Shown piece after piece: positions 1 to 64,000 of a DNA stretch of 64,000 nt (positions are counted from its first letter, which is position 1; each line of letters starts with the position of its first letter). This stretch comes from Pseudohongiella sp. GTDB lineage: Bacteria > Pseudomonadota > Gammaproteobacteria > Pseudomonadales > Pseudohongiellaceae. The stretch is from positions 62,001 through 126,000 of the forward strand of contig JAUSCD010000029.1 in the NCBI GenBank assembly GCA_030651695.1, given 5' to 3'. The notes beneath the pieces are model-generated. The model did no database searches and was not told the DNA's origin. It worked only from the letters and a program-made list of their open reading frames with translations. The translations under genes were made by a program, and so were the position numbers.

Positions 1-727
1 CTATTTCGGAATGCAAGCTTTGCGCCATATTTCGGCCAACATTTGCCTGCAAGCTGTCAGTGTGACAGCGCAAAAACGGATTGGTTCGCTGCTCCAGCAA
101 AATAGACGAAGGCAATGTGGGTAAGCCTTGCCTGCGTTTGTCTGTTTCGGTTTTTATTCGCTCGGTCAGCGCCGCGTTGTCAGGGTCCGCACGTTGAGCA
201 AAAGCCAGATTGTTGAGTGTGTACTCATGAGCACAGTAAATCTGAGTGCTTCCGGGAAGTGCTTCAATCTGGCGCAGGGAAGTGTACATCATCTCCGCTG
301 TGCCCTCAAACAGTCTGCCGCAACCACCGGCAAACAGAGTATCACCGCAAAACAGCGATGGAGTGTCTGCAGGCATATAGTACGCAATGTGGTCCAGAGT
401 ATGTCCGGGCACCGCCATGACAATGAGTTTGTGACCGAAAACATGAATCTCGTCGGAATCTCTGACCGGGTGGGTGATCCCTTTGATATGTCCTCCGGAG
501 GGGCCATACACCGGGATGTTCCGTGCCATGCAAAGATCGGCTAGACCGCCAGTGTGATCAGCATGGTGATGTGTGATCAGAATCCCGCTCAGGGTCAATT
601 GGTTATGTGTTAAAAACTCTTCTACAGGAACCGCGTCTCCGGGATCAACAACAAAAACCTCATTCACATCGTTTTGTATTGCCCAGATATAGTTGTCTTT
701 GAATGCCGGGATTGGCGTTATAGTCAT
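1..727 (-). CDS. gloB: Hydroxyacylglutathione hydrolase (glyoxalase II), 3' end cut by window edge
   Basis: Glyoxalase II hydrolyses S-lactoylglutathione to lactate and glutathione, the second step of methylglyoxal detoxification in the cytoplasm. The reading frame opens at ATG 727 (MTITPIPAFKDNYIW), typical of GloB, and carries the metallo-beta-lactamase metal site THHHADHTGG around residue 50. Near its C-terminal part it reads TNPFLRC, a family hallmark. 242 codons are visible without a stop, so only about 10-15 residues are missing at the left edge. It is divergent from the methyltransferase/rnhA/dnaQ cluster, the arrangement seen in E. coli (gloB-yafS-rnhA-dnaQ). Identification is firm; only the exact end is unseen. 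Confidence 0.95.
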   Translation of the reverse strand, partial: MTITPIPAFKDNYIWAIQNDVNEVFVVDPGDAVPVEEFLTHNQLTLSGILITHHHADHTGGLADLCMARNIPVYGPSGGHIKGITHPVRDSDEIHVFGHKLIVMAVPGHTLDHIAYYMPADTPSLFCGDTLFAGGCGRLFEGTAEMMYTSLRQIEALPGSTQIYCAHEYTLNNLAFAQRADPDNAALTERIKTETDKRRQGLPTLPSSILLEQRTNPFLRCHTDSLQANVGRNMAQSLHSEI

Positions 728-800
728 CGTTGGCCTCAAATCGGGTCGGTGCTGCAAGGTGAATTGCGTTCAGTATGTTTCCGATGATATCAGATCGGGT

Positions 801-830
801 TTGTTGGGGCTGGATCGCAGGTGCTAGAAT
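801..830 (+). promoter_or_regulatory. Probable sigma70 promoter for the methyltransferase-rnhA-dnaQ cluster
   Basis: TTGTTG at 801-806 and TAGAAT at 825-830 are separated by 18 bp, 19 bases before the proposed start codon at 850. The position between divergent gloB and the rightward cluster fits. It is a pattern match only. Confidence 0.45.
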
Positions 831-849
831 CGGGCACGAGGAAGCCAAC

Positions 850-1731
850 ATGAGACGATTGTTTTCAAGGCAGAATTTTTCCAGCCAGTCCGGGCAGCCT
901 GATCCGGTTACGCTTGAGCCGATGTTAGCCGAATGGTTGCACTCGCCGCTGGGCGAAGCGTTGCTGGGGGCAGAGCGCGAGCGTCTGGCTCCCATCATCA
1001 GCCGTGTATTTGGTTATCATGTGCTGCAATTGTCATGTGCGCCGGAAATTGACATGTTAGGGGATTGCCCGGTCTGCCATCAGATCCGTTTTGCGCCATC
1101 CTGGAATGAGAGTAGAAATATTCCTGTAGCAGATATTGAGTCTTTGCCGTTGGCTACTGACAGCATGGACGCGGTTCTCCTGCACCATTCTCTTGATTAC
1201 ACGCCGGACAGTCATCGCCTCTTGCGTGAGGCAACCCGCGTTTTGCGCCCTGGAGGGCGTCTCATAATTGTTGGTTTTAATCCGGCAAGTCTGTGGGGAA
1301 TCTCAAAAATTGTGCGCTGGCGGCGGCAGACACCGTGGAATGCGCGCTTCATCTCTCGGCGGCGGTTGACGGACTGGCTCAGTCTGCTGGATTTTCATGT
1401 TGAATCTGTAGGGTACGGGGGCTATCTGCCGCCAGCCCGTCATCCGCGCATACTGGATCTCGCTCCGGACTTCGAACGCTGGCTTGATCGCCTCGGGAAC
1501 CCTACCGGGGCTTTTTATCTGGTGGTCGCCAGTAAACATCGAATACCTTTGATCCCAGTAGTGCCACGATGGAAGCGTATGCGTGCCCCAACTTTGGGTT
1601 CTCCTCTGGCTGAAACCGGGCGTGTGGCCAGCGGACGGGGCACGGTTGTTCCTCTGCGGCCCCGTCGCGAATCTTTAAATCGCCAGGGGCACTCAAACCG
1701 TGGCTTCCCCGATAAGGATAGTGAAGTCTAA
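850..1731 (+). CDS. Class I SAM-dependent methyltransferase, YafS-like
   Basis: This 293-residue protein is a SAM-dependent methyltransferase of the Methyltransf_11 type. Visible core: [27 protein letters not shown] (split here as motif II/III, around residues 95-120) followed by [21 protein letters not shown], the usual post-catalytic strand. The N-terminal glycine-rich SAM motif is degenerate, as in YafS. The start is placed at ATG 850 because GAGGAAG lies 8 bases upstream; an in-frame ATG at 775 has no such site. Position between gloB and rnhA matches E. coli yafS. The substrate is unknown. The last 40 residues are basic and probably disordered. Confidence 0.8.
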
Positions 1732-1739
1732 CTGACTTC

Positions 1740-2198
1740 ATGTTATGGATTGAAAAATTGTCAGAAACTATTGAAATATATACCGATGGGGCTTGCAAAG
1801 GTAACCCCGGAAAAGGTGGTTGGGGTGCTCTTCTCAGATATCGCGATGTGGTTAGGGAACTGTATGGCGCCGAGCAGCTGACCACCAACAACCGTATGGA
1901 ATTGACCGCCGTCATCAAGGCACTCGAGGCTCTGAAACGCCCCGGGTTATCCGTGCGCCTGTTCAGTGACTCGCGTTATGTTCTGAGCGGCATAGAGGAA
2001 TGGATGCCGGCCTGGAAGGCGCGCGGCTGGAAAACATCAAGTCGTAAACCGGTGCTGAACCAGGATCTCTGGCAACGGCTGGATGAGCTCAGTCAGCAAC
2101 ATAAAATCGAATGGCGTTGGGTAAAAGGCCACAGCGGTGACATCGGCAACGAAAAAGCCGATGAACTGGCCAATCGCGCAATTGAGGAAATGAATTAA
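1740..2198 (+). CDS. rnhA: Ribonuclease HI
   Basis: RNase HI cuts the RNA strand of RNA:DNA hybrids, removing R-loops and primers. The 152-residue protein has the expected acidic active site: Asp in [13 protein letters not shown] (residue 16), Glu in NNRMELTAV, Asp in LFSDSRYV, and Asp near the C-terminus in GNEKADELA, with the substrate-binding WVKGHSG just before it. The N-terminus is about six residues longer than E. coli RnhA, so an internal start is possible. The stop overlaps the dnaQ start by one base (TAATG), which implies translational coupling. Confidence 0.95.
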
Positions 2199-2920
2199 TG
2201 CGTCAGATCGTACTCGATACAGAAACCACAGGTCTGGAACCCTCCCAAGGTCACCGGATTATTGAAATAGGCTGCGTCGAAGTTGATCAACGACGTCTTA
2301 CCGGCCGCCATTTCCACCAGTACATCAAACCCGGGCGCGAAATAGACGAGGCTGCGCAGGAAGTTCATGGCATCACGCTGGAGTTTCTGTCAGACAAACC
2401 GGTTTTCGCCGCGATTGCCGATGAGTTTCTGGAGTTTGTGCGCGGCGCAGAACTGCTCATTCACAATGCCCCCTTTGATATCGGGTTTCTGGATGCAGAG
2501 CTCGCACGACTGGGGCCATCGTATGGCTGTATGAACGATTACTGTCTGGTCACCGATACATTGTCAATGGCCAGACGCAAGCACCCCGGACAGCGCAATA
2601 GCCTGGATGCTTTGTGCAAGCGTTATGATGTTGATAATTCCCAGCGTGACTTGCACGGGGCCTTGCTCGACGCCGAGATACTGGCTGACGTATATCTGTT
2701 GATGAGTGGCGGTCAGACTGATTTGTCGCTAGGTTCCGAAGAAGCGGAAACGGAAATGGATCAGGAGGCCCGCGTGCAGCAGATCAACAGGGAGGGTTTG
2801 TCGCTCACGGTTGTTTCCGCTCAGCCAGCCGAGATCGAAGCCCATCAGCAGTTGCTTGCGCGTATTCATAAGTCCAGCGGGCAGCGTTGCTTGTGGCTTA
2901 TGCAGGACAGTGAAGCGTGA
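2198..2920 (+). CDS. dnaQ: DNA polymerase III epsilon subunit (3'-5' proofreading exonuclease)
   Basis: Epsilon is the proofreading subunit of the replicative polymerase core. The 240-residue protein shows the three DEDDh exonuclease motifs: VLDTETTGLE (Exo I, residues 5-14), HNAPFDIGFLDAEL (Exo II, about 98) and HGALLDAEILADVY (Exo III, about 160). The C-terminal 60 residues correspond to the flexible linker and alpha-binding segment. It starts inside the rnhA stop codon and its own stop overlaps the nudC GTG start (GTGA), so the three genes are tightly coupled. Confidence 0.95.
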   Translation: MRQIVLDTETTGLEPSQGHRIIEIGCVEVDQRRLTGRHFHQYIKPGREIDEAAQEVHGITLEFLSDKPVFAAIADEFLEFVRGAELLIHNAPFDIGFLDAELARLGPSYGCMNDYCLVTDTLSMARRKHPGQRNSLDALCKRYDVDNSQRDLHGALLDAEILADVYLLMSGGQTDLSLGSEEAETEMDQEARVQQINREGLSLTVVSAQPAEIEAHQQLLARIHKSSGQRCLWLMQDSEA

Positions 2921-3810
2921 GTGCAGCGATGGCGGCCCGCTCACCCGATTCGGGCCAGGATAGCAGGCTCATTGAAGAGGGCGGCGCGTACCTGTTGTTT
3001 TACCAGTCTGAGGTCATCCTCAGATCAAGAACTGCCAGTCCGCCAGCCGGGCACGATCTGAAGGATTCCACTCAATACGATCTGTTCTGGCCCGCCGATG
3101 CGCTCCAGCAGCATAGTGCTTTGATGACAGCTATAATTCCTGTAGACGCCGGCTTTGGTGATGACAGTGCCCTATGTGCGCTGGTGCTTAGCCAGCTGCC
3201 AGAAACACTACCAGGTGCCTTGCCGGTGCCTGTGCGGCAGTTGTTGATGGAGCGCGGCTTTGAGGCGTTCAGTCTGGTAGGGCGCGCCAGTCAATGGGTT
3301 AACTGGTTCCGCTGCCACCAATTCTGCGGAAGTTGCGGCAATGTTAATGAGCTGCGTAATAACGGCCGTCTGTTGCACTGTAAACACTGTGAGACGGATT
3401 ACTATCCTCGTATCAATCCCTGTGTCATTGTTCTGGTAACAGATGGGGACCGGATATTGCTGGCTCGCAGCACCCGGCGAGGTGCAACTTTTTTCAGTTG
3501 CCTTGCCGGGTTTATAGAACCAGGCGAAACGGCGGAAGAGGCTGTGATCAGAGAAGTTTATGAGGAAGCAGGGATACAGATTAAAAATGTCCGGTATGTT
3601 AAAAGCCAGCCGTGGCCATTTCCGTCCCAGCTGATGCTGGGGTTTTACGCCGATTATGCCGGCGGGGATTTGAATCCGTGTCCTGAGGAATTGGCAGAAG
3701 CGGACTGGTTTGATGTGCGACAGCTACCGCTAACACCAGCGCCCGCCATCAGCGTGGCTGGTCAATTGATTGAAAGTTATTGTCATCTGGTAACAATGAA
3801 GGAGTCTTGA
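2917..3810 (+). CDS. nudC: NAD(H) pyrophosphatase / RNA deNADding enzyme NudC
   Basis: NudC hydrolyses NAD(H) to NMN(H) and AMP and removes NAD caps from RNA. The 297-residue protein has the zinc site CGSCG..CKHC (about residues 140-163), the Nudix box GFIEPGETAEEA..REVYEEAG (about 202-224), and the NudC-specific SQPWPFPSQ immediately after it, which separates it from other Nudix enzymes. It is longer than the E. coli protein (257) because of a longer N-terminal domain. The start is GTG 2917, overlapping the dnaQ stop by four bases. Confidence 0.93.
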   Translation: MSAAMAARSPDSGQDSRLIEEGGAYLLFYQSEVILRSRTASPPAGHDLKDSTQYDLFWPADALQQHSALMTAIIPVDAGFGDDSALCALVLSQLPETLPGALPVPVRQLLMERGFEAFSLVGRASQWVNWFRCHQFCGSCGNVNELRNNGRLLHCKHCETDYYPRINPCVIVLVTDGDRILLARSTRRGATFFSCLAGFIEPGETAEEAVIREVYEEAGIQIKNVRYVKSQPWPFPSQLMLGFYADYAGGDLNPCPEELAEADWFDVRQLPLTPAPAISVAGQLIESYCHLVTMKES

Positions 3811-3812
3811 TT

Positions 3813-4889
3813 TTGGAGTATCTGTTTGAGTACGCAATGTTTCTGGCAAAAACACTGACTATTGTCATTGCTGTTTTTGCCATCGTGACCATGATGGTGG
3901 CTGCTGGCCAGCGGCGGCGGCATATGCCTCGTGGCAGTATTAATGTCACTCACCTGAACCGGGAGCTGGAGTCGTTGAGAGACAGCCTGCAAAGGGTGGT
4001 CATGGATAAGTTTGCCTTTAAAAAGTATCTCAAGCGGGAAAAGAAGCGTGATAAAGAAGAGGCCAAACAACTAAAAATCAGTGCTGAAAAAAATCATGTG
4101 GAAAACCAGGAGGAAGTTGCCACTGAGAGCCGCCGACGCCGTGTGTATGTGCTTGATTTTGATGGTGACATGGAGGCATCCGGTGTTGAGTCTCTGCGTC
4201 AGGAGATTACGGCAGTGCTCACCATGGCTGAGCCATGTGACGAAGTCATGTTGCGTCTTGAGAGCCCGGGAGGCATGGTTCATGCCTATGGTTTGGCCTC
4301 ATCACAGCTATTGCGGTTCAAGCAGAAGAACATTCCGTTAACAGTGTGTGTTGATAAAGTTGCTGCCAGCGGTGGCTACATGATGGCGTGTGTTGCGGAT
4401 CGTTTGGTTGCTGCGCCTTTTGCCATTCTGGGCTCCATTGGTGTGTTGGTGCAGATGCCCAACATCCATCGTTTGCTCAAGAAAAATGATGTCGACTTTG
4501 AATTGATCACTGCCGGCGAGTACAAGCGCACCGTCACACCGTTTACCGAAGTGACAGAAAAAGGTCGTGAAAAACTGCGACAGGACGTGCAGGAGATGCA
4601 TGAGCTTTTTAAACAATGGGTGAAGCAGTACCGTCCGGTGGTCGACATTGACCAGATCGCTACCGGCGAGACCTGGGTAGGATTGCAGGCACAGGAGCGG
4701 CAGATGGTTGACCAGCTAAGCACAAGTGACGACATCATTGTGCAGGCTTGTGAGGAGGCTGATGTCTACGAAGTCAGCTACGAGATCCGTATCCCCTTGG
4801 GTGAAAAGCTCGGCGGGGCACTGCAGAAAGCCATGGATAAAACGTTGATGGTCTGGTGGCAGCGTCTTAGAACCACTCGATATTTTTAA
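3813..4889 (+). CDS. sohB: Inner-membrane protease SohB (S49 family)
   Basis: SohB is a membrane-anchored serine protease related to signal-peptide peptidase SppA. A transmembrane helix covers about residues 8-27 (FLAKTLTIVIAVFAIVTMM), followed by a basic, charged region and the S49 catalytic core: nucleophile Ser in AASGGYMM and general-base Lys in TAGEYKRT. I place the start at TTG 3813, giving 358 residues, because AAGGAG lies at 3799-3804 and the resulting N-terminus (MEYLFEYAMFLAK) aligns with E. coli SohB. An ATG at 3780 would overlap nudC by 31 bases without a good ribosome site. Natural substrates are unknown. Confidence 0.9.
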   Translation: MEYLFEYAMFLAKTLTIVIAVFAIVTMMVAAGQRRRHMPRGSINVTHLNRELESLRDSLQRVVMDKFAFKKYLKREKKRDKEEAKQLKISAEKNHVENQEEVATESRRRRVYVLDFDGDMEASGVESLRQEITAVLTMAEPCDEVMLRLESPGGMVHAYGLASSQLLRFKQKNIPLTVCVDKVAASGGYMMACVADRLVAAPFAILGSIGVLVQMPNIHRLLKKNDVDFELITAGEYKRTVTPFTEVTEKGREKLRQDVQEMHELFKQWVKQYRPVVDIDQIATGETWVGLQAQERQMVDQLSTSDDIIVQACEEADVYEVSYEIRIPLGEKLGGALQKAMDKTLMVWWQRLRTTRYF

Positions 4890-4932
4890 TTAAAACAATG
4901 TGATGAGTTAACTATTAAAGGTTTTGGATTAC

Positions 4933-5952
4933 ATGAATCTTGATGATCAGGAATTTACGGCCTACCAGGTCACGGAACAAGCGGGTGGCGAGCGTGCCAG
5001 CTACCACGGCACTTTGACACAAAAGAAAGTTGCTGATTTGCCTGCGGGCGATGTGTTGGTCAGGGTGGCATATTCCTCTCTCAATTATAAGGATGCTTTG
5101 TCAGCTACCGGCAATAAAGGTGTTACTCGCCAGTATCCGCATACCCCGGGAATTGATGCTGCCGGGGTAGTCGCCGAATCCGATAGTCAGCTGTTCAGCG
5201 CCGGAGACGAGGTGATTGTCATCGGCTATGACCTTGGTATGAACACGGCCGGGGGGTTTGCCCAGTTTATTCGTGTGCCAGCATCATGGGTGGTCAAACG
5301 GCCTGCCGGTTTAAGCCTGAATGAAAGCATGATTGTTGGTACCGCCGGATTCACTGCAGCTTTGTGTATAGAAAAACTGCTGCTGAACGGGCTTGATCCG
5401 GCACAGGGTCCTGTCCTTGTTACCGGCGCCAGTGGCGGTGTTGGCAGTTTTGCAGTGGCCTTGCTGGCGCAACTCGGGTTTGAAGTGACTGCCATGACAG
5501 GGTCAGAGTCTGCCCACGATTTTTTGCGTGAGCTGGGCGCAAGTCAGATTATTGGTCGCGAAGATTACAGTCAGCCTTCTCCCAAACCAATGAATAAAGA
5601 GCTGTGGGCCGGCGCGGTTGATGCAGTAGGGGGCGATATTCTGTTTAACGTCGTCAAATCGCTGAAATATGGTGGCAGTGTTGCGTGTTGTGGACTGGTG
5701 GCATCACCTCAGTTCCAGGCAACGGTGTTCCCGTTTATTCTGCGTGGCGTCAATTTGCTGGGAGTAGATTCAGTCAATCTGCCCCTGGCTCACAAGAGCC
5801 AGTTGTGGAACAAGCTGGCAGGCAACTGGAAACCCAAAGGTCTTGCGCAGCTTGAAACCCGTATTGGGTTTGCTGAACTGGACAGTGCATTACGCACTGT
5901 ACTGTCAGGCGAAAGCACCGGCAGGTTGGTGCTGGCGCTGGGTAAAGACTGA
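4933..5952 (+). CDS. acuI: Acrylyl-CoA reductase-type quinone oxidoreductase (AcuI/YhdH family)
   Basis: This is a zinc-independent medium-chain dehydrogenase/reductase of the YhdH/YhfP family; characterised members (AcuI) reduce acrylyl-CoA to propionyl-CoA with NADPH. Family features: SSLNYKDALSATG near residue 50, HTPGIDAAGVV near 70, the nucleotide-binding VTGASGGVGSFAV near 160 and the late segment GVDSVNLP. I prefer ATG 4933 (339 residues), 11 bases after AAAGG at 4917-4921; an in-frame TTG at 4924 is too close to that site. The protection against toxic acrylyl-CoA would suit a DMSP- or propionate-using marine organism, but that is inference. Confidence 0.85.
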   Translation: MNLDDQEFTAYQVTEQAGGERASYHGTLTQKKVADLPAGDVLVRVAYSSLNYKDALSATGNKGVTRQYPHTPGIDAAGVVAESDSQLFSAGDEVIVIGYDLGMNTAGGFAQFIRVPASWVVKRPAGLSLNESMIVGTAGFTAALCIEKLLLNGLDPAQGPVLVTGASGGVGSFAVALLAQLGFEVTAMTGSESAHDFLRELGASQIIGREDYSQPSPKPMNKELWAGAVDAVGGDILFNVVKSLKYGGSVACCGLVASPQFQATVFPFILRGVNLLGVDSVNLPLAHKSQLWNKLAGNWKPKGLAQLETRIGFAELDSALRTVLSGESTGRLVLALGKD

Positions 5953-5985
5953 TCCTGTGGCAGTAACGCTGTGCTGGTTAGGGGA

Positions 5986-6020
5986 CAAAAAGACGCAGGG
6001 GTCCGTTACTGCCTGCGTCT
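5986..6020 (-). terminator. Rho-independent terminator of the cysI-type/DUF934 operon
   Basis: Read leftward, AGACGCAGG (6020-6012) pairs with CCTGCGTCT (5999-5991) and is followed by TTTTTG. The stem overlaps the last codons of the DUF934 gene. The same stretch can also pair GGCAGTAACG (5959-5968) with CGTTACTGCC (6004-6013), an alternative fold that would exclude the terminator. Confidence 0.7.
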
Positions 6021-6527
6021 GAACAGAGGAAGAGGTTGGTCTATAGCGGGCTGATAAGCATCATGAAAATCGTTGAATGCCGCCAGTGCTGCGTCCATGT
6101 CCTGATCATCGCGTAATACAAAGGCATTAAACCCGCAGCGGCGCATAAAAAACAACTGATCTCTGAGCACGTCACCGATTGCACGGACTTCGCCCTGGTA
6201 TCCCATGCGCTGTCTGAGCTCGCGCGCTGTCGAGAAAGATCGGCCGTCTTTAAACTCGGGGAAGTTCAGCGCTATCACCGGGATCGCGTGGATATCATCT
6301 GCCAGCGCGGCCGGCAGCTCGTGGCTATCCAGCCATACCCCCGTGTTTCCTTTACGGCTTTGGATGGCGCTCTTCTGTGCCAGCCAAAATGCCAAAGGCA
6401 CTATGATATCCATGCCATCCAGCGCAGGAAGGCTCTCAGCGGTCAGCCCGCTGCTTTGCAGATACCAGCTGTCAGGCTGCGCGGCGCCATCTTTAATCAG
6501 CTTGTTTGTCATCTGCCTTGTTTCCAT
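6006..6527 (-). CDS. DUF934 family protein, partner of sulfite/nitrite reductase
   Basis: The 173-residue protein belongs to DUF934, found next to cysI-type reductases in proteobacteria and often called an oxidoreductase-associated protein. The conserved core LDSHE...IPVIALNFPEFKDGRSFSTARELRQRMGYQGEVRAIGDVLRDQLFFMRRCGFNAFVL spans about residues 65-140 (written here with dots for skipped residues). Its start ATG 6527 follows GAGG at a normal distance and lies inside the upstream reductase gene, with a 35-base overlap, so the two are co-translated. Its biochemical function has not been established; a role in assimilatory sulfur reduction is inferred from this linkage. Confidence 0.85.
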   Translation of the reverse strand: METRQMTNKLIKDGAAQPDSWYLQSSGLTAESLPALDGMDIIVPLAFWLAQKSAIQSRKGNTGVWLDSHELPAALADDIHAIPVIALNFPEFKDGRSFSTARELRQRMGYQGEVRAIGDVLRDQLFFMRRCGFNAFVLRDDQDMDAALAAFNDFHDAYQPAIDQPLPLFRRRQ

Positions 6528-8166
6528 AAAGAGCCTCTTTGAACGGGTCCATGCCTATACGATTATAGGCTGCCAGGAAGTTTTCGCCGGCATCCCTGTG
6601 CTGCTGATAAACCTGCACGATCTTTTCAATGACATCTGGCACTTCATCCTGAGAGAAGGAAGGTCCAACAATTTTTCCGAGAGCAGTGTGGTTGTCAGCA
6701 GAGCCACCGAGTGATATCTGGTAGTACTCTTCGCCTTTTTTATCCACCCCGAGAATGCCTATATTGCCGACGTGATGGTGTCCGCAGGCGTTCATGCAGC
6801 CCGAGATATTCAGCGATAACTGGCCGATTTCGCGCAGCTGGGGGTAGCTGAAACGGCGCTGGATAGCTTCTGCAATCGGAATGGATTTGGCATTGGCCAG
6901 TGAGCAGAAGTCGCCACCGGGGCAGCAGATCATATCGCTGAGCAAACCAAGATTATCGGCCTCCAGATCGTGAGTCTTCAGAGACTGCCACAAATCATAG
7001 AGCTGGTCTTTTTCAACATCGGCCAGCACCAGATTCTGGGTGTGGGTAATTCGCATTTCACCAAAGCTGTAGCGATCCGCAATGTCTGCAATAAATCGCA
7101 TCTGATCCGAGTCCAGATCTCCCGGCGCAAACCCGGTCTTTTTAACGCAGATGGTAACAATGGCATAACCCTGCTTTTTGTGAGCTGCAATATTCTGCTC
7201 ATACCAGGACGCAAACAGCACATCTTTGTTGAGCGCCGCTTCAAGCGTTGCGCTATCGGCAGGCAGGGTTTTGTAGGCCGGATCATGGAAAAACGCGCGG
7301 CAGCGTTCAACTTCATCCTGCGTCAGCGTCAGCGGGCCATCTTTTAACACCTTCCACTCGGTTTCTACTTTTTCTCTGAACTCGTTAACTCCGGTTTCCT
7401 TGACCAGAATCTTTATGCGGGCTTTGTACTTGTTGTCTCGTCGCCCTTCGCGGTTGTATACACGCAAAATGGCATCCAGATAACTCAGTAAATGTTCCTG
7501 AGGGAGGAAGGAATTGATTTCACTGCCTATAACTGGAGTACGGCCAAGCCCGCCGCCTACCAACACCCTGAAGCCGATTTCACCTTTGTCGTTCTTAAGC
7601 AGATAAAGGCCGATATCGTGAACCTGGGTCGCAGCCTGGTCCTGGCGTGTGCCACAGACAGCGATTTTGAATTTTCTGGGCAGGAAAGCGAATTCAGGGT
7701 GGAATGTAGACCACTGGCGGATAATCTCGCAATAAGCGCGCGCATCCTCTACTTCGTCTGCAGAAACACCTGCGAACTGATCTGTTGTCGTGTTGCGAAT
7801 GCAGTTGCCACTTGTCTGGATGGCATGCATTTCCACTTCAGCCAGGTGTGCCAGAATATCCGGTACATCAGCCAGCGCTGGCCAGTTGAACTGTATGTTC
7901 TGGCGCGTCGTCAGGTGCCCATAGCCTTTGTCGAAGTGATCAGCGATGAATGCGAGTTTGCGCATTTGCACGGACGACAGCATGCCGTAAGGGATAGCGA
8001 TGCGAAGCATCGGTGCAAGACGCTGAATATAAAGGCCATTTTGCAGACGCAGGGGCAGAAACTCGGCGCTACTCAGCTTGCCGTCCAGGAATCGACTGGT
8101 CTGGTCCCGGAACTGAGCTACGCGGTCGGCAAGCATCTGATGATCGTACTGGTCGTATCTGTACAT
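6493..8166 (-). CDS. cysI: Siroheme/4Fe-4S nitrite/sulfite reductase (CysI-like)
   Basis: This 557-residue enzyme carries out the six-electron reduction of sulfite to sulfide (or nitrite to ammonia) using siroheme coupled to a 4Fe-4S cluster. Both half-repeats of the family are present: the N-terminal ferredoxin-like part with HLTTRQNIQFNW and RNTTTD near residue 135, and the C-terminal cluster ligands CCPGGDFCSLA and SGCMNACGHH around 430-490. No flavoprotein partner (cysJ) is adjacent; the linked DUF934 gene is the usual companion of this ferredoxin-type class. Sulfite is more likely than nitrite as substrate because of that companion, but sequence alone does not settle it. Confidence 0.9.
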   Translation of the reverse strand: MYRYDQYDHQMLADRVAQFRDQTSRFLDGKLSSAEFLPLRLQNGLYIQRLAPMLRIAIPYGMLSSVQMRKLAFIADHFDKGYGHLTTRQNIQFNWPALADVPDILAHLAEVEMHAIQTSGNCIRNTTTDQFAGVSADEVEDARAYCEIIRQWSTFHPEFAFLPRKFKIAVCGTRQDQAATQVHDIGLYLLKNDKGEIGFRVLVGGGLGRTPVIGSEINSFLPQEHLLSYLDAILRVYNREGRRDNKYKARIKILVKETGVNEFREKVETEWKVLKDGPLTLTQDEVERCRAFFHDPAYKTLPADSATLEAALNKDVLFASWYEQNIAAHKKQGYAIVTICVKKTGFAPGDLDSDQMRFIADIADRYSFGEMRITHTQNLVLADVEKDQLYDLWQSLKTHDLEADNLGLLSDMICCPGGDFCSLANAKSIPIAEAIQRRFSYPQLREIGQLSLNISGCMNACGHHHVGNIGILGVDKKGEEYYQISLGGSADNHTALGKIVGPSFSQDEVPDVIEKIVQVYQQHRDAGENFLAAYNRIGMDPFKEALYGNKADDKQAD

Positions 8167-8407
8167 GATATTAGGGTCAACCTGTCAAGGTTCGCATCTG
8201 GCGGAGGGGCGACATTGTAATAAATCACCCTTTTTAATTCCATCATAAGGAGGAGCTTTTTTATTACCGTTTTTTATTAGCTTAGTGCTTTTTGTCCTAA
8301 GATGAAGTGGGTAACAGGGCGGTATCTTGATTATCAGGGAAAAGTCTTTAAAATGCGGCGCCGCGAGAGATCATTATTCAGCGATCATAACCCAGTGAGA
8401 GAGCATC
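8167..8407. promoter_or_regulatory. Divergent intergenic region with promoter for the 43-residue membrane protein
   Basis: For the rightward gene, TTGATT (8327-8332) and TAAAAT (8349-8354) are spaced by 16 bp, followed by a GC-rich stretch GCGGCGCCGC. The rest is AT-rich and must contain the leftward promoter of the cysI-type gene, which I could not assign. I see no riboswitch-like structure. Confidence 0.4.
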
Positions 8408-8539
8408 ATGAGCCACCACGATACAGAGTCTGCGTACACCCCTCAGGAAATAGAAGAAAACAGCCGTGTTGATGCGCTGGCGATATTTTCGATAGTCGTT
8501 ATTGCTATCGGTCTGGTGGTTTTTTTCGTCGCCGGCTGA
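8408..8539 (+). CDS. Small single-pass membrane protein (43 residues), unknown function
   Basis: A short frame opens at ATG 8408 after GAGAGAG, with a plausible promoter upstream. The product has an acidic, His-rich N-terminus (MSHHDTESAYTPQEIEEN) and one hydrophobic helix (ALAIFSIVVIAIGLVVFFVAG) ending the protein. It stops four bases before the convergent DUF2970 gene. The good ribosome site, promoter and clean helix suggest a real gene; the function is unknown. Confidence 0.6.
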   Translation: MSHHDTESAYTPQEIEENSRVDALAIFSIVVIAIGLVVFFVAG

Positions 8540-8543
8540 GGAC

Positions 8544-8771
8544 TCAGGGCAGGACAATCGAGACGATGGTTACGATTGTCAGTACAAACAGTACAGTGAA
8601 AATGAGCGCGGCCGCGATAAAGCCCTTGATGGAGCCTTTTTCGAAGTCGCGCTCTTTGTTTTTCTGGTTCTGAACGCCAAAACTGGCCTGGAAAACACTC
8701 AACATCATCTGCCAGAAAGACAGCTTCTTTTCAGTATCGGCATCGTGTTCTGTGCTTTTCTGTTGTGACAT
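8544..8771 (-). CDS. DUF2970 family small membrane protein
   Basis: The 75-residue protein matches DUF2970: FWQMMLSVFQASFGVQNQKN..RDFEKGS followed by a C-terminal transmembrane helix (FIAAALIFTVLFVLTIVTIVSIVL). GGAG precedes ATG 8771 at a normal distance. It is convergent with the 43-residue protein. The family is common in gammaproteobacteria and betaproteobacteria and has no assigned role. Confidence 0.8.
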   Translation of the reverse strand: MSQQKSTEHDADTEKKLSFWQMMLSVFQASFGVQNQKNKERDFEKGSIKGFIAAALIFTVLFVLTIVTIVSIVLP

Positions 8772-8839
8772 AACTGCTCCGTAAATCGGTTTGTCAACCG
8801 GGCGCTGCCCCGTGATGTTGCCTGCTCAATCAGACTGGT

Positions 8840-11800
8840 TCAGTCTAGCAGATTTGGCATCAACAAACGCCTGGCCTGCTCCTCTGTGACACTATGTCGC
8901 AGAGCATAGTCTGACACCTGGTCATCATTGATTTTGCCAACTGCAAAATAGCGTGATTCGGGATGCGCAAAATAGAAACCACTGACGCTCGCCGCCGGAA
9001 GCATGGCAAAACTTTCCGTCAGTGACATGCCTATCCTGCCCGGCACTCCCAGTAAATCAAATACCGCCACCTTATCTGAATGTTCCGGACAGGCAGGGTA
9101 TCCGGGAGCAGGGCGTATTCCCCGGTACTTCTCTTTGATCAGCGCCTCGTTATCCAGTGTTTCACCTGGCGCATATCCCCAGAATTCACGTCGCACCCGC
9201 TCATGCAAATGCTCTGCAAAGGCTTCCGCAAGTCGGTCTGCCAACGCTTTGACCATCAGCGCATTGTAATCGTTGTTTTCAAGCTCATATTTACTTGCCA
9301 GTTCCTGCGCGCCGACACCGGCTGTGACTGCAAAACCACCGATGTAATCACAAGGAGCATCGTCAGCGCTGGCGACAAAATCCGCCAGCGACAGGTTTGG
9401 TATGCCGTCTGCTTTGGCAGCTTGCTGACGCAGGAAGTTAAAAGTATGTAACGCTTCTGTGCGGGTGTCATCGGTAAAAATGGTGACGTCATTTCGGCCG
9501 CTGCGTATGGCTGGCCAGAATCCGAAGACAGCCTGGGCCTTGAGAAGTTTGTTGTCGATAATATGCTTGAGCATATTCTGAGCATCGTCAAAAAGATCGC
9601 GTGCAGCTTGTCCGACGACTTCATCCTGCAAAATCGACGGGTATTTTCCTGCAAGACTCCAGGTGATGAAAAATGGTGTCCAGTCGATGTAGGGCACCAA
9701 CACATCCAGTGGGTAATCTTCCAGCGCCTGAGGTTCGAGACTGGCGGGGCGGGTGATGGTGTCTTTGTGCCATTGGAATTGACCGGCATTTTGATTGGCT
9801 TCGGCAAAAGTCAGCAGGCTTTTACGCTGATCACGGCCCGCTGTGCGGGCGCGGACAGTATCGTATTCTGCGCGCACACCTTCAACAAAACTGTCCCGTG
9901 TTTCGGTGCTCAACAGGTTGCTCACTACAGTCACACTGCGTGAAGCGTCCGGAACATACACGGTGGCATTATTTTTGTAGTGTTGTTCAATTTTCACCGC
10001 AGTGTGTGCTTTTGAGGTTGTAGCACCACCAATCAGCAGAGGTACAGTAAAGTTCAGGCGCTGCATTTCCTTGGCAACATGTACCATCTCATCAAGTGAC
10101 GGTGTAATAAGTCCGCTCAAGCCGATAATATCCACGTTATTATCGCGCGCAGCCTGAAGAATTTTTTCGCAAGGTACCATGACGCCCATATCGATAATGT
10201 CATAGTTATTGCAGGCCAGTACAACGCCTACAATATTTTTACCGATATCGTGAACGTCACCTTTTACGGTGGCCAGCAGGACCTTGCCTTTGGCTTTGTT
10301 GGCGGTGCCGGAGCGCGCTTTTTCAGCCTCAATGTACGGCAGAAGATAGGCCACAGCCTGCTTCATCACGCGGGCGCTTTTGACAACCTGTGGCAGGAAC
10401 ATTTTTCCACTGCCAAAAAGATCACCCACAACGTTCATGCCGTCCATCAGTGGGCCTTCGATTACCTGTATTGGTTTTTCGAATAGCTGGCGCGCCTCTT
10501 CGGTGTCCTCTTCAATGAATCTTGTGATGCCCTTTACCAGCGCATGAGTGATACGATCACCCACCGGTGTTTTGCGCCACTCAAGATCTTCCTGTACCTC
10601 AATGGCACCACTACCACTATAACGGCCGGCGATTTCCATCAGTCGGTCTGTGCCATCTGCCCGTCTGTTTTGTACGATATCTTCGACACGCTCACGCAGT
10701 TCGGCTGGGATCTCATCGTAAACAGCCAGTTGTCCCGCGTTCACGATACCCATATTGAGTCCCGCCTTGATGGCGTGGAACAGGAATACGGAGTGAATCG
10801 CCTCGCGCACATGGTCATTGCCACGGAAGGAAAAAGACACATTGCTGACGCCGCCTGAAATCAAGGCATGCGGCAGATTCTGGCGTATGTAACGGCAGCT
10901 ATCGATAAAGTCGACTGCGTAGTTGTTGTGCTCTTCGATACCGGTGGCAATTGCAAATATATTCGGATCGAAAATGATGTCTTCAGGTGGGAAGCCAATT
11001 TTCTGTACCAGAATGTCGTAGCTGCGCTTGCAGATCAACTTCTTTTTTTCCAGGGTGTCAGCCTGTCCTGACTCATCAAATGCCATGACAACCACTGCGG
11101 CTCCATAGCGCCGGCACAGTCGCGCCTTTGCCAGAAATTCGTCTTCGCCTTCTTTCAGGCTGATAGAGTTGACAATGCCTTTGCCCTGAATGTTTTTTAA
11201 TCCGGTTTCTATCACTTCCCATTTGGAGGAATCAATCATCACTGGGACGCGGCTGATATCGGGCTCGGCAGCTATCAGGCGCAGGAATTTTTCCATCGCT
11301 GCGCGCGAGTCCAGCATACCTTCGTCCATGTTGATATCAATGATCTGAGCGCCGCTTTCAACTTGTTGAAGCGCGACATCCAGAGCTTCGTTGTACTGCT
11401 GCTCAATAATCAAACGTGCAAATTTGCGTGAACCGGTGATATTGGTACGCTCGCCGATATTGACAAACAGGCTGTCGTCGCCAATGTTAAACGCTTCCAG
11501 CCCGCTCAAACGGCATTTAACAGGCACGTCAGGAATTTCACGCGGGGGATATTTGGAAACCGCGTCAGACACTGCCTTGATATGTTGGGGTGTTGTTCCG
11601 CAGCAACCACCGATAATGTTCAGAAATCCGCTGGCTGCAAATTCTTCAACAATGCTCGCCATTTCCCGCGCACTCTGGTCGTATTCACCGAATGCATTGG
11701 GCAGGCCGGCATTGGGATGTGCTGATACAAAGGTATTGGCCAGTCGTGATATTTCTTCCACGTGCGGGCGCAGCTGTTCGGCGCCCAGCGCACAGTTGAA

Positions 11801-12550
11801 ACCTATCGAAATCGGGTTGGCGTGGGACAGCGCATTCCAGAAAGCTTCGACAGTCTGGCCGGATAATGTCCTGCCGCTGGCATCGGTAATCGTACCTGAG
11901 ATCATGATTGGCAGTTCGATGCCAAGCTTTTCATAAGTATTCTGTACGGCAAAAACGGCGGCTTTTGCATTTAACGTGTCGAAGATGGTTTCGATCAACA
12001 GAATGTCAGCGCCGCCACCAATCAAGGCTTCAGCTGCTATCTCATAGTCTGCAACCAGGGCGTCGAAGTCCGTATTCCTGAAGCCAGGGTCATTCACATC
12101 CGGCGATAAAGAGGCTGTCCGGCTGGTCGGGCCAATAACCCCGGCAACAAATCTTGGTTTGTCTGGCTGTTGTGCCGTCATCTGATCACAACAGACACGA
12201 GCGAGGCGTGCGCCTTCGTAATTGAGCTCTCTGACGACGGACTGCAGCCCGTAGTCAGACTGTGACACCGCTGTCGAATTGAATGTGTTGGTCTCCACGA
12301 TATCCGCTCCGGCGCCAAGGTACGCCAGATGTATTTTGGAGATGATATCCGGGCGCGTCAGCGTCAACAGGTCGTTGTTGCCTGTCAGGTCCGAAGGATG
12401 GTCCTTGAACCGGTCGCCACGGAAATCAGCTTCTTTCAGCTTTTCTGCCTGGATCATGGTGCCCATTGCGCCATCAAGAATCAGAATTCGTTGACGTAAG
12501 GCTTGCCGCAGCAGCTCGAAAGAGGGGTGTTGTTTCATGGTGAGGTCCAT
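8840..12550 (-). CDS. metH: Cobalamin-dependent methionine synthase
   Basis: MetH transfers the methyl group of 5-methyltetrahydrofolate to homocysteine through methylcobalamin. All four modules are present in about 1236 residues: homocysteine/zinc domain (first Cys in [13 protein letters not shown], Cys pair in [11 protein letters not shown] near 310), pterin domain ([14 protein letters not shown] near 370), cobalamin domain with the His ligand in [14 protein letters not shown] (near 760), and the C-terminal AdoMet reactivation domain ([17 protein letters not shown]). I place the start at ATG 12550 or 12538; a frame extending to 12586 has no ribosome site. It diverges from nfuA. I see no cobalamin riboswitch upstream. 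Confidence 0.96.
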
Positions 12551-12646
12551 TGTTCCACGGTATCGTCGCCTGGGTCCGGGCGACAAGCCTGTATGTGTTG
12601 GCAGTTTTTAAAGAGGCGTAATTCTACCAGAGTCGGTCGCTCAGAT

Positions 12647-12658
12647 GACAAATTTGTC
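12647..12658. promoter_or_regulatory. Perfect palindrome GACAAATTTGTC between metH and nfuA
   Basis: A 12-bp perfect dyad lies between the divergent metH and nfuA starts. On the leftward strand it overlaps a candidate -35 (TTGTCA) placed 19 bp from TAGAAT. It could be an operator for metH; it does not match the MetR consensus I know. Confidence 0.35.
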
Positions 12659-12749
12659 CTGGGATTGCGCAACGGACTGGAAAAAACATAATAACCCAGT
12701 AAAATGGTCGGCTATTATCTAGGCCCATCTGATGAGGCATGTGCAGTAT

Positions 12750-13331
12750 ATGGTTACGATTACAGAATCAGCCCAGGATTATCTGGCAGAGTTGTTAAAA
12801 AAGCAGGACGCTGAAGGCATTGGTATCAGGGTGTTTATCCTTGATCCTGGTACACCCAAGGCTGAGACCTGCATTTCTTTTTGCCGGCCCGGAGAAGAGA
12901 AAGAGGATGATGACCGCAAAGAATATCCTCAGTTCCATGCCTGGATAGAAAAACGCAGCATCCCGTTTCTGGAAGAGGCAGTCGTGGATTATGCTAAAGA
13001 CAGCATGGGCGGGCAGTTGACAATCAAGGCTCCAAACTCGCGATTGCCCAAGATTCGTGAAGACAGTTCCATTGAAGACCGTATCAACTATGTACTCTAC
13101 AACGAGATCAATCCGTCGTTGGCCTCCCATGGCGGAGTCGTCAGCCTTGAGGATCTGGTTAACGACTCCATCGCAATCCTGAAATTTGGTGGTGGATGCC
13201 AGGGCTGCGGTATGGTTGATGTCACGCTCAAAGATGGTGTTGAGAAGACTTTGTTGGAGAAAGTGCCCGGTTTGACAGAGGTCAGAGATGTTACCGACCA
13301 TTCGAACCGGGATAATGCCTACTTCAAGTAA
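12750..13331 (+). CDS. nfuA: Fe-S biogenesis protein NfuA
   Basis: NfuA carries and delivers 4Fe-4S clusters to target proteins, particularly under oxidative stress or iron limitation. The 193-residue protein has the degenerate A-type scaffold domain at the N-terminus ([21 protein letters not shown], shown to residue 50) and the C-terminal Nfu domain with the cluster-binding CxxC in [18 protein letters not shown] 12750 gives an N-terminus ([12 protein letters not shown]) aligning with E. coli NfuA; an ATG at 12732 would add six unusual residues. A GAGG lies 12 bases upstream. It is divergent from metH. Confidence 0.95.
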
Positions 13332-13342
13332 TGTGTGGTGAA

Positions 13343-14008
13343 TTATCCGGAGTAACGCTGGTGCAAAGCGGCATACAGCAGCTCCGGGTAATTGTCTGAG
13401 TCCTGCGGTAACGCAGTCATCAGCTCTACAAGGTGCTCGTTATCTTCGCGGTTTCCCCATATCTTCCGGTAGCTCCCGTCTTTATAGCCGTTATCCTGAC
13501 GAAAGAAGTTAAGAACATTTTTACCGACGTATTGCCGGTAGAGTTCGGACCAATCCATCTGACAGTCTTGAAGAATCGACGCAAAAACATTCAGCTCGAT
13601 ACGGTTGAGACCGCTTAGCGCGATCAGTAGCTGCAACTTGCCCAGCAGATCCATGGTCTGCAGATTATAGGTCTGGCCGTCGCAATGGACGATGGCATTG
13701 CTGCAATTGTCCATAAGCGCCTGCAACGTTGCAGCGGCTTTGTCCATGTCGCCTGAGTCCCTGAGTAAAATTTCTGATAGCAGGAAGTGCCAGATATCAA
13801 CAAGTTCCATCTGCAATTGAGGCAGATCACAGACCTGCTTCTTCCACCATTTCCAGCCGTGATGTTCAATAGCCTCTGCCGCTTCGATAACCACAGCGCG
13901 TAAATACGGGTAGGCGGCGGTGACCCAGGCAGGGTCAACTTTGCTGTTCATATCACTTTGCAGGCGCAGCAAGGTGCTGGCTTGTCGAGGGGTCAACAAT
14001 GCATTCAT
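13343..14008 (-). CDS. Dimeric dUTPase-like all-alpha NTP pyrophosphohydrolase
   Basis: The 221-residue protein resembles dimeric dUTPases of the all-alpha (MazG-like) NTP-PPase superfamily, which hydrolyse dUTP or related nucleotides to the monophosphate. The metal-binding pattern is visible: EAAEAIEHHGWKWWKK at about residue 42 and ELVDIWHFLLSEIL at about 67, with the later KNVLNFFRQDNGYKDG segment (about 165-180) typical of the dimeric dUTPase subgroup. It follows a 92-residue gene by 15 bases, likely in one transcript. Substrate is inferred from family; trimeric dUTPase is not visible in this window. Confidence 0.7.
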   Translation of the reverse strand: MNALLTPRQASTLLRLQSDMNSKVDPAWVTAAYPYLRAVVIEAAEAIEHHGWKWWKKQVCDLPQLQMELVDIWHFLLSEILLRDSGDMDKAAATLQALMDNCSNAIVHCDGQTYNLQTMDLLGKLQLLIALSGLNRIELNVFASILQDCQMDWSELYRQYVGKNVLNFFRQDNGYKDGSYRKIWGNREDNEHLVELMTALPQDSDNYPELLYAALHQRYSG

Positions 14009-14023
14009 CGTTTGTGGAGCCTT

Positions 14024-14302
14024 TTAACTTGCGGATTGTCCTGAGGGCGGCTCTGGCGCAGAGGCATCACCGTTGGTCGCTTGCAGGCGCGTTTTCTGCT
14101 CTGTGAGGGACTGAAGCATTTCATGGCGACTACGCAGCATATCTTCGTAGGAACGGCGAGGTTCTGTTTCGGCGGGGTCGAGGTCGTCAAGCCAGTCGTT
14201 GAGAATCTGGATTTCCATGCTCAGTTGTGAAATACCCTGTTCAAGCAGATCCGGTTCGATATACGGTGTCCGTGACCTGTTTCGTTTCTCAACTAAAGTC
14301 AT
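14024..14302 (-). CDS. Small hydrophilic protein, unknown function
   Basis: I do not recognise this 92-residue protein. It is strongly charged, predicted largely helical (LLEQGISQLSMEIQILNDWL, then SRHEMLQSLTEQKTRLQ), and ends in a disordered Ala/Pro/Ser tail, so a short coiled coil is plausible. It lies directly upstream of the dUTPase-like gene with 15 bases between them and probably shares its transcript. A GGA about ten bases before ATG 14302 could serve as ribosome site. Confidence 0.55.
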   Translation of the reverse strand: MTLVEKRNRSRTPYIEPDLLEQGISQLSMEIQILNDWLDDLDPAETEPRRSYEDMLRSRHEMLQSLTEQKTRLQATNGDASAPEPPSGQSAS

Positions 14303-14581
14303 TCCGGTGATTCCTGAATCTCTTCACTCGAATCCAAATGGAAGTTTACGGAAAAACCCATAAACTACTGCATAAGACCTGATATCCGGCGCAACGTTAC
14401 CAAGCCTTGATATCTTTGTTATGTAACGACTTATCGGCAATAGTCAGCCAGACATTAATTAATAATGTCAGGCACTATTGCATAGTTGAGCATCCTTAAT
14501 TGTGATCAGGGTCGCATATCATGATTAAAGTGGTCAAGTAGCCGCATTGTCAATACAGTTTAGCTGGTATTGAGCGGATTT
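14303..14581. repeat. AT-rich gap with a long imperfect palindrome (14437-14481)
   Basis: This 279-base gap contains no gene. Its notable part is 14437-14481: GCAATAGT, GCC and GACATTA on the left pair with TAATGTC, GGC and ACTATTGC on the right around the 5-base loop ATTAA. The result is an 18-bp stem with one A-A mismatch and a two-base bulge. There is no T-run on either side, so it is not an obvious terminator. An operator, a palindromic repeat element or a small structured RNA are all possible. Confidence 0.5.
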
Positions 14582-15310
14582 TTATGAAACGTTTTTCTGG
14601 TTTTTATAGGCTCTGGCGCTGATATGCTGCTCAGGTTCACCCCACGCCTGGGTCATTAGCTTGCGGTCGGTTTTAGTCAGCAGTCTGAGCTCATTTGCGC
14701 CGATTTTTACCCATGGCAGGTCGATTTGGCTGACTTCCGTACGGGAAAACGACCGTGCAATAGCTTGCCATCGCAAGTCAGGCTCTCCGGGAGATTTATC
14801 GTATAACATGCTGGACTCAGCTGCCGCCCGATATAGCGCAGATAGCCATTTATCTGCATCTGGTGAATTATTGTCCCGTGCCTGCTTGATGGCCGCCCTC
14901 AGGGTCAATGCAGCCTGCTCGTAACTCTGTGACTGCGGCCAGGCCCGGTCGGAGCATAACAAAGCCATTTCAAAGCGCTGAGCTTGCCTGTGTTGTTTGC
15001 ATTCTTCTTTCCAGTCCTCCTTCCAGTTTGAGGTGGCTTCAGCAATAGTCTGGCGGCCATACCCGACTTCAGGCTCAGCAACAGCATTCTCAGGTTCCTC
15101 AGCGGGAGCGTAGGCTTCTGCAACGTCTGCCCGCAACTTGTCAGGCAGATGCTCTGCTCCGACATCAAGCGGGGGAAGAGAGTGGTCGCGTTCAGCCAGG
15201 TCTTTGTGGCGCTGTTGCTGATGCGTTTTTAACCCCGTCACTATCAGGGCGATCAGGATTACTGAAAGGGCTAGAGTGATAAACAACATAGGTGATGCAG
15301 TGCCCCCCAC
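14582..15310 (-). CDS. Membrane-anchored protein of unknown function
   Basis: I do not recognise this protein of up to 242 residues. It has one N-terminal transmembrane helix (MLFITLALSVILIALIVTGL), then a linker rich in Ala, Glu and Pro to about residue 85, and a C-terminal helical domain with two Cys (EECKQHRQ.., LLCSDRAW) that looks TPR-like. The frame may start at GTG 15310 or at ATG 15289, which begins exactly at the hydrophobic helix; neither has a clear ribosome site. Topology would be N-in with the globular domain in the periplasm. Confidence 0.55.
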   Translation of the reverse strand: MGGTASPMLFITLALSVILIALIVTGLKTHQQQRHKDLAERDHSLPPLDVGAEHLPDKLRADVAEAYAPAEEPENAVAEPEVGYGRQTIAEATSNWKEDWKEECKQHRQAQRFEMALLCSDRAWPQSQSYEQAALTLRAAIKQARDNNSPDADKWLSALYRAAAESSMLYDKSPGEPDLRWQAIARSFSRTEVSQIDLPWVKIGANELRLLTKTDRKLMTQAWGEPEQHISARAYKNQKNVS

Positions 15311-15539
15311 AGGGTGTATATAAGCAGGTGTCCAGACTATAACATTGAAGCAGCAATTATTTTGCCGATTTTGTATTTGCTGCTATGCCATCAGAAACTT
15401 CTTTGTTATTATGCGCGCCGTGCTGAGGTCAGACAGATTTTTTAAAGTCAGTCTGGGTCGCAAATAGTTCTTGACGACGGTAGTGAAGCTAATTAAAATT
15501 CGCGCCGTTTTCTGCAACAAGGCAGGAATTAAGTTTTCT
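15311..15539 (+). promoter_or_regulatory. Leader region with strong promoter for tRNA-Glu
   Basis: TTGACG (15471-15476) and TAAAAT (15494-15499) with a 17-bp spacer are followed by the GC-rich discriminator TCGCGCC, typical of stringently controlled stable-RNA promoters. The tRNA begins at 15540. No coding signal is visible in the rest of this gap. Confidence 0.7.
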
Positions 15540-15615
15540 GTCCCCTTCGTCTAGAGGCCTAGGACACCGGGTTTTCATCCCGGCAACGGGGGTTCGAAAC
15601 CCCCAGGGGACGCCA
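15540..15615 (+). tRNA. tRNA-Glu (anticodon TTC)
   Basis: The 76-nt sequence differs from E. coli tRNA-Glu mainly in the anticodon stem. Acceptor GTCCCC pairs with GGGGAC, the anticodon loop TTTTCAT (anticodon TTC) sits on a CCGGG/CCCGG stem, the T-loop is GTTCGAA, and CCA is encoded. It stands alone, with a promoter before and a terminator after. Confidence 0.97.
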
Positions 15616-15621
15616 TTTTAC

Positions 15622-15650
15622 AAGCCTGGCTTTTGCCAGGCTTTTTTTTT
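15622..15650 (+). terminator. Rho-independent terminator after tRNA-Glu
   Basis: AAGCCTGGC (15622-15630) and GCCAGGCTT (15635-15643) form a 9-bp stem with loop TTTT, followed by a T-run to 15650. It begins seven bases after the tRNA CCA end. Confidence 0.92.
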
Positions 15651-15668
15651 GGGGGATTGGAAGCGCAC

Positions 15669-16604
15669 ATGCACAATATCAACCCGCAAAATGCTATCTC
15701 TATCCGCAATCTGCAAAAAACCTATGCCAATGGTCATCAGGCACTCAAAGGCATCGATCTGGATGTGCAGGAAAATGATTTTTTTGCACTGCTGGGTCCA
15801 AACGGTGCGGGAAAGTCGACCATCATCGGGATTATTTCCACACTGGTTCGTGCCACTTCCGGGAGCATCCAGGTTTTCGGTCAGGACGTGGCAACACATG
15901 TCTACGAAACCAAGCTGTCGTTAGGTGTTGTCCCGCAGGAAATCAATTTCAGCCAGTTTGAAAAAGTGGGCGACATCGTGATGACCCAGGCTGGTTATTA
16001 CGGTTTGCGCGGCGCGCTCGCCCGGGAAAGAACTGAAAAATATCTGCGCAAACTGGATCTTTGGGAAAAAAGAGACAATCGCTCCCGTATGCTTTCAGGC
16101 GGCATGAAACGTCGTTTGATGATTGCCCGCGCATTGGTGCATGAGCCACGGCTGCTGATACTTGATGAACCAACAGCTGGTGTGGATATCGAGCTGCGGC
16201 GATCCATGTGGGAGTTTTTGCAGGAGCTTAATCGCAACGGTACAACCATTATTCTTACAACACATTATCTGGAAGAAGCAGAAAATCTCTGTAGAAATAT
16301 TGCCATCATCAATCAGGGACAGATTGTAGAAAATACCAGTATGAGAAAATTACTGGGCAAGCTGGCACGCCAGACGCTGGTGTTTGATACCTGCGAAGAG
16401 CTGACTCTGACGCCGGACTTTAATGACCCGGACATCGAATGTCTGCGCATTGACAGTCATAGTTTTGAAGTAAGTATGAGTACCAGTCGTGATATCAATG
16501 GGCTTTTCTCCGTGCTGAGCGGGCAGGGCATACTTATCAAGGCTATGCGAAACAAAACCAATCGTCTGGAAGAGCTTTTTCTTTCCAGCCTTAAAAATCA
16601 GTAG
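15669..16604 (+). CDS. ABC transporter ATP-binding protein (YadG family)
   Basis: The 311-residue ATPase powers an ABC-2 type exporter together with the next gene. Walker A GPNGAGKST (near residue 44), the Q-loop region VVPQEINF, the signature LSGGMKRRLMIARAL and Walker B LLILDEPTAGVD are intact, and the D-loop/H-loop TTHYLEEAE follows. Similarity to E. coli YadG extends over the full length. ATG 15669 follows GGAAG by five bases; an ATG at 15633 would lie in the tRNA terminator. The substrate of YadGH is not established. Confidence 0.9.
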   Translation: MHNINPQNAISIRNLQKTYANGHQALKGIDLDVQENDFFALLGPNGAGKSTIIGIISTLVRATSGSIQVFGQDVATHVYETKLSLGVVPQEINFSQFEKVGDIVMTQAGYYGLRGALARERTEKYLRKLDLWEKRDNRSRMLSGGMKRRLMIARALVHEPRLLILDEPTAGVDIELRRSMWEFLQELNRNGTTIILTTHYLEEAENLCRNIAIINQGQIVENTSMRKLLGKLARQTLVFDTCEELTLTPDFNDPDIECLRIDSHSFEVSMSTSRDINGLFSVLSGQGILIKAMRNKTNRLEELFLSSLKNQ

Positions 16605-16624
16605 TCTTGTTGAGGTGCAGCCTG

Positions 16625-17398
16625 ATGTTGGCAAATCACAAGTACATTGCCTTTGAAACCATTCTGATCAAAGAAATACGCCGCTTTACCCGTATCTGGT
16701 TGCAGACGCTGGTACCGCCCGCGATTACGATCGGGTTGTACTTTCTTATTTTTGGCAACCTGATAGGGCGCCGCATAGGTGAGATGGGTGGTTACAACTA
16801 CATTGATTTTATTGTGCCGGGCCTGATCATGATGGCGGTGATTCAGAATGCTTACGCCAATGTGTCATCTTCATTCTTCAGTAACAAATTTCAGCGCTGC
16901 ATAGAAGAGATACTGGTTTCTCCCGTGCCGAATTACGTCATTCTGCTTGGTTTTGTTGCGGGTGGTGTAGCAAGGGGTTTTGCAGTTGGTCTTATCGTGA
17001 CTATCATGTCCTTGTTTTTCACCTCGCTGCACATTGAGCATGTATTTCTGACTTTGTTTGTTGTGTTGTTGACGTCAGTTGTGTTTTCTCTGGCAGGTTT
17101 TATTAATGCCTTGTACGCAAATACATTTGATGATATTTCAATCATACCGACTTTTGTATTAACGCCTCTGATCTATCTGGGCGGTGTGTTTTATTCGATA
17201 GAGCTGTTGCCGGCATTCGGACAATGGATATCTGCACTTAATCCGGTGCTGTATATGGTAAACACTTTCCGCTACGGGATACTCGGCACCAGTGATGTCA
17301 ATATTTTCTGGGCATTGTTTCTGCTGATGCTGTTTAGTGCTGGCCTGTTTGTAACCGCACTGTATTTGTTGCGACGTGGTACCGGACTTCGTCAATAA
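16625..17398 (+). CDS. ABC-2 type transporter permease (YadH family)
   Basis: This 257-residue inner-membrane protein has about six hydrophobic segments, beginning at TLVPPAITIGLYFLIFGNLIG near residue 25 and ending with LFLLMLFSAGLFVTALYLL. The segment EILVSPVPNYVILLGFVAGG is the conserved ABC-2 permease loop. It starts at ATG 16625 after GAGGTG, 20 bases after the ATPase gene, so the two form one exporter operon. Cargo is unknown; related two-component exporters move polysaccharides, lipids or drugs. Confidence 0.9.
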   Translation: MLANHKYIAFETILIKEIRRFTRIWLQTLVPPAITIGLYFLIFGNLIGRRIGEMGGYNYIDFIVPGLIMMAVIQNAYANVSSSFFSNKFQRCIEEILVSPVPNYVILLGFVAGGVARGFAVGLIVTIMSLFFTSLHIEHVFLTLFVVLLTSVVFSLAGFINALYANTFDDISIIPTFVLTPLIYLGGVFYSIELLPAFGQWISALNPVLYMVNTFRYGILGTSDVNIFWALFLLMLFSAGLFVTALYLLRRGTGLRQ

Positions 17399-17428
17399 AT
17401 TTATTAATGTCACTATCAAGAGAAGATC

Positions 17429-18256
17429 ATGGTGATGTCAGAAATTCCATTGGGCAAACAAATAGAATACCCGGAACATTATGATCCGGGTTTGTTGTTT
17501 CCGGTAAGCCGTTCAGTCAACAGGATAAAGATTGGTATAAGTGATGAACTGCCTTTTGGTGGATTCGATCACTGGCGTGCTTACGAACTATCGTGGTTGA
17601 CCTTGTCAGGTACTCCGGTCGTTGCAGTGGCCGACATATTGGTGCCATGTGACTCACCATTTCTGATTGAATCAAAGTCAATGAAATTGTATTTTAATTC
17701 ACTGAACCAGCACCGGTTTGAATCGGAAGCTGATGCGTTAGCCTGTATCACGAGAGATCTCAGTGTCTCAGCCGGTACGGCAATACATGTTGAGCTGCAC
17801 ACACTCGGGCAGGCTGTATCAATGCACACGGCGGATACAGTTGCTGCGGAGTTGCTGGATACAATCGTCATCACTGATCCCGTATTCATTCCCGATGCTT
17901 CGTTACTGAAGTGCAGCAATTCAGTAATAGTGCGTAAGACTCTTGTCAGCCATTTATTCCGCTCAAATTGTCCGATTACTGCGCAACCGGATTGGGGCAG
18001 TATTGTTGTCAGTTATGAGGGGCCTGAAATCGATCGCGAATCCTTGCTGCGATACATAATTTCTTTCCGTCAGCACGAGGGTTTTCACGAACACTGTGTT
18101 GAACAGATTTTTCAGGATCTCATCAGCCAGTGCGCGCCTGAACGCCTGACTGTCAGCATTAATTTTCTTCGCCGCGGCGGGCTCGAAATCAATCCGCTGC
18201 GCAGCCTGGACAGAACTGTTCCCATGACAGTTTTACCCAGATTATTGCGTCAGTAA
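17429..18256 (+). CDS. queF: NADPH-dependent 7-cyano-7-deazaguanine reductase, long form
   Basis: QueF reduces the nitrile preQ0 to the amine preQ1 in queuosine biosynthesis. The 275-residue protein is the two-domain (YqcD) type: the N-terminal half has ESKSMKLYFNSLNQHRF with the NADPH-site motif, and the catalytic Cys is in SNCPITAQPDWGS near residue 182. The C-terminal SFRQHEGFHEHCVEQIF carries the substrate-binding Glu. AGAGAAG lies before ATG 17429; a second ATG at 17435 is equally usable. It follows the exporter genes but probably is functionally separate. Confidence 0.95.
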   Translation: MVMSEIPLGKQIEYPEHYDPGLLFPVSRSVNRIKIGISDELPFGGFDHWRAYELSWLTLSGTPVVAVADILVPCDSPFLIESKSMKLYFNSLNQHRFESEADALACITRDLSVSAGTAIHVELHTLGQAVSMHTADTVAAELLDTIVITDPVFIPDASLLKCSNSVIVRKTLVSHLFRSNCPITAQPDWGSIVVSYEGPEIDRESLLRYIISFRQHEGFHEHCVEQIFQDLISQCAPERLTVSINFLRRGGLEINPLRSLDRTVPMTVLPRLLRQ

Positions 18257-18270
18257 TGCGAACCAAAATA

Positions 18271-18293
18271 TTTACCGGTCAACACCCGGTAAA
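18271..18293 (+). terminator. Hairpin after queF, possible weak terminator
   Basis: TTTACCGG (18271-18278) pairs perfectly with CCGGTAAA (18286-18293) around a 7-base loop. No T-run follows, so termination would need Rho or be inefficient. A weak tRNA promoter candidate follows: TTGTAA 18299-18304 and TATACA 18320-18325. Confidence 0.4.
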
Positions 18294-18357
18294 GCTGCTT
18301 GTAAATGGTATCGCGCTGATATACAGTTACGCGCCTTAAAAAGGGCGACCAAAAAAC

Positions 18358-18445
18358 GGTGAGGTGTCCGAGTGGCTGAAGGAGCACGCCTGGAAAGTGT
18401 GTATACGGCAACGTATCGAGGGTTCGAATCCCTCCCTCACCGCCA
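18358..18445 (+). tRNA. tRNA-Ser (anticodon GGA)
   Basis: The 88-nt sequence folds as a class II tRNA: acceptor GGTGAGG/CCTCACC, anticodon loop CTGGAAA (GGA), a long variable arm GTGTATACGGCAACGTATC, T-loop GTTCGAA, discriminator G and encoded CCA. Its last 19 bases recur 187 bp downstream. Confidence 0.97.
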
Positions 18446-18690
18446 ATCAAGAATAAGCAGGTGTCAAAGCGGCCTGCTTACTGCAAGAATAAGCCAAAGC
18501 CAGCCCGGGAGGGAGGCGAACCCGACAGAGGGTCGATAAGTTGCGCAGCAACTTACAACGAGCGCGTGAGCGCGAAGCCCGCAGGGTCAAACAGCCGCGA
18601 AGGCTGTTTGATTAATCCCTCCCTCACCGCCAATCAAGAATAAGCAGGTGTCAAAGCGGCCTGCTTACTGCAAGAATAAGCCAAAGCCAG
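18427..18690 (+). repeat. rtT-like tandem repeat containing the tRNA-Ser 3' end
   Basis: A 77-bp sequence occurs twice without mismatch, at 18427-18503 and 18614-18690. The first copy starts inside tRNA-Ser, so each copy carries its last 19 bases including CCA plus 58 bases of downstream sequence. The repeat period is 187 bp. The 110 bp between the copies hold three short hairpins, for example AAGTTGC/GCAACTT and AAACAGCC/GGCTGTTT. The layout closely resembles the E. coli tyrT locus, where roughly 180-bp repeats each carry 19 bases of the tRNA-Tyr 3' end and yield rtT RNA. A translated frame across the repeat (18461-18643) looks non-coding. Confidence 0.85.
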
Positions 18691-18806
18691 TTTGATATTC
18701 CTTCCTCTCTACCTGTTACAGCCTGTTTTAACAGCCATTCCTAAATAAATGGTCTTGTTGTAGTATCGATTGCGTCAGTCAATCAATAATTACAAGAGAT
18801 CCGACC
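18691..18806. other. Upstream region of the first PQQ dehydrogenase gene
   Basis: This AT-rich stretch separates the tRNA-Ser repeat from the PQQ dehydrogenase gene. AAGAGAT lies just before the start codon at 18807. I see no convincing promoter hexamers and no gene. Confidence 0.4.
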
Positions 18807-20702
18807 ATGCAACTGCCTAAATCCATTGCGATTTCGCTTGCCGCCATCAGCTTGAGTTTAAGTTCGTTCAGCGCCGCCAACGACTGGGTTCATTACGGCT
18901 CCGATCTGGCATCAACCAAATACGCCCCCTTCGATCAGATTGACCACACTAATGTGGCAAATCTGCAACAGGCGTGGTCGTGGGCATCTCCTGACAATGC
19001 TACGGTCGCGGCCAATCATGCCGCTGAAAATTTCCGGGCTACCCCGGGTGCGTTTAAATCTACGCCGATTGCGATTAAGGGTGTGCTTTATATCAGTACC
19101 TCGTTTGGGCGGGTTGCCGCCATTGACGGCATCAGCGGGCAGGAACTATGGGTCTTTGATACTGATTCGTGGCAGGCAGGTCGGCCTGCCAATCTGGGTT
19201 ACAACCATCGCGGCGTCAGCTACTGGACCAACGGCACCGACGAGCGTATCGTCATGCTTTCCAACGATGCCTGGATGTGGTCCATAGACGCAAAAACCGG
19301 GAAGTTGGATACAAGTTTTGGGGATGGCGGGAAAGTCGATCTTGCCCAGGGCCTTGGACGAGAAATCAACAGGCAGGCGTACACCATGATCGCCGCACCG
19401 CTGATTTACGATAACCTGGTGATTGTAGGTTCATCAATTCACGACGGACCTCAATTCCAGGAAGCGCCACCCGGTCATGTGCGTGCCTACGACGTCACCA
19501 GCGGTGAGCAAGTCTGGATATTTCATACCATCGCCCAGCCCGGTGAGTTTGGACATGAGACCTGGGAAAACGACTCCTGGCAAAAAGTCGGCAACACCAA
19601 TGTCTGGACACAGATGAGTGCCGATATGGAATTGGGTCTGGTTTATCTGCCTGTCGGGACACCCACAAATGATTGGTACGGCGGTCACCGTCCGGGTGAT
19701 AACCTTTACGCAGAATCTCTTGTGGCAGTCAATGCCCGCACCGGGGTGCCAGTCTGGCATTTTCAGGCTGTCAAACACGGACTCTGGGACTACGATATGC
19801 CGGCTGCCCCCAACCTGATTGACATCAATGTAGACGGGCGCCAGATAAAAGCTCTGGCACAGATATCCAAGCAGGGTTTTGTGTACGTACTGGACCGGGC
19901 AACCGGAGAGCCGGTCTGGCCGATCGAAGATCGCCCGGTGCCGCCATCGACTGTGCCCGGTGAGCGCGCGTCGCCTACTCAGCCGCATCCAACAAGGCCG
20001 GCCCCATTTGATCTGCAAGGTATCTCAGACGAAACTCTGGTCAATTACACACCGGAGATTCGTGCAGAAGCCTTGGCCAATATTGAGCGCTTTGACTATG
20101 GCCCTCTGTTTACGCCACCGTCATTGCGCGGCACCATCAATCTCCCTGGTTGGGCTGGCGGTGGTGGCTGGCAAGGCTCTGCGGTTGATCCTGAGACTGG
20201 CATGATCTATATCCCTTCAGCAACCTCCGAAATTGTTGTGCAACTGGTAGAGCCCGAGGCGGGTAGCTCTGACTTCAGTTACGTGCGTGGTGGCCTGACC
20301 TCCGTCAATGGTCCACAGGGTTTGCCATTAACCAAACCACCTTACGGTCGTCTGACCGCGATTGATCTGAATACCGGTGATCACAAATGGGTGGTTCCGC
20401 ATGGTGAAGGCATACGCCAGCGTATTATTGACCTCGGCATACTGGATCCGGGTCCCGTTGGTTCGACTTCCCGCACAGGCCCTGTGTTGACTAAAACCTT
20501 GTTGTTTATTGCCCAGCAGGATGGTCGCCGATCGGTGATGAGAGCGTTTGACAAAGAAACTGGAGCTGTTGTGCATGAAATTGATCTGCCGTCAGTGCCA
20601 AGTGCCACTCCCATGACTTATATGGCTGGCGGCAAACAATATATTGCCATCGCTCTGGGTGGTGCCACCGAGTCCAGCGTTGTCAGTTATGCCTTGCCAT
20701 GA
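18807..20702 (+). CDS. Periplasmic PQQ-dependent dehydrogenase, copy 1
   Basis: The 631-residue quinoprotein should oxidise a sugar, cyclitol or alcohol in the periplasm with pyrroloquinoline quinone. A Sec signal peptide covers residues 1-23 or so (cleavage near SFSA-AND). Propeller motifs of the glucose/quinate dehydrogenase type are visible: GGHRPGDNLYAESLVAV and HFQAVKHGLWDYDMPAAPNL near 300-330, LPGWAGGGGWQGSAVDPETG near 450, and TPMTYMAGGKQYIAIALGG at the end. There is no cysteine at all, so the vicinal disulfide of methanol/ethanol dehydrogenases is absent. The five N-terminal membrane helices of E. coli Gcd are absent too. The substrate is unknown. Confidence 0.85.
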   Translation: MQLPKSIAISLAAISLSLSSFSAANDWVHYGSDLASTKYAPFDQIDHTNVANLQQAWSWASPDNATVAANHAAENFRATPGAFKSTPIAIKGVLYISTSFGRVAAIDGISGQELWVFDTDSWQAGRPANLGYNHRGVSYWTNGTDERIVMLSNDAWMWSIDAKTGKLDTSFGDGGKVDLAQGLGREINRQAYTMIAAPLIYDNLVIVGSSIHDGPQFQEAPPGHVRAYDVTSGEQVWIFHTIAQPGEFGHETWENDSWQKVGNTNVWTQMSADMELGLVYLPVGTPTNDWYGGHRPGDNLYAESLVAVNARTGVPVWHFQAVKHGLWDYDMPAAPNLIDINVDGRQIKALAQISKQGFVYVLDRATGEPVWPIEDRPVPPSTVPGERASPTQPHPTRPAPFDLQGISDETLVNYTPEIRAEALANIERFDYGPLFTPPSLRGTINLPGWAGGGGWQGSAVDPETGMIYIPSATSEIVVQLVEPEAGSSDFSYVRGGLTSVNGPQGLPLTKPPYGRLTAIDLNTGDHKWVVPHGEGIRQRIIDLGILDPGPVGSTSRTGPVLTKTLLFIAQQDGRRSVMRAFDKETGAVVHEIDLPSVPSATPMTYMAGGKQYIAIALGGATESSVVSYALP

Positions 20703-20709
20703 GTTTCTG

Positions 20710-22626
20710 ATGCGCTGGCCCAAATTGGCAATGCTGTCGCTCGTGGCAGCTGGCAGTTGTCTGGCGGGTAACCTGGCAGCACAGCCGCAAACGGAGGCAA
20801 ATGACTCTGCAGTCGAGTGGCGCACATACGGCAGCGATCTGGCCTCCAGCAAGTACGTGCCGCTGGATCAGATCAATGCTGGTAATGTCGCCGGGCTTCA
20901 GATTCTCTGGTCGTGGCAGACGCCGGACAACGCCGTTTTCCGTGATGATGACCGCGCCAGTGCAGGTGAGTATAAATCCACTCCAATTATGGTTAACGGC
21001 ACGCTCTACGTCAGCACATCTCTGGGTATGGTCGCCGCAGTTGACGCTTTCACCGGCGCAGAGATTTGGGTATTTGATACCGGTTCCTGGCAACGAGGCA
21101 GGCATCCCAATTTTAATAATAATCACCGGGGCGTTTCCTGGTGGGATGACGGCGGCGATGGCCGCATATTGATGGCTGCCAATGACGGTGTGCTCTGGTC
21201 GTTAAACGCGAGAACCGGGCTACCTGATCCTGTGTTCGGTGTGGATGGCGCAGTAGACCTGAAACTCGGATTGGGGCGGGATACGGAAATCGGTCAATAT
21301 GGCGCCATTTCGCCGCCTACGGTGATAAACGATGTCATTGTAGTAGGCTCTTCTATCAGTGATGGGCCGCGCTTTCAGAACCAGTTACCGCCCGGACATG
21401 TGCGGGGTTACGACGCACGCACCGGCGAGCAGAAGTGGATTTTCCACACCATTCCCCAAGGCGGGCAACAGGGTAGCGAAACCTGGGAAAATGAGTCCTG
21501 GCGCACAGCTGGTGCAACCAACGTGTGGACCAGCATGAGCGCTGATGCAGAGACCGGTTATGTTTATCTGCCCACCAGTACGCCCAACAATGACTGGTAT
21601 GGCGCACACCGCCCCGGCGACAATCTTTATGCCGAAAGTCTGGTTTGTCTGGATGCCGCAACAGGTGAAATAGTCTGGCATTTCCAGATGGTGCACCACG
21701 GTCTGTGGGACTATGACTTGCCGGCGGCGCCTAATCTGCTGGATATCACTGTGGATGGTCGTGACATCAAGGCCGTTGCTCAGGTGAGCAAACAGGGCTT
21801 TGTTTATGTTTTTGATCGGCTGACTGGCGAGCCAGTCTGGCCCATCGAAGAGCGCCCGGTGCCTCAGTCTACTGTCCCGGGTGAAAGAACGTCGCCAACT
21901 CAGCCCTTTCCGACAAAACCAGCGCCATTTGAACCTCAGGGTATTTCGGACGCTACTTTGATCGATTTCACACCGGAACTGCGTGCAGACGCGTTGTCGC
22001 TGATCAGTGAAATCGACTACGGCCCTTTGTTTACACCCCCCAGCGAGCGCGGTGTTATTATTTTCCCGGGTTACAGTGGTGGTGCGACCTGGACTGGCGC
22101 TGCTGTTGATCCGGATACGGGTGTTATGTACATTCCGTCGTTCTCAGCGCCCAGATTTGTGCGATTGCGCAAACCGGAAGCGGGGGAGTCTGACTTCGGG
22201 TATCTGCGTGACAACAGCTTTTCAGTGAATGGTCCGCAAGGTCTGCCCTTGATCAAGCCACCTTATGCAAGAATCACCGCCATTAACCTCAATTCCGGCG
22301 AGCACGTGTGGATGGTGCCACACGGCGAAGGCATTCGACAGCGGCTGATCAATATGGGCATTGATGATCCCGGCCCGGTAGGCAGTTTTGGTCGCAATGG
22401 GCCATTACTGACAAGATCATTGCTGTTTGTTGCACAGTTGGATGAGATTCGCCCTGTGATGCGTGCCTATGACAAACAAACCGGTGAAGTGCTGAGCGAA
22501 TTGAACCTGCCATTACCACCCATGGGTACGCCAATGAGTTATATGCTGTATGGCAAACAGTTTATTGTTGTCGCAGCAGGTGCAGGTCCGGACACAAGAT
22601 TACTTGCGCTGGGTCTGCCGGATTAG
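20710..22626 (+). CDS. Periplasmic PQQ-dependent dehydrogenase, copy 2 (tandem paralogue)
   Basis: This 638-residue protein is clearly homologous to the preceding one along its whole length (shared AHRPGDNLYAESLV, LWDYDLPAAPNLLDI, FTPPSERG, GPQGLPLIKPPYAR). The signal peptide is MRWPKLAMLSLVAAGSCLAG, continuing NLAAQ. I choose ATG 20710, seven bases after the upstream stop; an ATG at 20689 would overlap the first gene and add seven residues. The pair arose by duplication and probably forms one operon. Differences around the active-site entry suggest different substrates, which is inference. No cytochrome c or pqq biosynthesis gene is adjacent. Confidence 0.85.
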   Translation: MRWPKLAMLSLVAAGSCLAGNLAAQPQTEANDSAVEWRTYGSDLASSKYVPLDQINAGNVAGLQILWSWQTPDNAVFRDDDRASAGEYKSTPIMVNGTLYVSTSLGMVAAVDAFTGAEIWVFDTGSWQRGRHPNFNNNHRGVSWWDDGGDGRILMAANDGVLWSLNARTGLPDPVFGVDGAVDLKLGLGRDTEIGQYGAISPPTVINDVIVVGSSISDGPRFQNQLPPGHVRGYDARTGEQKWIFHTIPQGGQQGSETWENESWRTAGATNVWTSMSADAETGYVYLPTSTPNNDWYGAHRPGDNLYAESLVCLDAATGEIVWHFQMVHHGLWDYDLPAAPNLLDITVDGRDIKAVAQVSKQGFVYVFDRLTGEPVWPIEERPVPQSTVPGERTSPTQPFPTKPAPFEPQGISDATLIDFTPELRADALSLISEIDYGPLFTPPSERGVIIFPGYSGGATWTGAAVDPDTGVMYIPSFSAPRFVRLRKPEAGESDFGYLRDNSFSVNGPQGLPLIKPPYARITAINLNSGEHVWMVPHGEGIRQRLINMGIDDPGPVGSFGRNGPLLTRSLLFVAQLDEIRPVMRAYDKQTGEVLSELNLPLPPMGTPMSYMLYGKQFIVVAAGAGPDTRLLALGLPD

Positions 22627-22718
22627 ATTCCGGCGCTTGCGTCACGGAGGCATTTTCATGATAATGCCGGCCCTGACTTCAACGCGGTTTTCTGACCGTC
22701 TGAAAAGTCTGGCTTTAT

Positions 22719-22834
<116 letters not shown>

Positions 22835-22957
22835 ATCTTGCATTGCCCCGTTCTCTTTTTAATCGCACTCAAGTCACTTCTGTTGCTGAGTCGGTTATTG
22901 CAATACAATACCCGCTTGATCAATCGACTTAATCAGGTTCGGAGCGTTGTACGACGC

Positions 22958-24679
22958 ATGACATATCAGGTTCTGGCCCGCAAATGGCGGCCGACAAATT
23001 TCAGCGAGATGGCAGGGCAGGCGCATGTGCTGCAAACCCTTACCCATGCGTTGGAGCAACAGCGTCTGCATCATGCATACCTGTTTACCGGTACCCGCGG
23101 AGTTGGCAAGACGACTGTCGCCAGAATTCTTGCGCGTTGCCTCAATTGTGAACAGGGAATAACGGCCACACCATGCGGCAAGTGTGATGCCTGTCGTGAA
23201 ATTACCGAAGGGCGTTTTATCGATCTTATCGAAGTGGATGCGGCCTCACGCACCCGGGTAGAAGACACCCGCGAGCTGCTTGAAAACGTGCAATATGCCC
23301 CAGCGCGTGGTCGTTTTAAGGTGTACCTGATAGACGAGGTGCACATGCTGTCCACTCATAGTTTCAATGCTTTGCTGAAAACGCTGGAAGAACCGCCTTC
23401 ACACGTAAAATTTCTGTTGGCAACAACTGATCCTCAAAAGTTGCCGGTGACAGTGCTGTCGCGATGTCTGCAATTCCATCTGAAGAATCTGGCGCCGCAG
23501 CAGATAGTGACTTATTTACAGTCGGTGCTGACTGCAGAGTTGATTGAATTTGAGGAGGCTGCACTGTGGCATCTTGCCAGAGCGGCTTCAGGAAGCATGC
23601 GGGACGCATTGACGCTGTTGGATCAGAGTATTTCGTTTGGTGCAGGTAAAGTCCATGCATCGGCTGTCAGCAGTTTGCTCGGGACGCCGGATTTTGCACT
23701 GATTTTCCTGTTGATCGAAGCGCTTGCCAACCGAAGTGGCGCAGACATTATTCAGGGTGTGCGGGACGCAGCTGAAAACAACCCTGATTATCATCGTTTG
23801 CTAGAGCAGATGTTAAGTGTATTCCATCGCATTGCGATTGCTCAGATGTTGCCCGACGCGGTTGATAACAGCGAAGGTGACCGGGACAAAGTGATTGCCC
23901 AGGCCGCAGCACTGAGCGCAGAAGACGTACAGCTCTACTATCAGATTTGCCAGCAAACCTTACAGGAAATGTCTGTCAGTCAGGACAAACGCATCAGCTT
24001 TGAAATGGGCCTGCTGCGTATGCTGGCATTCAGTCCGGATGTATTTCTCGCTGACAGCTCGGATGTAACCGAAAAAAAAAAGCCTGAACTGACACAGGCC
24101 AACCCCCTGATTTCCTCTGCTGTAACGCCCGAAGCCGAACCCGAACCCGAACCCGAACCCGAATCGCAGACAGATGCTGTTGTCGCGCCTGAACGGGCAG
24201 AAGTGACAACAGAGCAATCGGCAACGGTAGAGTCATTCGCTGCGGCAGCCTTGCCGGACATGCCTGATACTACGCCTTCCCTTGTGCCAGATAGCAATAA
24301 TGACTGGTACAGAATTGTCTCATCCTGCGGACTGGCAGGAATCAGTGGGAATATTTTGTGGAATTGTGTTGTAGATTCTGTAGAGCTGGATAACTACCGA
24401 TTGATTCTCGATGAATCCCAGAGTGCGTTGTTCAGCCCGGATCATCAGCAGGCAATAGCGGGTGCGCTCAGCGAGCATTGCGGACGGTCAGTCAGAGTGG
24501 AAATACGAGTAGCATCTGTATCGGAAGAAACTCCGGCGGCCCGACGGCGTCGTGAAAAATCAGAGGCCATCGCCGCAATCCACAAGAATTTTTATGATGA
24601 CGCAGGTGTCAACGCGCTACTGAAAGTCTTTGATGCCAGAATTGAACAGGATTCGTTGGAAATAGTACAAAGGAGTTAA
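22958..24679 (+). CDS. dnaX: DNA polymerase III subunits tau and gamma
   Basis: DnaX is the clamp-loader ATPase; tau also tethers polymerase cores and the helicase. The 573-residue frame starts at ATG 22958 (MTYQVLARKWRP), matching the family, although the frame is open further upstream. Walker A GTRGVGKTT (near 45), the zinc module CLNCEQG..CGKCDAC, the DEXX-type LIDEVHMLS and the sensor LLATTDPQKLP are present. After the AAA+ core comes an acidic EPEPEPEP linker and a tau-specific C-terminal domain. An A10 run at 24072-24081 after codon 371 gives immediate stops in both other frames, so a shorter gamma form is likely. Confidence 0.95.
   Translation: MTYQVLARKWRPTNFSEMAGQAHVLQTLTHALEQQRLHHAYLFTGTRGVGKTTVARILARCLNCEQGITATPCGKCDACREITEGRFIDLIEVDAASRTRVEDTRELLENVQYAPARGRFKVYLIDEVHMLSTHSFNALLKTLEEPPSHVKFLLATTDPQKLPVTVLSRCLQFHLKNLAPQQIVTYLQSVLTAELIEFEEAALWHLARAASGSMRDALTLLDQSISFGAGKVHASAVSSLLGTPDFALIFLLIEALANRSGADIIQGVRDAAENNPDYHRLLEQMLSVFHRIAIAQMLPDAVDNSEGDRDKVIAQAAALSAEDVQLYYQICQQTLQEMSVSQDKRISFEMGLLRMLAFSPDVFLADSSDVTEKKKPELTQANPLISSAVTPEAEPEPEPEPESQTDAVVAPERAEVTTEQSATVESFAAAALPDMPDTTPSLVPDSNNDWYRIVSSCGLAGISGNILWNCVVDSVELDNYRLILDESQSALFSPDHQQAIAGALSEHCGRSVRVEIRVASVSEETPAARRRREKSEAIAAIHKNFYDDAGVNALLKVFDARIEQDSLEIVQRS
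24072..24099 (+). promoter_or_regulatory. Slippery A10 site for gamma/tau production in dnaX
   Basis: Ten A residues read as GAA AAA AAA AAG. A -1 shift gives K-A-stop (TGA at 24085-24087); a +1 shift stops at TGA 24090-24092. A short hairpin GCCTG/CAGGC (24082-24086 with 24095-24099) follows directly. E. coli uses ribosomal frameshifting and Thermus uses transcriptional slippage on an A-run at this position of dnaX. Confidence 0.75.
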
Positions 24680-24681
24680 AT

Positions 24682-25002
24682 ATGAACGATATGAGCGAAC
24701 TTCTTGCACAAGCCAAAAAAATGCAAGAGCAAATGAAAAAAGCCCAGGAAGATGCTGCAAAACGTACTGTAATTGGTGAGTCCGGCGCTGGTCTGGTTCG
24801 TATCGAGCTGGGTGGCCGATATGATGTCAGACGCCTGCAACTCAGTGACGATTTGATGAGTGAAGACAAAACAATTATCGAAGACCTTATCGCTGCCGCC
24901 TTTAATGATGCAGTGAAAAAACTTGATGATGGTAGTCGTGACACATTTAGCCAGATGGCGTCCGGGTTTAAATTGCCTGATGGATTCAAGTTTCCATTCT
25001 GA
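24682..25002 (+). CDS. ybaB: Nucleoid-associated protein YbaB/EbfC
   Basis: The 106-residue protein is a dimeric DNA-binding protein of the YbaB/EbfC family. The N-terminal helix MNDMSELLAQAKKMQEQMKK and the core VIGESGAGLVRIELGGRYDVRRLQLSDDLM (in two parts around residues 30-58) are typical. AAAGGAG precedes ATG 24682, three bases after dnaX. The order dnaX-ybaB-recR is conserved across proteobacteria. Confidence 0.95.
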   Translation: MNDMSELLAQAKKMQEQMKKAQEDAAKRTVIGESGAGLVRIELGGRYDVRRLQLSDDLMSEDKTIIEDLIAAAFNDAVKKLDDGSRDTFSQMASGFKLPDGFKFPF

Positions 25003-25022
25003 ACTGAAAATATTGAGAGACG

Positions 25023-25625
25023 ATGAACAGCCACTTACTTGACGAGCTCATCCAGTCATTGCGTTGCCTGCCGGGTGTAGGGCCGAAATCTGCCCAGCGT
25101 ATGGCTTTTTATCTACTGGAACGCAACCGTGCCGGGGCTGAGCGTTTGAGCAAGGCGGTGACCCAGGCGCTGGAACATATCGGACACTGCAGCGAGTGCC
25201 GGGCTTTCACCGAAGAACCTGTGTGCCGATTGTGTCGCAATACCACGCGTGACAGTCGGTTGCTGTGTGTCGTTGGTTCGCCAGCCGATATGATGGCGAT
25301 AGAACAGGCTGGCAGCTATCAGGGTTTATACTTTGTCCTTGCGGGTCATCTGTCACCGATTGACGGTATCGGGCCTCGGGAGATTGGTGTTGATGCGCTG
25401 GTATCGCTGCTTGAACGTCGCCAGGTCGAAGAGATAATTCTGGCGAATAATCCGACTGTTGAAGGCGAGGCGACGGCGTATTACATCGCCAGTCTTTTGC
25501 AGGATAAATCTGTTGTGATTTCCCGAATTGCTCATGGAGTCCCGGTTGGCGGTGAACTTGAGTTCGTTGACGGCGGTACGCTGAGTCATGCATTTAATGG
25601 CCGTCAAAGACTGCAGCGGAGCTGA
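25023..25625 (+). CDS. recR: Recombination mediator RecR
   Basis: RecR works with RecO and RecF to load RecA on gapped DNA. The 200-residue protein has the helix-hairpin-helix [20 protein letters not shown] near residue 14, the zinc finger [16 protein letters not shown] near 57, and the Toprim domain beginning [18 protein letters not shown] with [15 protein letters not shown]. It follows ybaB by 20 bases and precedes rnd by 3, in one operon. Confidence 0.96.
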
Positions 25626-25628
25626 ACG

Positions 25629-26783
25629 ATGAGCGTTGATCTCGAACTGGAACTTGTCAGTGACAACAGTAGATTGAATGAGCTGTGTATGCACTGGATG
25701 ACAAGGGAAATTATCGCGTTGGACACTGAGTTTATGCGCGTCAGCACTTTCTATCCAAAGGCCGGGCTGATTCAGGTAGGAGATCGGGGCAAAAACTACC
25801 TGCTTGATCCTCTGGCATTGACAGACTGGAGGTCCTTTCTGGCGGTATTGCAATGCCCGACTGTGACCAAGGTCCTGCATTCATGCTCGGAAGATCTTGT
25901 GCTGTTCTACAGCATATTCAAATGTATTCCATCGCCCTTGTTTGACACGCAGAGAGCCGCAGCATTTTTAGGGTACGGGTTCAGTATCAGCTATTTGAAT
26001 CTTGTGCTGAAGTTGCTCAACATCGTGCTGGAAAAAGGTGAAACCCGTTCTGATTGGTTGCAGCGCCCCTTGTCCGCCCAGCAGCTTAAATATGCCGCGC
26101 TGGACGTGGCTTATTTACCTGAAGTGCACCGATTGCTTAAGGCGCAATTGGAACAGAAATCTTTTCTTGAATTTTTCGAAGCTGATTGCGCCCGACTAAG
26201 TGACTCCACAATTCATGCAGAAAACGAGGCCGGGTGGCAGGATATCTATCTTTCTATGGGGGCGTCCTGGCGCCTTAACAGGCAACAGCTTGGTGCTCTG
26301 AAGCCCTTGTGCGTCTGGCGTGAACAGGTTGCAAGAGCAAGGGACAAACCAAGATCATGGATAGCACGTGACGCCGATCTGATGCAGTTGGTGGAGAAAA
26401 TGCCTGTAGATCGTCAGGCACTCACCCAATTGAAGGACATGAGCCGCAACCTGTATCAACAGGACGCTGAGCAGGTTCTGGAAATTATTGCGGGTAGTTC
26501 TCCGGTATCTCAACAGGATGCCGACCTGGTAGAAGGTCTGCCACTCACTCAGGCTCAGCGCGCACTATTAAAACGCTGCCAACAGCAAGTGGAGCAGGTG
26601 TCGGCGCAGACGGGTATAGCGGTGGAGTTATTGGCACGCAAAAAACTGCTTGTTCAACTGTTGCATCTGAACCCGCCGGGGGGCACACAGACAGCCCTGA
26701 AGTGGCCTGCTTCCATGGCGTCAACCTGGCAGAGAGTACTGTTGGTTGATGCCCTCACGGAAGTCCTCATTCATGGTAAATGA
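25629..26783 (+). CDS. rnd: Ribonuclease D
   Basis: RNase D is a 3'-5' exoribonuclease that trims tRNA precursors and other small stable RNAs. The 384-residue protein has DEDDy motifs: IALDTEFMRVSTFYPKAG (near residue 34), HSCSEDLVLF (near 84) and QLKYAALDVAYLPEVH (near 155), followed by HRDC-type helical repeats (REQVARARDKPRSWI near 235). It is in the recR operon, and its last bases overlap the next gene. Confidence 0.93.
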   Translation: MSVDLELELVSDNSRLNELCMHWMTREIIALDTEFMRVSTFYPKAGLIQVGDRGKNYLLDPLALTDWRSFLAVLQCPTVTKVLHSCSEDLVLFYSIFKCIPSPLFDTQRAAAFLGYGFSISYLNLVLKLLNIVLEKGETRSDWLQRPLSAQQLKYAALDVAYLPEVHRLLKAQLEQKSFLEFFEADCARLSDSTIHAENEAGWQDIYLSMGASWRLNRQQLGALKPLCVWREQVARARDKPRSWIARDADLMQLVEKMPVDRQALTQLKDMSRNLYQQDAEQVLEIIAGSSPVSQQDADLVEGLPLTQAQRALLKRCQQQVEQVSAQTGIAVELLARKKLLVQLLHLNPPGGTQTALKWPASMASTWQRVLLVDALTEVLIHGK

Positions 26784-27270
26784 CAACGCAGACAAGCTTG
26801 TGCGGGACAATTTCTGGGAGCTGCCGCTGGAGCAACTGACTCGCACCGAGTGGGAGCAACTGTGTGATGGTTGCGCCCGTTGCTGCCTCAAGAAACTACA
26901 GGATGACAATACACCTGCCGATGCCACAAAACAGACCGCGCCGGCAATACGCTTTACCCGGGTAGTCTGTCGTTATCTGAACCAGTCCAGATGTAGCTGC
27001 AAGGCTTATCAGGATCGTCAGATCAAGGTGCCGGATTGTCTGGTTCTGGATATGGAAAATCTGCCTCAATCGCTATACTGGATTCCGGACACCTGTGCTT
27101 ATAAACTCCGGTATCTGGGTAAGCCATTACCACAATGGCATCCATTGCTGACCGGAAGTCGTAGTGCAATGGAAGAACTGGGTATACCAGTTACCGGCCG
27201 TGTTCTGTCCGAGCAATATGTACACGACGACGGCCTTGAAGAGCATGTCATACGCTGGGTTAAGGCTTGA
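26773..27270 (+). CDS. ycgN: YcgN-type cysteine cluster protein (UPF0260)
   Basis: The 165-residue protein belongs to the YcgN/UPF0260 family with a putative metal-binding cysteine cluster: LCDGCARCCLKKL near residue 34, then VCRYLNQSRCSCKAY and VPDCL, and DTCAYKLRY. Such CxxCxxxCC patterns suggest zinc or iron binding; no activity is established. ATG 26773 lies inside the rnd end, eleven bases of overlap, with GGAAG upstream. The rnd-ycgN linkage is seen in pseudomonads. Confidence 0.88.
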   Translation: MVNDNADKLVRDNFWELPLEQLTRTEWEQLCDGCARCCLKKLQDDNTPADATKQTAPAIRFTRVVCRYLNQSRCSCKAYQDRQIKVPDCLVLDMENLPQSLYWIPDTCAYKLRYLGKPLPQWHPLLTGSRSAMEELGIPVTGRVLSEQYVHDDGLEEHVIRWVKA

Positions 27271-27304
27271 GTTTAAACGCTGAATTTCAAGGAAGCTGCC
27301 GCCA

Positions 27305-27652
27305 ATGGTAGGAATATATGGTTATCTGACAAGTTGGGCTGTTTATCTGACGGCCGGCACCATCTGTTATGTGCTTTTTTACAAGGCGACTGGCGTCATT
27401 CGTATCAAGGTAATTGCCAATATCCTGCGCGGCATCATGATTGCACTGATCTACACGCCCTGGTACGTCGCTGCCGATAAAGACCTGATGGCACCGGCTG
27501 TTATTGTGATCTTGCTGGATTTGATTACGGTAGGAGGCAATGCCTTTGTACGGGCATTGGTTCCGCTGACGTTGGCTCTGGTCGCCGCTGTCAGCATTCC
27601 CATTCTTATCAGCATTGGCAGACTCTTTTTCAGAGCCAGAGCTCACTCTTAA
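27305..27652 (+). CDS. Small multi-pass inner-membrane protein
   Basis: This 115-residue protein has about four hydrophobic segments: YLTSWAVYLTAGTICYVLFY, then ILRGIMIALIYTPWYVA, APAVIVILLDLITVGG, and LVPLTLALVAAVSIPILISIG. Charged residues are few. I do not recognise a functional family, but it sits between ycgN and the MoxR gene with short gaps. The ribosome site GGAAG lies about 13 bases before ATG 27305. Confidence 0.7.
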   Translation: MVGIYGYLTSWAVYLTAGTICYVLFYKATGVIRIKVIANILRGIMIALIYTPWYVAADKDLMAPAVIVILLDLITVGGNAFVRALVPLTLALVAAVSIPILISIGRLFFRARAHS

Positions 27653-27685
27653 TTTCGATTTACTACCACTTACAATGAGGTAAGC

Positions 27686-28528
27686 ATGCGATTTACCGGC
27701 ACTCGTGAATATGTTGCTACAGATGAACTTCAGATGGCGGTTAACGCCGCTATCAGTCTGCAGAAACCGCTACTGATCAAAGGCGAGCCGGGCACCGGTA
27801 AAACCATGTTGGCTGAGCAGATAGCTGACGCACTGGGCCTTGAATTGATCCAGTGGCATATCAAGTCCACTACCAGGGCACAACAGGGTTTGTATGAGTA
27901 TGATGCGGTTTCCCGGCTGCGTGATTCGCAGCTGGGTGATCCCAAGGTGCACGATATTGCCAACTACATACTCAAAGGCAAACTATGGCAGGCATTCGAG
28001 TCAGAGAAGCAGGTCGTTCTGTTGATTGATGAGATAGATAAAGCGGATATCGAATTCCCGAATGATCTTCTGCTTGAACTCGACAAGATGGAGTTCTACG
28101 TCTACGAGACGCGCAAGACTATCAAAGCAACTACCCGTCCGATTGTGATTATCACCAGCAACAATGAAAAAGAACTGCCTGATGCGTTCTTGCGGCGCTG
28201 TTTTTTCCATTTTATTAAATTCCCCGACCCATTAACCATGGAGAAAATTGTTGCAGTCCATTACCCGGATATCAAAAAGGAACTTCTGTCACAGGCGATG
28301 GATATCTTTTTTGATGTGCGCAAGGTGCCGGGTCTGAAGAAAAAGCCATCGACCTCAGAGCTTATAGACTGGCTGAAACTCTTGTTGGCGGACGATATCC
28401 CGGAAGAGGTGCTCAAGAATCAGGATTTCAAAAATGCCATACCTCCTTTATATGGCGCATTGCTCAAGAACGAACAGGACGTCCATCTGCTGGAAAAAAT
28501 AGCTTTTATGCACAGAGCAAAGCGCTGA
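27686..28528 (+). CDS. MoxR-family AAA+ ATPase
   Basis: The 280-residue ATPase has Walker A GEPGTGKTML (near residue 32), Walker B VVLLIDEIDKAD (near 110), sensor 1 IVIITSNNEKELPDAF and arginine finger RRCFF. MoxR ATPases act as chaperones that mature metalloenzymes or complexes, together with a VWA-domain partner. The next gene, four bases downstream, is such a partner. The pair resembles CoxD/CoxE, but no carbon monoxide dehydrogenase is nearby, so the client is unknown. Confidence 0.88.
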   Translation: MRFTGTREYVATDELQMAVNAAISLQKPLLIKGEPGTGKTMLAEQIADALGLELIQWHIKSTTRAQQGLYEYDAVSRLRDSQLGDPKVHDIANYILKGKLWQAFESEKQVVLLIDEIDKADIEFPNDLLLELDKMEFYVYETRKTIKATTRPIVIITSNNEKELPDAFLRRCFFHFIKFPDPLTMEKIVAVHYPDIKKELLSQAMDIFFDVRKVPGLKKKPSTSELIDWLKLLLADDIPEEVLKNQDFKNAIPPLYGALLKNEQDVHLLEKIAFMHRAKR

Positions 28529-28532
28529 CCTT

Positions 28533-29711
28533 ATGCTTATCCGTTTTTTTAATACATTGCGACATGAACGAATCCCTGTAAGCCTTGGGGAGTTGTTGAC
28601 GTTGATCGAATGTATGAAACGGAACTACGCATTTGCAGACATGGACCAGTTCTATCTGTTGGCGCGACTGTGTATGGTCAAGGACGAGAAGTACTTCGAT
28701 CGGTTCGATCGTGCCTTTTCCCGCTATTTTAAAGAGCTGAGTGTTCTCGATGATCTGTTGCGCGATGTCATCCCGGATGATTGGCTGCGTCGGCAATTTG
28801 AAGCATCACTGAGTGATGAAGAGAAAGCGCTGATAGAGTCCTTGGGCGGTCTCGATAAACTCATGGAAGAGTTTCAGAAACGTCTTGCCGAGCAGAAGGA
28901 ACGCCATGAAGGTGGTAACAAATGGATAGGTACCGGGGGAGCATCTCCTTACGGGGCGTTCGGGTTTAACCCGGAAGGCATCAGGATAGGTCAGGATGAG
29001 GGGCGCGAACGCAGTGCAGTCAAAGTCTGGGATAAGCGAGACTACCGTGATCTTGATGACACAGTTGAGTTGGGCACCCGCAATATCAAGATGGCGCTGC
29101 GCCGGTTACGCAAGTTTGCCCGCACCGGTTCTCACGAGGAGCTGGACATTGACGACACCATTTCTTCTACCGCTCGCAGGGCAGGGCTACTTGATATCAA
29201 AATGGTGCCGGAACGGCACAATTCAGTCAAAGTTCTGATTTTTTTTGATGTGGGCGGATCCATGGATCCCTATATTCAGCTCTGCGAGGAGCTGTTCTCC
29301 GCTGCTCGCTCCGAGTTCAAACATCTTGAGTATTTTTACTTTCACAACTTCGTTTATGAGTCAGTCTGGAAGAAAAGCCGGCGCAGACAGGCTGAAACTA
29401 CTTCCCTGTTTGATATTCTGAACAAGTACGGCAAAGACTACAAAGTGTTATTTGTAGGTGATGCAACCATGGCGCCCTATGAAATTACGCATGTTGGTGG
29501 CAGTATTGAACACTATAATGACGAGGCCGGAGCTGTCTGGATGCAGCGCATCACCGACCACTACGAGCACGTAGCATGGATTAATCCGGTACCCAGACAA
29601 CATTGGGAACATGGTTATTCGATTGCGGTTGTGCGGGAGCTGGTAGCTGACAGAATGTTTCCCATGTCTGTAAAAGGACTGGAAGAAGCAATGAGTCTGC
29701 TGAGCAAATAG
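28533..29711 (+). CDS. VWA-domain protein (CoxE-like), partner of the MoxR ATPase
   Basis: The 392-residue protein combines an N-terminal helical region (IRFFNTLRHERIPVSLGELL) with a C-terminal von Willebrand A domain. The metal-ion-dependent adhesion site is FFDVGGSMDPY at about residue 238, where the usual DxSxS reads DVGGS, so one ligand serine is replaced by glycine. The remaining site residues (FVGDATMAPYEI) are present. With the preceding MoxR ATPase it probably forms a remodelling chaperone. The gap between the two genes is only four bases. Confidence 0.85.
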   Translation: MLIRFFNTLRHERIPVSLGELLTLIECMKRNYAFADMDQFYLLARLCMVKDEKYFDRFDRAFSRYFKELSVLDDLLRDVIPDDWLRRQFEASLSDEEKALIESLGGLDKLMEEFQKRLAEQKERHEGGNKWIGTGGASPYGAFGFNPEGIRIGQDEGRERSAVKVWDKRDYRDLDDTVELGTRNIKMALRRLRKFARTGSHEELDIDDTISSTARRAGLLDIKMVPERHNSVKVLIFFDVGGSMDPYIQLCEELFSAARSEFKHLEYFYFHNFVYESVWKKSRRRQAETTSLFDILNKYGKDYKVLFVGDATMAPYEITHVGGSIEHYNDEAGAVWMQRITDHYEHVAWINPVPRQHWEHGYSIAVVRELVADRMFPMSVKGLEEAMSLLSK

Positions 29712-29750
29712 ATAACCACTTTGAATAATAATATGCGGGAGAGAGTGAAT

Positions 29751-31412
29751 ATGTTTGCAGCACCACCACTGTCGAAATCAGAGGATCTGAATCCTGATCA
29801 GTTTCAGAAAATAGTAGATGTCTTTGAGCACGCATTTTTACATCATGCTGACAAGCCGGCGTTCAATTGTCTCGGACACACACTGACTTATCGCGACATT
29901 GATAATTACAGTGCAAAAATGGCTGCGTGGTTTAAAACTGAAAGCGGACTCAAACCGGGGGATCGTGTCGCAATTCAGTTACCGAATCTGCTGCAATTCC
30001 CTGTTACTGTGGTTGCTGCTGCTCGTGCAGGATTGGTTATCGTCAATACCAATCCGTTATACACGACGCGCGAGATGCAGCATCAGTTTAAGGACTCGGA
30101 AGTGAAGGGAATTGTCATCCTTGAAAACTTCTGCGACAGGCTGGAAAAGGTATTGCCTGAGACTGACATCCGCTGTGTTGTTGTGACGCAACTTGCAGAT
30201 ATGCTGCCTCAGCCCAAACGACTGCTGATGAATCTGGCTGTGCGCTATATCAAGAAGATGGTACCTGCGTGGAAGATTCCACACGCGGTCAACTGGTCAA
30301 CTGTCATGAATACCCCGGCAGGTGGCGGTGAAGTGCCTGATAGCGGAACGGACGTGGCTATTTTGCTCTACACCGGTGGTACTACCGGTCTGGCAAAAGG
30401 GGCAATGCTTACGCATTCCAATCTGATCAATAACATGATGCAGTTGAGGGAAGTCTGCAAACCGCTCATCCGTGATGGCGCAGACGTCATAATTGCACCA
30501 TTGCCTCTCTACCATACGTACGCGTTTATGTTTCATTGCCTTGCAGCAGTTTATGCGGGCAATCTCAGTGTTCTTATTCCCAATCCGCGTGATCTTGACG
30601 GGCTCATCAAGACTTTGAAGGCGCTGCCGGCAATTAACGGCTTTGTTGGTATTAACACGCTGTTTCTGGCGATGTGCAGGCACAAGGATATCGGAACAGT
30701 TAATTTCAGTAATATGCGTTTCACCGGTGCGGGTGGTATGGCACTGACCATCAGTGTGGCGGAAGAATGGCAGCGCGTAACCGGTTGTCAGGTCTTTGAA
30801 GGGTACGGTCTCACTGAATGCTCTCCGGTTGTCAGTGTCAATCCGCACAATAAGGTGAAAATAGGCACAGTAGGTCCGCCCGTTCCGTCTACTGAAATCA
30901 AGGCGGTCGACGAGGAGGGCAATGACGTTGGTTTCGCAGAAAAGGGCGAGCTTTGGGTTCGTGGCCCTCAGGTCATGAAAGGGTACTGGCGTAATGCGCA
31001 AGCAACAGATGAATCCATTACAGCAGACGGCTGGTTCAAAACCGGTGACTATGCCCAGATCGATGAGGAAGGGTATATAAAAATTGTTGATCGGAAAAAA
31101 GACCTGATTATTGTTTCCGGATTTAATGTATTTCCAAGTGAAGTTGAAGAGGTTGTAAACTCGCATCCCGGCGTGGCTGAGTCTGCAGCAATTGGAGTGC
31201 CCAGCGAAAAAACCGGTGAAGCGATCAAATTGTTTATAGTTCGTCGTGATCATGTTCTGACGCTGGAACAGGTGACGGCACACTGCCGGGAAAATCTGAC
31301 TGCGTATAAAGTGCCCAAAGAAATCGTTTTTGTTGAGGATCTGCCCAAATCCAACGTTGGTAAAATTCTCCGACGTGAAATCCGCGAGCAGGAGATGAAG
31401 CAGCGTGCGTGA
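29751..31412 (+). CDS. fadD: Long-chain fatty acid-CoA ligase
   Basis: FadD activates fatty acids to acyl-CoA at the inner face of the membrane for beta-oxidation. The 553-residue protein has the adenylate-forming P-loop LLYTGGTTGLAKGAMLTH (near residue 200), the FACS region GYGLTECSPVVSVNP (near 350) and WFKTGDYAQIDEEGYIKIVDR (near 430), and the final catalytic Lys in LPKSNVGKILRR. ATG 29751 follows GGGAGAGAG; upstream in-frame starts at 29721 (TTG) and 29733 lack such a site. It overlaps hrpA by four bases. Confidence 0.93.
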   Translation: MFAAPPLSKSEDLNPDQFQKIVDVFEHAFLHHADKPAFNCLGHTLTYRDIDNYSAKMAAWFKTESGLKPGDRVAIQLPNLLQFPVTVVAAARAGLVIVNTNPLYTTREMQHQFKDSEVKGIVILENFCDRLEKVLPETDIRCVVVTQLADMLPQPKRLLMNLAVRYIKKMVPAWKIPHAVNWSTVMNTPAGGGEVPDSGTDVAILLYTGGTTGLAKGAMLTHSNLINNMMQLREVCKPLIRDGADVIIAPLPLYHTYAFMFHCLAAVYAGNLSVLIPNPRDLDGLIKTLKALPAINGFVGINTLFLAMCRHKDIGTVNFSNMRFTGAGGMALTISVAEEWQRVTGCQVFEGYGLTECSPVVSVNPHNKVKIGTVGPPVPSTEIKAVDEEGNDVGFAEKGELWVRGPQVMKGYWRNAQATDESITADGWFKTGDYAQIDEEGYIKIVDRKKDLIIVSGFNVFPSEVEEVVNSHPGVAESAAIGVPSEKTGEAIKLFIVRRDHVLTLEQVTAHCRENLTAYKVPKEIVFVEDLPKSNVGKILRREIREQEMKQRA

Positions 31413-34400
31413 GTTGGACAGTCAGTTTCATGTTAAAAGAGTTTGAGCAAAATATTCCCCTGTGCATGTTGCGTGACCAACATAACTTGCGCAGGGATCT
31501 CGCCCGTATTAAATCCGGCATTCAGCCTGTCGACGCAGCCAGGATTCAGGAACGTATAACAAGGTCCCTCGCAGAGGTTGCGACCAGACGCAAGTCTGTT
31601 CCCGCGATTGGCTATCCGGCATCGCTGCCGGTATCAGACAAGCGTATTGAGATTGCCGACGCAATTGAAAAAAACCAGATTGTTGTGATCGCGGGTGAAA
31701 CCGGCTCCGGCAAGACAACCCAGATACCCAAAATATGTCTGGATCTTGGCCTTGGGGTAAAGGGGCTGATTGGTCATACCCAGCCGCGCAGACTGGCTGC
31801 CAGAGCCGTCGCAACCCGCATCGCAGAGGAGCTTGGGCAGCCTCTGGGTCAAAGTGTCGGCTACCAGGTGCGATTTGACGACGTCAGTTCAGCGAATACG
31901 CTTGTAAAACTGATGACTGACGGAATTCTGTTAGCGGAGATTCAGCAGGACAGGTTCCTCAGTAAATATGAGGTCATCATTATTGATGAGGCGCACGAGC
32001 GCAGTCTCAATATTGATTTTCTGATGGGATATCTGAAACGGATCTGCCTGCAGCGACCAGACCTGAAAGTCATTATTACCTCAGCCACCATTGATGTCGA
32101 AAAGTTTTCTGCCCATTTTTCCAATGCACCAGTTATCAGTGTTTCGGGTAGAACCTATCCGGTAGATATCATCTACCAGGACCCCGTTGAATCTGATGCT
32201 GTTGATTCAGATGACGATCCCTTGTTGTCGGGGGTGCTGCGTGCCATCAAAACTTTAGAGGCCATCGAGCGCGAACAACGCCATTCGCCAGGTGACATTC
32301 TGGTGTTTTTAAGTGGCGAGAGAGATATCAGGGAACTGGCCCTTGCCTTACGCAAACAGTCACTCAGGCACACTGAGATACTCCCGCTGTACGCCAGACT
32401 GACTCAAAATGAGCAACAAAGAATATTTGCACCGCATACCGGCCGTCGCATTGTACTCTCCACCAATGTGGCAGAAACCTCACTGACGGTGCCTGGCATA
32501 CGTTATGTCATAGATAGCGGGTTTGCCCGAATCAGCCGTTATAGCATTCAGAGTAAAGTGCAGCGCCTGCCAATAGAGCCGATCTCGCAGGCCAGTGCAA
32601 ATCAGCGCGCCGGGCGATGTGGCCGTGTATCTAATGGTACCTGTATCCGACTGTACAGCGAGCAGGATTACTTAAGTCGGCCGCTATTCACCGATCCTGA
32701 AATTCAGCGTACAAATCTCAGCGCCGTCATACTGCAGATGCTTCAGCTCAGATTGGGTGAGATTCATCAATTTCCATTTGTTGAACCTCCTGAAATGCGC
32801 GCCATCAATGATGGTTTCAAATTGCTCGATGAGTTGGGTGCTATAACACGCGACAGGCAGTTGACCGCAAAAGGCAGGCTGATGGCGCGACTGCCAACGG
32901 ATCCGCGTCTGGCGAGAATGTTGTTAGCTGCCGGAGACAATAATTGTTTGTATGAAATGCTGATTATTGTCAGCGCTCTCAGTGTGCAAGACCCTCGTGA
33001 CACCCCTGCTGATAAAAAGCAGGCAGCCAGAGAGAAACATCAACAGTTTGCCCATGCTGACTCGGATTTCCTGTCATGGGTGCTGCTTTGGGATGTTGTT
33101 GAATCGCAGCGACAGGATTTAAGTCAAAGTCATTTCAAAAAATTCTGCCAGGAAAATTTTCTGTCATGGATGCGATTGCGCGAATGGCGTGAGACACACC
33201 GCCAACTTGCTCTGGCGTGTCAGCAACTGGGACTGAAGGTACCTCATGAACACGATATATCCAGAGACAATTATGAGGCTGTTCATCGTTCCATTCTGGC
33301 GGGCTCCCTGAATCAACTTGGTTTTAAATCAAGTGATGGTTTATACACTGGCAGCCGGGGCAGGAAATTCTCGCTGTTCCCTTCCTCTGCATTGTTTAAA
33401 AAATCGCCGCGCTGGATTGTGACGGCGGAATTGATAGAAACCAGCAAGCTGTTTGCTACAGTGGTCGCAAAAATCGAGCCGGAATGGGCCGTAGAAGTGG
33501 CTGAACATCTTGTACGACGGGAACACTTTGATGCGCACTGGGAAAAGAAGCGCGGTGAAGTGGTGGCGTACGAAAAAATAACGTTGTTTGGGCTCGTTCT
33601 GATAGAAAAGCGTACCGTATCGTTCGCCTCAGTGGATGCTGTACTGAGCCGCGAAATTTTTATACGGCAAGCCCTGGTTGAAGGCGGGCTCGCATCCCGA
33701 TTTGATTTCTTTCAACACAATGAAGCCTTGATCGCCGAAGTCCGTAAGCAGGAAGAAAAAGAAAGAAAACCGGATATCCTGGTGGGCGATGACACGTTGT
33801 ACGCATTTTATAATGACAGACTGCCCGAGAATATTACGGGGGTCGCAAGCTTGCAGCATTGGTATACACAACAACTGCGTAGCAACAAAGACATCCTGAA
33901 AATGCAGTTGCACGACATTGTAATGCGCTCGATTGATGAGTCGTCCATGCATGCGTTTCCGGATCAGACCACATTGGTCCAGAATCCTCTGCCTGTTACA
34001 TATAAATTTGAGCCGGGCTCTGATGAAGATGGCGTGAGTATCGATGTGCCGCTGAGTCTGCTGAATAACCTGAAGGCTTCAGATCTGGAGTGGGCTGTTC
34101 CCGGACTGGTGCATGATCGCTGTGTGGCTATGGTCAAAAGTCTTCCGAAGAGTCTGCGCAAACTTTTTGTACCGGTGCCCGAGTTCGTCAGTGCGGCACT
34201 TGCCCAGATCAATGTTGATCCCCGCATTACCGTTGAGAAGCCCGCTCTGTCGCAGTTGCTGAGTGATTACGCTTGGCGTCAGAAGAGGATACGCATTGAT
34301 CCTTCTCAATGGGATTATGACAGTCTCCCTCAGCACCTCCGGCCACGTGTACGGGTGCTGGACAAGAATGCCAGACAGCTAGCGATTGGCAGCGATCTGC

Positions 34401-35335
34401 AGCAACTGAAAACCGAGTTTGGTGCTCGTGCCGGTGTGCCGACGGGCAAAACACATGCCTTGGAGAAGCAGGGCCTTACAGACTGGAGCTTTGATGATCT
34501 GCCAGCGTCAGTTGAATTACATCAAGGAGTAACATTACTACGATATCCGGCGATCAGGGACGACGGGGTGTCAGTTTCGGTAGTGCTGTGTGACTCGCAG
34601 CACCGTGCCCGCCAGATCTCGCAAGACGGGATTGCCCGCCTGTTGATCCTGCGAACTACACAGCAAAAAACCTTGATCCTCAAGCTCCTGAATAACTTAA
34701 AAAAAACGCTTGGGCTTAAATTGTCAGTGCAGGGACAAGACTGGCAGGAGTATGCCTTGTTGGCGGTCTACCGGCTGTGCTTTCAGCTCGATTCCACGAT
34801 TATTTTGACTCAGGCGGAATTTGCCCGGGTACTCGACCGTTATAGATCAGATCTTGTTGAGACAGCAGAGCGTCTGTGCCGTTTACTTAGTGACGTGTAT
34901 GAGTCTGTTTACGATATTCGCAGAGCGCTGATGGCTATGTCTGCCGGAGGTTTGACCACAATCAGAAACGATATTGAGTCGCAGCTTGATTTTCTGATAG
35001 CTGCGCAGTTCCCGGCCTCGGTACCTGACAGGTGGTTGTGGGAGTATCCGAGATACATGAAAACAATCCGGTTGCGCATCGACAAAGGTCAGGCCGGTTT
35101 GGCAAAAGATCTTGAAAGCCTGGCAACAATCACTGAACTGCAGCGCGCCCATGAACAGCTAGTGCAGCTTCGCGGTGAGGTTCTGCCTGATTTCCCCTGG
35201 CTTTTGCAGGAGTTGCGAGTGTCCATGTACGCGCAGACCCTTGGTACACGGCAACCGGTATCTGCCAAGCGGCTCGCCAGAATGCTTGAGCTTGCCCGTA
35301 TGGGGGATATCCAGCAAGGCGCCAATCTGGGATAA
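31409..35335 (+). CDS. hrpA: ATP-dependent RNA helicase HrpA
   Basis: HrpA is a DEAH-box 3'-5' RNA helicase. The 1308-residue protein shows GETGSGKTTQ (motif I, near 95), TQPRRLAARAVA (Ia), DEAH (residues 192-195), ITSATID (III), STNVAETSLTVPGIRYVID (V) and QRAGRCGR (VI), then the ratchet and OB domains, and the long DUF3418 C-terminal region typical of bacterial HrpA. Length is normal. The frame can start at GTG 31409, overlapping the fadD stop (GTGA), or at ATG 31430; neither ribosome site is strong. Confidence 0.95.
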   Translation: MSWTVSFMLKEFEQNIPLCMLRDQHNLRRDLARIKSGIQPVDAARIQERITRSLAEVATRRKSVPAIGYPASLPVSDKRIEIADAIEKNQIVVIAGETGSGKTTQIPKICLDLGLGVKGLIGHTQPRRLAARAVATRIAEELGQPLGQSVGYQVRFDDVSSANTLVKLMTDGILLAEIQQDRFLSKYEVIIIDEAHERSLNIDFLMGYLKRICLQRPDLKVIITSATIDVEKFSAHFSNAPVISVSGRTYPVDIIYQDPVESDAVDSDDDPLLSGVLRAIKTLEAIEREQRHSPGDILVFLSGERDIRELALALRKQSLRHTEILPLYARLTQNEQQRIFAPHTGRRIVLSTNVAETSLTVPGIRYVIDSGFARISRYSIQSKVQRLPIEPISQASANQRAGRCGRVSNGTCIRLYSEQDYLSRPLFTDPEIQRTNLSAVILQMLQLRLGEIHQFPFVEPPEMRAINDGFKLLDELGAITRDRQLTAKGRLMARLPTDPRLARMLLAAGDNNCLYEMLIIVSALSVQDPRDTPADKKQAAREKHQQFAHADSDFLSWVLLWDVVESQRQDLSQSHFKKFCQENFLSWMRLREWRETHRQLALACQQLGLKVPHEHDISRDNYEAVHRSILAGSLNQLGFKSSDGLYTGSRGRKFSLFPSSALFKKSPRWIVTAELIETSKLFATVVAKIEPEWAVEVAEHLVRREHFDAHWEKKRGEVVAYEKITLFGLVLIEKRTVSFASVDAVLSREIFIRQALVEGGLASRFDFFQHNEALIAEVRKQEEKERKPDILVGDDTLYAFYNDRLPENITGVASLQHWYTQQLRSNKDILKMQLHDIVMRSIDESSMHAFPDQTTLVQNPLPVTYKFEPGSDEDGVSIDVPLSLLNNLKASDLEWAVPGLVHDRCVAMVKSLPKSLRKLFVPVPEFVSAALAQINVDPRITVEKPALSQLLSDYAWRQKRIRIDPSQWDYDSLPQHLRPRVRVLDKNARQLAIGSDLQQLKTEFGARAGVPTGKTHALEKQGLTDWSFDDLPASVELHQGVTLLRYPAIRDDGVSVSVVLCDSQHRARQISQDGIARLLILRTTQQKTLILKLLNNLKKTLGLKLSVQGQDWQEYALLAVYRLCFQLDSTIILTQAEFARVLDRYRSDLVETAERLCRLLSDVYESVYDIRRALMAMSAGGLTTIRNDIESQLDFLIAAQFPASVPDRWLWEYPRYMKTIRLRIDKGQAGLAKDLESLATITELQRAHEQLVQLRGEVLPDFPWLLQELRVSMYAQTLGTRQPVSAKRLARMLELARMGDIQQGANLG

Positions 35336-35396
35336 TGCGCGCCCGCTAAATGGCATTCGTTATTTCTGAATTGCATAGCTATCACTGGGGGTTAAG

Positions 35397-36119
35397 GTGC
35401 TTGGACGAGTAGTTGGTTTGAGAGCGAAACAGGTGCTTGCCGCATTGGTATTTGGCATGGTTGGTATCGAAGCGCACGCCGCAGAGTACGATCCGTGGGA
35501 ATCCCTGAACCTCAAGGTGCATCGCTTTAACGATAAGTTGGATGTGGTAATACTGCGTCCGACTGCAAATTTTTATGTTCGCGTGCTTCCGCCTGTCGCT
35601 CGTCGGGGTGTTAGCAACTTCTTCAGTAATATCAACGATGTTACTGTTCTGTTGAATAACGTTTTGCAGCTTAAACTTGTTGATGCTGCTTCAGACAGCG
35701 GTCGCATAGTGCTAAATACGACGCTGGGTCTTGGCGGTCTTGTTGACGTGGCCACGCCTGCGGGCCTCATGAAGAACAATGAGGACTTTGGTCAGACACT
35801 GGGTAAATGGGGTGTTGGACCTGGTCCGTATATGGTATTGCCACTATTTGGTCCCAGTAATCTGCGCGACACATTTGGGCTTGCGGCAGATACCTTTACA
35901 AACCCTCTGACCCATCAGGACGATGCAACGGTGCGCAATTGGGCGTTCATTGTGCAGCAACTTGATCGCAGAGTGGCAGCCTTGGCCGTCGACTCCATGA
36001 TGATGGGCGACCCTTACATATTTACCCGTGAAGCGTATCTGCAACAGCGTCAGTATCTGGTAACAGACGGGGAAATTCAGGACCAGTGGGATGATGATGA
36101 CTGGGGCGCCTGGGATTGA
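35397..36119 (+). CDS. mlaA: MlaA/VacJ-family outer-membrane lipid-asymmetry protein, without visible lipobox
   Basis: MlaA removes mislocalised phospholipids from the outer leaflet of the outer membrane. The 240-residue protein matches over its length: YDPWESLNLKVHRFND, then RRGVSNFFSNINDVTVLLNN, SGRIVLNTTLGLGGLVDVA and DFGQTLGKWGVGPGPYMVLPLFGPSN. The N-terminus is a signal peptide ending EAHA-AEYD, which looks like a signal peptidase I site; no lipobox cysteine is present, unlike E. coli MlaA. The start is GTG 35397 after GGGGGTTAAGG. No mlaBCDEF genes are nearby. Confidence 0.88.
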   Translation: MLGRVVGLRAKQVLAALVFGMVGIEAHAAEYDPWESLNLKVHRFNDKLDVVILRPTANFYVRVLPPVARRGVSNFFSNINDVTVLLNNVLQLKLVDAASDSGRIVLNTTLGLGGLVDVATPAGLMKNNEDFGQTLGKWGVGPGPYMVLPLFGPSNLRDTFGLAADTFTNPLTHQDDATVRNWAFIVQQLDRRVAALAVDSMMMGDPYIFTREAYLQQRQYLVTDGEIQDQWDDDDWGAWD

Positions 36120-36120
36120 T

Positions 36121-36579
36121 TCAGAGTGTGTCGCGAACTTTGAGTTTTAATTTGATGAAATCGCCGTGTGATACGTAAATGAGATCCGCCGTTTTTCTGA
36201 TCAGTTGCTCTTCATACTTGTCCAGATGCTGATCAGCCAGAGCGAGGCGCCACATGTTTTCTATCAATACAAGTTTGTCTTCATATTGGTAGGATTCGTT
36301 GATCAGACTGGTAAATTCATACAGCGATACAGCCTGCTTTGCTTCTTCTTCCGCCAGTTGAATAATATTATCAAGTTCCTCTGTGTTCAAATTGAAACTG
36401 TCCATCAGTATAGATTTGAACACAGCGATTTCCCGCTCATCGATATGCCTGTCTGTTGTTAATAATTCAAACATTAGTGCCGCGCTGGCGAGTCTTAGCC
36501 TATGTTCGCGTGTGCCTGGTGTTTCTGCAGCGCCCGCACAAAGTTGTGTATCGAAAAAACGTCTGATGCTGTTAATCAC
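36121..36579 (-). CDS. TerB-like helical protein
   Basis: The 152-residue protein has the TerB (tellurite-resistance/DjlA-like) fold pattern: two helical repeats with acidic pairs, MFELLTTDRHIDEREIAVFKS (residues 36-56) and LALADQHLDKYEEQLIRKTADL (residues 111-132). Stand-alone TerB-like proteins of this type are common in proteobacteria and of unknown function; tellurite resistance should not be assumed. It is convergent with mlaA, one base apart. Confidence 0.8.
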   Translation of the reverse strand: MINSIRRFFDTQLCAGAAETPGTREHRLRLASAALMFELLTTDRHIDEREIAVFKSILMDSFNLNTEELDNIIQLAEEEAKQAVSLYEFTSLINESYQYEDKLVLIENMWRLALADQHLDKYEEQLIRKTADLIYVSHGDFIKLKLKVRDTL

Positions 36580-36629
36580 TCTGATTCTCCACTCAATAAC
36601 AGCGCTGTCGGCGCTCTTTTATTCTGTAG

Positions 36630-37658
36630 TCAGCGGCCTTCGGCCAGCGCACAAGCGTCTTCCAGTACACTGATGCCGGCATCTTTTTTCCAGGCATTTT
36701 CGCTAAGATGGCGTCTGAAAAGTCGTCCTCCGGGTTGCCCTTTATAAAGACCGAGTATATGGCGGGTCATGTGTTGCAATGCGCTACCGGCTTCAAGTTG
36801 TGCGCGCACATAGGGTAAAAATGCTGTCATAACATCGGCGCGGGAGTTGCATTTATTGGGTGTATCAAACAGAAGTTGATCTACCTGAGCCAGGATAAAT
36901 GGGTTGTGATAAATCTCACGGCCCAGCATCACTCCATCAAACGTTTTCAACAGTTTTTCGGCTTCATCAAGCGAGCTGATGCCGCCGTTAATCACCATGC
37001 ATGCATCACTGAATCTTTCTTTCATGCGTGCTACGCGATCATAATTCAAAGGAGGAATGTCGCGGTTTTCTTTTGGGCTAAGTCCGGCAAGCAGCGCAAT
37101 TCTTGCATGTATTATAAATATCCGGCATCCCGCATCGTAAATTGTCTGTATAAAATCCGCCAGAAATTCATCGGAATCGTTGTCGTCGATGCCGATACGC
37201 GACTTGACTGTAACTGGCAGATCACAGGCAGCTTGCATAGACCTTACGCAGTCGGCAACCAGAGATGGCTCTGCCATCAGACAGGCGCCAAAGCGTCCGG
37301 ACTGCACCCGATCACTCGGGCAGCCTATATTCAGGTTAATTTCGTTGTAACCCCATTGCTGGGCCATTTCTGCGCATCTTGCCAGTGCGCTGGCATCGCT
37401 GCCACCCAACTGCAGCGCAATCGGCTGTTCGGCAGGATCATGACTGAGATGACGGGCAGCGTCGCCGTGAATGAGCGCGCCAGTGGTGATCATTTCTGTA
37501 TAGAGCCTGGCATGTGTGCTCATCAGGCGCAGAAAGTAGCGTTCATGCCGGTCCGTCCAATCGAGCATGGGAGCCACGCAGAATCGGTGTGATCTGCTTT
37601 CGGGAGCGGGTAGCTGATTTGAATGTGGCGTGGATGCCGTATTAACAGAAAGAATCAA
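36630..37658 (-). CDS. dusA: tRNA dihydrouridine synthase A
   Basis: DusA is an FMN enzyme reducing uridines 20 and 20a in tRNA D-loops. The 342-residue protein has FCVAPMLDWTDRHERYFLR near residue 26, the active-site cysteine in NEINLNIGCPSDRVQSGRFGACLM (Cys in GCPS and GACL), VKSRIGIDD, and INGGISSLDEA with GVMLGREIYHNPF. These are DusA rather than DusB/C features (tail KGQPGGRLFRR). It is divergent from gltX. Confidence 0.93.
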   Translation of the reverse strand: MILSVNTASTPHSNQLPAPESRSHRFCVAPMLDWTDRHERYFLRLMSTHARLYTEMITTGALIHGDAARHLSHDPAEQPIALQLGGSDASALARCAEMAQQWGYNEINLNIGCPSDRVQSGRFGACLMAEPSLVADCVRSMQAACDLPVTVKSRIGIDDNDSDEFLADFIQTIYDAGCRIFIIHARIALLAGLSPKENRDIPPLNYDRVARMKERFSDACMVINGGISSLDEAEKLLKTFDGVMLGREIYHNPFILAQVDQLLFDTPNKCNSRADVMTAFLPYVRAQLEAGSALQHMTRHILGLYKGQPGGRLFRRHLSENAWKKDAGISVLEDACALAEGR

Positions 37659-37762
37659 TGTATCACCTTTGGGTTAAAGCTCTGATGCGACCCGATGTGT
37701 CGTCAGCGCAGCGTGATTATAACAAACCGCTGCATTACATGGAGCAATCTGCAGCCATCACG

Positions 37763-37768
37763 TATAAT
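37763..37768 (+). promoter_or_regulatory. -10 box upstream of gltX
   Basis: A perfect TATAAT lies 46 bases before the gltX start codon, in the dusA/gltX divergent region. No good -35 hexamer is present at 16-18 bp. Confidence 0.35.
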
Positions 37769-37814
37769 TCAGTCCGTTTATCGCATTCATCAGGTCAAAC
37801 CTTTCAGGAGAGTT

Positions 37815-39323
37815 ATGGCTAAGGTCCGTACCCGTATTGCACCGTCACCAACGGGTGATCCTCATGTTGGCACTGCGTATATAGCACTGTTCAACCGTTG
37901 TTTTGCGCTGCAGCATGGCGGTGAGTTTATCCTGCGCATTGAGGATACTGATCAGTCACGCAGTACTGCGCGTTCTGAACAGGATATTCTCAACGCGCTG
38001 CGCTGGCTTGGGCTGGACTGGGCAGAGGGCCCCGACGTGGGTGGCCCGCACGGGCCATACCGGCAGAGTCAGCGCAGTGATATTTACCGCCAGCATATCA
38101 ATGTGTTGTTGGAAAAAGGCCACGCATTTCATTGCTTCTGCACATCTGAAAGACTTGATGCTTTGCGTGCGCAGCAAATGGAAAACAAACAGACAGCGGG
38201 GTATGACGGGCATTGTCTGTCGCTGACCCGCGCAGAACTTGACGCCAATCTGGCCGCCAAGGTGCCGCACGTTGTGCGCATGCGCGTGCCAGATACAGGC
38301 GAATGTGTATTCCATGACAGACTGCGGGGCGAAATTCGTATCGCATGGGAGCAGATTGATATGCAGGTATTGATGAAATCCGATCATCTGCCTACCTATC
38401 ATTTTGCCAATGTTGTTGATGATCACCTGATGGAGATTACTCACGTTATCAGGGGAGAAGAGTGGATAAATTCCACACCCAAACACATACTGCTGTATCA
38501 ACACTTCGGTTGGGAACATCCCCAGTTCTGCCACATGCCGCTGCTGAGAAATCCGGACAAGAGCAAGCTCAGTAAACGTAAAAATCCAACCAGCATTTCA
38601 TACTATCGCGATATGGGTTATATGCCTGAAGCAATGATCAACTACCTTGGTATGATGGGGTGGACGATGCCGGATGGTCGCGAGAAATTTTCTATCGGCG
38701 AAATGCAGGCGGCTTTTGATATTGATCGTGTATCGCTGGGCGGCCCGGTTTTCGACGTGGCAAAACTTGACTGGCTCAATGGTAAATACATTCGCGAGAA
38801 TCTGAGTGCAGAAGGATTTGCCGAAGCGTTCAGCAAATGGGCATTTTCACCGGAAAAAATCCAGAAAATTATTCCGTTATTAAAAGACAGGGTGGAGCGT
38901 TTCAGCGACGTGGTTCCCTTGGCGGGATTTTTCCTGAGCGGACTGTTGCCGGTATCTGCTTCCGATTTCGAGCACAAGCAGCTCAGCCCGGAACAATGCA
39001 GAAAAATACTCCAGCTTTGCGTATGGCAACTGGAGCAGATTCAGGATTGGTCACGTGAATCCGTCGAGCAGGTCTGTCAGCGCCTGGCGGCTTTTCTCGG
39101 TATCAAGATACGGGAGACTTTATTTCCGCTTTTTGTTGCGATTACAGGCAAGGCGGTATCTACCTCGGTGATAGATTCAATTTACATTCTTGGGCTTGAT
39201 GTAGGGCGCGCAAGGATTCGTCATGCAATAGAAGTCCTCGGCGGTGTCTCCAAAAAGGAAGTGAAGGAACTTGAGAAATCGCTGCGCGAATTGCAGTCTT
39301 TTTCATTGCCGGAAATCGGGTAA
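37815..39323 (+). CDS. gltX: Glutamyl-tRNA synthetase
   Basis: GltX charges tRNA-Glu. The 502-residue class I synthetase starts at ATG 37815, four bases after AGGAG (37806-37810). The HIGH-type motif reads [15 protein letters not shown] (residues 7-21), and the KMSKS-type motif reads [12 protein letters not shown] near residue 250. The C-terminal anticodon-binding domain is complete. The gene is immediately upstream of the tRNA-Ala promoter. Confidence 0.97.
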
Positions 39324-39344
39324 GCATTTGGCGTATGTAAGGCA

Positions 39345-39373
39345 TTGACATGTCATACGTTGATGCCTAGAAT
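39345..39373 (+). promoter_or_regulatory. Near-consensus sigma70 promoter of tRNA-Ala
   Basis: TTGACA (39345-39350) and TAGAAT (39368-39373) are separated by 17 bp and followed by GCGCGGT, a GC-rich discriminator typical of growth-controlled stable RNA genes. Confidence 0.85.
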
Positions 39374-39451
39374 GCGCGGTCTCTGCAGTAGGCCACCACC
39401 AGGGTGGCTGTTATGAACAACTGCCGGGTATGCGTTATCGTTGTAAAAAAC

Positions 39452-39527
39452 GGGGCTATAGCTCAGCTGGGAGAGCGCAACACTGGCAGTGTTGAGGTCA
39501 GCGGTTCGATCCCGCTTAGCTCCACCA
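39452..39527 (+). tRNA. tRNA-Ala (anticodon GGC), prophage attachment gene
   Basis: The 76-nt sequence folds normally: GGGGCTA/TAGCTCC acceptor with one G-T pair, anticodon loop CTGGCAG on CAACA/TGTTG, T-loop GTTCGAT, discriminator A, encoded CCA. The prophage integrase gene lies 108 bp downstream, so its 3' half is the probable attL core. Confidence 0.97.
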
Positions 39528-39593
39528 AAATCAATGACTTAGAGAGGTTTCGTTTTTTTGCACAAGAACTGCACAAGAACGTTGCACAATAAC
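39500..39593 (+). other. Probable attL with integrase arm-type repeats
   Basis: The tRNA-Ala 3' end is followed by three direct 11-bp repeats TGCACAA(G/T)AAC at 39559-39569, 39570-39580 and 39583-39593. Tandem short repeats next to a tRNA end and an integrase gene fit arm-type binding sites. The core length cannot be set because attR lies outside the window. Confidence 0.55.
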
Positions 39594-39603
39594 TCCAAGT
39601 CAC

Positions 39604-39632
39604 AAAAAAAGCCGCTTCCCAGCGGCTTTTTT
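39604..39632. terminator. Bidirectional terminator between tRNA-Ala/attL and integrase
   Basis: AAAAAAAGCCGCT and AGCGGCTTTTTTT flank a TCCC loop, giving A- and T-tracts in either direction. It would end the leftward early transcript and any rightward read-through from the tRNA. Confidence 0.85.
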
Positions 39633-39634
39633 AT

Positions 39635-40870
39635 TCATCCAAAATCCCTGCCGAGCAGCTCTGCAGTCATGATTATTGGCACCTGTTCGTAAGGTAAATC
39701 ATGCTCATCCTGGTACCCGCGCGTGGTGGCCTCATTCTCATGAGCCATTGCCTGTTGGATAACTTTCAGTTCGTATCCGGCGGTGGTCGCCAGGGCACTG
39801 GCCAGCCCGCGTATCTCATGGAAAGTCGTCGGTGTTCGATCGTCCGGAATCTCCAGGTGGACCTTGGCAACAATGCGCGCCTCATTGAACATACTCATCA
39901 AGCGCCGGGGTGTGACCTGGTGAGTGTGGGTCTTTGTTTTCCCGATGCGTTTTTGCTTTGGCGTGTGGCTGATCAGATACGGGCAACGCTCATGCAACAG
40001 ACTTAGTTGCATCCCTCGAGCGATCAGCTGGCGAAGCAACCCGTAGTTGGTTTGATCCCAGGACAACCTGGACGCATTGGCGGTGCCGCGCTGCGCCTCG
40101 CTTTTTCCGATGACACGACGCAGTAAGCTGTCCCGCAGGTGTTCATCAATTTTCAGGCTGCAGATGTCGGACTCTCGCATAAATGTTGTCAGGCTTATGC
40201 CCATCGCTATCTGCAGACATTGGTATCCGAGACTGCCGGCCGCGTCATAAATTTTCCAGAAATCCTCCAGCACACACGGCATGCGTGACTTCTCCGGCTC
40301 CCCATTAAGATAAAAGCGAGGGCGATCGTCAGCCGTTGTAAACGGGTTGTAGTCCAGCCGCGGGCATAGGCACTGCCCCATGAGCCAGTTGAACAGCCGC
40401 CGAAATTCCGCGTGTCGCAATTTCTGCTGGTGATGAGTAAGTTGCAGCCACCAGATATCGATCACGTCTCGTTTGATGTGACCAATTGGCTTGCTGGCCA
40501 TCGCGTGGCCGAAGGCTTTGAGTGCATAAGTCCGGTTAATCCAGCTGGATTTCGTTACCAGATTGGGGTCCTGTCGCTCTCGGTACTGGATATATAACCT
40601 GATCCAATACAGAAGGCTGTCCCTGCCTGGCTGCTGATTTGCGCGGGTGGTTGGCATGGTATGCCGGCGCGCATTGTTCTCGTTTGCGATCCTGTTTGCC
40701 GCCTCAACACCGATCGCTGAGAAGTATCTCCAGCTGTTGTCCGGCCGCTGATAACGCCAATAATTCGGCCTATTTGTGCTGTAAAGATGATCGGCGAGGG
40801 TAACACCTTCAAACGTCCGGGAGAGTTTTGGGCGGGCCATGGCGGTGTCTGCTTTGGTGATTTTCTTCAC
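39635..40870 (-). CDS. int: Tyrosine integrase of the prophage
   Basis: The 411-residue site-specific recombinase should integrate the phage at tRNA-Ala. The catalytic pattern is visible: first Arg in MRESDICSLKI (about residue 228), HEIRGLAS (His-x-x-Arg, about 350), the late His in AMAHENEATTRGYQ and the nucleophilic Tyr in the same segment (about 389). The N-terminal 100 residues look like an arm-binding domain plus a core-binding SAM-like domain. It reads toward the attachment site, as in most tRNA-integrated phages. Confidence 0.92.
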   Translation of the reverse strand: MKKITKADTAMARPKLSRTFEGVTLADHLYSTNRPNYWRYQRPDNSWRYFSAIGVEAANRIANENNARRHTMPTTRANQQPGRDSLLYWIRLYIQYRERQDPNLVTKSSWINRTYALKAFGHAMASKPIGHIKRDVIDIWWLQLTHHQQKLRHAEFRRLFNWLMGQCLCPRLDYNPFTTADDRPRFYLNGEPEKSRMPCVLEDFWKIYDAAGSLGYQCLQIAMGISLTTFMRESDICSLKIDEHLRDSLLRRVIGKSEAQRGTANASRLSWDQTNYGLLRQLIARGMQLSLLHERCPYLISHTPKQKRIGKTKTHTHQVTPRRLMSMFNEARIVAKVHLEIPDDRTPTTFHEIRGLASALATTAGYELKVIQQAMAHENEATTRGYQDEHDLPYEQVPIIMTAELLGRDFG

Positions 40871-40873
40871 AAT

Positions 40874-41089
40874 CTACCCGAGCAGATCAAGCGAGTCCAC
40901 ACCACCAGCCTCTGGGGGAGGGGTGAAGGTAGTGGTTCCAGCGAAACGGGCTGCATCGATGTATGGGACACCGTCCAGGTTTTTACCTGGTACCACTTGC
41001 TTCTCAATCAGCTCATACCATTGCTTTTTAGAGAGCCGTGAGCCCTCTTCAAAATCCCGGTTGATGACTGTCCAGCGAGTGAGTTGCAT
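40874..41089 (-). CDS. Probable excisionase / winged-helix recombination factor
   Basis: The 71-residue protein resembles small Xis proteins: LTRWTVINRDFEEGSRLSKKQWYELIEKQVVPGKNLDGVPYIDAARF (residues 3-50, written as one domain) shows the winged helix-turn-helix with a wing rich in Gly. It ends three bases before int. I start at ATG 41089; the frame extends to 41176 but would overlap the upstream gene. Directing excision together with Int is inferred from position and fold. Confidence 0.6.
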   Translation of the reverse strand: MQLTRWTVINRDFEEGSRLSKKQWYELIEKQVVPGKNLDGVPYIDAARFAGTTTFTPPPEAGGVDSLDLLG

Positions 41090-41142
41090 ATCCCAATTCC
41101 AATCTAATCTGTGTGTCAGTTTGATCAATAATTCGCGTGCTA

Positions 41143-41379
41143 TTAACTGAGTCTGGCGTTGCAGCGTTCGCACCAAGTGCCGGCTATGCCGGGTGTCGGC
41201 AGGTGCCCTTTCTGCTTACAGATGACAGCACGTGCTTCGCGCAGCTGGTCCTGCAGGTTGATTATTCTGGTGTTCATTTCTGCCAGCAGTGCCCAGGCTG
41301 CGTCTGAGCATTCGGCGCGCGTGACCACTGGAAACGCAATGGCTGGTTGGATAACTTGAAGTGTTCTTGTGTTCCGCAT
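41143..41379 (-). CDS. Small prophage protein with C-terminal zinc-binding motif
   Basis: This 78-residue protein has a helical middle part (AAWALLAEMNTRIINLQDQL) and a C-terminal Cys/His pattern, CKQKGH.. then WCERCNARLS, which would bind zinc. Similar short finger proteins are frequent in the early regions of proteobacterial phages. I cannot assign a function. Confidence 0.55.
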   Translation of the reverse strand: MRNTRTLQVIQPAIAFPVVTRAECSDAAWALLAEMNTRIINLQDQLREARAVICKQKGHLPTPGIAGTWCERCNARLS

Positions 41380-41386
41380 TCGCTTG

Positions 41387-41626
41387 TTACTCCTGTTTTA
41401 CGCCGCAAAATGGGCAATATGAAGCCATCAAAAGACCGAACTCCCTGCGCTTTTTCAAGTCAAGCTTTTCGACTTTTATCAGCACACGCGATCGCAGTTT
41501 TGGACGGCCGGGCTCGGGCAGCAGAATCGCTAAATCGATTCTGGAATTGTGTTCTCTGAGCTTTTCATTAAGTTCCGGAATGCAGTTGCATCCATAGGTT
41601 TGCTCGATTAGCTGGTCAGACGTCAT
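41387..41626 (-). CDS. Small prophage protein with CPFCG zinc knuckle
   Basis: The 79-residue protein ends SYCPFCGVKQE and has another Cys pair, YGCNCIPELNEKL, near the N-terminus; together they could form one zinc site. The middle is charged. Its start overlaps the next upstream stop by four bases (ATGA type), so it is translated from the same leftward early transcript. Function unknown. Confidence 0.6.
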   Translation of the reverse strand: MTSDQLIEQTYGCNCIPELNEKLREHNSRIDLAILLPEPGRPKLRSRVLIKVEKLDLKKRREFGLLMASYCPFCGVKQE

Positions 41627-41946
41627 ACCTTCTTCTCCTTAGGCTGAATATCCACAATTTCCGCCTTCACCAGCATTTCACGAAGCCAGTCCACTTCTCG
41701 GCCATCTGTGTCAACGCACTCACATAATTTGCCTGAGTCATCTACCATGGTGATGGCTGCGTAGTCGTCGCCGCCGATGATGTGATCGAAAGCGAAACCA
41801 ATCGCCGCATCTATGACATCCATTCCAGTACAGTTTCCACCAACAGTTGCCCGAGTGGAGTACTTGTACTGCCACAACTGGAATGTGAGGTCCACGGTCT
41901 GCGTCGCCATCCGGCCGCACAACGTTAAATTAGGGTCATAATTCAT
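41623..41946 (-). CDS. Conserved phage protein, DUF5406-like
   Basis: The 107-residue protein starts MNYDPNLTLCGRMATQTVDL and continues VGGNCTGMDVIDAA and LCECVDTDGREVDWLREMLV, a pattern I associate from memory with DUF5406, a phage family of unknown role. ATG 41946 follows GGGGA by seven bases; the frame is open to 41994 but the earlier start would overlap more of the membrane-protein gene. It is acidic and probably cytoplasmic. Confidence 0.55.
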   Translation of the reverse strand: MNYDPNLTLCGRMATQTVDLTFQLWQYKYSTRATVGGNCTGMDVIDAAIGFAFDHIIGGDDYAAITMVDDSGKLCECVDTDGREVDWLREMLVKAEIVDIQPKEKKV

Positions 41947-42151
41947 ATTTAAGTCCCCGCCTTTGTCGCCTATCAGCACGGCGATCCATGTCAATTCTGA
42001 TCACATTGAAAAGCGCGCAAATAGCCACAGTTAATGCCGGATCTATATCAAGCACGTGGGAGCTAACGACCAGGATCAGGGTGGTCAGAATGCAAAAGAA
42101 AAGGGGTTTAATCATTGACATTGCCCTTGATCCAGCAGATTCAACACTCAT
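41936..42151 (-). CDS. Small prophage membrane protein
   Basis: The 71-residue protein has two hydrophobic stretches, MIKPLFFCILTTLILVVSSHV (ending at residue 33) and DPALTVAICALFNVI, followed by a strongly basic tail (RIDMDRRADRRQRRG), so both termini probably face the cytoplasm. Start and stop overlap the neighbours by a few bases. Function unknown; superinfection or host-membrane effects are possible but unsupported. Confidence 0.55.
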   Translation of the reverse strand: MSVESAGSRAMSMIKPLFFCILTTLILVVSSHVLDIDPALTVAICALFNVIRIDMDRRADRRQRRGLKYEL

Positions 42152-42717
42152 AAAAACCTCCCGACCCGATCTTGTGGTCCGTGCATTAAAATTTCCTGAA
42201 GCCGTGCCATGAACATTTCCCTGGCTTGCTCAGGTGTCAGCTTCTCAATCTTCAGGGGTGCCGGGCTGATGCCCTCCAGGCACTGCCACAGTGAGCTCTT
42301 ATCTGTCAGCAATACTGCTCGCTCTGCTGCCAGAATCTGCATGTCGGCCAGCTTTATCAGTGGATGGTTGATGTCCCCCAACCCGAAGTTTTCGGTGATG
42401 ACCGACTCCATCAAAGTCTCGGCTGCTCGATAGCCTTGCATGTCGCCGTTCACTTTTAGGGGCCGCACCACGTCGCCCAGATAGGCTTCTGCTGCGTCAT
42501 GCAGCAACGCCTCCAGTGACAGTTCCACTGGCACAAGGTAGGAAACCAACACGCTGTGTTGTGCGACGCTGTAGTGCCACCGGCAGTGGCCACCAAAGCG
42601 GCAGATGAGGGACAGGGCGTGAGCGATGTCCCATATTTTCACCTGGTGGGGTTGTGGGCTGATCAGGTCGATGCTGGATCCTGATGATGTTTCAATCCAT
42701 GTGTCGGTGTTGCTCAC
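42148..42717 (-). CDS. HD-domain phosphohydrolase (YfbR-like), phage type
   Basis: The 189-residue protein has the HD metal site: HYSVAQHSVLVSYL (first His near residue 53), LEALLHDAAEAYLGDVVRPLK (His-Asp near 74) and a later Asp in KLADMQILAAERA. YfbR-type enzymes dephosphorylate deoxynucleoside 5'-monophosphates. In phages such proteins probably adjust nucleotide pools. Both ends overlap neighbouring genes by four bases. Confidence 0.75.
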   Translation of the reverse strand: MSNTDTWIETSSGSSIDLISPQPHQVKIWDIAHALSLICRFGGHCRWHYSVAQHSVLVSYLVPVELSLEALLHDAAEAYLGDVVRPLKVNGDMQGYRAAETLMESVITENFGLGDINHPLIKLADMQILAAERAVLLTDKSSLWQCLEGISPAPLKIEKLTPEQAREMFMARLQEILMHGPQDRVGRFL

Positions 42718-43061
42718 GCTGTCATTTCCTTCAAGTGGATCCGTCTCACGCGCATCCTGGCAGTGGGCGCCGCTTCCATCACCAAACCGCGCAACCAGGT
42801 GAGTCCGTTATCGGTTACCAGCACAACTGTGTATTGCCGATGGATCTGCTGGCCAGTGTGACTGGTCAGCATGTGATAACGGGTCTGCGTGGTGAGGAAA
42901 CCCGCATCGCGGTAACGTGGCGTGACCTCATAACCAAATTCGGTTTTACGGATTGCACCGTTACCCACCAGCAGCTCGCGCAGCAGGCGATCGCTGGCAC
43001 CAACGCCAGTGGTTCTCAAGTGTTCAGCAGCCCTGCGCAGATCTGTTCCGGAATATTTCAT
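42714..43061 (-). CDS. Phage antirepressor KilAC-domain-like protein
   Basis: The 115-residue protein resembles the KilAC domain at the C-terminus of phage antirepressors: LLRELLVGNGAIRKTEFGYEVTPRYRDAGFLTTQTR (residues 26-61, continuous) and YTVVLVTDNGLTWLRGLV. No N-terminal Bro/Ant domain is present, so it may be a KilAC-only regulator. ATG 43061 follows GAGGG by nine bases; a TTG at 43091 is less likely. The start overlaps the traR-like stop (ATGA). Confidence 0.6.
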   Translation of the reverse strand: MKYSGTDLRRAAEHLRTTGVGASDRLLRELLVGNGAIRKTEFGYEVTPRYRDAGFLTTQTRYHMLTSHTGQQIHRQYTVVLVTDNGLTWLRGLVMEAAPTARMRVRRIHLKEMTA

Positions 43062-43261
43062 AGCCGTCGACCCTCTCTCAGTTGTTGACAATCAACACAC
43101 GTTGCGACGCCTGGCAGAGTCTGCCGGCGAAGCGGTGGTATCTCTTCGTCACAGTCCTCACAGTGCGACAAACTCACACCGTTGAACTGAACCCTGTTGG
43201 CAAGCCGCTCACTCAATTCTTCGGCGGCACGATCATTTGCAATATCAGCGACGTCAGCCAT
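43058..43261 (-). CDS. TraR/DksA-type zinc-finger protein
   Basis: The 67-residue protein has the C4 finger of the TraR/DksA family, HCEDCDEEIPPLRRQTLPGVATCVDCQ (residues 33-59, two CxxC pairs 18 residues apart), after an N-terminal helical arm. TraR-like proteins insert into the RNA polymerase secondary channel and mimic DksA plus ppGpp. Length and finger spacing fit phage members. It overlaps the primase stop by one base. Confidence 0.85.
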   Translation of the reverse strand: MADVADIANDRAAEELSERLANRVQFNGVSLSHCEDCDEEIPPLRRQTLPGVATCVDCQQLREGRRL

Positions 43262-45996
43262 TAAAAGCCCCCTTGTCTGGTGTCTTCGGGAATGGAAACT
43301 GAGAGGCCGTATTCGCGCAGTTTGTTAAGACTGATGGCCTGAAGATGTGCAACCCGGGCGCGGTGAATGGCGCGCTCCAGATCCTGACTGACGACGACGC
43401 CTGCGCGTGAGAGTTGACTGCCAAACACCCGCGCACTTTTCACCGGCAATGCATCAAACTTTGATCGCAGGGCAGTGCTTTGCGATATGTGTTGCATGCA
43501 GTGGGTGGCACGTAGAAGTAGCCACGTGTCATCGCCTTGTTTTTCAAACTGGTAAGGGTAGGTGAACTGTTGGCGATCGATCTCGCCCAAGACAATCTCC
43601 ATGATCCAGACCCAAGGCTCACGTGCTGCCCGCGACTCAAGGATGTGGCTGTTCATCTCGGCAACCAGATCGTCTGGAAAGTTACCGTGTTCCACTGGCA
43701 GTTCAGCAAACTCTGTGAGCAGCCGCCAGGCGGTGGCCACGGCGGCATAGTTGCCCAGCATCCGGATAGCGCCATCATCGTTGGCTGAGGCTGATGTGCG
43801 CTGCAGCAATTTACTGCGCACACCGCTGTACGTTTCACGGACGCGGGTCGGTGCCAGGCTGGCCAGCCAGGTAAGCCATTCGCGCACCGGAAATCGCTGC
43901 AGGTTCTCTGGCATTTCTGGTCCACGCTGTGACAGTTGTGTGCGAACCACTTTGCCCAGCAGACTGTCAACGGGCACATCCTCACCGGCCAGCAGTACTG
44001 GAGCGCACAGCAGATACTCCGTCATGTCCGTGCCGCGACGCGTGAGCGTGAATTGATAGGTTTCCTGCAGCAGTGCCACGGCTTTGTCGATCGTGTCCTG
44101 CCGGCGGGCTGAGAGCTCTTCCCAGCCGACAGGGTGTGATGTGTGCGACACCGATGTGATCAATCGGTATTCAGTGGCCAGGCTTTGACCCGAGAACATG
44201 GTGAAGTTGATGGATCGTTCCAGGCGTTTGATCAGCGTCGATTTACCAGCGCCTTTGTCCGCCTGGAGGACCATGTGCGGCCAGAACCCCAGGAACGCTT
44301 TCAGGTGGCCACCCAGCGCCCAGGTCAGCAGCACCATGGCAGCGTTCTTGCCGAATGTGTTCTGGTACGCTGAGATCACTGCAGCGGCATCTTTGCGTGT
44401 GCCGACAGGGAACTGCAAGTTGTGGTAGGGGCACTGTTTGTCCGGTTCGCTGAAGTAGCAGTCCGGACCTTCATTCAGCACAGGCTTGCCTTCCAGGTAA
44501 CACAAGCCCACAAAGTTGGCAGCGTTGCGCGCGCCCAGCGCTGTACCGCGCTCCCAGATTGCCAACATCCGACTGAACTGTTGCGGCCGGAACACTGGCC
44601 CGAACTTCGTCCAGTTGGTCATGTTGTGCAGACCATCGTCGGTCAGCACCCGACGCAGCAGTGTGTTGCCGTGCCTGGGGATCTGCACAGACGCTGCAAA
44701 CACTACTTGAGGCTGAGCGTCGGGTTCGCCCGTCATCGTCGCTTGTGCGCTGGCTACGGTGATGCGGGACAGGGCTGCAAGGCGGAAGCCGCAAACATCT
44801 TCATGCCTGGTGATGGTTTCGCCTTCGTCGCCTTCCACCTCTTTGATGATCATGGTGAAGTCGTGACGGACTCGATAACGCCAGTACAGTGATATGTCAT
44901 GCGGCGGCAGGTAGATCCGTGCTTTGCCTTCCGTGTCGTCTCTACCTGGTAGGCCAGGGATCAAGTGCTGTTCCGCTTTGCCCAGGGCAATACGTGTATC
45001 AGTTGGCCCCTTTGCTTTCAGATAGTCGTTGATGTCATTGATGCCCTCCCATTCGCTCTGGTCACAGAGCAGAGCAGGGATGTTCAATGCGGTCAACTGT
45101 TCAACGATACGCCAGGCAGCTTTTAGTCCCGGCCGGTAACCGCGCATGGGACCTTTCTCAATCAGTTTGTCGTTGTCCATGCAGATCAGGACGCGCTTGC
45201 CCTGGAGTGGCGACCAGTCGATCGCATGGTTTTCAGTTCCGCGCACCGCCAATGCAGCCCAGCCCTTCATCAGGCCTGTCTGCTGGGAGACACTTTCCAC
45301 CGTTAGTGCATTGATGGCGGATTCAACGATCACCACCGAATGTGCTTTGCGAAGTTTGTGCAGGCAGGACGTCCAGACTACGCCGCTCTTTTCCCCCTGG
45401 CTCTTGGTTTTCAGGCCTCCGTTCAGTGCAGGATCCAGATACCGGTAGTCGACTCCTAGCGTGACGCCCGTGATCAAATGTTTGCAGATGGTCGCAATGG
45501 CAGGTCCGCCGTAGCCGATCTGTCCGACTTCCCGGGCTGATGATGTGTACTCTGAAAAGCCCAGGGATTTACGTTCGATCGCCGCCTTGACCGTGACCTC
45601 ATCGATGCCGCGTTCGTTCACCAGATACGTCACTGCAGCGCTGGGATCGCGCAGGCATTGCTGCGCGATGTATTCGATGGTGGTCAGCTGTGCGCTGCGT
45701 TTTTCATTCTGGTCCGGTTGGTCGTATTGAAAGCCGTAGATTTCGCGTACGCGCTTGATCGCGTCCGCTTCTGAAATGCCTTCAACAAACGCCACCAGAT
45801 CAAAGCAGTCACCCCCGAGTCCGGCACTATGGTCCTTCCAGCGCTGGTCGCCGGATTTCATATAGATCGACATCGATGGGTTTTTGTCGGCATGATGCGG
45901 ACTGCGGTAATTGCCATTCGGATCGGGTCGGTCCAGTCCCAGCTTGTGAGCCAGATCGTGTAAATCCACCTGGCGCTTTATATCAATCAACTGCAT
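43261..45996 (-). CDS. Prophage DNA primase/helicase
   Basis: The 911-residue replication protein has an N-terminal CHC2/CHH-like finger region (NYRSPHHADKNPSMSIY, then DCFDLVAFVEG), a Toprim domain with VIVESAINALTVESV and VLICMDNDK near residues 230-290, and a C-terminal superfamily 3-like or DUF927-like ATPase with Walker A LQADKGAGKSTLIKRL near 590. It would synthesise primers and unwind DNA for phage replication. P2 replicates with an unrelated rolling-circle protein (gpA), so this early region is not P2-type. Confidence 0.85.
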   Translation of the reverse strand: MQLIDIKRQVDLHDLAHKLGLDRPDPNGNYRSPHHADKNPSMSIYMKSGDQRWKDHSAGLGGDCFDLVAFVEGISEADAIKRVREIYGFQYDQPDQNEKRSAQLTTIEYIAQQCLRDPSAAVTYLVNERGIDEVTVKAAIERKSLGFSEYTSSAREVGQIGYGGPAIATICKHLITGVTLGVDYRYLDPALNGGLKTKSQGEKSGVVWTSCLHKLRKAHSVVIVESAINALTVESVSQQTGLMKGWAALAVRGTENHAIDWSPLQGKRVLICMDNDKLIEKGPMRGYRPGLKAAWRIVEQLTALNIPALLCDQSEWEGINDINDYLKAKGPTDTRIALGKAEQHLIPGLPGRDDTEGKARIYLPPHDISLYWRYRVRHDFTMIIKEVEGDEGETITRHEDVCGFRLAALSRITVASAQATMTGEPDAQPQVVFAASVQIPRHGNTLLRRVLTDDGLHNMTNWTKFGPVFRPQQFSRMLAIWERGTALGARNAANFVGLCYLEGKPVLNEGPDCYFSEPDKQCPYHNLQFPVGTRKDAAAVISAYQNTFGKNAAMVLLTWALGGHLKAFLGFWPHMVLQADKGAGKSTLIKRLERSINFTMFSGQSLATEYRLITSVSHTSHPVGWEELSARRQDTIDKAVALLQETYQFTLTRRGTDMTEYLLCAPVLLAGEDVPVDSLLGKVVRTQLSQRGPEMPENLQRFPVREWLTWLASLAPTRVRETYSGVRSKLLQRTSASANDDGAIRMLGNYAAVATAWRLLTEFAELPVEHGNFPDDLVAEMNSHILESRAAREPWVWIMEIVLGEIDRQQFTYPYQFEKQGDDTWLLLRATHCMQHISQSTALRSKFDALPVKSARVFGSQLSRAGVVVSQDLERAIHRARVAHLQAISLNKLREYGLSVSIPEDTRQGGF

Positions 45997-46216
45997 TCTG
46001 GCTACCCTGTTGTTGTTCTGCGAACTGTTGCCACTGCCACCGGATATTGAGGTGGGTTATAACTAAAGACTGCAGGTGCAGAGGCACCAACGTTTTCACA
46101 GCTATGCGCCGGTCATCTCTCGTAGGCAGTGGAGCGATCGCATCAGCCCACTGGCGTGGTTTTACTGTATGCCCCAAAGCCTGCCTCACTTGAATTGATT
46201 GAAGCTGATCCTGCAC
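45983..46216 (-). CDS. Prophage hypothetical protein
   Basis: The 77-residue, Gln-rich, basic protein (HLQSLVITHLNIRWQWQQFAEQQQ near the end, residues 46-69) overlaps the primase start by 14 bases. It starts at GTG 46216 with a weak ribosome site. No family is recognised. It is kept because it fills the gap in a transcript where all other genes are contiguous. Confidence 0.4.
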   Translation of the reverse strand: MQDQLQSIQVRQALGHTVKPRQWADAIAPLPTRDDRRIAVKTLVPLHLQSLVITHLNIRWQWQQFAEQQQGSQNAVD

Positions 46217-46223
46217 GATCTGC

Positions 46224-46580
46224 TCAATGCGACTGCTGACGACGGTTGTCGTTGACCAGCGAGTTAAAGATCAGTGAGATCGGGACTGCGTAGTTTTTAC
46301 CGGTGCGATCGTCCACCAGGATGGCCATCTGCGATGTGCTGTTTTTCACATCCAGATAACGATGAGTTTCCGCGCTTCTGAGTCGACCATAGGCACGGGC
46401 AACCACTTTTTCAGCGGTCGCCAGCTTTGTCTGCATGCTGATTTGCAGATGCTCAACCGCACGGTCAAAGAGATCCTGTTCGCGCAGGTGCTCAGCCTGG
46501 TGGCGCGTCATGTACCCGAACGCTGCCTCTTCCAGCGAGTCGATAAAATCTTTGGTGGCATTCAAATCTGTTACTGACAT
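46224..46580 (-). CDS. Prophage hypothetical protein
   Basis: The 118-residue protein is mainly helical (DFIDSLEEAAFGYMTRHQAE, then KLATAEKVVARAYGRLRSAE) with a short C-terminal beta part, SQMAILVDDRTGKNYAVPIS. ATG 46580 lies seven bases after AGGAG; an ATG at 46586 is too close to it. The first codon region overlaps the ogr-like stop. I do not recognise a family. Confidence 0.55.
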   Translation of the reverse strand: MSVTDLNATKDFIDSLEEAAFGYMTRHQAEHLREQDLFDRAVEHLQISMQTKLATAEKVVARAYGRLRSAETHRYLDVKNSTSQMAILVDDRTGKNYAVPISLIFNSLVNDNRRQQSH

Positions 46581-46582
46581 GG

Positions 46583-46873
46583 TCATTCTCCTGGGATGAT
46601 GAGCTGAAGCTGGGACGCGTCTATGCTCACTGGCTTCAGGGCTGAGCCTGGAGCGCGTGGCAGATTGACGGTGGGGTTGGGTTTGCCTGTTGGACTAACG
46701 ATGTGCGTGAACTCACGCTGCACGCGATATACAGCGCCGCATTCAGAGTTCTGGCACTGCACATATTCAAAATGAAGCAACGCATGTTTGCTCCAGCCAT
46801 CGCGGATCCGCAGAGCCCCGCCGCACTCGGGGCAGGAACGTTTGGGTCGGTAGTGATGGTTATGTCTGGCCAC
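46583..46873 (-). CDS. ogr: Ogr/Delta-like zinc-finger activator of late transcription
   Basis: The 96-residue protein matches the P2 Ogr / P4 Delta family: CPECGGALRIRD near residue 14, YVQCQNSECGAVYRVQREFTHIV (CxxxxC near 38-60). Ogr binds upstream of late promoters and contacts the alpha subunit of RNA polymerase. In P2 the gene follows D near attR; here it lies in the early block, about 2 kb left of the D homologue. Two candidate target elements are at 55285-55345 and 60001-60061. Confidence 0.8.
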   Translation of the reverse strand: MARHNHHYRPKRSCPECGGALRIRDGWSKHALLHFEYVQCQNSECGAVYRVQREFTHIVSPTGKPNPTVNLPRAPGSALKPVSIDASQLQLIIPGE

Positions 46874-47037
46874 AGACGTGTTACCTCAGTTCGTTAAATC
46901 ACGTTCGCAAATCCGTTCTTTGAATCAGGGTTTAACCCCACATCCGGACGCGTTGAGTTGCGTTAAAATCCAGCGGGGAATTCCGTTTCCCCAAAATTAT
47001 CTGTCGATCTTCAAGGCCCTAATCGATACCAGTGGCC
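46874..47037. other. Noncoding gap left of the 59-residue gene
   Basis: This 164-base gap contains no frame. A short hairpin GGGGAA (46975-46980) / TTCCCC (46987-46992) is followed leftward by a weak TTTT, perhaps partial termination before the ogr-like gene. No clear promoter was found. Confidence 0.3.
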
Positions 47038-47217
47038 TTACTTCGTCACTACGTAAACGGCCCGGTTGCGCCCGGTCAGTTTTAAACTCGCGTTGCGTAG
47101 TCGCTGTTTGACCAACCATTCCGCTGCCTGATCCAAGGTATCCAGCCCCTGTTGCGTGCGGATGGTTTCCAATAACTGGCGATCGTTGTCGCTGAGTTCC
47201 ATTTCGATGGCTGGCAT
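47038..47217 (-). CDS. Small conserved prophage protein (59 residues)
   Basis: A frame opens at ATG 47217 and ends at TAA 47038-47040. The product begins MPAIEMELSDNDRQLLETI, continues RTQQGLDTLDQAAEWLVKQR and ends LTGRNRAVYVVTK. The helix pattern and the LDTLDQAAEWLV segment recall small proteins of P2-like phages of pseudomonads, a resemblance from memory. It may be a DNA-binding protein of RHH/HTH type. It is too short for usual length cut-offs. Confidence 0.6.
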   Translation of the reverse strand: MPAIEMELSDNDRQLLETIRTQQGLDTLDQAAEWLVKQRLRNASLKLTGRNRAVYVVTK

Positions 47218-47229
47218 CTTTTCAGGTCC

Positions 47230-47451
47230 TCAAACGCTGCTAATCGGTGACTTCAATGGGAATCCGGCAACTGCGATGCTTTGCGGTGTTGGCATCAGTA
47301 CCGCCTGCGCCTGAGCAACGACCATGTCGCGGATCAGAGTGGCGCGTTCGCTGCCGGTGTAATCAACCAGTGCCTGGATCAAAGCAGCCTCGTAGTCGTC
47401 AAGATTGATGCTGACTCTGTTCTGGCGGATGCGTTTGGTGTCTTGATACAT
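47230..47451 (-). CDS. Ribbon-helix-helix DNA-binding protein
   Basis: The 73-residue protein has an Arc/CopG-like beginning: KRIRQNRVSINLDDYEAALI is the beta strand plus first helix and DYTGSERATLIRDMVV the second helix. ATG 47451 follows AGGAGA at a good distance; the frame is open to 47610 but the longer version overlaps the gp16-like gene. It probably regulates early phage genes, possibly in place of a Cox-type regulator. Confidence 0.65.
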   Translation of the reverse strand: MYQDTKRIRQNRVSINLDDYEAALIQALVDYTGSERATLIRDMVVAQAQAVLMPTPQSIAVAGFPLKSPISSV

Positions 47452-47464
47452 GAGAGGTCTCCTA

Positions 47465-47701
47465 CTACTTCCGGCTTTTGGCCAATCCGTTGATTTCAAG
47501 GGCTGCTGGTTCGGTGCCAGCTTTAATACCCAGCAGAACTGCGGCGCGATGCGCTTCACCGCGCCGGCCTTTTTTGCGGCCAGCGAGAATCTGGTAGACG
47601 GTGGGTTCATCTAATGAGTGGTCGCGGGCGAACTCGGCAATGCTTTTACCGGCCTTGTCCAGCGCTGAGCGTGCTTGCTCGGGGGTAAGCAGTTGGGGCA
47701 T
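47465..47701 (-). CDS. BcepMu gp16-family DNA-binding regulator (Cro-like position)
   Basis: The 78-residue protein matches the BcepMu gp16 family: LTPEQARSALDKAGKSIAEF, then HSLDEPTVYQILAGRKKGRRGEAHRAAVLLGIKAG, with the helix-turn-helix in the middle. It is the first gene of the leftward early transcript and is divergent from an XRE repressor, the position expected for a Cro-type switch protein. Confidence 0.8.
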   Translation of the reverse strand: MPQLLTPEQARSALDKAGKSIAEFARDHSLDEPTVYQILAGRKKGRRGEAHRAAVLLGIKAGTEPAALEINGLAKSRK

Positions 47702-47782
47702 AGTTCAAAACCATTCAAATGTGTTTACGTTTGAACAAAATAACTATTCAAACGAATAGAGTCAAGAGGTATTTCAATTCAT
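47702..47782. promoter_or_regulatory. Genetic-switch region: operators and leftward early promoter
   Basis: Leftward: TTGACT (47765-47760) and TATTTT (47742-47737) with a 17-bp spacer. A perfect dyad CTATTC-AAAC-GAATAG (47744-47759) fills that spacer. Further TTCAAA half-sites lie at 47704-47709 and 47714-47719, and an inverted TTTGAA at 47730-47735. The rightward repressor promoter must overlap but cannot be assigned confidently. Confidence 0.65.
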
Positions 47783-48127
47783 ATGAGTGGAATTGGCGAG
47801 CGCCTGCGGGAAGAGCGGAAAGCAATGAACCTGTCTCAGGCTGAGTTCGGTGAGCTGGGTGGCGTTAAAGCCAATGCCCAAGGTCAGTACGAAAAGGGGG
47901 ATCGATTCCCGACAGCAGACTACATGGCAGCGATTTCAGCAGCAGGCGTTGATGTCCTGTATGTGATCACCGGGCATCGGACGCCACGACATCAAGAGGC
48001 ACTCAGCGTCCGCGAGAATATTGTCCTGGACAACTTTAGGGCGCTCTCTGAGGAGGATCGGGCGGCAGTTCAGCGCCTGACCCATGCGCTTGCGAAATCG
48101 CCAGAAGAAAACCACAAGGCCGGATAG
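47783..48127 (+). CDS. XRE-family phage repressor (CI/C-like)
   Basis: The 114-residue protein has an N-terminal XRE helix-turn-helix (IGERLREERKAMNLSQAEFG, then NAQGQYEKGDRFPTADYMAA) and a short C-terminal helical part without a LexA-type peptidase, so it is a small repressor that would not be cleaved by RecA. It is divergent from the gp16-like gene with palindromic operators between. Lysogeny maintenance is inferred. Confidence 0.8.
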   Translation: MSGIGERLREERKAMNLSQAEFGELGGVKANAQGQYEKGDRFPTADYMAAISAAGVDVLYVITGHRTPRHQEALSVRENIVLDNFRALSEEDRAAVQRLTHALAKSPEENHKAG

Positions 48128-48194
48128 ATGGTCGTTTACTTTGAGCAGATATTCCGCTGTAGACAGCGGCCAGCGCCAATAAGAGAGGCCTGAA

Positions 48195-49085
48195 GTGGGA
48201 GACGCGGTCACAGCAATTGCAATGCTGATAGTTTTTGTCTGGAGCTGGAAAGTGATGGCAGTGCGCTGGAAAGCGCGAGGAAGTCGATGGTGGATACGTC
48301 ATCCAGCCGCGTGTGTGTTGTCGTCTTTTGCTGGTATCGGGCTTTTGATATTCAGCATGGGGTTAGGGATAGCTACTTCGACAGAAGAGATTGAGGGTGG
48401 GCTGGGTGACGCTATATTTTCTGCCTTCGTTATGACGTCTCCACTGCTTATCGCGGTATGGTCGACGCGCAATAAATCTACAGCGCAGCCACCAGCAAAA
48501 CCAACGGCGCAGCCACCAGCAAAACCAACGGCGCAGTCTGTTAAAATTCCGGAGAAAAAGAAGCACGCCGTCCTGACTGCGCGACCCGCATTTCAACAGA
48601 TGGACGCAACTTCTAAACCAAAGTCTGTAAACCTGAAATTTATTTACGAAGATGCTCAGGGAAACATGAGCGCCCGTGAAGTCAGTAGTTGGCGGGAAAG
48701 TAAAGAGTACATAGATGGATTCTGCTTGGCGGCCGGTGAAGGCCGAACATTCCGTAAAGACCGCATTTTAAGATTTATTTCCGGAGACGAACTACTCCAG
48801 ATTCCGTCGGTCAGTCAGAGTAAATCCACGCAAAAGGCCAAGGTATCAAAGACGGAAATATTATTTACCGGCTTCTCATCCGAGGATCGCTTGGAGCTGG
48901 AACAAAAAGCAAAAAACGCGGGGATGATGGTCCGGAAATCAGTAACGCAAAATCTTCATTATTTGTGTGCGGGCGAAAATGCAGGACCTAATAAAATCGC
49001 GGAGGCAGAACATGCCGGCACGATCATCATCGACGAATCTGAGTTCAATGATCTTGTGGAATTGGGTTTAGTGCCGGGGCAATAA
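48195..49085 (+). CDS. Prophage cargo protein: two membrane helices, WYL-like and BRCT-like parts
   Basis: The 296-residue protein has two N-terminal membrane helices (VTAIAMLIVFVWSWKVMAV, VLSSFAGIGLLIFSMGLGI), perhaps a third near 75-88, then a Pro/Ala linker from an exact 24-bp tandem duplication (QPPAKPTA twice, about residues 97-112). A domain with NLKFIYEDAQGNMSAREVSS and GRTFRKDRILRFISGDEL near 150-200 resembles the WYL fold's end. The last 75 residues (TEILFTGFSSEDRLELEQKA, then AGENAGPNKIAEAEHAGTII) resemble a ligase-type BRCT domain. It is the only non-repressor gene on this strand, so it is probably expressed in the lysogen. Function unknown. Confidence 0.6.
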   Translation: MGDAVTAIAMLIVFVWSWKVMAVRWKARGSRWWIRHPAACVLSSFAGIGLLIFSMGLGIATSTEEIEGGLGDAIFSAFVMTSPLLIAVWSTRNKSTAQPPAKPTAQPPAKPTAQSVKIPEKKKHAVLTARPAFQQMDATSKPKSVNLKFIYEDAQGNMSAREVSSWRESKEYIDGFCLAAGEGRTFRKDRILRFISGDELLQIPSVSQSKSTQKAKVSKTEILFTGFSSEDRLELEQKAKNAGMMVRKSVTQNLHYLCAGENAGPNKIAEAEHAGTIIIDESEFNDLVELGLVPGQ

Positions 49086-49105
49086 CTTAGGGTAGGGTTA
49101 ATCGA

Positions 49106-50179
49106 TCAATCGAAGTTTTCGTCAGAGTCCGCCTGCTCTCGATCGACATCACTATTTTCACTTCCAATCACCTCACAATTCACGCTGCAGGTATAACCGC
49201 TGTCACTCATGTTATGCGTGACTTCCGTCGCCACCCATTCAATGCTGTCAATCTCTGGCTTCCAGCCACGGGCCACAACCGGCGTTTCCGGATACAAGTT
49301 GGGCACACCTTCAGCAAGGTTCAGATTCAAACTGGATCCAGCTCTGCGGATCCGCTGCCATTCAGATTGAGCCTCAGCCAGCGCGTCCGCTTCAGTGGCG
49401 TTATTACCCCGCAGGCTTTTCGGATTCTGATCACTCCCCACCATCACAAAGGTGCGCTCTGCCGTTGCAGGGTTATGCCACCAGGCCTTGACGCCTGAGT
49501 GGGTATTGCGATCGGCCTGAACAAACCGATGATTGTCACCGTCACTGCGCCGGATGGTGATGGGAGCAATCGTTTGGCCGCTGGCGGTCCGGCCGGCGCC
49601 ACGTGGCACAAACACCAGGTGTTTGGCCTTGATCGTTGAGTCGGCATCGTAGCGGCCAGCCAGGCGGGTCAAAAAGTGTGCGTCGCTCTCATCCGTTTGA
49701 TCGATGTGACCGATGTGCACGGCTGCGAGCTCCGGACTGATTCTGGGCGTCAGCTCATGGCGACTCGCAATAAAGTTGATGATTTCACCCAGAGTGCCGG
49801 CGTGCCAGCTCTGGCTGCGTTTTACCGGCAGCTCATTGCGCAGATCTGCCGCCCGGGCCCGGACTGTAATACTGTCGCCTCCGGATCCGCCGCTGTGTTC
49901 CACTTCGTCGACAGTAAACGTGCCGCGATCAACCAGGCCTTCGCCACGCCAGCCGATCGCCAGCTGTATCTCAGCGCCTTTGCTTGGCAGAGCCAGACGG
50001 CCGTCGTGGTCGGACAGCGTGATATCCAATTGATCAGACTCAAACCCACGCTTGTCGACCAGCGTCAACGTAATCAGCCTGGCATCGAGCTCCGGGCTGA
50101 TCTGCCGGCCGGGCAGGGTAATCAGGTAATCGGGTCGCCGCGCTGGGCGAGCCTGCTGCTGTCTGTTCAGGTTTCTCAC
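49106..50179 (-). CDS. D: Tail protein gpD (baseplate hub, late control D)
   Basis: The 357-residue protein matches P2 gpD, the hub protein of contractile tails: DLRNELPVKRSQSWHAGTLG, IASRHELTPRISPELAAVHI, DQTDESDAHFLTRLAGRYDA and HNPATAERTFVMVGSDQNPKSLRGNN (in order, residues 120-260). The start GTG 50179 overlaps the gpU stop. It is the last gene of the F operon, facing the rightward cargo gene tail to tail. Confidence 0.9.
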   Translation of the reverse strand: MRNLNRQQQARPARRPDYLITLPGRQISPELDARLITLTLVDKRGFESDQLDITLSDHDGRLALPSKGAEIQLAIGWRGEGLVDRGTFTVDEVEHSGGSGGDSITVRARAADLRNELPVKRSQSWHAGTLGEIINFIASRHELTPRISPELAAVHIGHIDQTDESDAHFLTRLAGRYDADSTIKAKHLVFVPRGAGRTASGQTIAPITIRRSDGDNHRFVQADRNTHSGVKAWWHNPATAERTFVMVGSDQNPKSLRGNNATEADALAEAQSEWQRIRRAGSSLNLNLAEGVPNLYPETPVVARGWKPEIDSIEWVATEVTHNMSDSGYTCSVNCEVIGSENSDVDREQADSDENFD

Positions 50180-50619
50180 TGAGTCAGTCCCAACATTGCC
50201 CTATTTTGCGGACTGTTCAATTCGCCGAGCCGATCGGGCCTGTCCTCATCCACTGCGACCAGTGTCAAGTCGAACTGGATGCGCTGTGCGGCGCCGTCGC
50301 GCATCTGGTGGGTTTTGCGCTCGTTCAGCGAATCAATGACAAACAGCCCATAGTAATAACCGGTGCCTTCGATCAGCGGCCAGGCCGCGCCTTCATCGGC
50401 CATGTCTCGCAGTTCGTCCAGTTTTTGTTGTCCGCCTGTGAACTGTGGAAGTAGCGTGCCGGTCAACACAATGGTGTCATCACCGGGCCCCATAAATTGG
50501 CGTACAGGACGGGCGCCGATTCTATTCTGTGCGGCATGGCGCCACTGTGTCTGACGCTGCAGCTCCTGATAGGGGGCAGTGTCGAGACCGAAAACGAACA
50601 TGCCGTAAGTCATCATCAT
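50176..50619 (-). CDS. U: Tail protein gpU
   Basis: The 147-residue protein matches P2 gpU (tail terminator-like / baseplate-associated): GMFVFGLDTAPYQELQRQTQ, then GARPVRQFMGPGDDTIVLTG and IEGTGYYYGLFVIDSLNER. GAGGG precedes ATG 50619. It lies between T and D as in P2. Confidence 0.9.
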   Translation of the reverse strand: MMMTYGMFVFGLDTAPYQELQRQTQWRHAAQNRIGARPVRQFMGPGDDTIVLTGTLLPQFTGGQQKLDELRDMADEGAAWPLIEGTGYYYGLFVIDSLNERKTHQMRDGAAQRIQFDLTLVAVDEDRPDRLGELNSPQNRAMLGLTQ

Positions 50620-50630
50620 TTACGTGGCCC

Positions 50631-52964
50631 TCAATCCGTGTCGTACAGCGCGCTGCGCTGACGCGCTGACGCCTGGTGATGGGCATTGGCCAATGCCCGT
50701 TGCACTTCGGCACCGATGTACTGAGCCAGCTGCTGTTCATTCATACCAGGTTGCGACTGGACTGTGATGTGAATGCCGCCTTCGATCGTCAATCCGCCTG
50801 CCTGGTTGCCCGCTTGCAGCGGTCCACGTGCATCCAGGGGAATGCGATTGATGGCGCCAGTATCGATACCAACGCTGGCTGGCATGGCCGCAGCCAGGCT
50901 GGAGGCAGCTCCGATCGCAACGCCGGCGCCAATCTGTTTCAGCCGCTTAACAAAACCAGTCAGCACGCCAATCGGTTCTGATTCTTTGCGCTGCAGGCCT
51001 TGCTGGAAACCGTCCATGGTGTTGATGCCGAACTGTGCGAACACCCGTGATGGTGAGTTGATCCCCAGGGCATCTTTAAACCAGGCTGCCATCCTGCCGC
51101 CGGCGCCGGTTATTGCGTTGCGCAAAGCAGACAGCTTGGCTGTGATGCCACCTATAAGGCCGTCCACGATCGCGCTACCGAATGATGAGAACTGCGCAGG
51201 GATATCCATGCCCAGCATCCGCAAACCGCCTGTAATGGCTCGCCAGATCATTCCGATGGGTGACCAGTTGAGCAGCAGCCGGGTGATACCAGCAAGCCCG
51301 CCCTGAAACGCGCCTGTGACCTCAGTCCACAACGCTGTGAACCAATTCTTTACCGCGCCCCAGTTTTTGTAGATCAGGTAGGCCAGGCCGGCTATGGCAG
51401 CGATGACCAACACGATCGGGTTTGCCAACAGGAACGCGGTGATGGTTTTTAAAGCAGTGCCGACCATGGCGACGGCGCCGGCAAAGAAACTCATGCTGGT
51501 GGCAGCAATCGGCAGTGTTTTCGCCAGCAGTAAAATTGCTGATCCGGTTTTATAAAGCGCGATGATAAACGCGCCAATGGCCATAATCATTTTGAGGGAG
51601 AACAGCACGGCGAGAACCACCGCGAGATTCTCGAATCCGCCAACCATCCACGCCGCCCCACGAACAACGCTGGTGATAATTGAGACCAGCGTTGCAATGC
51701 CTTTGCCGAGGCTGATGATGGTCGGCACGGCTTCCTGCAGGCGTTGCCCCAGGGCTCTACCAAACGCCTCCACCTGCGGCCGGTTTTCAACCAACCACCC
51801 GGTGAAAGTATCCATCAACCTGGTCACAACAGGCATCAGTTCGGCACCGATGATGTTCTTCATGCCGCGCAGAGAAAACGTCGACATATCCAGGGAGTGT
51901 TTGAAGGCCTCCGAATCTTCGACAGCTTTCTCGCCCAGGATGTAACCGATCATTCGCGCGTCGCGGGCGTAAGCTTCCAGTCCAGCACTGCCATCCTTTA
52001 GCGCTTTGAGCATATTGGCGCCGCCGCCGGTGTCGAATATCTGGCTGGCGTAGGACAACTGATCGTTATGGTCGCCGATCTCTGCCAGGCGGTCTGCCAC
52101 GAGCGCCAGGGCCTCTTCTGGCTGCATGCGCGACAATGCATCAGCAGACAGTCCGAGTTCGTCATAGGCCTTTACAGCAGCGCCCGTGCCACGCGCAGCG
52201 AGACCAAGCCTGCGAGTGAAGGTGAGCAAAGAAGCATCTACGGCCGCGATATCCATACCGCCACCGATTTCGCCGGCGTAGCGGATCTCCTGCAGGGCAG
52301 TGCGGTTGATTCCGATCCGATCCGCTGCGTGGCCGATTTCGTCGCCCAGGGTGGCCGTGGAATTAGCCAGGGCAAATATTCCACCTGCAGCAGCTGTGCC
52401 GGCGGCGATGGTGGCCGTGGCGAAACTGGACACCTCAGATCGCATGTTGCGGTAACGGCCGGTGAGATCCGCATCGCCCATGCGTTTAAGCGCGCTCTGC
52501 TGCAGCTCCAGCTTTTTGTTGGCAGCGTCGACGCTCTTGGCCAGTTCCGATTGTTGGTGGCCAAGGTTGCGAATACCGGCTGCTTTTGCAGGTAACTCGC
52601 GTGTCAGATCGCGGGATTTTTTGAGCTGCTCATCGTAACGTTTGGTGAGCTTGTCGACTTCTTTTTGCGCAGTGATCTGCTGGCGGATCAGACGCTTCCC
52701 TGGATTCTCGCTGGCACCGATTTCAGTGTTGAGTTTCTGCAGCTCGCGGCTCTTGTCAGTGAGCGCAGTTTTTGTTGCCTTGGCCTGCGCCGTCATGTCC
52801 GTGAACGCGGTGATGCGTTTCTGTTGGTCCTGCAGGCCCTTCAGGTTATCCCTTGTCTGACGCAGTGCCAGAGCAGCTCCTGCGCTGCCACCGGCGATCT
52901 GTTTCAGAGGGCCGGTGGCACGGTCAACGGCCGCGAGAATTACTTGAAGTTGCAGATTGCGCAT
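50631..52964 (-). CDS. T: Tail tape measure protein gpT
   Basis: The 777-residue protein sets tail length. It has a long coiled-coil N-terminal half (RDNLKGLQDQQKRITAFTDM, SRELQKLNTEIGA and following), the conserved TMP core (GDEIGHAADRIGINRTALQE, FDTGGGANMLKALKDG), and several hydrophobic helices around 430-540 (for example ALKTITAFLLANPIVLVIAA). ATG 52964 follows AGGAAA, five bases after the E' stop. Its gene follows E/E' as in all P2-like phages. Confidence 0.93.
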   Translation of the reverse strand: MRNLQLQVILAAVDRATGPLKQIAGGSAGAALALRQTRDNLKGLQDQQKRITAFTDMTAQAKATKTALTDKSRELQKLNTEIGASENPGKRLIRQQITAQKEVDKLTKRYDEQLKKSRDLTRELPAKAAGIRNLGHQQSELAKSVDAANKKLELQQSALKRMGDADLTGRYRNMRSEVSSFATATIAAGTAAAGGIFALANSTATLGDEIGHAADRIGINRTALQEIRYAGEIGGGMDIAAVDASLLTFTRRLGLAARGTGAAVKAYDELGLSADALSRMQPEEALALVADRLAEIGDHNDQLSYASQIFDTGGGANMLKALKDGSAGLEAYARDARMIGYILGEKAVEDSEAFKHSLDMSTFSLRGMKNIIGAELMPVVTRLMDTFTGWLVENRPQVEAFGRALGQRLQEAVPTIISLGKGIATLVSIITSVVRGAAWMVGGFENLAVVLAVLFSLKMIMAIGAFIIALYKTGSAILLLAKTLPIAATSMSFFAGAVAMVGTALKTITAFLLANPIVLVIAAIAGLAYLIYKNWGAVKNWFTALWTEVTGAFQGGLAGITRLLLNWSPIGMIWRAITGGLRMLGMDIPAQFSSFGSAIVDGLIGGITAKLSALRNAITGAGGRMAAWFKDALGINSPSRVFAQFGINTMDGFQQGLQRKESEPIGVLTGFVKRLKQIGAGVAIGAASSLAAAMPASVGIDTGAINRIPLDARGPLQAGNQAGGLTIEGGIHITVQSQPGMNEQQLAQYIGAEVQRALANAHHQASARQRSALYDTD

Positions 52965-52969
52965 GCGGC

Positions 52970-53098
52970 TTATTTTCCTGTCTTGCCTTTGACTTCGTAT
53001 CGAACCCTGGCTCTTTCTCTCCAGCTGACCAGCTCATCGATCTCCATCGCATCCATGATGTCTGGTGTCCAGTGGAACACCAATGCGATGTCGGCCAT
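52970..53098 (-). CDS. E': Tail assembly chaperone part E' (expressed by -1 frameshift)
   Basis: A 42-residue frame from ATG 53098 to TAA 52972-52970 reads MADIALVFHWTPDIMDAMEI then DELVSWRERARVRYEVKGKT and GK, matching the GpE/E' family. It is in the -1 frame relative to gpE and open upstream to the slippery site at 53152-53146, so it is mainly expected as the C-terminal extension of gpE (E-E'). Confidence 0.88.
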   Translation of the reverse strand: MADIALVFHWTPDIMDAMEIDELVSWRERARVRYEVKGKTGK

Positions 53099-53124
53099 CG
53101 CATCGTCGATACAGTTGGGCAGGC

Positions 53125-53481
53125 TTAGGTCACTGGCAGCTTGAACTTTTTTGCAGTCACAAACTCAGTGAGTGCGGCGCCCATCTGGACCAGATCGGCC
53201 GGATCCATGTTGCGAATGTCCGCCTCTGTGAGCGCAGGATCAGTGATGCGTGGCAACACGGTTGTCAGTGCAACGACGTCCATTTGGAGCACATCGACCA
53301 ACGCCACACCACGCAGTGCGCCGGCCAAGGGCTTGCGCAGATCCACGTGGTTGATGGTTTTGGATCCGCGCGTGATTGGTGTGTCCAACTCGATAGTTTG
53401 AGTCTGCACACTCGATGCAGTCTTTTTAGTTTCGGCAGCGGGCTGATCACTCAGCTCGCCGGCGGTGTTTGTCTTGTCCAT
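53125..53481 (-). CDS. E: Tail assembly chaperone gpE
   Basis: The 118-residue protein matches P2 gpE: QTIELDTPITRGSKTINHVD and LRKPLAGALRGVALVDVLQM, with LTEADIRNMDPADLVQMGAA near the end. Near its C-terminus the sequence GCA AAA AAG (minus strand, heptamer at 53152-53146) allows a -1 frameshift into the downstream E' frame. It would chaperone the tape measure protein during tail assembly. Confidence 0.9.
   Translation of the reverse strand: MDKTNTAGELSDQPAAETKKTASSVQTQTIELDTPITRGSKTINHVDLRKPLAGALRGVALVDVLQMDVVALTTVLPRITDPALTEADIRNMDPADLVQMGAALTEFVTAKKFKLPVT
53146..53152 (-). promoter_or_regulatory. Programmed -1 frameshift site A AAA AAG in gpE
   Basis: The heptamer follows the X XXY YYZ rule in the correct phase. 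The -1 frame is open from here through E' to 52970 (V Q A A S D L S L P...), and the 0 frame ends at TAA after seven more codons. P2 E/E' and lambda G/GT use the same strategy. Confidence 0.85.
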
Positions 53482-53524
53482 CTCGTTCTCCAGGGGTGTT
53501 GCTAAAAGTTAAATGCGCCTGGTG

Positions 53525-54034
53525 TTACACACCCAGGGCGCGACGTCGCTCGGCAAGGCGATCCTTACCACGAACAGTGAAAACCATGCCTGGTACATCG
53601 ATCTCCAGGATCTCTTCACCGGCCACGGTCAGCTTGTAGTAACTGCAGGTGGTGCTTATTGCCATTTCGTTATTGCTGCCACCTTCAGCGTCGCCCATGC
53701 CGATCGTTTTGTGCCGACCACGCAAAACCACTTCCACGGGAATCACTTCGCCGGTTTCGTCGCTTTCATAGCTGCCTGTGAAGCGCAGCAGGCTGGCGTC
53801 ATGGATGGCTGTGCCGTATTCATTGAAAACTTCAACGATCAGGCCACCAGCAGTCCAGTCAAACACGATCAAAGCTTGACCCATGTCGATTTCAACGACG
53901 CCATCCATACCGGCGCCACGGTACTCTTCCATGCTGCGCGCGAGTTCTGGCAGGGTGAGCTTGGGGACTTGCCCCTGCCAGTTGTTGCCGTCACCGAAAA
54001 GGTTAAAGTCTTTGAGTTTCTTGGGCAGTGCCAT
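53525..54034 (-). CDS. FII: Major tail tube protein gpFII
   Basis: The 169-residue protein forms the inner tube of the contractile tail. It matches P2 FII: LPKKLKDFNLFGDGNNWQGQ at the N-terminus, LPELARSMEEYRGAGMDG, and RGRHKTIGMGDAEGG, and the late YYKLTVAGEEILEIDVPGMV. ATG 54034 follows GGAG by nine bases; an in-frame TTG at 54040 is less likely. Confidence 0.93.
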   Translation of the reverse strand: MALPKKLKDFNLFGDGNNWQGQVPKLTLPELARSMEEYRGAGMDGVVEIDMGQALIVFDWTAGGLIVEVFNEYGTAIHDASLLRFTGSYESDETGEVIPVEVVLRGRHKTIGMGDAEGGSNNEMAISTTCSYYKLTVAGEEILEIDVPGMVFTVRGKDRLAERRRALGV

Positions 54035-54065
54035 GGTCAAAATCTCCAGTTAGTGAGCGGCGGTG

Positions 54066-55241
54066 TTACGCTGCAGCGACGCGGTCGGCAAAGTCGACCA
54101 GGTAACGATCAGTGATGCGCTGCTGCAGCAGCAGATTTTCGAACGGTGGCACAGGCGTGTAGTCGTAGTCGATGTAGAACTTGCCGGTTTTCAGCAGTTC
54201 GGGCGTGTTCAGCTCCGGATCCATCCACGCGGTACCGCCGAGCAAGTAGCCACGTCGCACCCATTCGCGGAACTTGGCATTGATCCCTTCAATGACGTCT
54301 TTCACCAGGCTGGGGTGCATGGGTTTGTCCACCGCCCACAGATGCGCTTCAGCCATGGTGTCGGCGATTACCTGCGCAGTACGCGTGTAGTTCTCGAAGG
54401 CAAACAACGGATCTTCACTGGTGGTGCGACTGCCCCAGAAGCGGAAGCCGTTTTTGTTGATCAGCGTGGTGACCTGGGCAGCATTCAGCAGGCCGGCATC
54501 GGTTGCAGGATCCTGCAGATCCCAGAACACGTCCTTGCTGATACCTGTGACGCCATTGACGGCCACGTTGGATAGAGTTTTGTGCCAGCCCACTTCGTTA
54601 TCGATGCGAGCTCGCAAACCAAGGGCCTTGGCTACCACAGGCAGATCGCCGACCTCTTCAGCATCGACATCGAACGCGGTAAACGATGGCCAGATCACCA
54701 TTGCTTCACGGGCACCGAAGGTGTCTCGGTAGGCGATGGCTTCAGCGACGGTGTCGCAGTCGTGTGCATGGATGTACGCGAACCCGCGCAGTTTTTGTGC
54801 AACGACGATCAGTGCGGCCGCTACATCCTCATTATCCAGAACGGGCACGCCAAAAATCCGGGGCTTCAAGCCGAACTTTTGTTCTGATGTGAGCAGCGCC
54901 TGCATACCGGTTTTTTGTCCGGTGCCCGCGACAACGCTACCGATGATGTTCGCCGTGGTTTCCTCATCATCTTCACCTTCGGCAACGCGGACGACGATCA
55001 CGATGGGGCGAGTTTCTGCAACGATTGCGCGCAGACTTTTCGCCAGAGTGCCTTCAACGCCGGCGTCGGCTATGGCTGCATACAGGTCTGTGACCAGGAC
55101 AGCAGTGTCGAGCGGGAAGCGCACTGCGCTGGCATCAGAGGCAGTGGCCACCAATGCGATCACGGCAGTCGATACGGTGCGAATAGGGCGCGTACCCTCA
55201 GTTGTTTCAATAACGCGTATGCCGTGGTGATAGTCGGGCAT
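54066..55241 (-). CDS. FI: Tail sheath protein gpFI
   Basis: The 391-residue contractile sheath protein matches P2 FI: HHGIRVIETTEGTRPIRTVS at the N-terminus, LNAAQVTTLINKNGFRFWGS and RTTSEDPLFAFENYTRTAQV near 260-290, and the C-terminal KFYIDYDYTPVPPFENLLLQ. AGGAG precedes ATG 55241. It is the first gene of the F operon; a conserved noncoding element lies 44 bases upstream. Confidence 0.95.
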   Translation of the reverse strand: MPDYHHGIRVIETTEGTRPIRTVSTAVIALVATASDASAVRFPLDTAVLVTDLYAAIADAGVEGTLAKSLRAIVAETRPIVIVVRVAEGEDDEETTANIIGSVVAGTGQKTGMQALLTSEQKFGLKPRIFGVPVLDNEDVAAALIVVAQKLRGFAYIHAHDCDTVAEAIAYRDTFGAREAMVIWPSFTAFDVDAEEVGDLPVVAKALGLRARIDNEVGWHKTLSNVAVNGVTGISKDVFWDLQDPATDAGLLNAAQVTTLINKNGFRFWGSRTTSEDPLFAFENYTRTAQVIADTMAEAHLWAVDKPMHPSLVKDVIEGINAKFREWVRRGYLLGGTAWMDPELNTPELLKTGKFYIDYDYTPVPPFENLLLQQRITDRYLVDFADRVAAA

Positions 55242-55284
55242 GGCGAGCTCCTAAAGTCATGGCTGGGCAGAATGTGCGGACATC

Positions 55285-55345
55285 GTTGCCCGTGCGCGCG
55301 GGCGGGGCAACGTGTCCAGTTCGTAACGGCCGGCGTTAAGAAGTG
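55285..55345 (-). promoter_or_regulatory. Conserved late-promoter-like element upstream of gpFI
   Basis: The 29-bp block at 55317-55345 matches 60033-60061 at 27 of 29 positions and contains GCCGTTACGAACTG. Toward the gene it is followed by a GC-rich hairpin (GTTGCCC/GGGCAAC, 55285-55311). The two copies sit at the positions of the P2 F and V late promoters, so they may be Ogr-dependent promoters. Confidence 0.6.
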
Positions 55346-55354
55346 GCGGGGGAT

Positions 55355-55786
55355 TTATTGCAGCTGGCCAGTTAGAATTTCTGCTCTGCGCTCGACTGTG
55401 ATCAAGCTTTGCTGCACCAGATACGAAAGCGCGTTCTGAGTTGATTGCAAATTCAGGTCAACGAAGGTCAGACGCGGATCCTCAACGATTTCAAAAAAAT
55501 CATCGACTATGGGATCGGTAGCGCGCGCGGCTTTAATCGCGACGCGCTCCTGGCTGGTGAAAAGCAGTTTGAATTCCACCGGCGACACTTTTTTATTCAC
55601 AACAGCCGGTTCGGGCGGGTCAAACACTTCCGGTGCAGTCCAGGCACCATCAACCAGTTGCCATCCGCACCTAACTGTATCCGGCACAGAAACAAACTGT
55701 GCTGCGATGTCTGGATGGAACTGCGCAGCCGGGTCGGACGAAACGTCCACGGCCGTGTTGTCAATTATGCGTGCAAAGTTGCTCAT
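55355..55786 (-). CDS. Fibre-operon accessory protein, unknown
   Basis: The 143-residue protein starts MSNFARIIDNTAVDVSSDPA and has the GWQLVDGAWTAPEVFDPPEP segment seen in small proteins next to phage tail fibres; the C-terminal half is helical (VSPVEFKLLFTSQERVAIKA). GGAG lies ten bases before ATG 55786. It occupies the place of the P2 fibre chaperone gene G, so a fibre-assembly role is possible. It is not a recognisable gpG. Confidence 0.6.
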   Translation of the reverse strand: MSNFARIIDNTAVDVSSDPAAQFHPDIAAQFVSVPDTVRCGWQLVDGAWTAPEVFDPPEPAVVNKKVSPVEFKLLFTSQERVAIKAARATDPIVDDFFEIVEDPRLTFVDLNLQSTQNALSYLVQQSLITVERRAEILTGQLQ

Positions 55787-55790
55787 GATT

Positions 55791-56756
55791 TTAATACTCC
55801 ACAATAATCAGGCCAGGACCACCAGCGCCGCCGGTGCCCTGGGCGCTACCACCGCCACCGCCACCGATGCCGCCAGTGCCGCCAGTGCTTTGATCTGCGC
55901 CACCGCCGCCACCACCCAGGCCGCCAGGGCTGGGGCTGTTGACTGATGTGCCGCCGGCGCCACCGCCACCTAGTCCGCCAGGCTGCGGTGATGTGGGCGA
56001 ATTCTCGCCGCCGTGCCCTGTAAATCCATCAAATGGGAATCTTATAATTGCCGCCACCGGATTCGATGCGATAACAAAATCAGCAGGTGTAACCGGGCTT
56101 GATCCGTTGACATAGGCGGAGAGTCTCGCGCCAATTATGTTTGGCGCGCCAGCTGCTGCGACGCCATTGCCGAAAGGGCTACCGCCTCCTGCCCCTGTGC
56201 TGCTGCCGACAATCCCGCCGCCGCCCGATGAAACTGCCGCGTGTGACGTTCCGCCTGCACCAAGTTGCGAACCAGCGCCGCCGCCGCCTGATCCTCCTGC
56301 GGCGCCCGACGATCCACCATCTGACTGGAAATCACCACCGACGCCCACGCCGCCTGCAGCGGACGACGTGCCTGCTGATGCCGCGCCACCTGTTGCAGAA
56401 ATAAGCGCGCCGAAAGACGTTGTGCCGCCCGCAGTAGGAGACGCGCCACCTGTTCCGCCCGCGCCGATCACCATTGAAATCGACTGGCCTGGTGTGACAT
56501 CAAAAACGCCCATCGCGAACCCGCCGCCACCGCCGCCGGCGCCAGGAGTCCCACCGGCGCCGCGACCGCCGCCGCCTGCGCCTACATTCCTAACTCGCAG
56601 CCTGAATACGTTGGGCGGAACAATGAATGTCCCGTTCGCTGTGACGACGCGCCAGCGACCAGTCCCGAATTCGCCCATATATCCAGCTGGCAGCACCTTC
56701 GTGCCAGTCACTACCCCAGCGACGCCTGGCGCCGCGATGCTTAAATGTCGTCCCAT
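55791..56756 (-). CDS. Glycine-rich tail fibre / adhesin-like protein
   Basis: The 321-residue protein is dominated by glycine, with runs such as GAGGGGRGAGGTPGAGGGGG and GGLGGGGGGADQSTGG, between a short N-terminal module (RWRVVTANGTFIVPPNVFRL) and the end GGPGLIIVEY. The N-terminal part and closing GLIIVEY are typical of phage glycine-rich domain proteins, and long Gly-rich repeats suggest a polyglycine II packing as in gp38-type adhesins. It should sit at the tail fibre tip and bind the host receptor; receptor unknown. Confidence 0.7.
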   Translation of the reverse strand: MGRHLSIAAPGVAGVVTGTKVLPAGYMGEFGTGRWRVVTANGTFIVPPNVFRLRVRNVGAGGGGRGAGGTPGAGGGGGGFAMGVFDVTPGQSISMVIGAGGTGGASPTAGGTTSFGALISATGGAASAGTSSAAGGVGVGGDFQSDGGSSGAAGGSGGGGAGSQLGAGGTSHAAVSSGGGGIVGSSTGAGGGSPFGNGVAAAGAPNIIGARLSAYVNGSSPVTPADFVIASNPVAAIIRFPFDGFTGHGGENSPTSPQPGGLGGGGAGGTSVNSPSPGGLGGGGGGADQSTGGTGGIGGGGGGSAQGTGGAGGPGLIIVEY

Positions 56757-57073
56757 TATGCTGCCCCTTCCTCATATCCATGAACGCGCACAGAGCAATT
56801 CCCAGTCGAATCGTTCGCCACCAGTCGTTCGCCAGCGCCAGCGATTATTCCGGTGCGCTCCAGAACGCCGAACGCCGGAATGGTCACGTTTTCGATGCGC
56901 TCCGCGTTGGTCGGTGTGTCGGTTTCAGACACGGACAAAATAACCTCTGCAGGTGAACCGCCTCGGTTTACAACGTAAACCCCGAACGATGCCACCGTGT
57001 TGTCCGGCACCGTGTATACGGTCGCGTTAGTCGCCGCAGTCAGTGCGGCGTTTCCAAGTTTTCCTGATGCCAT
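56756..57073 (-). CDS. Small beta-rich tail fibre protein
   Basis: The 105-residue protein begins MASGKLGNAALTAATNATVY and is predicted to be all beta (SFGVYVVNRGGSPAEVILSV, then IPAFGVLERTGIIAGAGERL). Proteins of this pattern occur beside tail fibre genes in phages and probably form a fibre or collar module. Its stop overlaps the Gly-rich gene start by one base. Confidence 0.6.
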   Translation of the reverse strand: MASGKLGNAALTAATNATVYTVPDNTVASFGVYVVNRGGSPAEVILSVSETDTPTNAERIENVTIPAFGVLERTGIIAGAGERLVANDSTGNCSVRVHGYEEGAA

Positions 57074-57076
57074 TTC

Positions 57077-57667
57077 TTATTGCCCCATGAAATAAATAAA
57101 GCCCCTGCTGATAGGCGTCTGCCACTCTGTTGCGCCGTCCGCGCCGCTGGTTTTTGTCAGCACCTGGCCTTTCGTTCCACCAGGCACCACCGTGGCGGCT
57201 GTTACGTTGTTAAGAACCCATTCGCGCGTCGCGATCACAATGGACGGGTCCGCGATCAGCACAACATTTGATGCGCTGCCCACTTTCATCAGGGTCTGCA
57301 CCACCATGTCGCGCGTCGCGCCAAGGCCGGTCGCTGGCTTTTCTGTGACCGGAAAATTTCCGTATGCGAACAGGTCGCCGTCATTATCGAAAACACCAAT
57401 TTCGCGAACGAAAAATCCGCCTTCTGCTGCTGGTACCAACAGTTCAGAAAGGGCCAGCGTCGCGTCGGCGTCGTCCATCACCAACTGATTGATAGCATCG
57501 CGATAAACTTCGTTTACCAGTTCGGTTTCCGCACCAGTTGGCGCAGCCACAGCAGCGCCATTGCCATCGCCCACCGCCATTTCAGTTAGCACCACGGGAT
57601 CTCCGCCCGCTGTCGCTGCTGCCAGTTTCGCCAGACCGATCACTGTAATCTTCGTAGAAAAGGCCAT
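57077..57667 (-). CDS. H: Tail fibre protein gpH, N-terminal attachment domain only
   Basis: The 196-residue protein matches the baseplate-binding N-terminus of P2-like fibres: ITVIGLAKLAAATAGGDPVV, then LTEMAVGDGNGAAVAAPTG and NEVYRDAINQLVMDDADATL, and REIGVFDNDGDLFAYGNFPV. It is much shorter than P2 gpH (about 670 residues): the distal fibre is supplied here by separate genes (56756-57073 and 55791-56756). The ribosome site GGGGA precedes ATG 57667. Confidence 0.88.
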   Translation of the reverse strand: MAFSTKITVIGLAKLAAATAGGDPVVLTEMAVGDGNGAAVAAPTGAETELVNEVYRDAINQLVMDDADATLALSELLVPAAEGGFFVREIGVFDNDGDLFAYGNFPVTEKPATGLGATRDMVVQTLMKVGSASNVVLIADPSIVIATREWVLNNVTAATVVPGGTKGQVLTKTSGADGATEWQTPISRGFIYFMGQ

Positions 57668-58198
57668 TTAATCCCCTGATGCTATGGTGGTGACATCACC
57701 GCTGATCGTCGTTGCTCCGACCAGCACTAGGCCGCGAGATCGAGCGCGAATGTCGATGCCCGTTAAGTGACTGCGTAAATTCTTCGCCGCACCGATTAGT
57801 TGTTCGATGATTTTGTAGTCACTGTTGTCGGGGATGCCCGACTGCTCGAGCGTCAACAGAACCTCAAACGTGTAAGGTTCGCCCGCAGGCATTTGTTGAT
57901 GCCACTCTGTAACGGATGATTCAAAACCGATTCCAGTCAGCGCCGATTTAAGAGCGCCGATCGTGCCTTTGCGTCCGTGTACGCTGACGCTGGCCTTAAT
58001 CACATTTCGCTTCTGTTGCTCAGTCCAGCTGCTATTCCAGACGTCCACGCTGAATGCCCATGCCAGCCAAGGCAATAGAGCAACGGGGCACGTGTCCGGG
58101 TCCCATACCTCTGACACAATGACAGGCACTGGCCGATCAATAGTCTCCGAGATCGCACGCTCAAGAGGCCTGGCGCTGGGCGGCAGCAAATCAGACAT
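57668..58198 (-). CDS. I: Baseplate protein gpI
   Basis: The 176-residue protein matches P2 gpI: LPPSARPLERAISETIDRPV, then WDPDTCPVALLPWLAWAFSV and VHGRKGTIGALKSALTGIGF. It is a baseplate wedge component that connects to the fibre. The start lies eight bases inside the gpJ end. Confidence 0.92.
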   Translation of the reverse strand: MSDLLPPSARPLERAISETIDRPVPVIVSEVWDPDTCPVALLPWLAWAFSVDVWNSSWTEQQKRNVIKASVSVHGRKGTIGALKSALTGIGFESSVTEWHQQMPAGEPYTFEVLLTLEQSGIPDNSDYKIIEQLIGAAKNLRSHLTGIDIRARSRGLVLVGATTISGDVTTIASGD

Positions 58199-59081
58199 CG
58201 GTATCCTCCGATGCTGTTACTGCGATGTCGGTACAGTAGGCCGCTTCACCGTCGCCGATCACAATGGTCGCCAGTGGCGATACCAAGTCAACACTCTGCA
58301 CGCCAGGCTGATGCAACGCGGCATAGATTCCGGACAATGTGACGTCGTATCCAATCTTGCGAATACTCTCGATATAGCTGGTCAGCTTTTCTTCAGCACT
58401 TTGTCGCACCACTTCAGGATCTGGCCCCGGAAGCATCGTCAGGTTTGCTTCGATGGCATATTCGACGATGGCGGCGGACACTACATTGACCAGGTCAGTC
58501 AACGGCCGCACTGACTCCTGGTTAAGTGCCACGTCAACTTTGTCGATCAGATCTCCGGAGGCGGTACCGGTGCCAGATCTGCTCAGCACATAAACCGTGA
58601 CTACACCCGGCTCTGTCGAAAGTGCTTGGATATCCCGCACGTCTGCATCAGCGCCAAGCGCGTGGAAAACGTAACTGCCGACACTGCCGGCGGTGGTAAT
58701 TCCCTCCAGTGCCAACTGGATACGTGCGCGGAAGTCGGTGTCAGATTCCAGGATTTCTGGCTCAGGCGGTATTGCCGATGCATCGCCGGGATCTATTACC
58801 AGGCGGCTGATGTTGAAGTTCGCGCCAATCTGATCCAGGTTGGCACCTCGCGCGAAGGCCAGCATCACTGATCTGGCCGCATCATTCACACGCTGCCGGA
58901 CCAGCAGTTCTCGATAGGCGGCTACCTCCAAAATCTTGATGGCCGGATCCGACTCCAGGAGCTCTGTAAAATCCGGATCACGTGCCACAAGATCAGCGAT
59001 CATTTCAGCCAGTATTGTCTCGTAGTTAAGAGTTTCAACCACCTGCGGGGAGGGCAGTAGGGACAGATCTATCGCGCTCAT
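58191..59081 (-). CDS. J: Baseplate assembly protein gpJ
   Basis: The 296-residue protein matches P2 gpJ of the baseplate wedge: LNYETILAEMIADLVARDPD, LRVNDAARSVMLAFARGANL (after RQ), and SDTDFRARIQLALEGITTAG near residue 115. It overlaps gpW by one base (TGATG). Confidence 0.93.
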   Translation of the reverse strand: MSAIDLSLLPSPQVVETLNYETILAEMIADLVARDPDFTELLESDPAIKILEVAAYRELLVRQRVNDAARSVMLAFARGANLDQIGANFNISRLVIDPGDASAIPPEPEILESDTDFRARIQLALEGITTAGSVGSYVFHALGADADVRDIQALSTEPGVVTVYVLSRSGTGTASGDLIDKVDVALNQESVRPLTDLVNVVSAAIVEYAIEANLTMLPGPDPEVVRQSAEEKLTSYIESIRKIGYDVTLSGIYAALHQPGVQSVDLVSPLATIVIGDGEAAYCTDIAVTASEDTDV

Positions 59082-59416
59082 CAGAGTGTCACCTTCATTT
59101 CAAGCGGCTGGCCTTCTTTTGTTTGTCCGGACAAAAATATCTCGCCACTTCCTGGCTGCGCCGAACTGATCATCATCTTCACGCTGGGGATCTGCAGGCG
59201 AGGCTCCCATCGGATTATTGCCATGAAGCTAGCTGCATACAGGCGCAGCAAGGTGGCATCGTTCATCGGCTGGTCGATTAGCTCAGGCAGCAACGATCCA
59301 TAATCACGACGTTGCACGCGCGATCCGATAGGAGTCGTCAAAATGTCCTCCACACTTTGTCGGATGTGATCGATGCCATCTAGACGGCGACCTGTTGTTG
59401 CGTTCATGCCCGTCAT
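59081..59416 (-). CDS. W: Baseplate protein gpW (gp25-like)
   Basis: The 111-residue protein matches P2 gpW and T4 gp25, a baseplate wedge subunit related to T6SS TssE: HIRQSVEDILTTPIGSRVQR then RDYGSLLPELIDQPMN. The start overlaps the gpV stop by four bases. Confidence 0.93.
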   Translation of the reverse strand: MTGMNATTGRRLDGIDHIRQSVEDILTTPIGSRVQRRDYGSLLPELIDQPMNDATLLRLYAASFMAIIRWEPRLQIPSVKMMISSAQPGSGEIFLSGQTKEGQPLEMKVTL

Positions 59417-59991
59417 TGTTGCTGGTCCGTCGTGTTGGTCTGAGCTGCCACATCGTTTTCTTTGTGGGTATGGTCGTTGTAAATTTCGCGGTCGCCGGCC
59501 ATCGATCTGGTTCCGTCCGATACGTTCCCTTCAGCGGCAACGTTTCCAGAACAACCAATGTCACCATTAACCTGCAAGCTGCCGTTGATCGTGGTGAGCG
59601 GACAATTTACTTCCGACGTTGATTCTGCAGGGAGCGTCAGCTTAAAAGCGTGCGTCACGTGGTTGTACTCAACGACAGCGCCATCAGGAAACACACGCAT
59701 CCAAACATCAGGATCCGATGAAGGGGCAGGGTGCGTGTCGCTGTCCAATCCTGTGAGCACGATGCCAGCTGCCAGATCACCACCAGGTGAAAAAAGTATG
59801 ACTTGCTCACCTACGGTCGGTGGCGACCAATCGCGCGTGGTGCCCGCGCGGAAACTGATCCACTTCAGCCAACCGGTCACGTTATCGCCTGATTTCACTC
59901 TCACGCGCACAGCTTCATGGTCCACCTGGTCGATGGTGCCCAGGCGAATCAAGTTGTGGATCAGGCGCAGGAGTTCAGCAAAATTTGTCAT
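59413..59991 (-). CDS. V: Baseplate spike protein gpV
   Basis: The 192-residue protein is the membrane-piercing spike: an OB-fold N-terminal part (LGTIDQVDHEAVRVRVKSGD, WLKWISFRAGTTRDWSPPTV) followed by a beta-helical stem and an apex tail HTHKENDVAAQTN whose His pair (HTH) would bind iron as in P2 gpV. It is the first gene of the V operon; a conserved element lies just upstream. Confidence 0.92.
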   Translation of the reverse strand: MTNFAELLRLIHNLIRLGTIDQVDHEAVRVRVKSGDNVTGWLKWISFRAGTTRDWSPPTVGEQVILFSPGGDLAAGIVLTGLDSDTHPAPSSDPDVWMRVFPDGAVVEYNHVTHAFKLTLPAESTSEVNCPLTTINGSLQVNGDIGCSGNVAAEGNVSDGTRSMAGDREIYNDHTHKENDVAAQTNTTDQQQ

Positions 59992-60000
59992 GGCAGTAGG

Positions 60001-60061
60001 GTTGCCCTTGCGCGCGCGGGGAGCAATGCAGTCAGTTCGTAACGGCAGGCGGTAAGAAGTG
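60001..60061 (-). promoter_or_regulatory. Conserved late-promoter-like element upstream of gpV
   Basis: The block 60033-60061 is the second copy of the element upstream of gpFI (27 of 29 identical) and is followed by a weaker GC-rich dyad ending at 60001. Position matches the P2 V promoter. The hypothesis is Ogr-controlled late transcription. Confidence 0.6.
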
Positions 60062-60067
60062 CGAACG

Positions 60068-60514
60068 CTATGTGAGGTGATCGATCAGCAGATCTCTGAT
60101 CATTAAACGATCTGCATCGGAGAAACCCAGCAATTCACGTTGCGGGTACTGAGTCTGAGCACCACTTTTTGTGACGTGATCGCGCAGGCCGTACTGGTGA
60201 ACGCTGGCAATCTGTGCCACCCGGCCAAAAAAACCGACTTCAGCGGTGCTATCGGTAACTTTGACGCGCAGGTGTGTTGCCTGCCGGATCTTGCTGAACA
60301 TTGCACCGCGACGTACAAACCCTTTGCGCTGGCGGTTCTGAGGCTTGCGTGGCTCGAAGGGACTGCCATCCGGATTCTGCTGTGCAGCGATGCGGGTACG
60401 TTGCGCCTGGCGCAGCTGCTGGGCGACGGTGCGTGCGAGTTTGCGACGCTCGGCAGGGGCCAGCTTTGCCAGCAGTGGTTGTGCCCAAGTCTCCAGATCC
60501 TGTAGTTCATTCAT
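60068..60514 (-). CDS. S: Tail completion protein gpS
   Basis: The 148-residue protein matches P2 gpS (virion morphogenesis family): LAPAERRKLARTVAQQLRQA, GSPFEPRKPQNRQRKGFVRR and SVHQYGLRDHVTKSGAQTQY. ATG 60514 follows GAGGAAAG; a GTG at 60535 is less likely. It overlaps gpR by four bases. Confidence 0.9.
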   Translation of the reverse strand: MNELQDLETWAQPLLAKLAPAERRKLARTVAQQLRQAQRTRIAAQQNPDGSPFEPRKPQNRQRKGFVRRGAMFSKIRQATHLRVKVTDSTAEVGFFGRVAQIASVHQYGLRDHVTKSGAQTQYPQRELLGFSDADRLMIRDLLIDHLT

Positions 60515-61005
60515 GGTGCGCTTTCCTCGCCCCACTCAGCGATCAGGGTGTAATCATCTTCTGCCTCTTCGTCCCGTATGAATATCTGCCAGTGAGTGGC
60601 AGGGCAGGTGATGATGTCAAATTCAGGCTTGCGGTGATCAACCTGTATCTTACCGGCGACACAGTCGACGATCGCGACAACGCGCTCTGTGAGTGTCACC
60701 TGCAGGGACAGATCCATGGCCGTGTTGCTGAGGATCTCCGCGTCCAGGCGCACGGCCTCTGTCGGCGTCAGATTGGGTTGGAACGTTGTTAACCACTGCA
60801 GCAACGGCAACATCACCAGATCAAGGCTTCCGCTGTAGTCGGTCAGCACGATACGCACAGGGATGCTGTATTCATGCGAAAGGTTCTGGCCCCGGTGGAA
60901 TTCGACGGTCCCCTGCTCAACAAACGTCAGCAGGCGATCGGGATTTTTCTTCAGCCCGGGAACCCGATCAATCAGATGTTTGCGTAGTGCTTTGAGCTTT
61001 TCCAT
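60511..61005 (-). CDS. R: Tail completion protein gpR
   Basis: The 164-residue protein matches P2 gpR: KLKALRKHLIDRVPGLKKNP at the N-terminus, FVEQGTVEFHRGQNLSHEYS and the late PATHWQIFIRDEEAE. gpR and gpS together finish the tail for joining to heads. Confidence 0.92.
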   Translation of the reverse strand: MEKLKALRKHLIDRVPGLKKNPDRLLTFVEQGTVEFHRGQNLSHEYSIPVRIVLTDYSGSLDLVMLPLLQWLTTFQPNLTPTEAVRLDAEILSNTAMDLSLQVTLTERVVAIVDCVAGKIQVDHRKPEFDIITCPATHWQIFIRDEEAEDDYTLIAEWGEESAP

Positions 61006-61008
61006 ATG

Positions 61009-61239
61009 TCACCTGTCACAGCCCATCGATGTTGCCAGGGCAATGACATCCTCCACGGTGAGTTTGTTGGCCAATTCAGAGTCCGACAAACCCAGAGCAC
61101 GGCCAGCTGCTGCAGATTTTATGAACGTGCCCGAATGTTCAAATGATCCGCACCAGGCGACCGCGCCCTTGGGGACGCCGTTGGTGGTGGAGCAGGCTGA
61201 AAGCAGCAGGGAGATCATGATGATTAGAGTTGCGCGCAT
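61009..61239 (-). CDS. Small prophage lipoprotein in the lysis module
   Basis: The 76-residue protein has a lipoprotein signal, MRATLIIMISLLLSACSTTN, with lipobox LSAC (Cys 16). The mature part has further Cys residues (AWCGSFEHSG and MGCDR). ATG 61239 follows AGGAG by eight bases and lies within the lipase gene end. P2 has the Rz1-like spanin lysC near here, but this protein is not proline-rich and has no embedded Rz partner. Confidence 0.7.
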   Translation of the reverse strand: MRATLIIMISLLLSACSTTNGVPKGAVAWCGSFEHSGTFIKSAAAGRALGLSDSELANKLTVEDVIALATSMGCDR

Positions 61240-61925
61240 TTTTTGAGCTCCTGGATATAGTCGGTCATTCGGTGATCTTGTCCGCGAGACCAAAGGGAAA
61301 ACGCACGGTCCCGCAATTGTGCCAACGGGCTCGGGTCGATTTCATGACCTCCGGACTTGCGGATGTACAGGCAAGTGCCTGCATGGCTATAACCCAACTT
61401 CGGCCAACGGCAGACGAAATCGGCGCCGTTTTCCACACGCACGTATTCACCATATCGGTAGGCCAGTCGGATCTGGCTCGCAGTCGATGCGCGTGGCTGG
61501 CCGAACGTGATGCAGCGGGATCCTCTGCGCATCGGCAGGTTTATTTCCGCGCTGATCGCCAGCAGCAATGCAATAGCGCCACCACGGCTGTGGCCGGTGA
61601 ATACCATGCTGTGTACCGGATACTGCTTCAAAACAGCCAGCATGGCGTCCTCCAGCGCCTTAGCAGCCTGGACAAAACCTCTGTGCGCTGTGATGCCATA
61701 CCAGTCAGCGCGCAGCAGTGTCTGGAAGTTGCTCATCCAGTCGACTGGATCGTCGGAGCCTGCAATAGTGATGTAGACAGTGTCAGGTGACACATAAGCA
61801 CAGCCGTAATCACCGCCGGCCTTGAAGTGATGAATGCCCAGAATATCCAGGCGTTCGGTGTTGGGTGTGCGCTGGTAAACATCGCGGCATAGCTGTGCGA
61901 CGCTGATCAGGTAATCCAGACTCAT
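61224..61925 (-). CDS. Class 3 lipase-like alpha/beta hydrolase in the lysis module
   Basis: The 233-residue protein resembles class 3 (Rhizomucor-type) lipases: oxyanion region TVYITIAGSDDPVDWMSNFQ, nucleophile elbow MVFTGHSRGGAIALLL (Ser near residue 113), Asp candidate in RVENGADFVCRWP and His candidate in RGQDHRMTDYI. No signal peptide is visible, so release would need the holin or lysis. It lies between the putative endolysin and gpR, where P2 has its spanin genes. The natural substrate is unknown. Confidence 0.75.
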   Translation of the reverse strand: MSLDYLISVAQLCRDVYQRTPNTERLDILGIHHFKAGGDYGCAYVSPDTVYITIAGSDDPVDWMSNFQTLLRADWYGITAHRGFVQAAKALEDAMLAVLKQYPVHSMVFTGHSRGGAIALLLAISAEINLPMRRGSRCITFGQPRASTASQIRLAYRYGEYVRVENGADFVCRWPKLGYSHAGTCLYIRKSGGHEIDPSPLAQLRDRAFSLWSRGQDHRMTDYIQELKKCAQL

Positions 61926-62437
61926 TTAGCGCCTGCTTTCACAATGCGCCATGCCTCACGCCAGCACGCTTCCCATTTTTCCGGGTGCGGAATGCCAGGC
62001 GCCCAGATGCGCAGGTAGTAGTTCCAGGCGCGTGCCATTTCATGTTCGCCAGGCAGCGGATCAGGATGCCGCCACAACGCTAAGCGCGACCACACAGCAC
62101 ACAACAGATCATTGTGAACCAGGGCTTCATGGATGGTGTCCACATCCTCCGGGTAGCCGAACTGTTCCAACACCGTCAATGCCATTTTTCGCGATGCGTT
62201 GTGACGCAGAACCTCGCTGATACCGATACGCTCAAACTGTTGGAATCCCGCTGCAGGCGTGGTGACCGATTTCCACCAGTCGCGAAAGCCACGCACCAAC
62301 TGCCGGCGGTGTTTGAATTCCGATTCTTGCAGGCCGATGGCTATAACCAGCGCTCGGGCTTCCAATGAATTGAATGAGGCCGGGAAAAATCGAGCGGCTG
62401 CGGGCACCACCAAATCATGGTAGGTCTGTGCGTTCAT
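61922..62437 (-). CDS. Putative endolysin (lysozyme-like)
   Basis: The 171-residue protein has the lysozyme-like motif ALVIAIGLQESEFKHRRQLV (catalytic-type Glu in QES near residue 39) followed by AGFQQFERIGISEVLRH, resembling transglycosylase-type phage proteins. There is no signal peptide. It follows the holin-like gene, as P2 K follows Y. It is not an obvious homologue of P2 gpK, so the catalytic assignment is moderate. Confidence 0.65.
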   Translation of the reverse strand: MNAQTYHDLVVPAAARFFPASFNSLEARALVIAIGLQESEFKHRRQLVRGFRDWWKSVTTPAAGFQQFERIGISEVLRHNASRKMALTVLEQFGYPEDVDTIHEALVHNDLLCAVWSRLALWRHPDPLPGEHEMARAWNYYLRIWAPGIPHPEKWEACWREAWRIVKAGAK

Positions 62438-62849
62438 CGTCGCTCCTGAAGGGTCTGGCTTTGCTGCTGTTGTCTGATTTCTGCACGTTGATCGTCACTT
62501 CCATGCCGAGCTTTCTCAGCACCACGCGCATGGACAAGTTGCCCGCTGCCAGTGCTAGGGCGGTTATCAAACCAGCTGCGCCGGTGAGCAGTAGGAGCTC
62601 GCTCCAGCCGCTGATCAGCGTTGGGTAAAACACCATCGCGCCGGCCAGGGCCATCAACCCTCCAAACGCGCCTGTAATGGCATAGGCGATCGCAAAGGTG
62701 GCAACCGTTTCCCGACGGGTGCGGGCGTGCTGGATGCATGCCACACCGCCGCCTACAGCGCCGTTTAGAATGGCCCCGACAAAGGGCAGGAGCTCGGGCA
62801 GGCGAAACTGCACTTGATCATCAAGCATGAGGGTTACAGTCCTTCTCAT
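62415..62849 (-). CDS. Holin-like membrane protein
   Basis: The 144-residue protein has three hydrophobic segments: LLPFVGAILNGAVGGGVACI, then VATFAIAYAITGAFGGLMALAGAMVFY (residues 50-76) and LLLLTGAAGLITALALAAGN, with a hydrophilic C-terminus overlapping the endolysin gene. ATG 62849 follows GGAG by eight bases. Position after gpX and membrane topology suit a class I holin. Confidence 0.65.
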   Translation of the reverse strand: MRRTVTLMLDDQVQFRLPELLPFVGAILNGAVGGGVACIQHARTRRETVATFAIAYAITGAFGGLMALAGAMVFYPTLISGWSELLLLTGAAGLITALALAAGNLSMRVVLRKLGMEVTINVQKSDNSSKARPFRSDDERTDLP

Positions 62850-62863
62850 GGCGAATCTCCACC

Positions 62864-63073
62864 TCATGACCACAGCTGCACGGTCTCAATGGTGCGAGTT
62901 CGCACGGGATTGGAAGGCAATGTCACTGCAGTGCCTTCAGGTAAATTCGGGCCGAGATCTGCCAGCCCTGGATTGAGCTCCAGCACCTGCTCAGTGACGC
63001 CGGCAGTGCGGCCGAGCACACGGTGGCACAGATGGTCCAGCGTTTCGTTTTGGTGGGCATAGGCGATGTTCAT
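62864..63073 (-). CDS. X: Tail protein gpX
   Basis: The 69-residue protein matches P2 gpX, a LysM-like tail protein: YAHQNETLDHLCHRVLGRTA and VLELNPGLADLGPNLPEGTA, then VTLPSNPV. The start ATG 63073 coincides with the end of the gpL gene (63073). Confidence 0.9.
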   Translation of the reverse strand: MNIAYAHQNETLDHLCHRVLGRTAGVTEQVLELNPGLADLGPNLPEGTAVTLPSNPVRTRTIETVQLWS

Positions 63074-63555
63074 CAGATCAGCTCCACCGTAGAGTGCGGC
63101 TTGCCTTCGATGTCGCAGACAGCCCAACGTGCATCGCGCCGGTAATCGTCTGCAGCTTCATCCTTCGCCTGGCCAGAGTTATCACCACCAGGCGTTGCGC
63201 TTTGGTCTCGGTAGCGCTCCAGAAGCGTGGCCTTTGCTGTGGCATAAACGGCGCGAAGGTAAAGTGTCTTGAAGTGATCAGCGATCGCCCAGACGGGAGG
63301 CTCAACCGATGCATGAGACTCATGACCCTTTCCAATCTGTGTCGCCTGCCAGTCAGCCAACTGGCGGTTGACATCAGTAATCGCAATCTGCAGGGCCGTC
63401 TTGATACGGGCAGGCGTGGCACTGCTGTCGATGCGCTCCACAACAACAAAATCAGCCGGTTCTATATCTGGCCAGAAATCGTTGTTTGCGATCGGTTCCG
63501 ACTCTTCTGAGTCATCAGGCTCGCTGCCGGTACCGTAGCTGATCAGTGATGTCAT
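63073..63555 (-). CDS. L: Head completion protein gpL
   Basis: The 160-residue protein matches P2 gpL: NNDFWPDIEPADFVVVERID, RIKTALQIAITDVNRQLADW, and the end DDYRRDARWAVCDIEGKPHS. GAGGG precedes ATG 63555. It completes heads after DNA packaging. Confidence 0.92.
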   Translation of the reverse strand: MTSLISYGTGSEPDDSEESEPIANNDFWPDIEPADFVVVERIDSSATPARIKTALQIAITDVNRQLADWQATQIGKGHESHASVEPPVWAIADHFKTLYLRAVYATAKATLLERYRDQSATPGGDNSGQAKDEAADDYRRDARWAVCDIEGKPHSTVELI

Positions 63556-63654
63556 GTTGCCCTCAAAAGTAGGGGGGTGGGCCGGGACATGGAGGGAGAA
63601 CGATCACCCCAGCCCGGCGCCCCCCTGGCGTCGGCGTGCGACTCAGTAGGACGA
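63556..63654. other. Gap between gpM and gpL with GC-rich inverted repeat
   Basis: The 99-base gap has GGGGGGTGGGCCGGG facing CCCGGCGCCCCCC, able to form an imperfect stem. It is not similar to the two elements upstream of gpV and gpFI, and no gene is visible. Confidence 0.35.
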
Positions 63655-64000
63655 TCAGCTGTCGCTGCCGTCCTGTTGTTTTTTCAGTTCACGGGCGAGT
63701 TTTTCAATGTCTTTTTTCACGCCCACTTTCTCATTCAGCTGTACGGCGCGATTCAGATGGTTGAGTGCCTCCTCGGTACGGCCGCACTGGCGGTTCGCGA
63801 ACCCGATGGCTTTGTGCAATTTGGCGCGGATCTGATCGTGCATGTCCGCATCAGCAGTCAATCGATCTGTCAGGATCAGATTCGACAGCATCACGAAGTC
63901 CGGCGCACTGGCTTCGTCCTGTTCCAGCTGAGCGAGGACTTTCAGCGATTCATCAGCGACTTGTTCAGCAACCAAGCTGGCGGTGTCGCGCTGGTAACGG
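63655..64000 (-). CDS. M: Terminase small subunit gpM (endonuclease), N-terminus beyond window
   Basis: The frame is open from the right edge to TGA 63657-63655, giving about 115 visible C-terminal residues: YQRDTASLVAEQVADESLKV at the edge and AVQLNEKVGVKKDIEKLARE near the end, matching P2 gpM. The missing N-terminal half lies beyond 64000. It makes the cos cleavage and packages DNA with gpP. Confidence 0.88.
   Translation of the reverse strand, partial: RYQRDTASLVAEQVADESLKVLAQLEQDEASAPDFVMLSNLILTDRLTADADMHDQIRAKLHKAIGFANRQCGRTEEALNHLNRAVQLNEKVGVKKDIEKLARELKKQQDGSDS

Follow-up and report, generated by a model that had tools for sequence, protein, structure and literature searches.

How does the 3´ end of a serine tRNA gene come to be repeated, without a mismatch and 187 bp away, behind an intact copy of the same gene? 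The question is raised by the window, a stretch of 64,000 nucleotides from a Pseudohongiella sp. genome (G000), in which all features of the locus lie on the + strand. The host gene, tRNA-Ser(GGA), is intact (18358–18445; ARAGORN, and 54.1 bits against the Rfam tRNA model). As the first-pass annotation had described, its last 19 nt (A58 to CCA; 18427–18445) open a 77-bp direct repeat, 18427–18503 and 18614–18690, whose two copies are 100% identical and whose starts are spaced by 187 bp. The other 58 nt of the repeat form a spacer, X. The first copy of X (18446–18503) contains, by eye, an 8-bp hairpin (TAAGCAGG/CCTGCTTA) without a T run, and the second copy (18633–18690) has no second core behind it. 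Within the window, there are two occurrences of the final 18 nt of this tRNA and a single one of its final 20 nt. The repeat is not a product of chance, because the identical layout is found behind the tRNAs of many genomes.

The 110 nt between the two copies (18504–18613) are rich in hairpins. Three had been counted there, which proved too few: the stretch holds an arm able to pair with the copy of the tRNA end, stems A, B and C, and a CCC-GCA-GGG hairpin. The left arm (18504–18524) is an inverted copy of the T arm and the acceptor start of the tRNA, as recognized from the sequence and from relatives. It is followed by a copy of the T-stem 5´ strand with TCGA (18528–18536), which marks, by sequence and alignment, the left side of the putative insertion point. 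The core (18537–18613), delimited by sequence, fold and alignment of relatives, is composed of stem A (18537–18555), stem B (18562–18573), CCC-GCA-GGG (18578–18586) and stem C (18587–18611), and abuts the second copy of the 19 nt (18614–18632), which is the right arm of the unit. In aligned relatives, the general order of a unit is X, the left arm, a T-stem 5´ strand copy with TTCGA or TCGA, the core and the last 18–19 nt of the tRNA; the general core consists of stems A, B, CCC-N3-GGG and C. The RNA fold of 18446–18720 has an energy of –99.2 kcal/mol (z –3.8 versus shuffles), and no terminator-like site was found on the + strand between 18200 and 18900.

Relatives in other genomes and the link to rtT

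Searches in other genomes and behind other tRNAs returned matches, and the repeat is not unique to its source genome. The unit matches three further places in its own genome, and the spacer element matches 19 of 56 genomes, its own included. A covariance model built from 25 copies without any enterobacterial sequence (R1) matched, at E ≤ 0.01, 76 of the 369 genomes of the class, including its own with seven places, and, in a set of 398 genomes spanning the phylum, 33, of which 19 are listed outside the class. In the window, R1 has a single match at this threshold (18505–18632, 136.6 bits, the window copy being part of the training set). A second model (R2) was restricted to the core and built from 54 copies stripped of their tRNA arms, two of them from E. 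coli. Since the stems were misaligned by MAFFT, R2 retained only two base pairs and works essentially as a sequence profile. R2 finds cores in 144 of the 369 genomes of the class, with eight in the own genome and a maximum of 12 in any genome.

The cores sit behind tRNAs of ten amino acids. Among the fetched loci, 113 of 143 R1 matches have a tRNA on the same strand within 900 nt upstream (Ser 85, Arg 8, Phe 7, Gln 6, Tyr 4 and Glu 3), a spectrum that is biased because the training copies were from Ser and Phe loci, with some that had no tRNA in the fetched stretch. Scored in the same manner, 65 of 98 R2 matches have an upstream tRNA (Ser 27, Arg 15, Tyr 9, Gln 6, Glu 4, Pro 3 and Val 1), two of the three Pro matches lying more than 400 nt from it; the 98 exclude L238, which is the same place as L213, and the 40 regions with new R2 places were picked by hand rather than at random. 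The family is carried, for instance, by Microbulbifer (at Phe), by Alteromonas sediminis (at Ser and Lys) and by a SAR86-labelled MAG (at Leu and Phe), and sister copies occur in P. nitratireducens. Two copies stand apart from a recognizable tRNA gene. One in Alteromonas sediminis (L188) is a Ser-type unit that, by eye, keeps the spacer and CCGCCA and apparently lies behind a decayed tRNA-Ser. The other, in the own genome (L004; G000:C21:213366-213492), has Ser-TGA-type arms, no tRNA gene in the fetched 3.1 kb, and flanks with 40-nt direct repeats 204 bp apart.

A likeness to the rtT repeats of E. coli had been proposed from the common design, and it extends beyond that design, as R1 and the Rfam RtT model (RF00391) match each other's copies. 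R1 matches the four rtT units at tyrT/tyrV of E. coli K-12 with 38.9, 37.1, 35.1 and 33.0 bits. At E ≤ 1, RF00391 matches four places in the own genome, the best of which is at tRNA-Ser(GCT) (40.8 bits, E 2.7e-6); the window copy is matched weakly (16.8 bits, E 1.1), and both scores are under the curated cutoff of 45 bits. These matches, though weak, are full-length, covering model positions 1–130. The cutoff is reached at 4 of 20 carrier loci scanned, three at Tyr and one at Ser-GGA (L054). Because the models match mutually and the window copy scores only 16.8 bits, the window element is, judged by these models, a relative of rtT that lies outside the current limits of the Rfam family. Other sub-threshold Rfam matches (e.g. 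sX4, RNAI and istR) were taken as chance or as likeness to terminators or tRNA. The earlier remark that the tRNA differs from that of tyrT holds insofar as the host is Ser; it does not make this locus unique, given the RtT-level copy at Ser-GGA and the cores behind tRNAs of ten amino acids. The repeat noted first is a variant of the rtT-type repeats rather than a serine curiosity. The rtT RNA of the E. coli tyrT operon is hereby tied to a family that 144 of the 369 class genomes carry, as do some genomes from other classes in the phylum, and for which annotation by Rfam RtT at its cutoff finds only 4 of the 20 carrier loci scanned.

The units share several features. Both E. coli rtT and the window unit repeat the final 19 nt of the tRNA that precedes them, with periods of 178 and 187, respectively. 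E. coli rtT and this family also have in common the inverted left arm, TTCGA or TCGA before the core, the CCC-N3-GGG hairpin and TAAT before the tRNA end. The window unit differs in its tRNA (Ser, not Tyr) and its stems, and it lacks ATGAGAA, a motif that both the E. coli left arm and the Phe sisters of the window copy have. In E. coli, rttR is annotated as a 171-nt RNA that begins 8 nt after tyrV, ends with the CCA of the repeated tRNA end and covers nearly one whole unit. In the literature, RtT-family RNAs precede one Asn and one Lys tRNA gene of Actinobacillus pleuropneumoniae, and one of these RNAs is conserved across Pasteurellaceae (Rossi 2016, PMC4986893); rtT-like sequences lie inside an attenuator cluster belonging to BIMEs (Naville 2010, PMC2965389); RtT contains a tandem GA motif (PMC7657543); a stem-loop survey removed tRNA-related clusters (PMC2267715); and rttR appears in a gene list (PMC9501238). 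Searches in a partial collection of papers listed neither an rtT repeat at a serine tRNA nor a proposal that rtT is mobile.

Cores in tRNA loops and arms matched to the host

The wider result is that cores are lodged in tRNA loops. At 244 sites, the 30 nt to the left of the core were set against the 172 distinct tRNAs of the fetched loci, with shuffled left flanks as a control. A tRNA match of at least 23/30 was found at 19 of 244 sites, 13 of them matching 30/30, as against 1 of 243 shuffled flanks. The breakpoint appears fixed: 11 of the 13 exact cases, in Arg, Val, Ser and Gln tRNAs, stop exactly 18 nt before the tRNA end, after TTCGA (A58). Of the other two, a Val case stops 3 nt earlier owing to a substitution, and the last has its core behind CTCGA in the Ser-CGA anticodon loop. 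In 15 of the 19 cases, an intact tRNA of matching type follows downstream, within 117 nt in 14 of them. The 12 cases displayed have the layout of tRNA nucleotides 1–58 (or up to the anticodon loop), the core, mostly a partial 3´ strand, and then the intact tRNA; in several of them, the 5´ flank of the tRNA is repeated as well. This layout is the mirror image of that in the window, and one locus (L222) has both layouts around one intact tRNA-Ser.

By eye, cores are also seen in D loops (L265, L267 and L275) and, after CTCGA, in an apparent tRNA-Ser(CGA) anticodon loop at L277 (G074), where three stand in tandem, and at L230:1811; only one of these anticodon-loop cores is an exact 30/30 case. 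A separate test in which the joined flanks were given to ARAGORN (9 of 257 sites) was dropped, since its shifted controls, which hit ordinary tRNAs in the vicinity, scored 8 and 7.

The account that we hold to be probable, by a modest measure, is that a hairpin element without an ORF inserts at TCGA|A in tRNA loops together with a partial tRNA duplication that spares one tRNA, and that arrays then grow or shrink. The element would be small, with a core of about 75–90 bp, one copy of which would be held in the spacer of the window. The insertion site would be TCGA|A in a hairpin loop of the tRNA, nearly always the T loop after A58, and the tRNA gene would be partly duplicated in the process, one tRNA staying intact. 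Copies on the downstream side would retain the tRNA 3´ end (A58/59 to CCA), seen in the window as the 19-nt repeat; upstream copies would retain tRNA nucleotides 1–58 and, in several cases, some 5´ flank with the presumed promoter. Units would multiply or vanish via recombination between the 19-nt repeats, and E. coli rtT would be a member of the same family. Transposition itself, the order of events and the recombination between repeats are what we infer here.

The arms fit the host tRNA at most loci tested. In a gapped alignment, the left arm fits its own tRNA end better than the tRNAs of other amino acids at 85 of 89 loci (24 of 27 non-Ser; one unit per locus and tRNA, 15–110 nt from the tRNA); an earlier ungapped test gave 75 of 80, with identity at chance level beyond approximately tRNA position 70. 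For the right arm, an identity of 18/19 or better with the tRNA upstream was scored in 64 of 112 units (one of 113 was left out because its predicted tRNA stopped short of CCA), namely in 26 of 33 internal units and 38 of 79 last or only units. By tRNA, the counts are Ser 52/84, Tyr 4/4, Gln 5/6, Glu 1/3, Arg 2/8 and Phe 0/7. The poor right arms at Phe and Arg count against insertion, as does the only Leu case, in which the arms fit badly by eye. The inverted left arm, which often has a ATGAGAACC motif, does not follow from simple insertion and weighs in the same direction. So does the state of the core-split tRNAs: no clean insertion is preserved, because their 3´ parts are mostly truncated. 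At some loci, a palindromic spacer stands between the tRNA end and the left arm, which has the look of a fold-back copy of the tRNA end; a perfect stem of at least 8 is present in 27 of 89 spacers and in 6 of 1780 shuffled ones.

Cores were compared across 159 of 170 entries (those dropped were one duplicate place and others shorter than 95 nt or with N), with "identity" denoting the alignment score per length; of one set of 31 matches, eight were not entered, being cut by a contig end, partial or at about 13–14 bits. In a separate comparison, the core is better kept than the adjoining spacer X at Ser loci, which is not so at Phe; between G000 and G007 at Ser-GGA, the values are 0.92 for the core, 0.97 for the left arm and 0.72 for X, with 0.744 for metH DNA. 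At Ser-GCT, the own genome and seven relatives have left arms that are 0.74–0.90 identical and cores at 0.51–0.56, which shows a core replaced within conserved arms; among the 159 entries, the core nearest to it is in the second unit at Ser-GGA of G010 (0.83). The G010 array itself (L013/L122) has, by eye, two tandem units with a nearly full common spacer and left arm and with different cores, suggestive of a cassette that can be swapped.

These comparisons bear on a reading without any mobility, namely that the tRNA trailer was duplicated locally in tandem and that the likeness among loci reflects a common origin in one ancient repeat, together with gene conversion. The arrays fit unequal crossing-over across the 19 nt, and cores in the home genus mostly group by tRNA; they look vertically inherited, which also counts against insertion. 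In G188, the flanks as well as the cores are shared: the two cores score 0.94, as against at most 0.75 to same-tRNA cores elsewhere, and ordinary recombination would suffice there because both tRNAs share the last 19 nt and have similar spacers. We nevertheless judge local duplication improbable as the explanation of the family. In G064, the cores behind Ser-GGA and Ser-GCT are nearly identical by eye while the spacers differ, and the base difference between the two tRNAs (CCCTCC vs CCCTCG) is mirrored in the left arms; the exchanged core at Ser-GCT of G000 and the cores in the T and anticodon loops of tRNA copies also speak against it.

If insertion into tRNA loops is preferred, what moves the element? 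Neither a transposition event nor an enzyme for the insertion was found, which weighs against the insertion account. A Y1 transposase as the mover is not supported, the association being weak: PF01797 (Y1_Tnp, E ≤ 1e-6) is present in 98 of 144 core-bearing genomes and 118 of 225 others (odds ratio 1.93, p 0.003, uncorrected for kinship). It is absent from 46 of the 144 core-bearing genomes, and none was found in the element-rich G059, G170, G117, G354, G355 and G291; the own genome has two.

Known systems resemble the element in part. REP/BIME sequences occur in high copy number and have GTAG hairpins that are recognized by RAYT. Like these small palindromic repeats, the element is short, ORF-less, hairpin-rich and dispersed; unlike them, it has few copies (8 cores here and at most 12 per genome), lies mostly at tRNA genes and has arms fitted to the host. 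PATE/MITE elements derived from IS200/IS605 have hairpins, as here, and insert after a fixed short sequence, as may be the case here, whereas the present element has only the weak Y1 association, a specificity for tRNA loops and the partial tRNA duplication. With integrative elements at tRNA 3´ ends, it shares an apparently fixed T-loop breakpoint, an intact tRNA and a direct repeat of the tRNA end, but the 187-bp unit is too short for an integrase and the core also occurs upstream of an intact tRNA, after a copy of nucleotides 1–58.

A broader proposal, which we advance tentatively and at somewhat less than even confidence, is that rtT-type repeats in general may be mobile DNA, not recognized as such in the papers searched. 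They would be ORF-less hairpins of ~80 bp that enter tRNA loops at TCGA|A (the T loop, more rarely the anticodon loop and perhaps the D loop) and are tolerated because the coupled partial duplication keeps or rebuilds an intact tRNA. Such insertion would be a possible origin of rtT, with E. coli rttR as a descendant that was perhaps put to use as RNA. How insertion into a tRNA gene is survived and why tandem repeats gather at tRNA ends are thereby opened to test.

Pairing and selection in the core

The first-pass annotation had suggested that a small RNA, cut by tRNA enzymes, might be released from the repeat. In this reading, the locus would be an rtT-type trailer RNA gene: cleavage of a joint transcript where the tRNA ends and again at the 19-nt copy would set free a regulatory RNA, and selection on this RNA would keep the arms and hairpins. 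The annotation of E. coli rttR is in favor of it, and so is strong covariation: 31 of the 32 model pairs changed on both sides somewhere in the family (886 double-changed cells), and the covariation score is 0.444 as against at most 0.076 for slid pairings, in an alignment that was fitted to the model and leans towards it. The better preservation of the core than of its adjoining spacer at Ser loci, not at Phe, is a further point for it.

A wobble test for RNA pairing gave no clear G-U preference in the core. Stem A has 11 G-U and 11 A-C among 998 cells, and stems A, B, CCC-GGG and C together have 32 G-U and 22 A-C among 2763; stem C was poorly aligned (123 "other" of 907 cells) and has little weight here. 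The tRNA stems of the same loci have 36 G-U and no A-C in 1140 cells, a control that is flattered because ARAGORN selects well-paired genes. In the helices between the left and right arms, G-U exceeds A-C (63 vs 25 of 797). When the two strands of the 146 distinct sequences among the 159 entries were folded separately, the core pairs included G-U at 127 of 3654 in the sense strand and 218 of 3654 in the antisense strand, which argues against selection as RNA, whereas the sense strand was slightly the more stable (87 of 146 for the core and 100 of 146 for the unit). Because the sense strand folds slightly better and G-U exceeds A-C (32 v 22), there is room for selection on RNA.

Also against the trailer RNA, a terminator-like hairpin lies between the tRNA and the element at 31 of 89 loci, including all 10 Phe loci, as against 50 of 890 after shuffling (sampled as in the left-arm test). 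The cores within broken tRNA copies speak against it as well, and so does the right arm, which falls short of 18/19 in 41 of the 79 units that are last or single. Taken together, we consider the trailer RNA an unlikely account of the family, though a better candidate than local duplication. We read the core as probably under selection or repair acting on DNA hairpins, although some loci may, like that of E. coli, have a function as RNA. Whether selection keeps a released RNA or a DNA element is a question that the family now opens to test.

Gain, loss and islands at tRNA-Ser(GGA)

Both empty and filled sites are observed in the home genus. The Ser-GGA site was scored in 14 of 15 genomes, G006 having no Ser-GGA locus in hand, and the element is absent from six relatives (G001, G002, G004, G005, G009 and G011). 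At element-free sites, the leader of the next gene stands directly after the CCA of the tRNA; by eye, this leader corresponds to the window from 18726 on (18726–18790) in L113 (G004), L114 (G011), L116 (G001), L121 (G002) and L124 (G005), not in G009. Filled sites hold two units in G007 and in G010, three units and an extra partial core in G014, one truncated unit in G012 and at least one unit, beside a run of N, in G008. On the MetH tree, presence and absence of the element require at least two changes. No gain is proved at this site, because early presence with two losses is the simplest account; both changes may be losses, which counts against the insertion account.

In G003 and G013, an island of ~13–14 kb lies between tRNA-Ser and the element. 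In L135 (G003:C8:201300-220000), the island extends from about 330 to 13460, an ORF with a Phage_integrase domain adjoins the tRNA, and other ORFs match a phage replication protein (Phage_GPA) and the PM2-type coat protein P2 (all by Pfam); the island ORFs of L136 (G013:C10:6300-25000) look like those of L135. Both islands are provirus-like.

The tRNA 3´ end is a common target of integrases, and the repeat had alternatively been viewed as a remnant of repeated integration at this end. Read as a rival, the units would be what is left of attachment sites at which integrase-dependent islands entered the tRNA 3´ end time and again. The islands in the two relatives fit this view, and the notion of integration survives in part, as the core behaves like an insertion into tRNA loops. 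As a general cause, an origin as island flanks is rejected and we regard it as very improbable: tandem units have a common conserved core, and most loci have no room for an island because the tRNA lies within 900 nt upstream in 113 of 143 R1 matches. Carriage of the unit by phages or plasmids is likewise rejected, as none of 50,697 phage and 72,556 plasmid records was matched by the 245-nt unit in blastn at E ≤ 0.01, and no viral contig had the exact core pattern. Between the repeats of the window, where the gap is only 110 nt, there is no integrase gene.

Elsewhere in the window, the last 18 nt of tRNA-Ala(GGC) (39452–39527) have no second occurrence. By eye, this tRNA is followed by a reverse-strand tyrosine recombinase-like ORF (39635–40870), and the region 39635–53000 contains a primase-like ORF (43261–45996) and a tail-tape-measure-like ORF (50631–52964), perhaps a prophage at tRNA-Ala(GGC).
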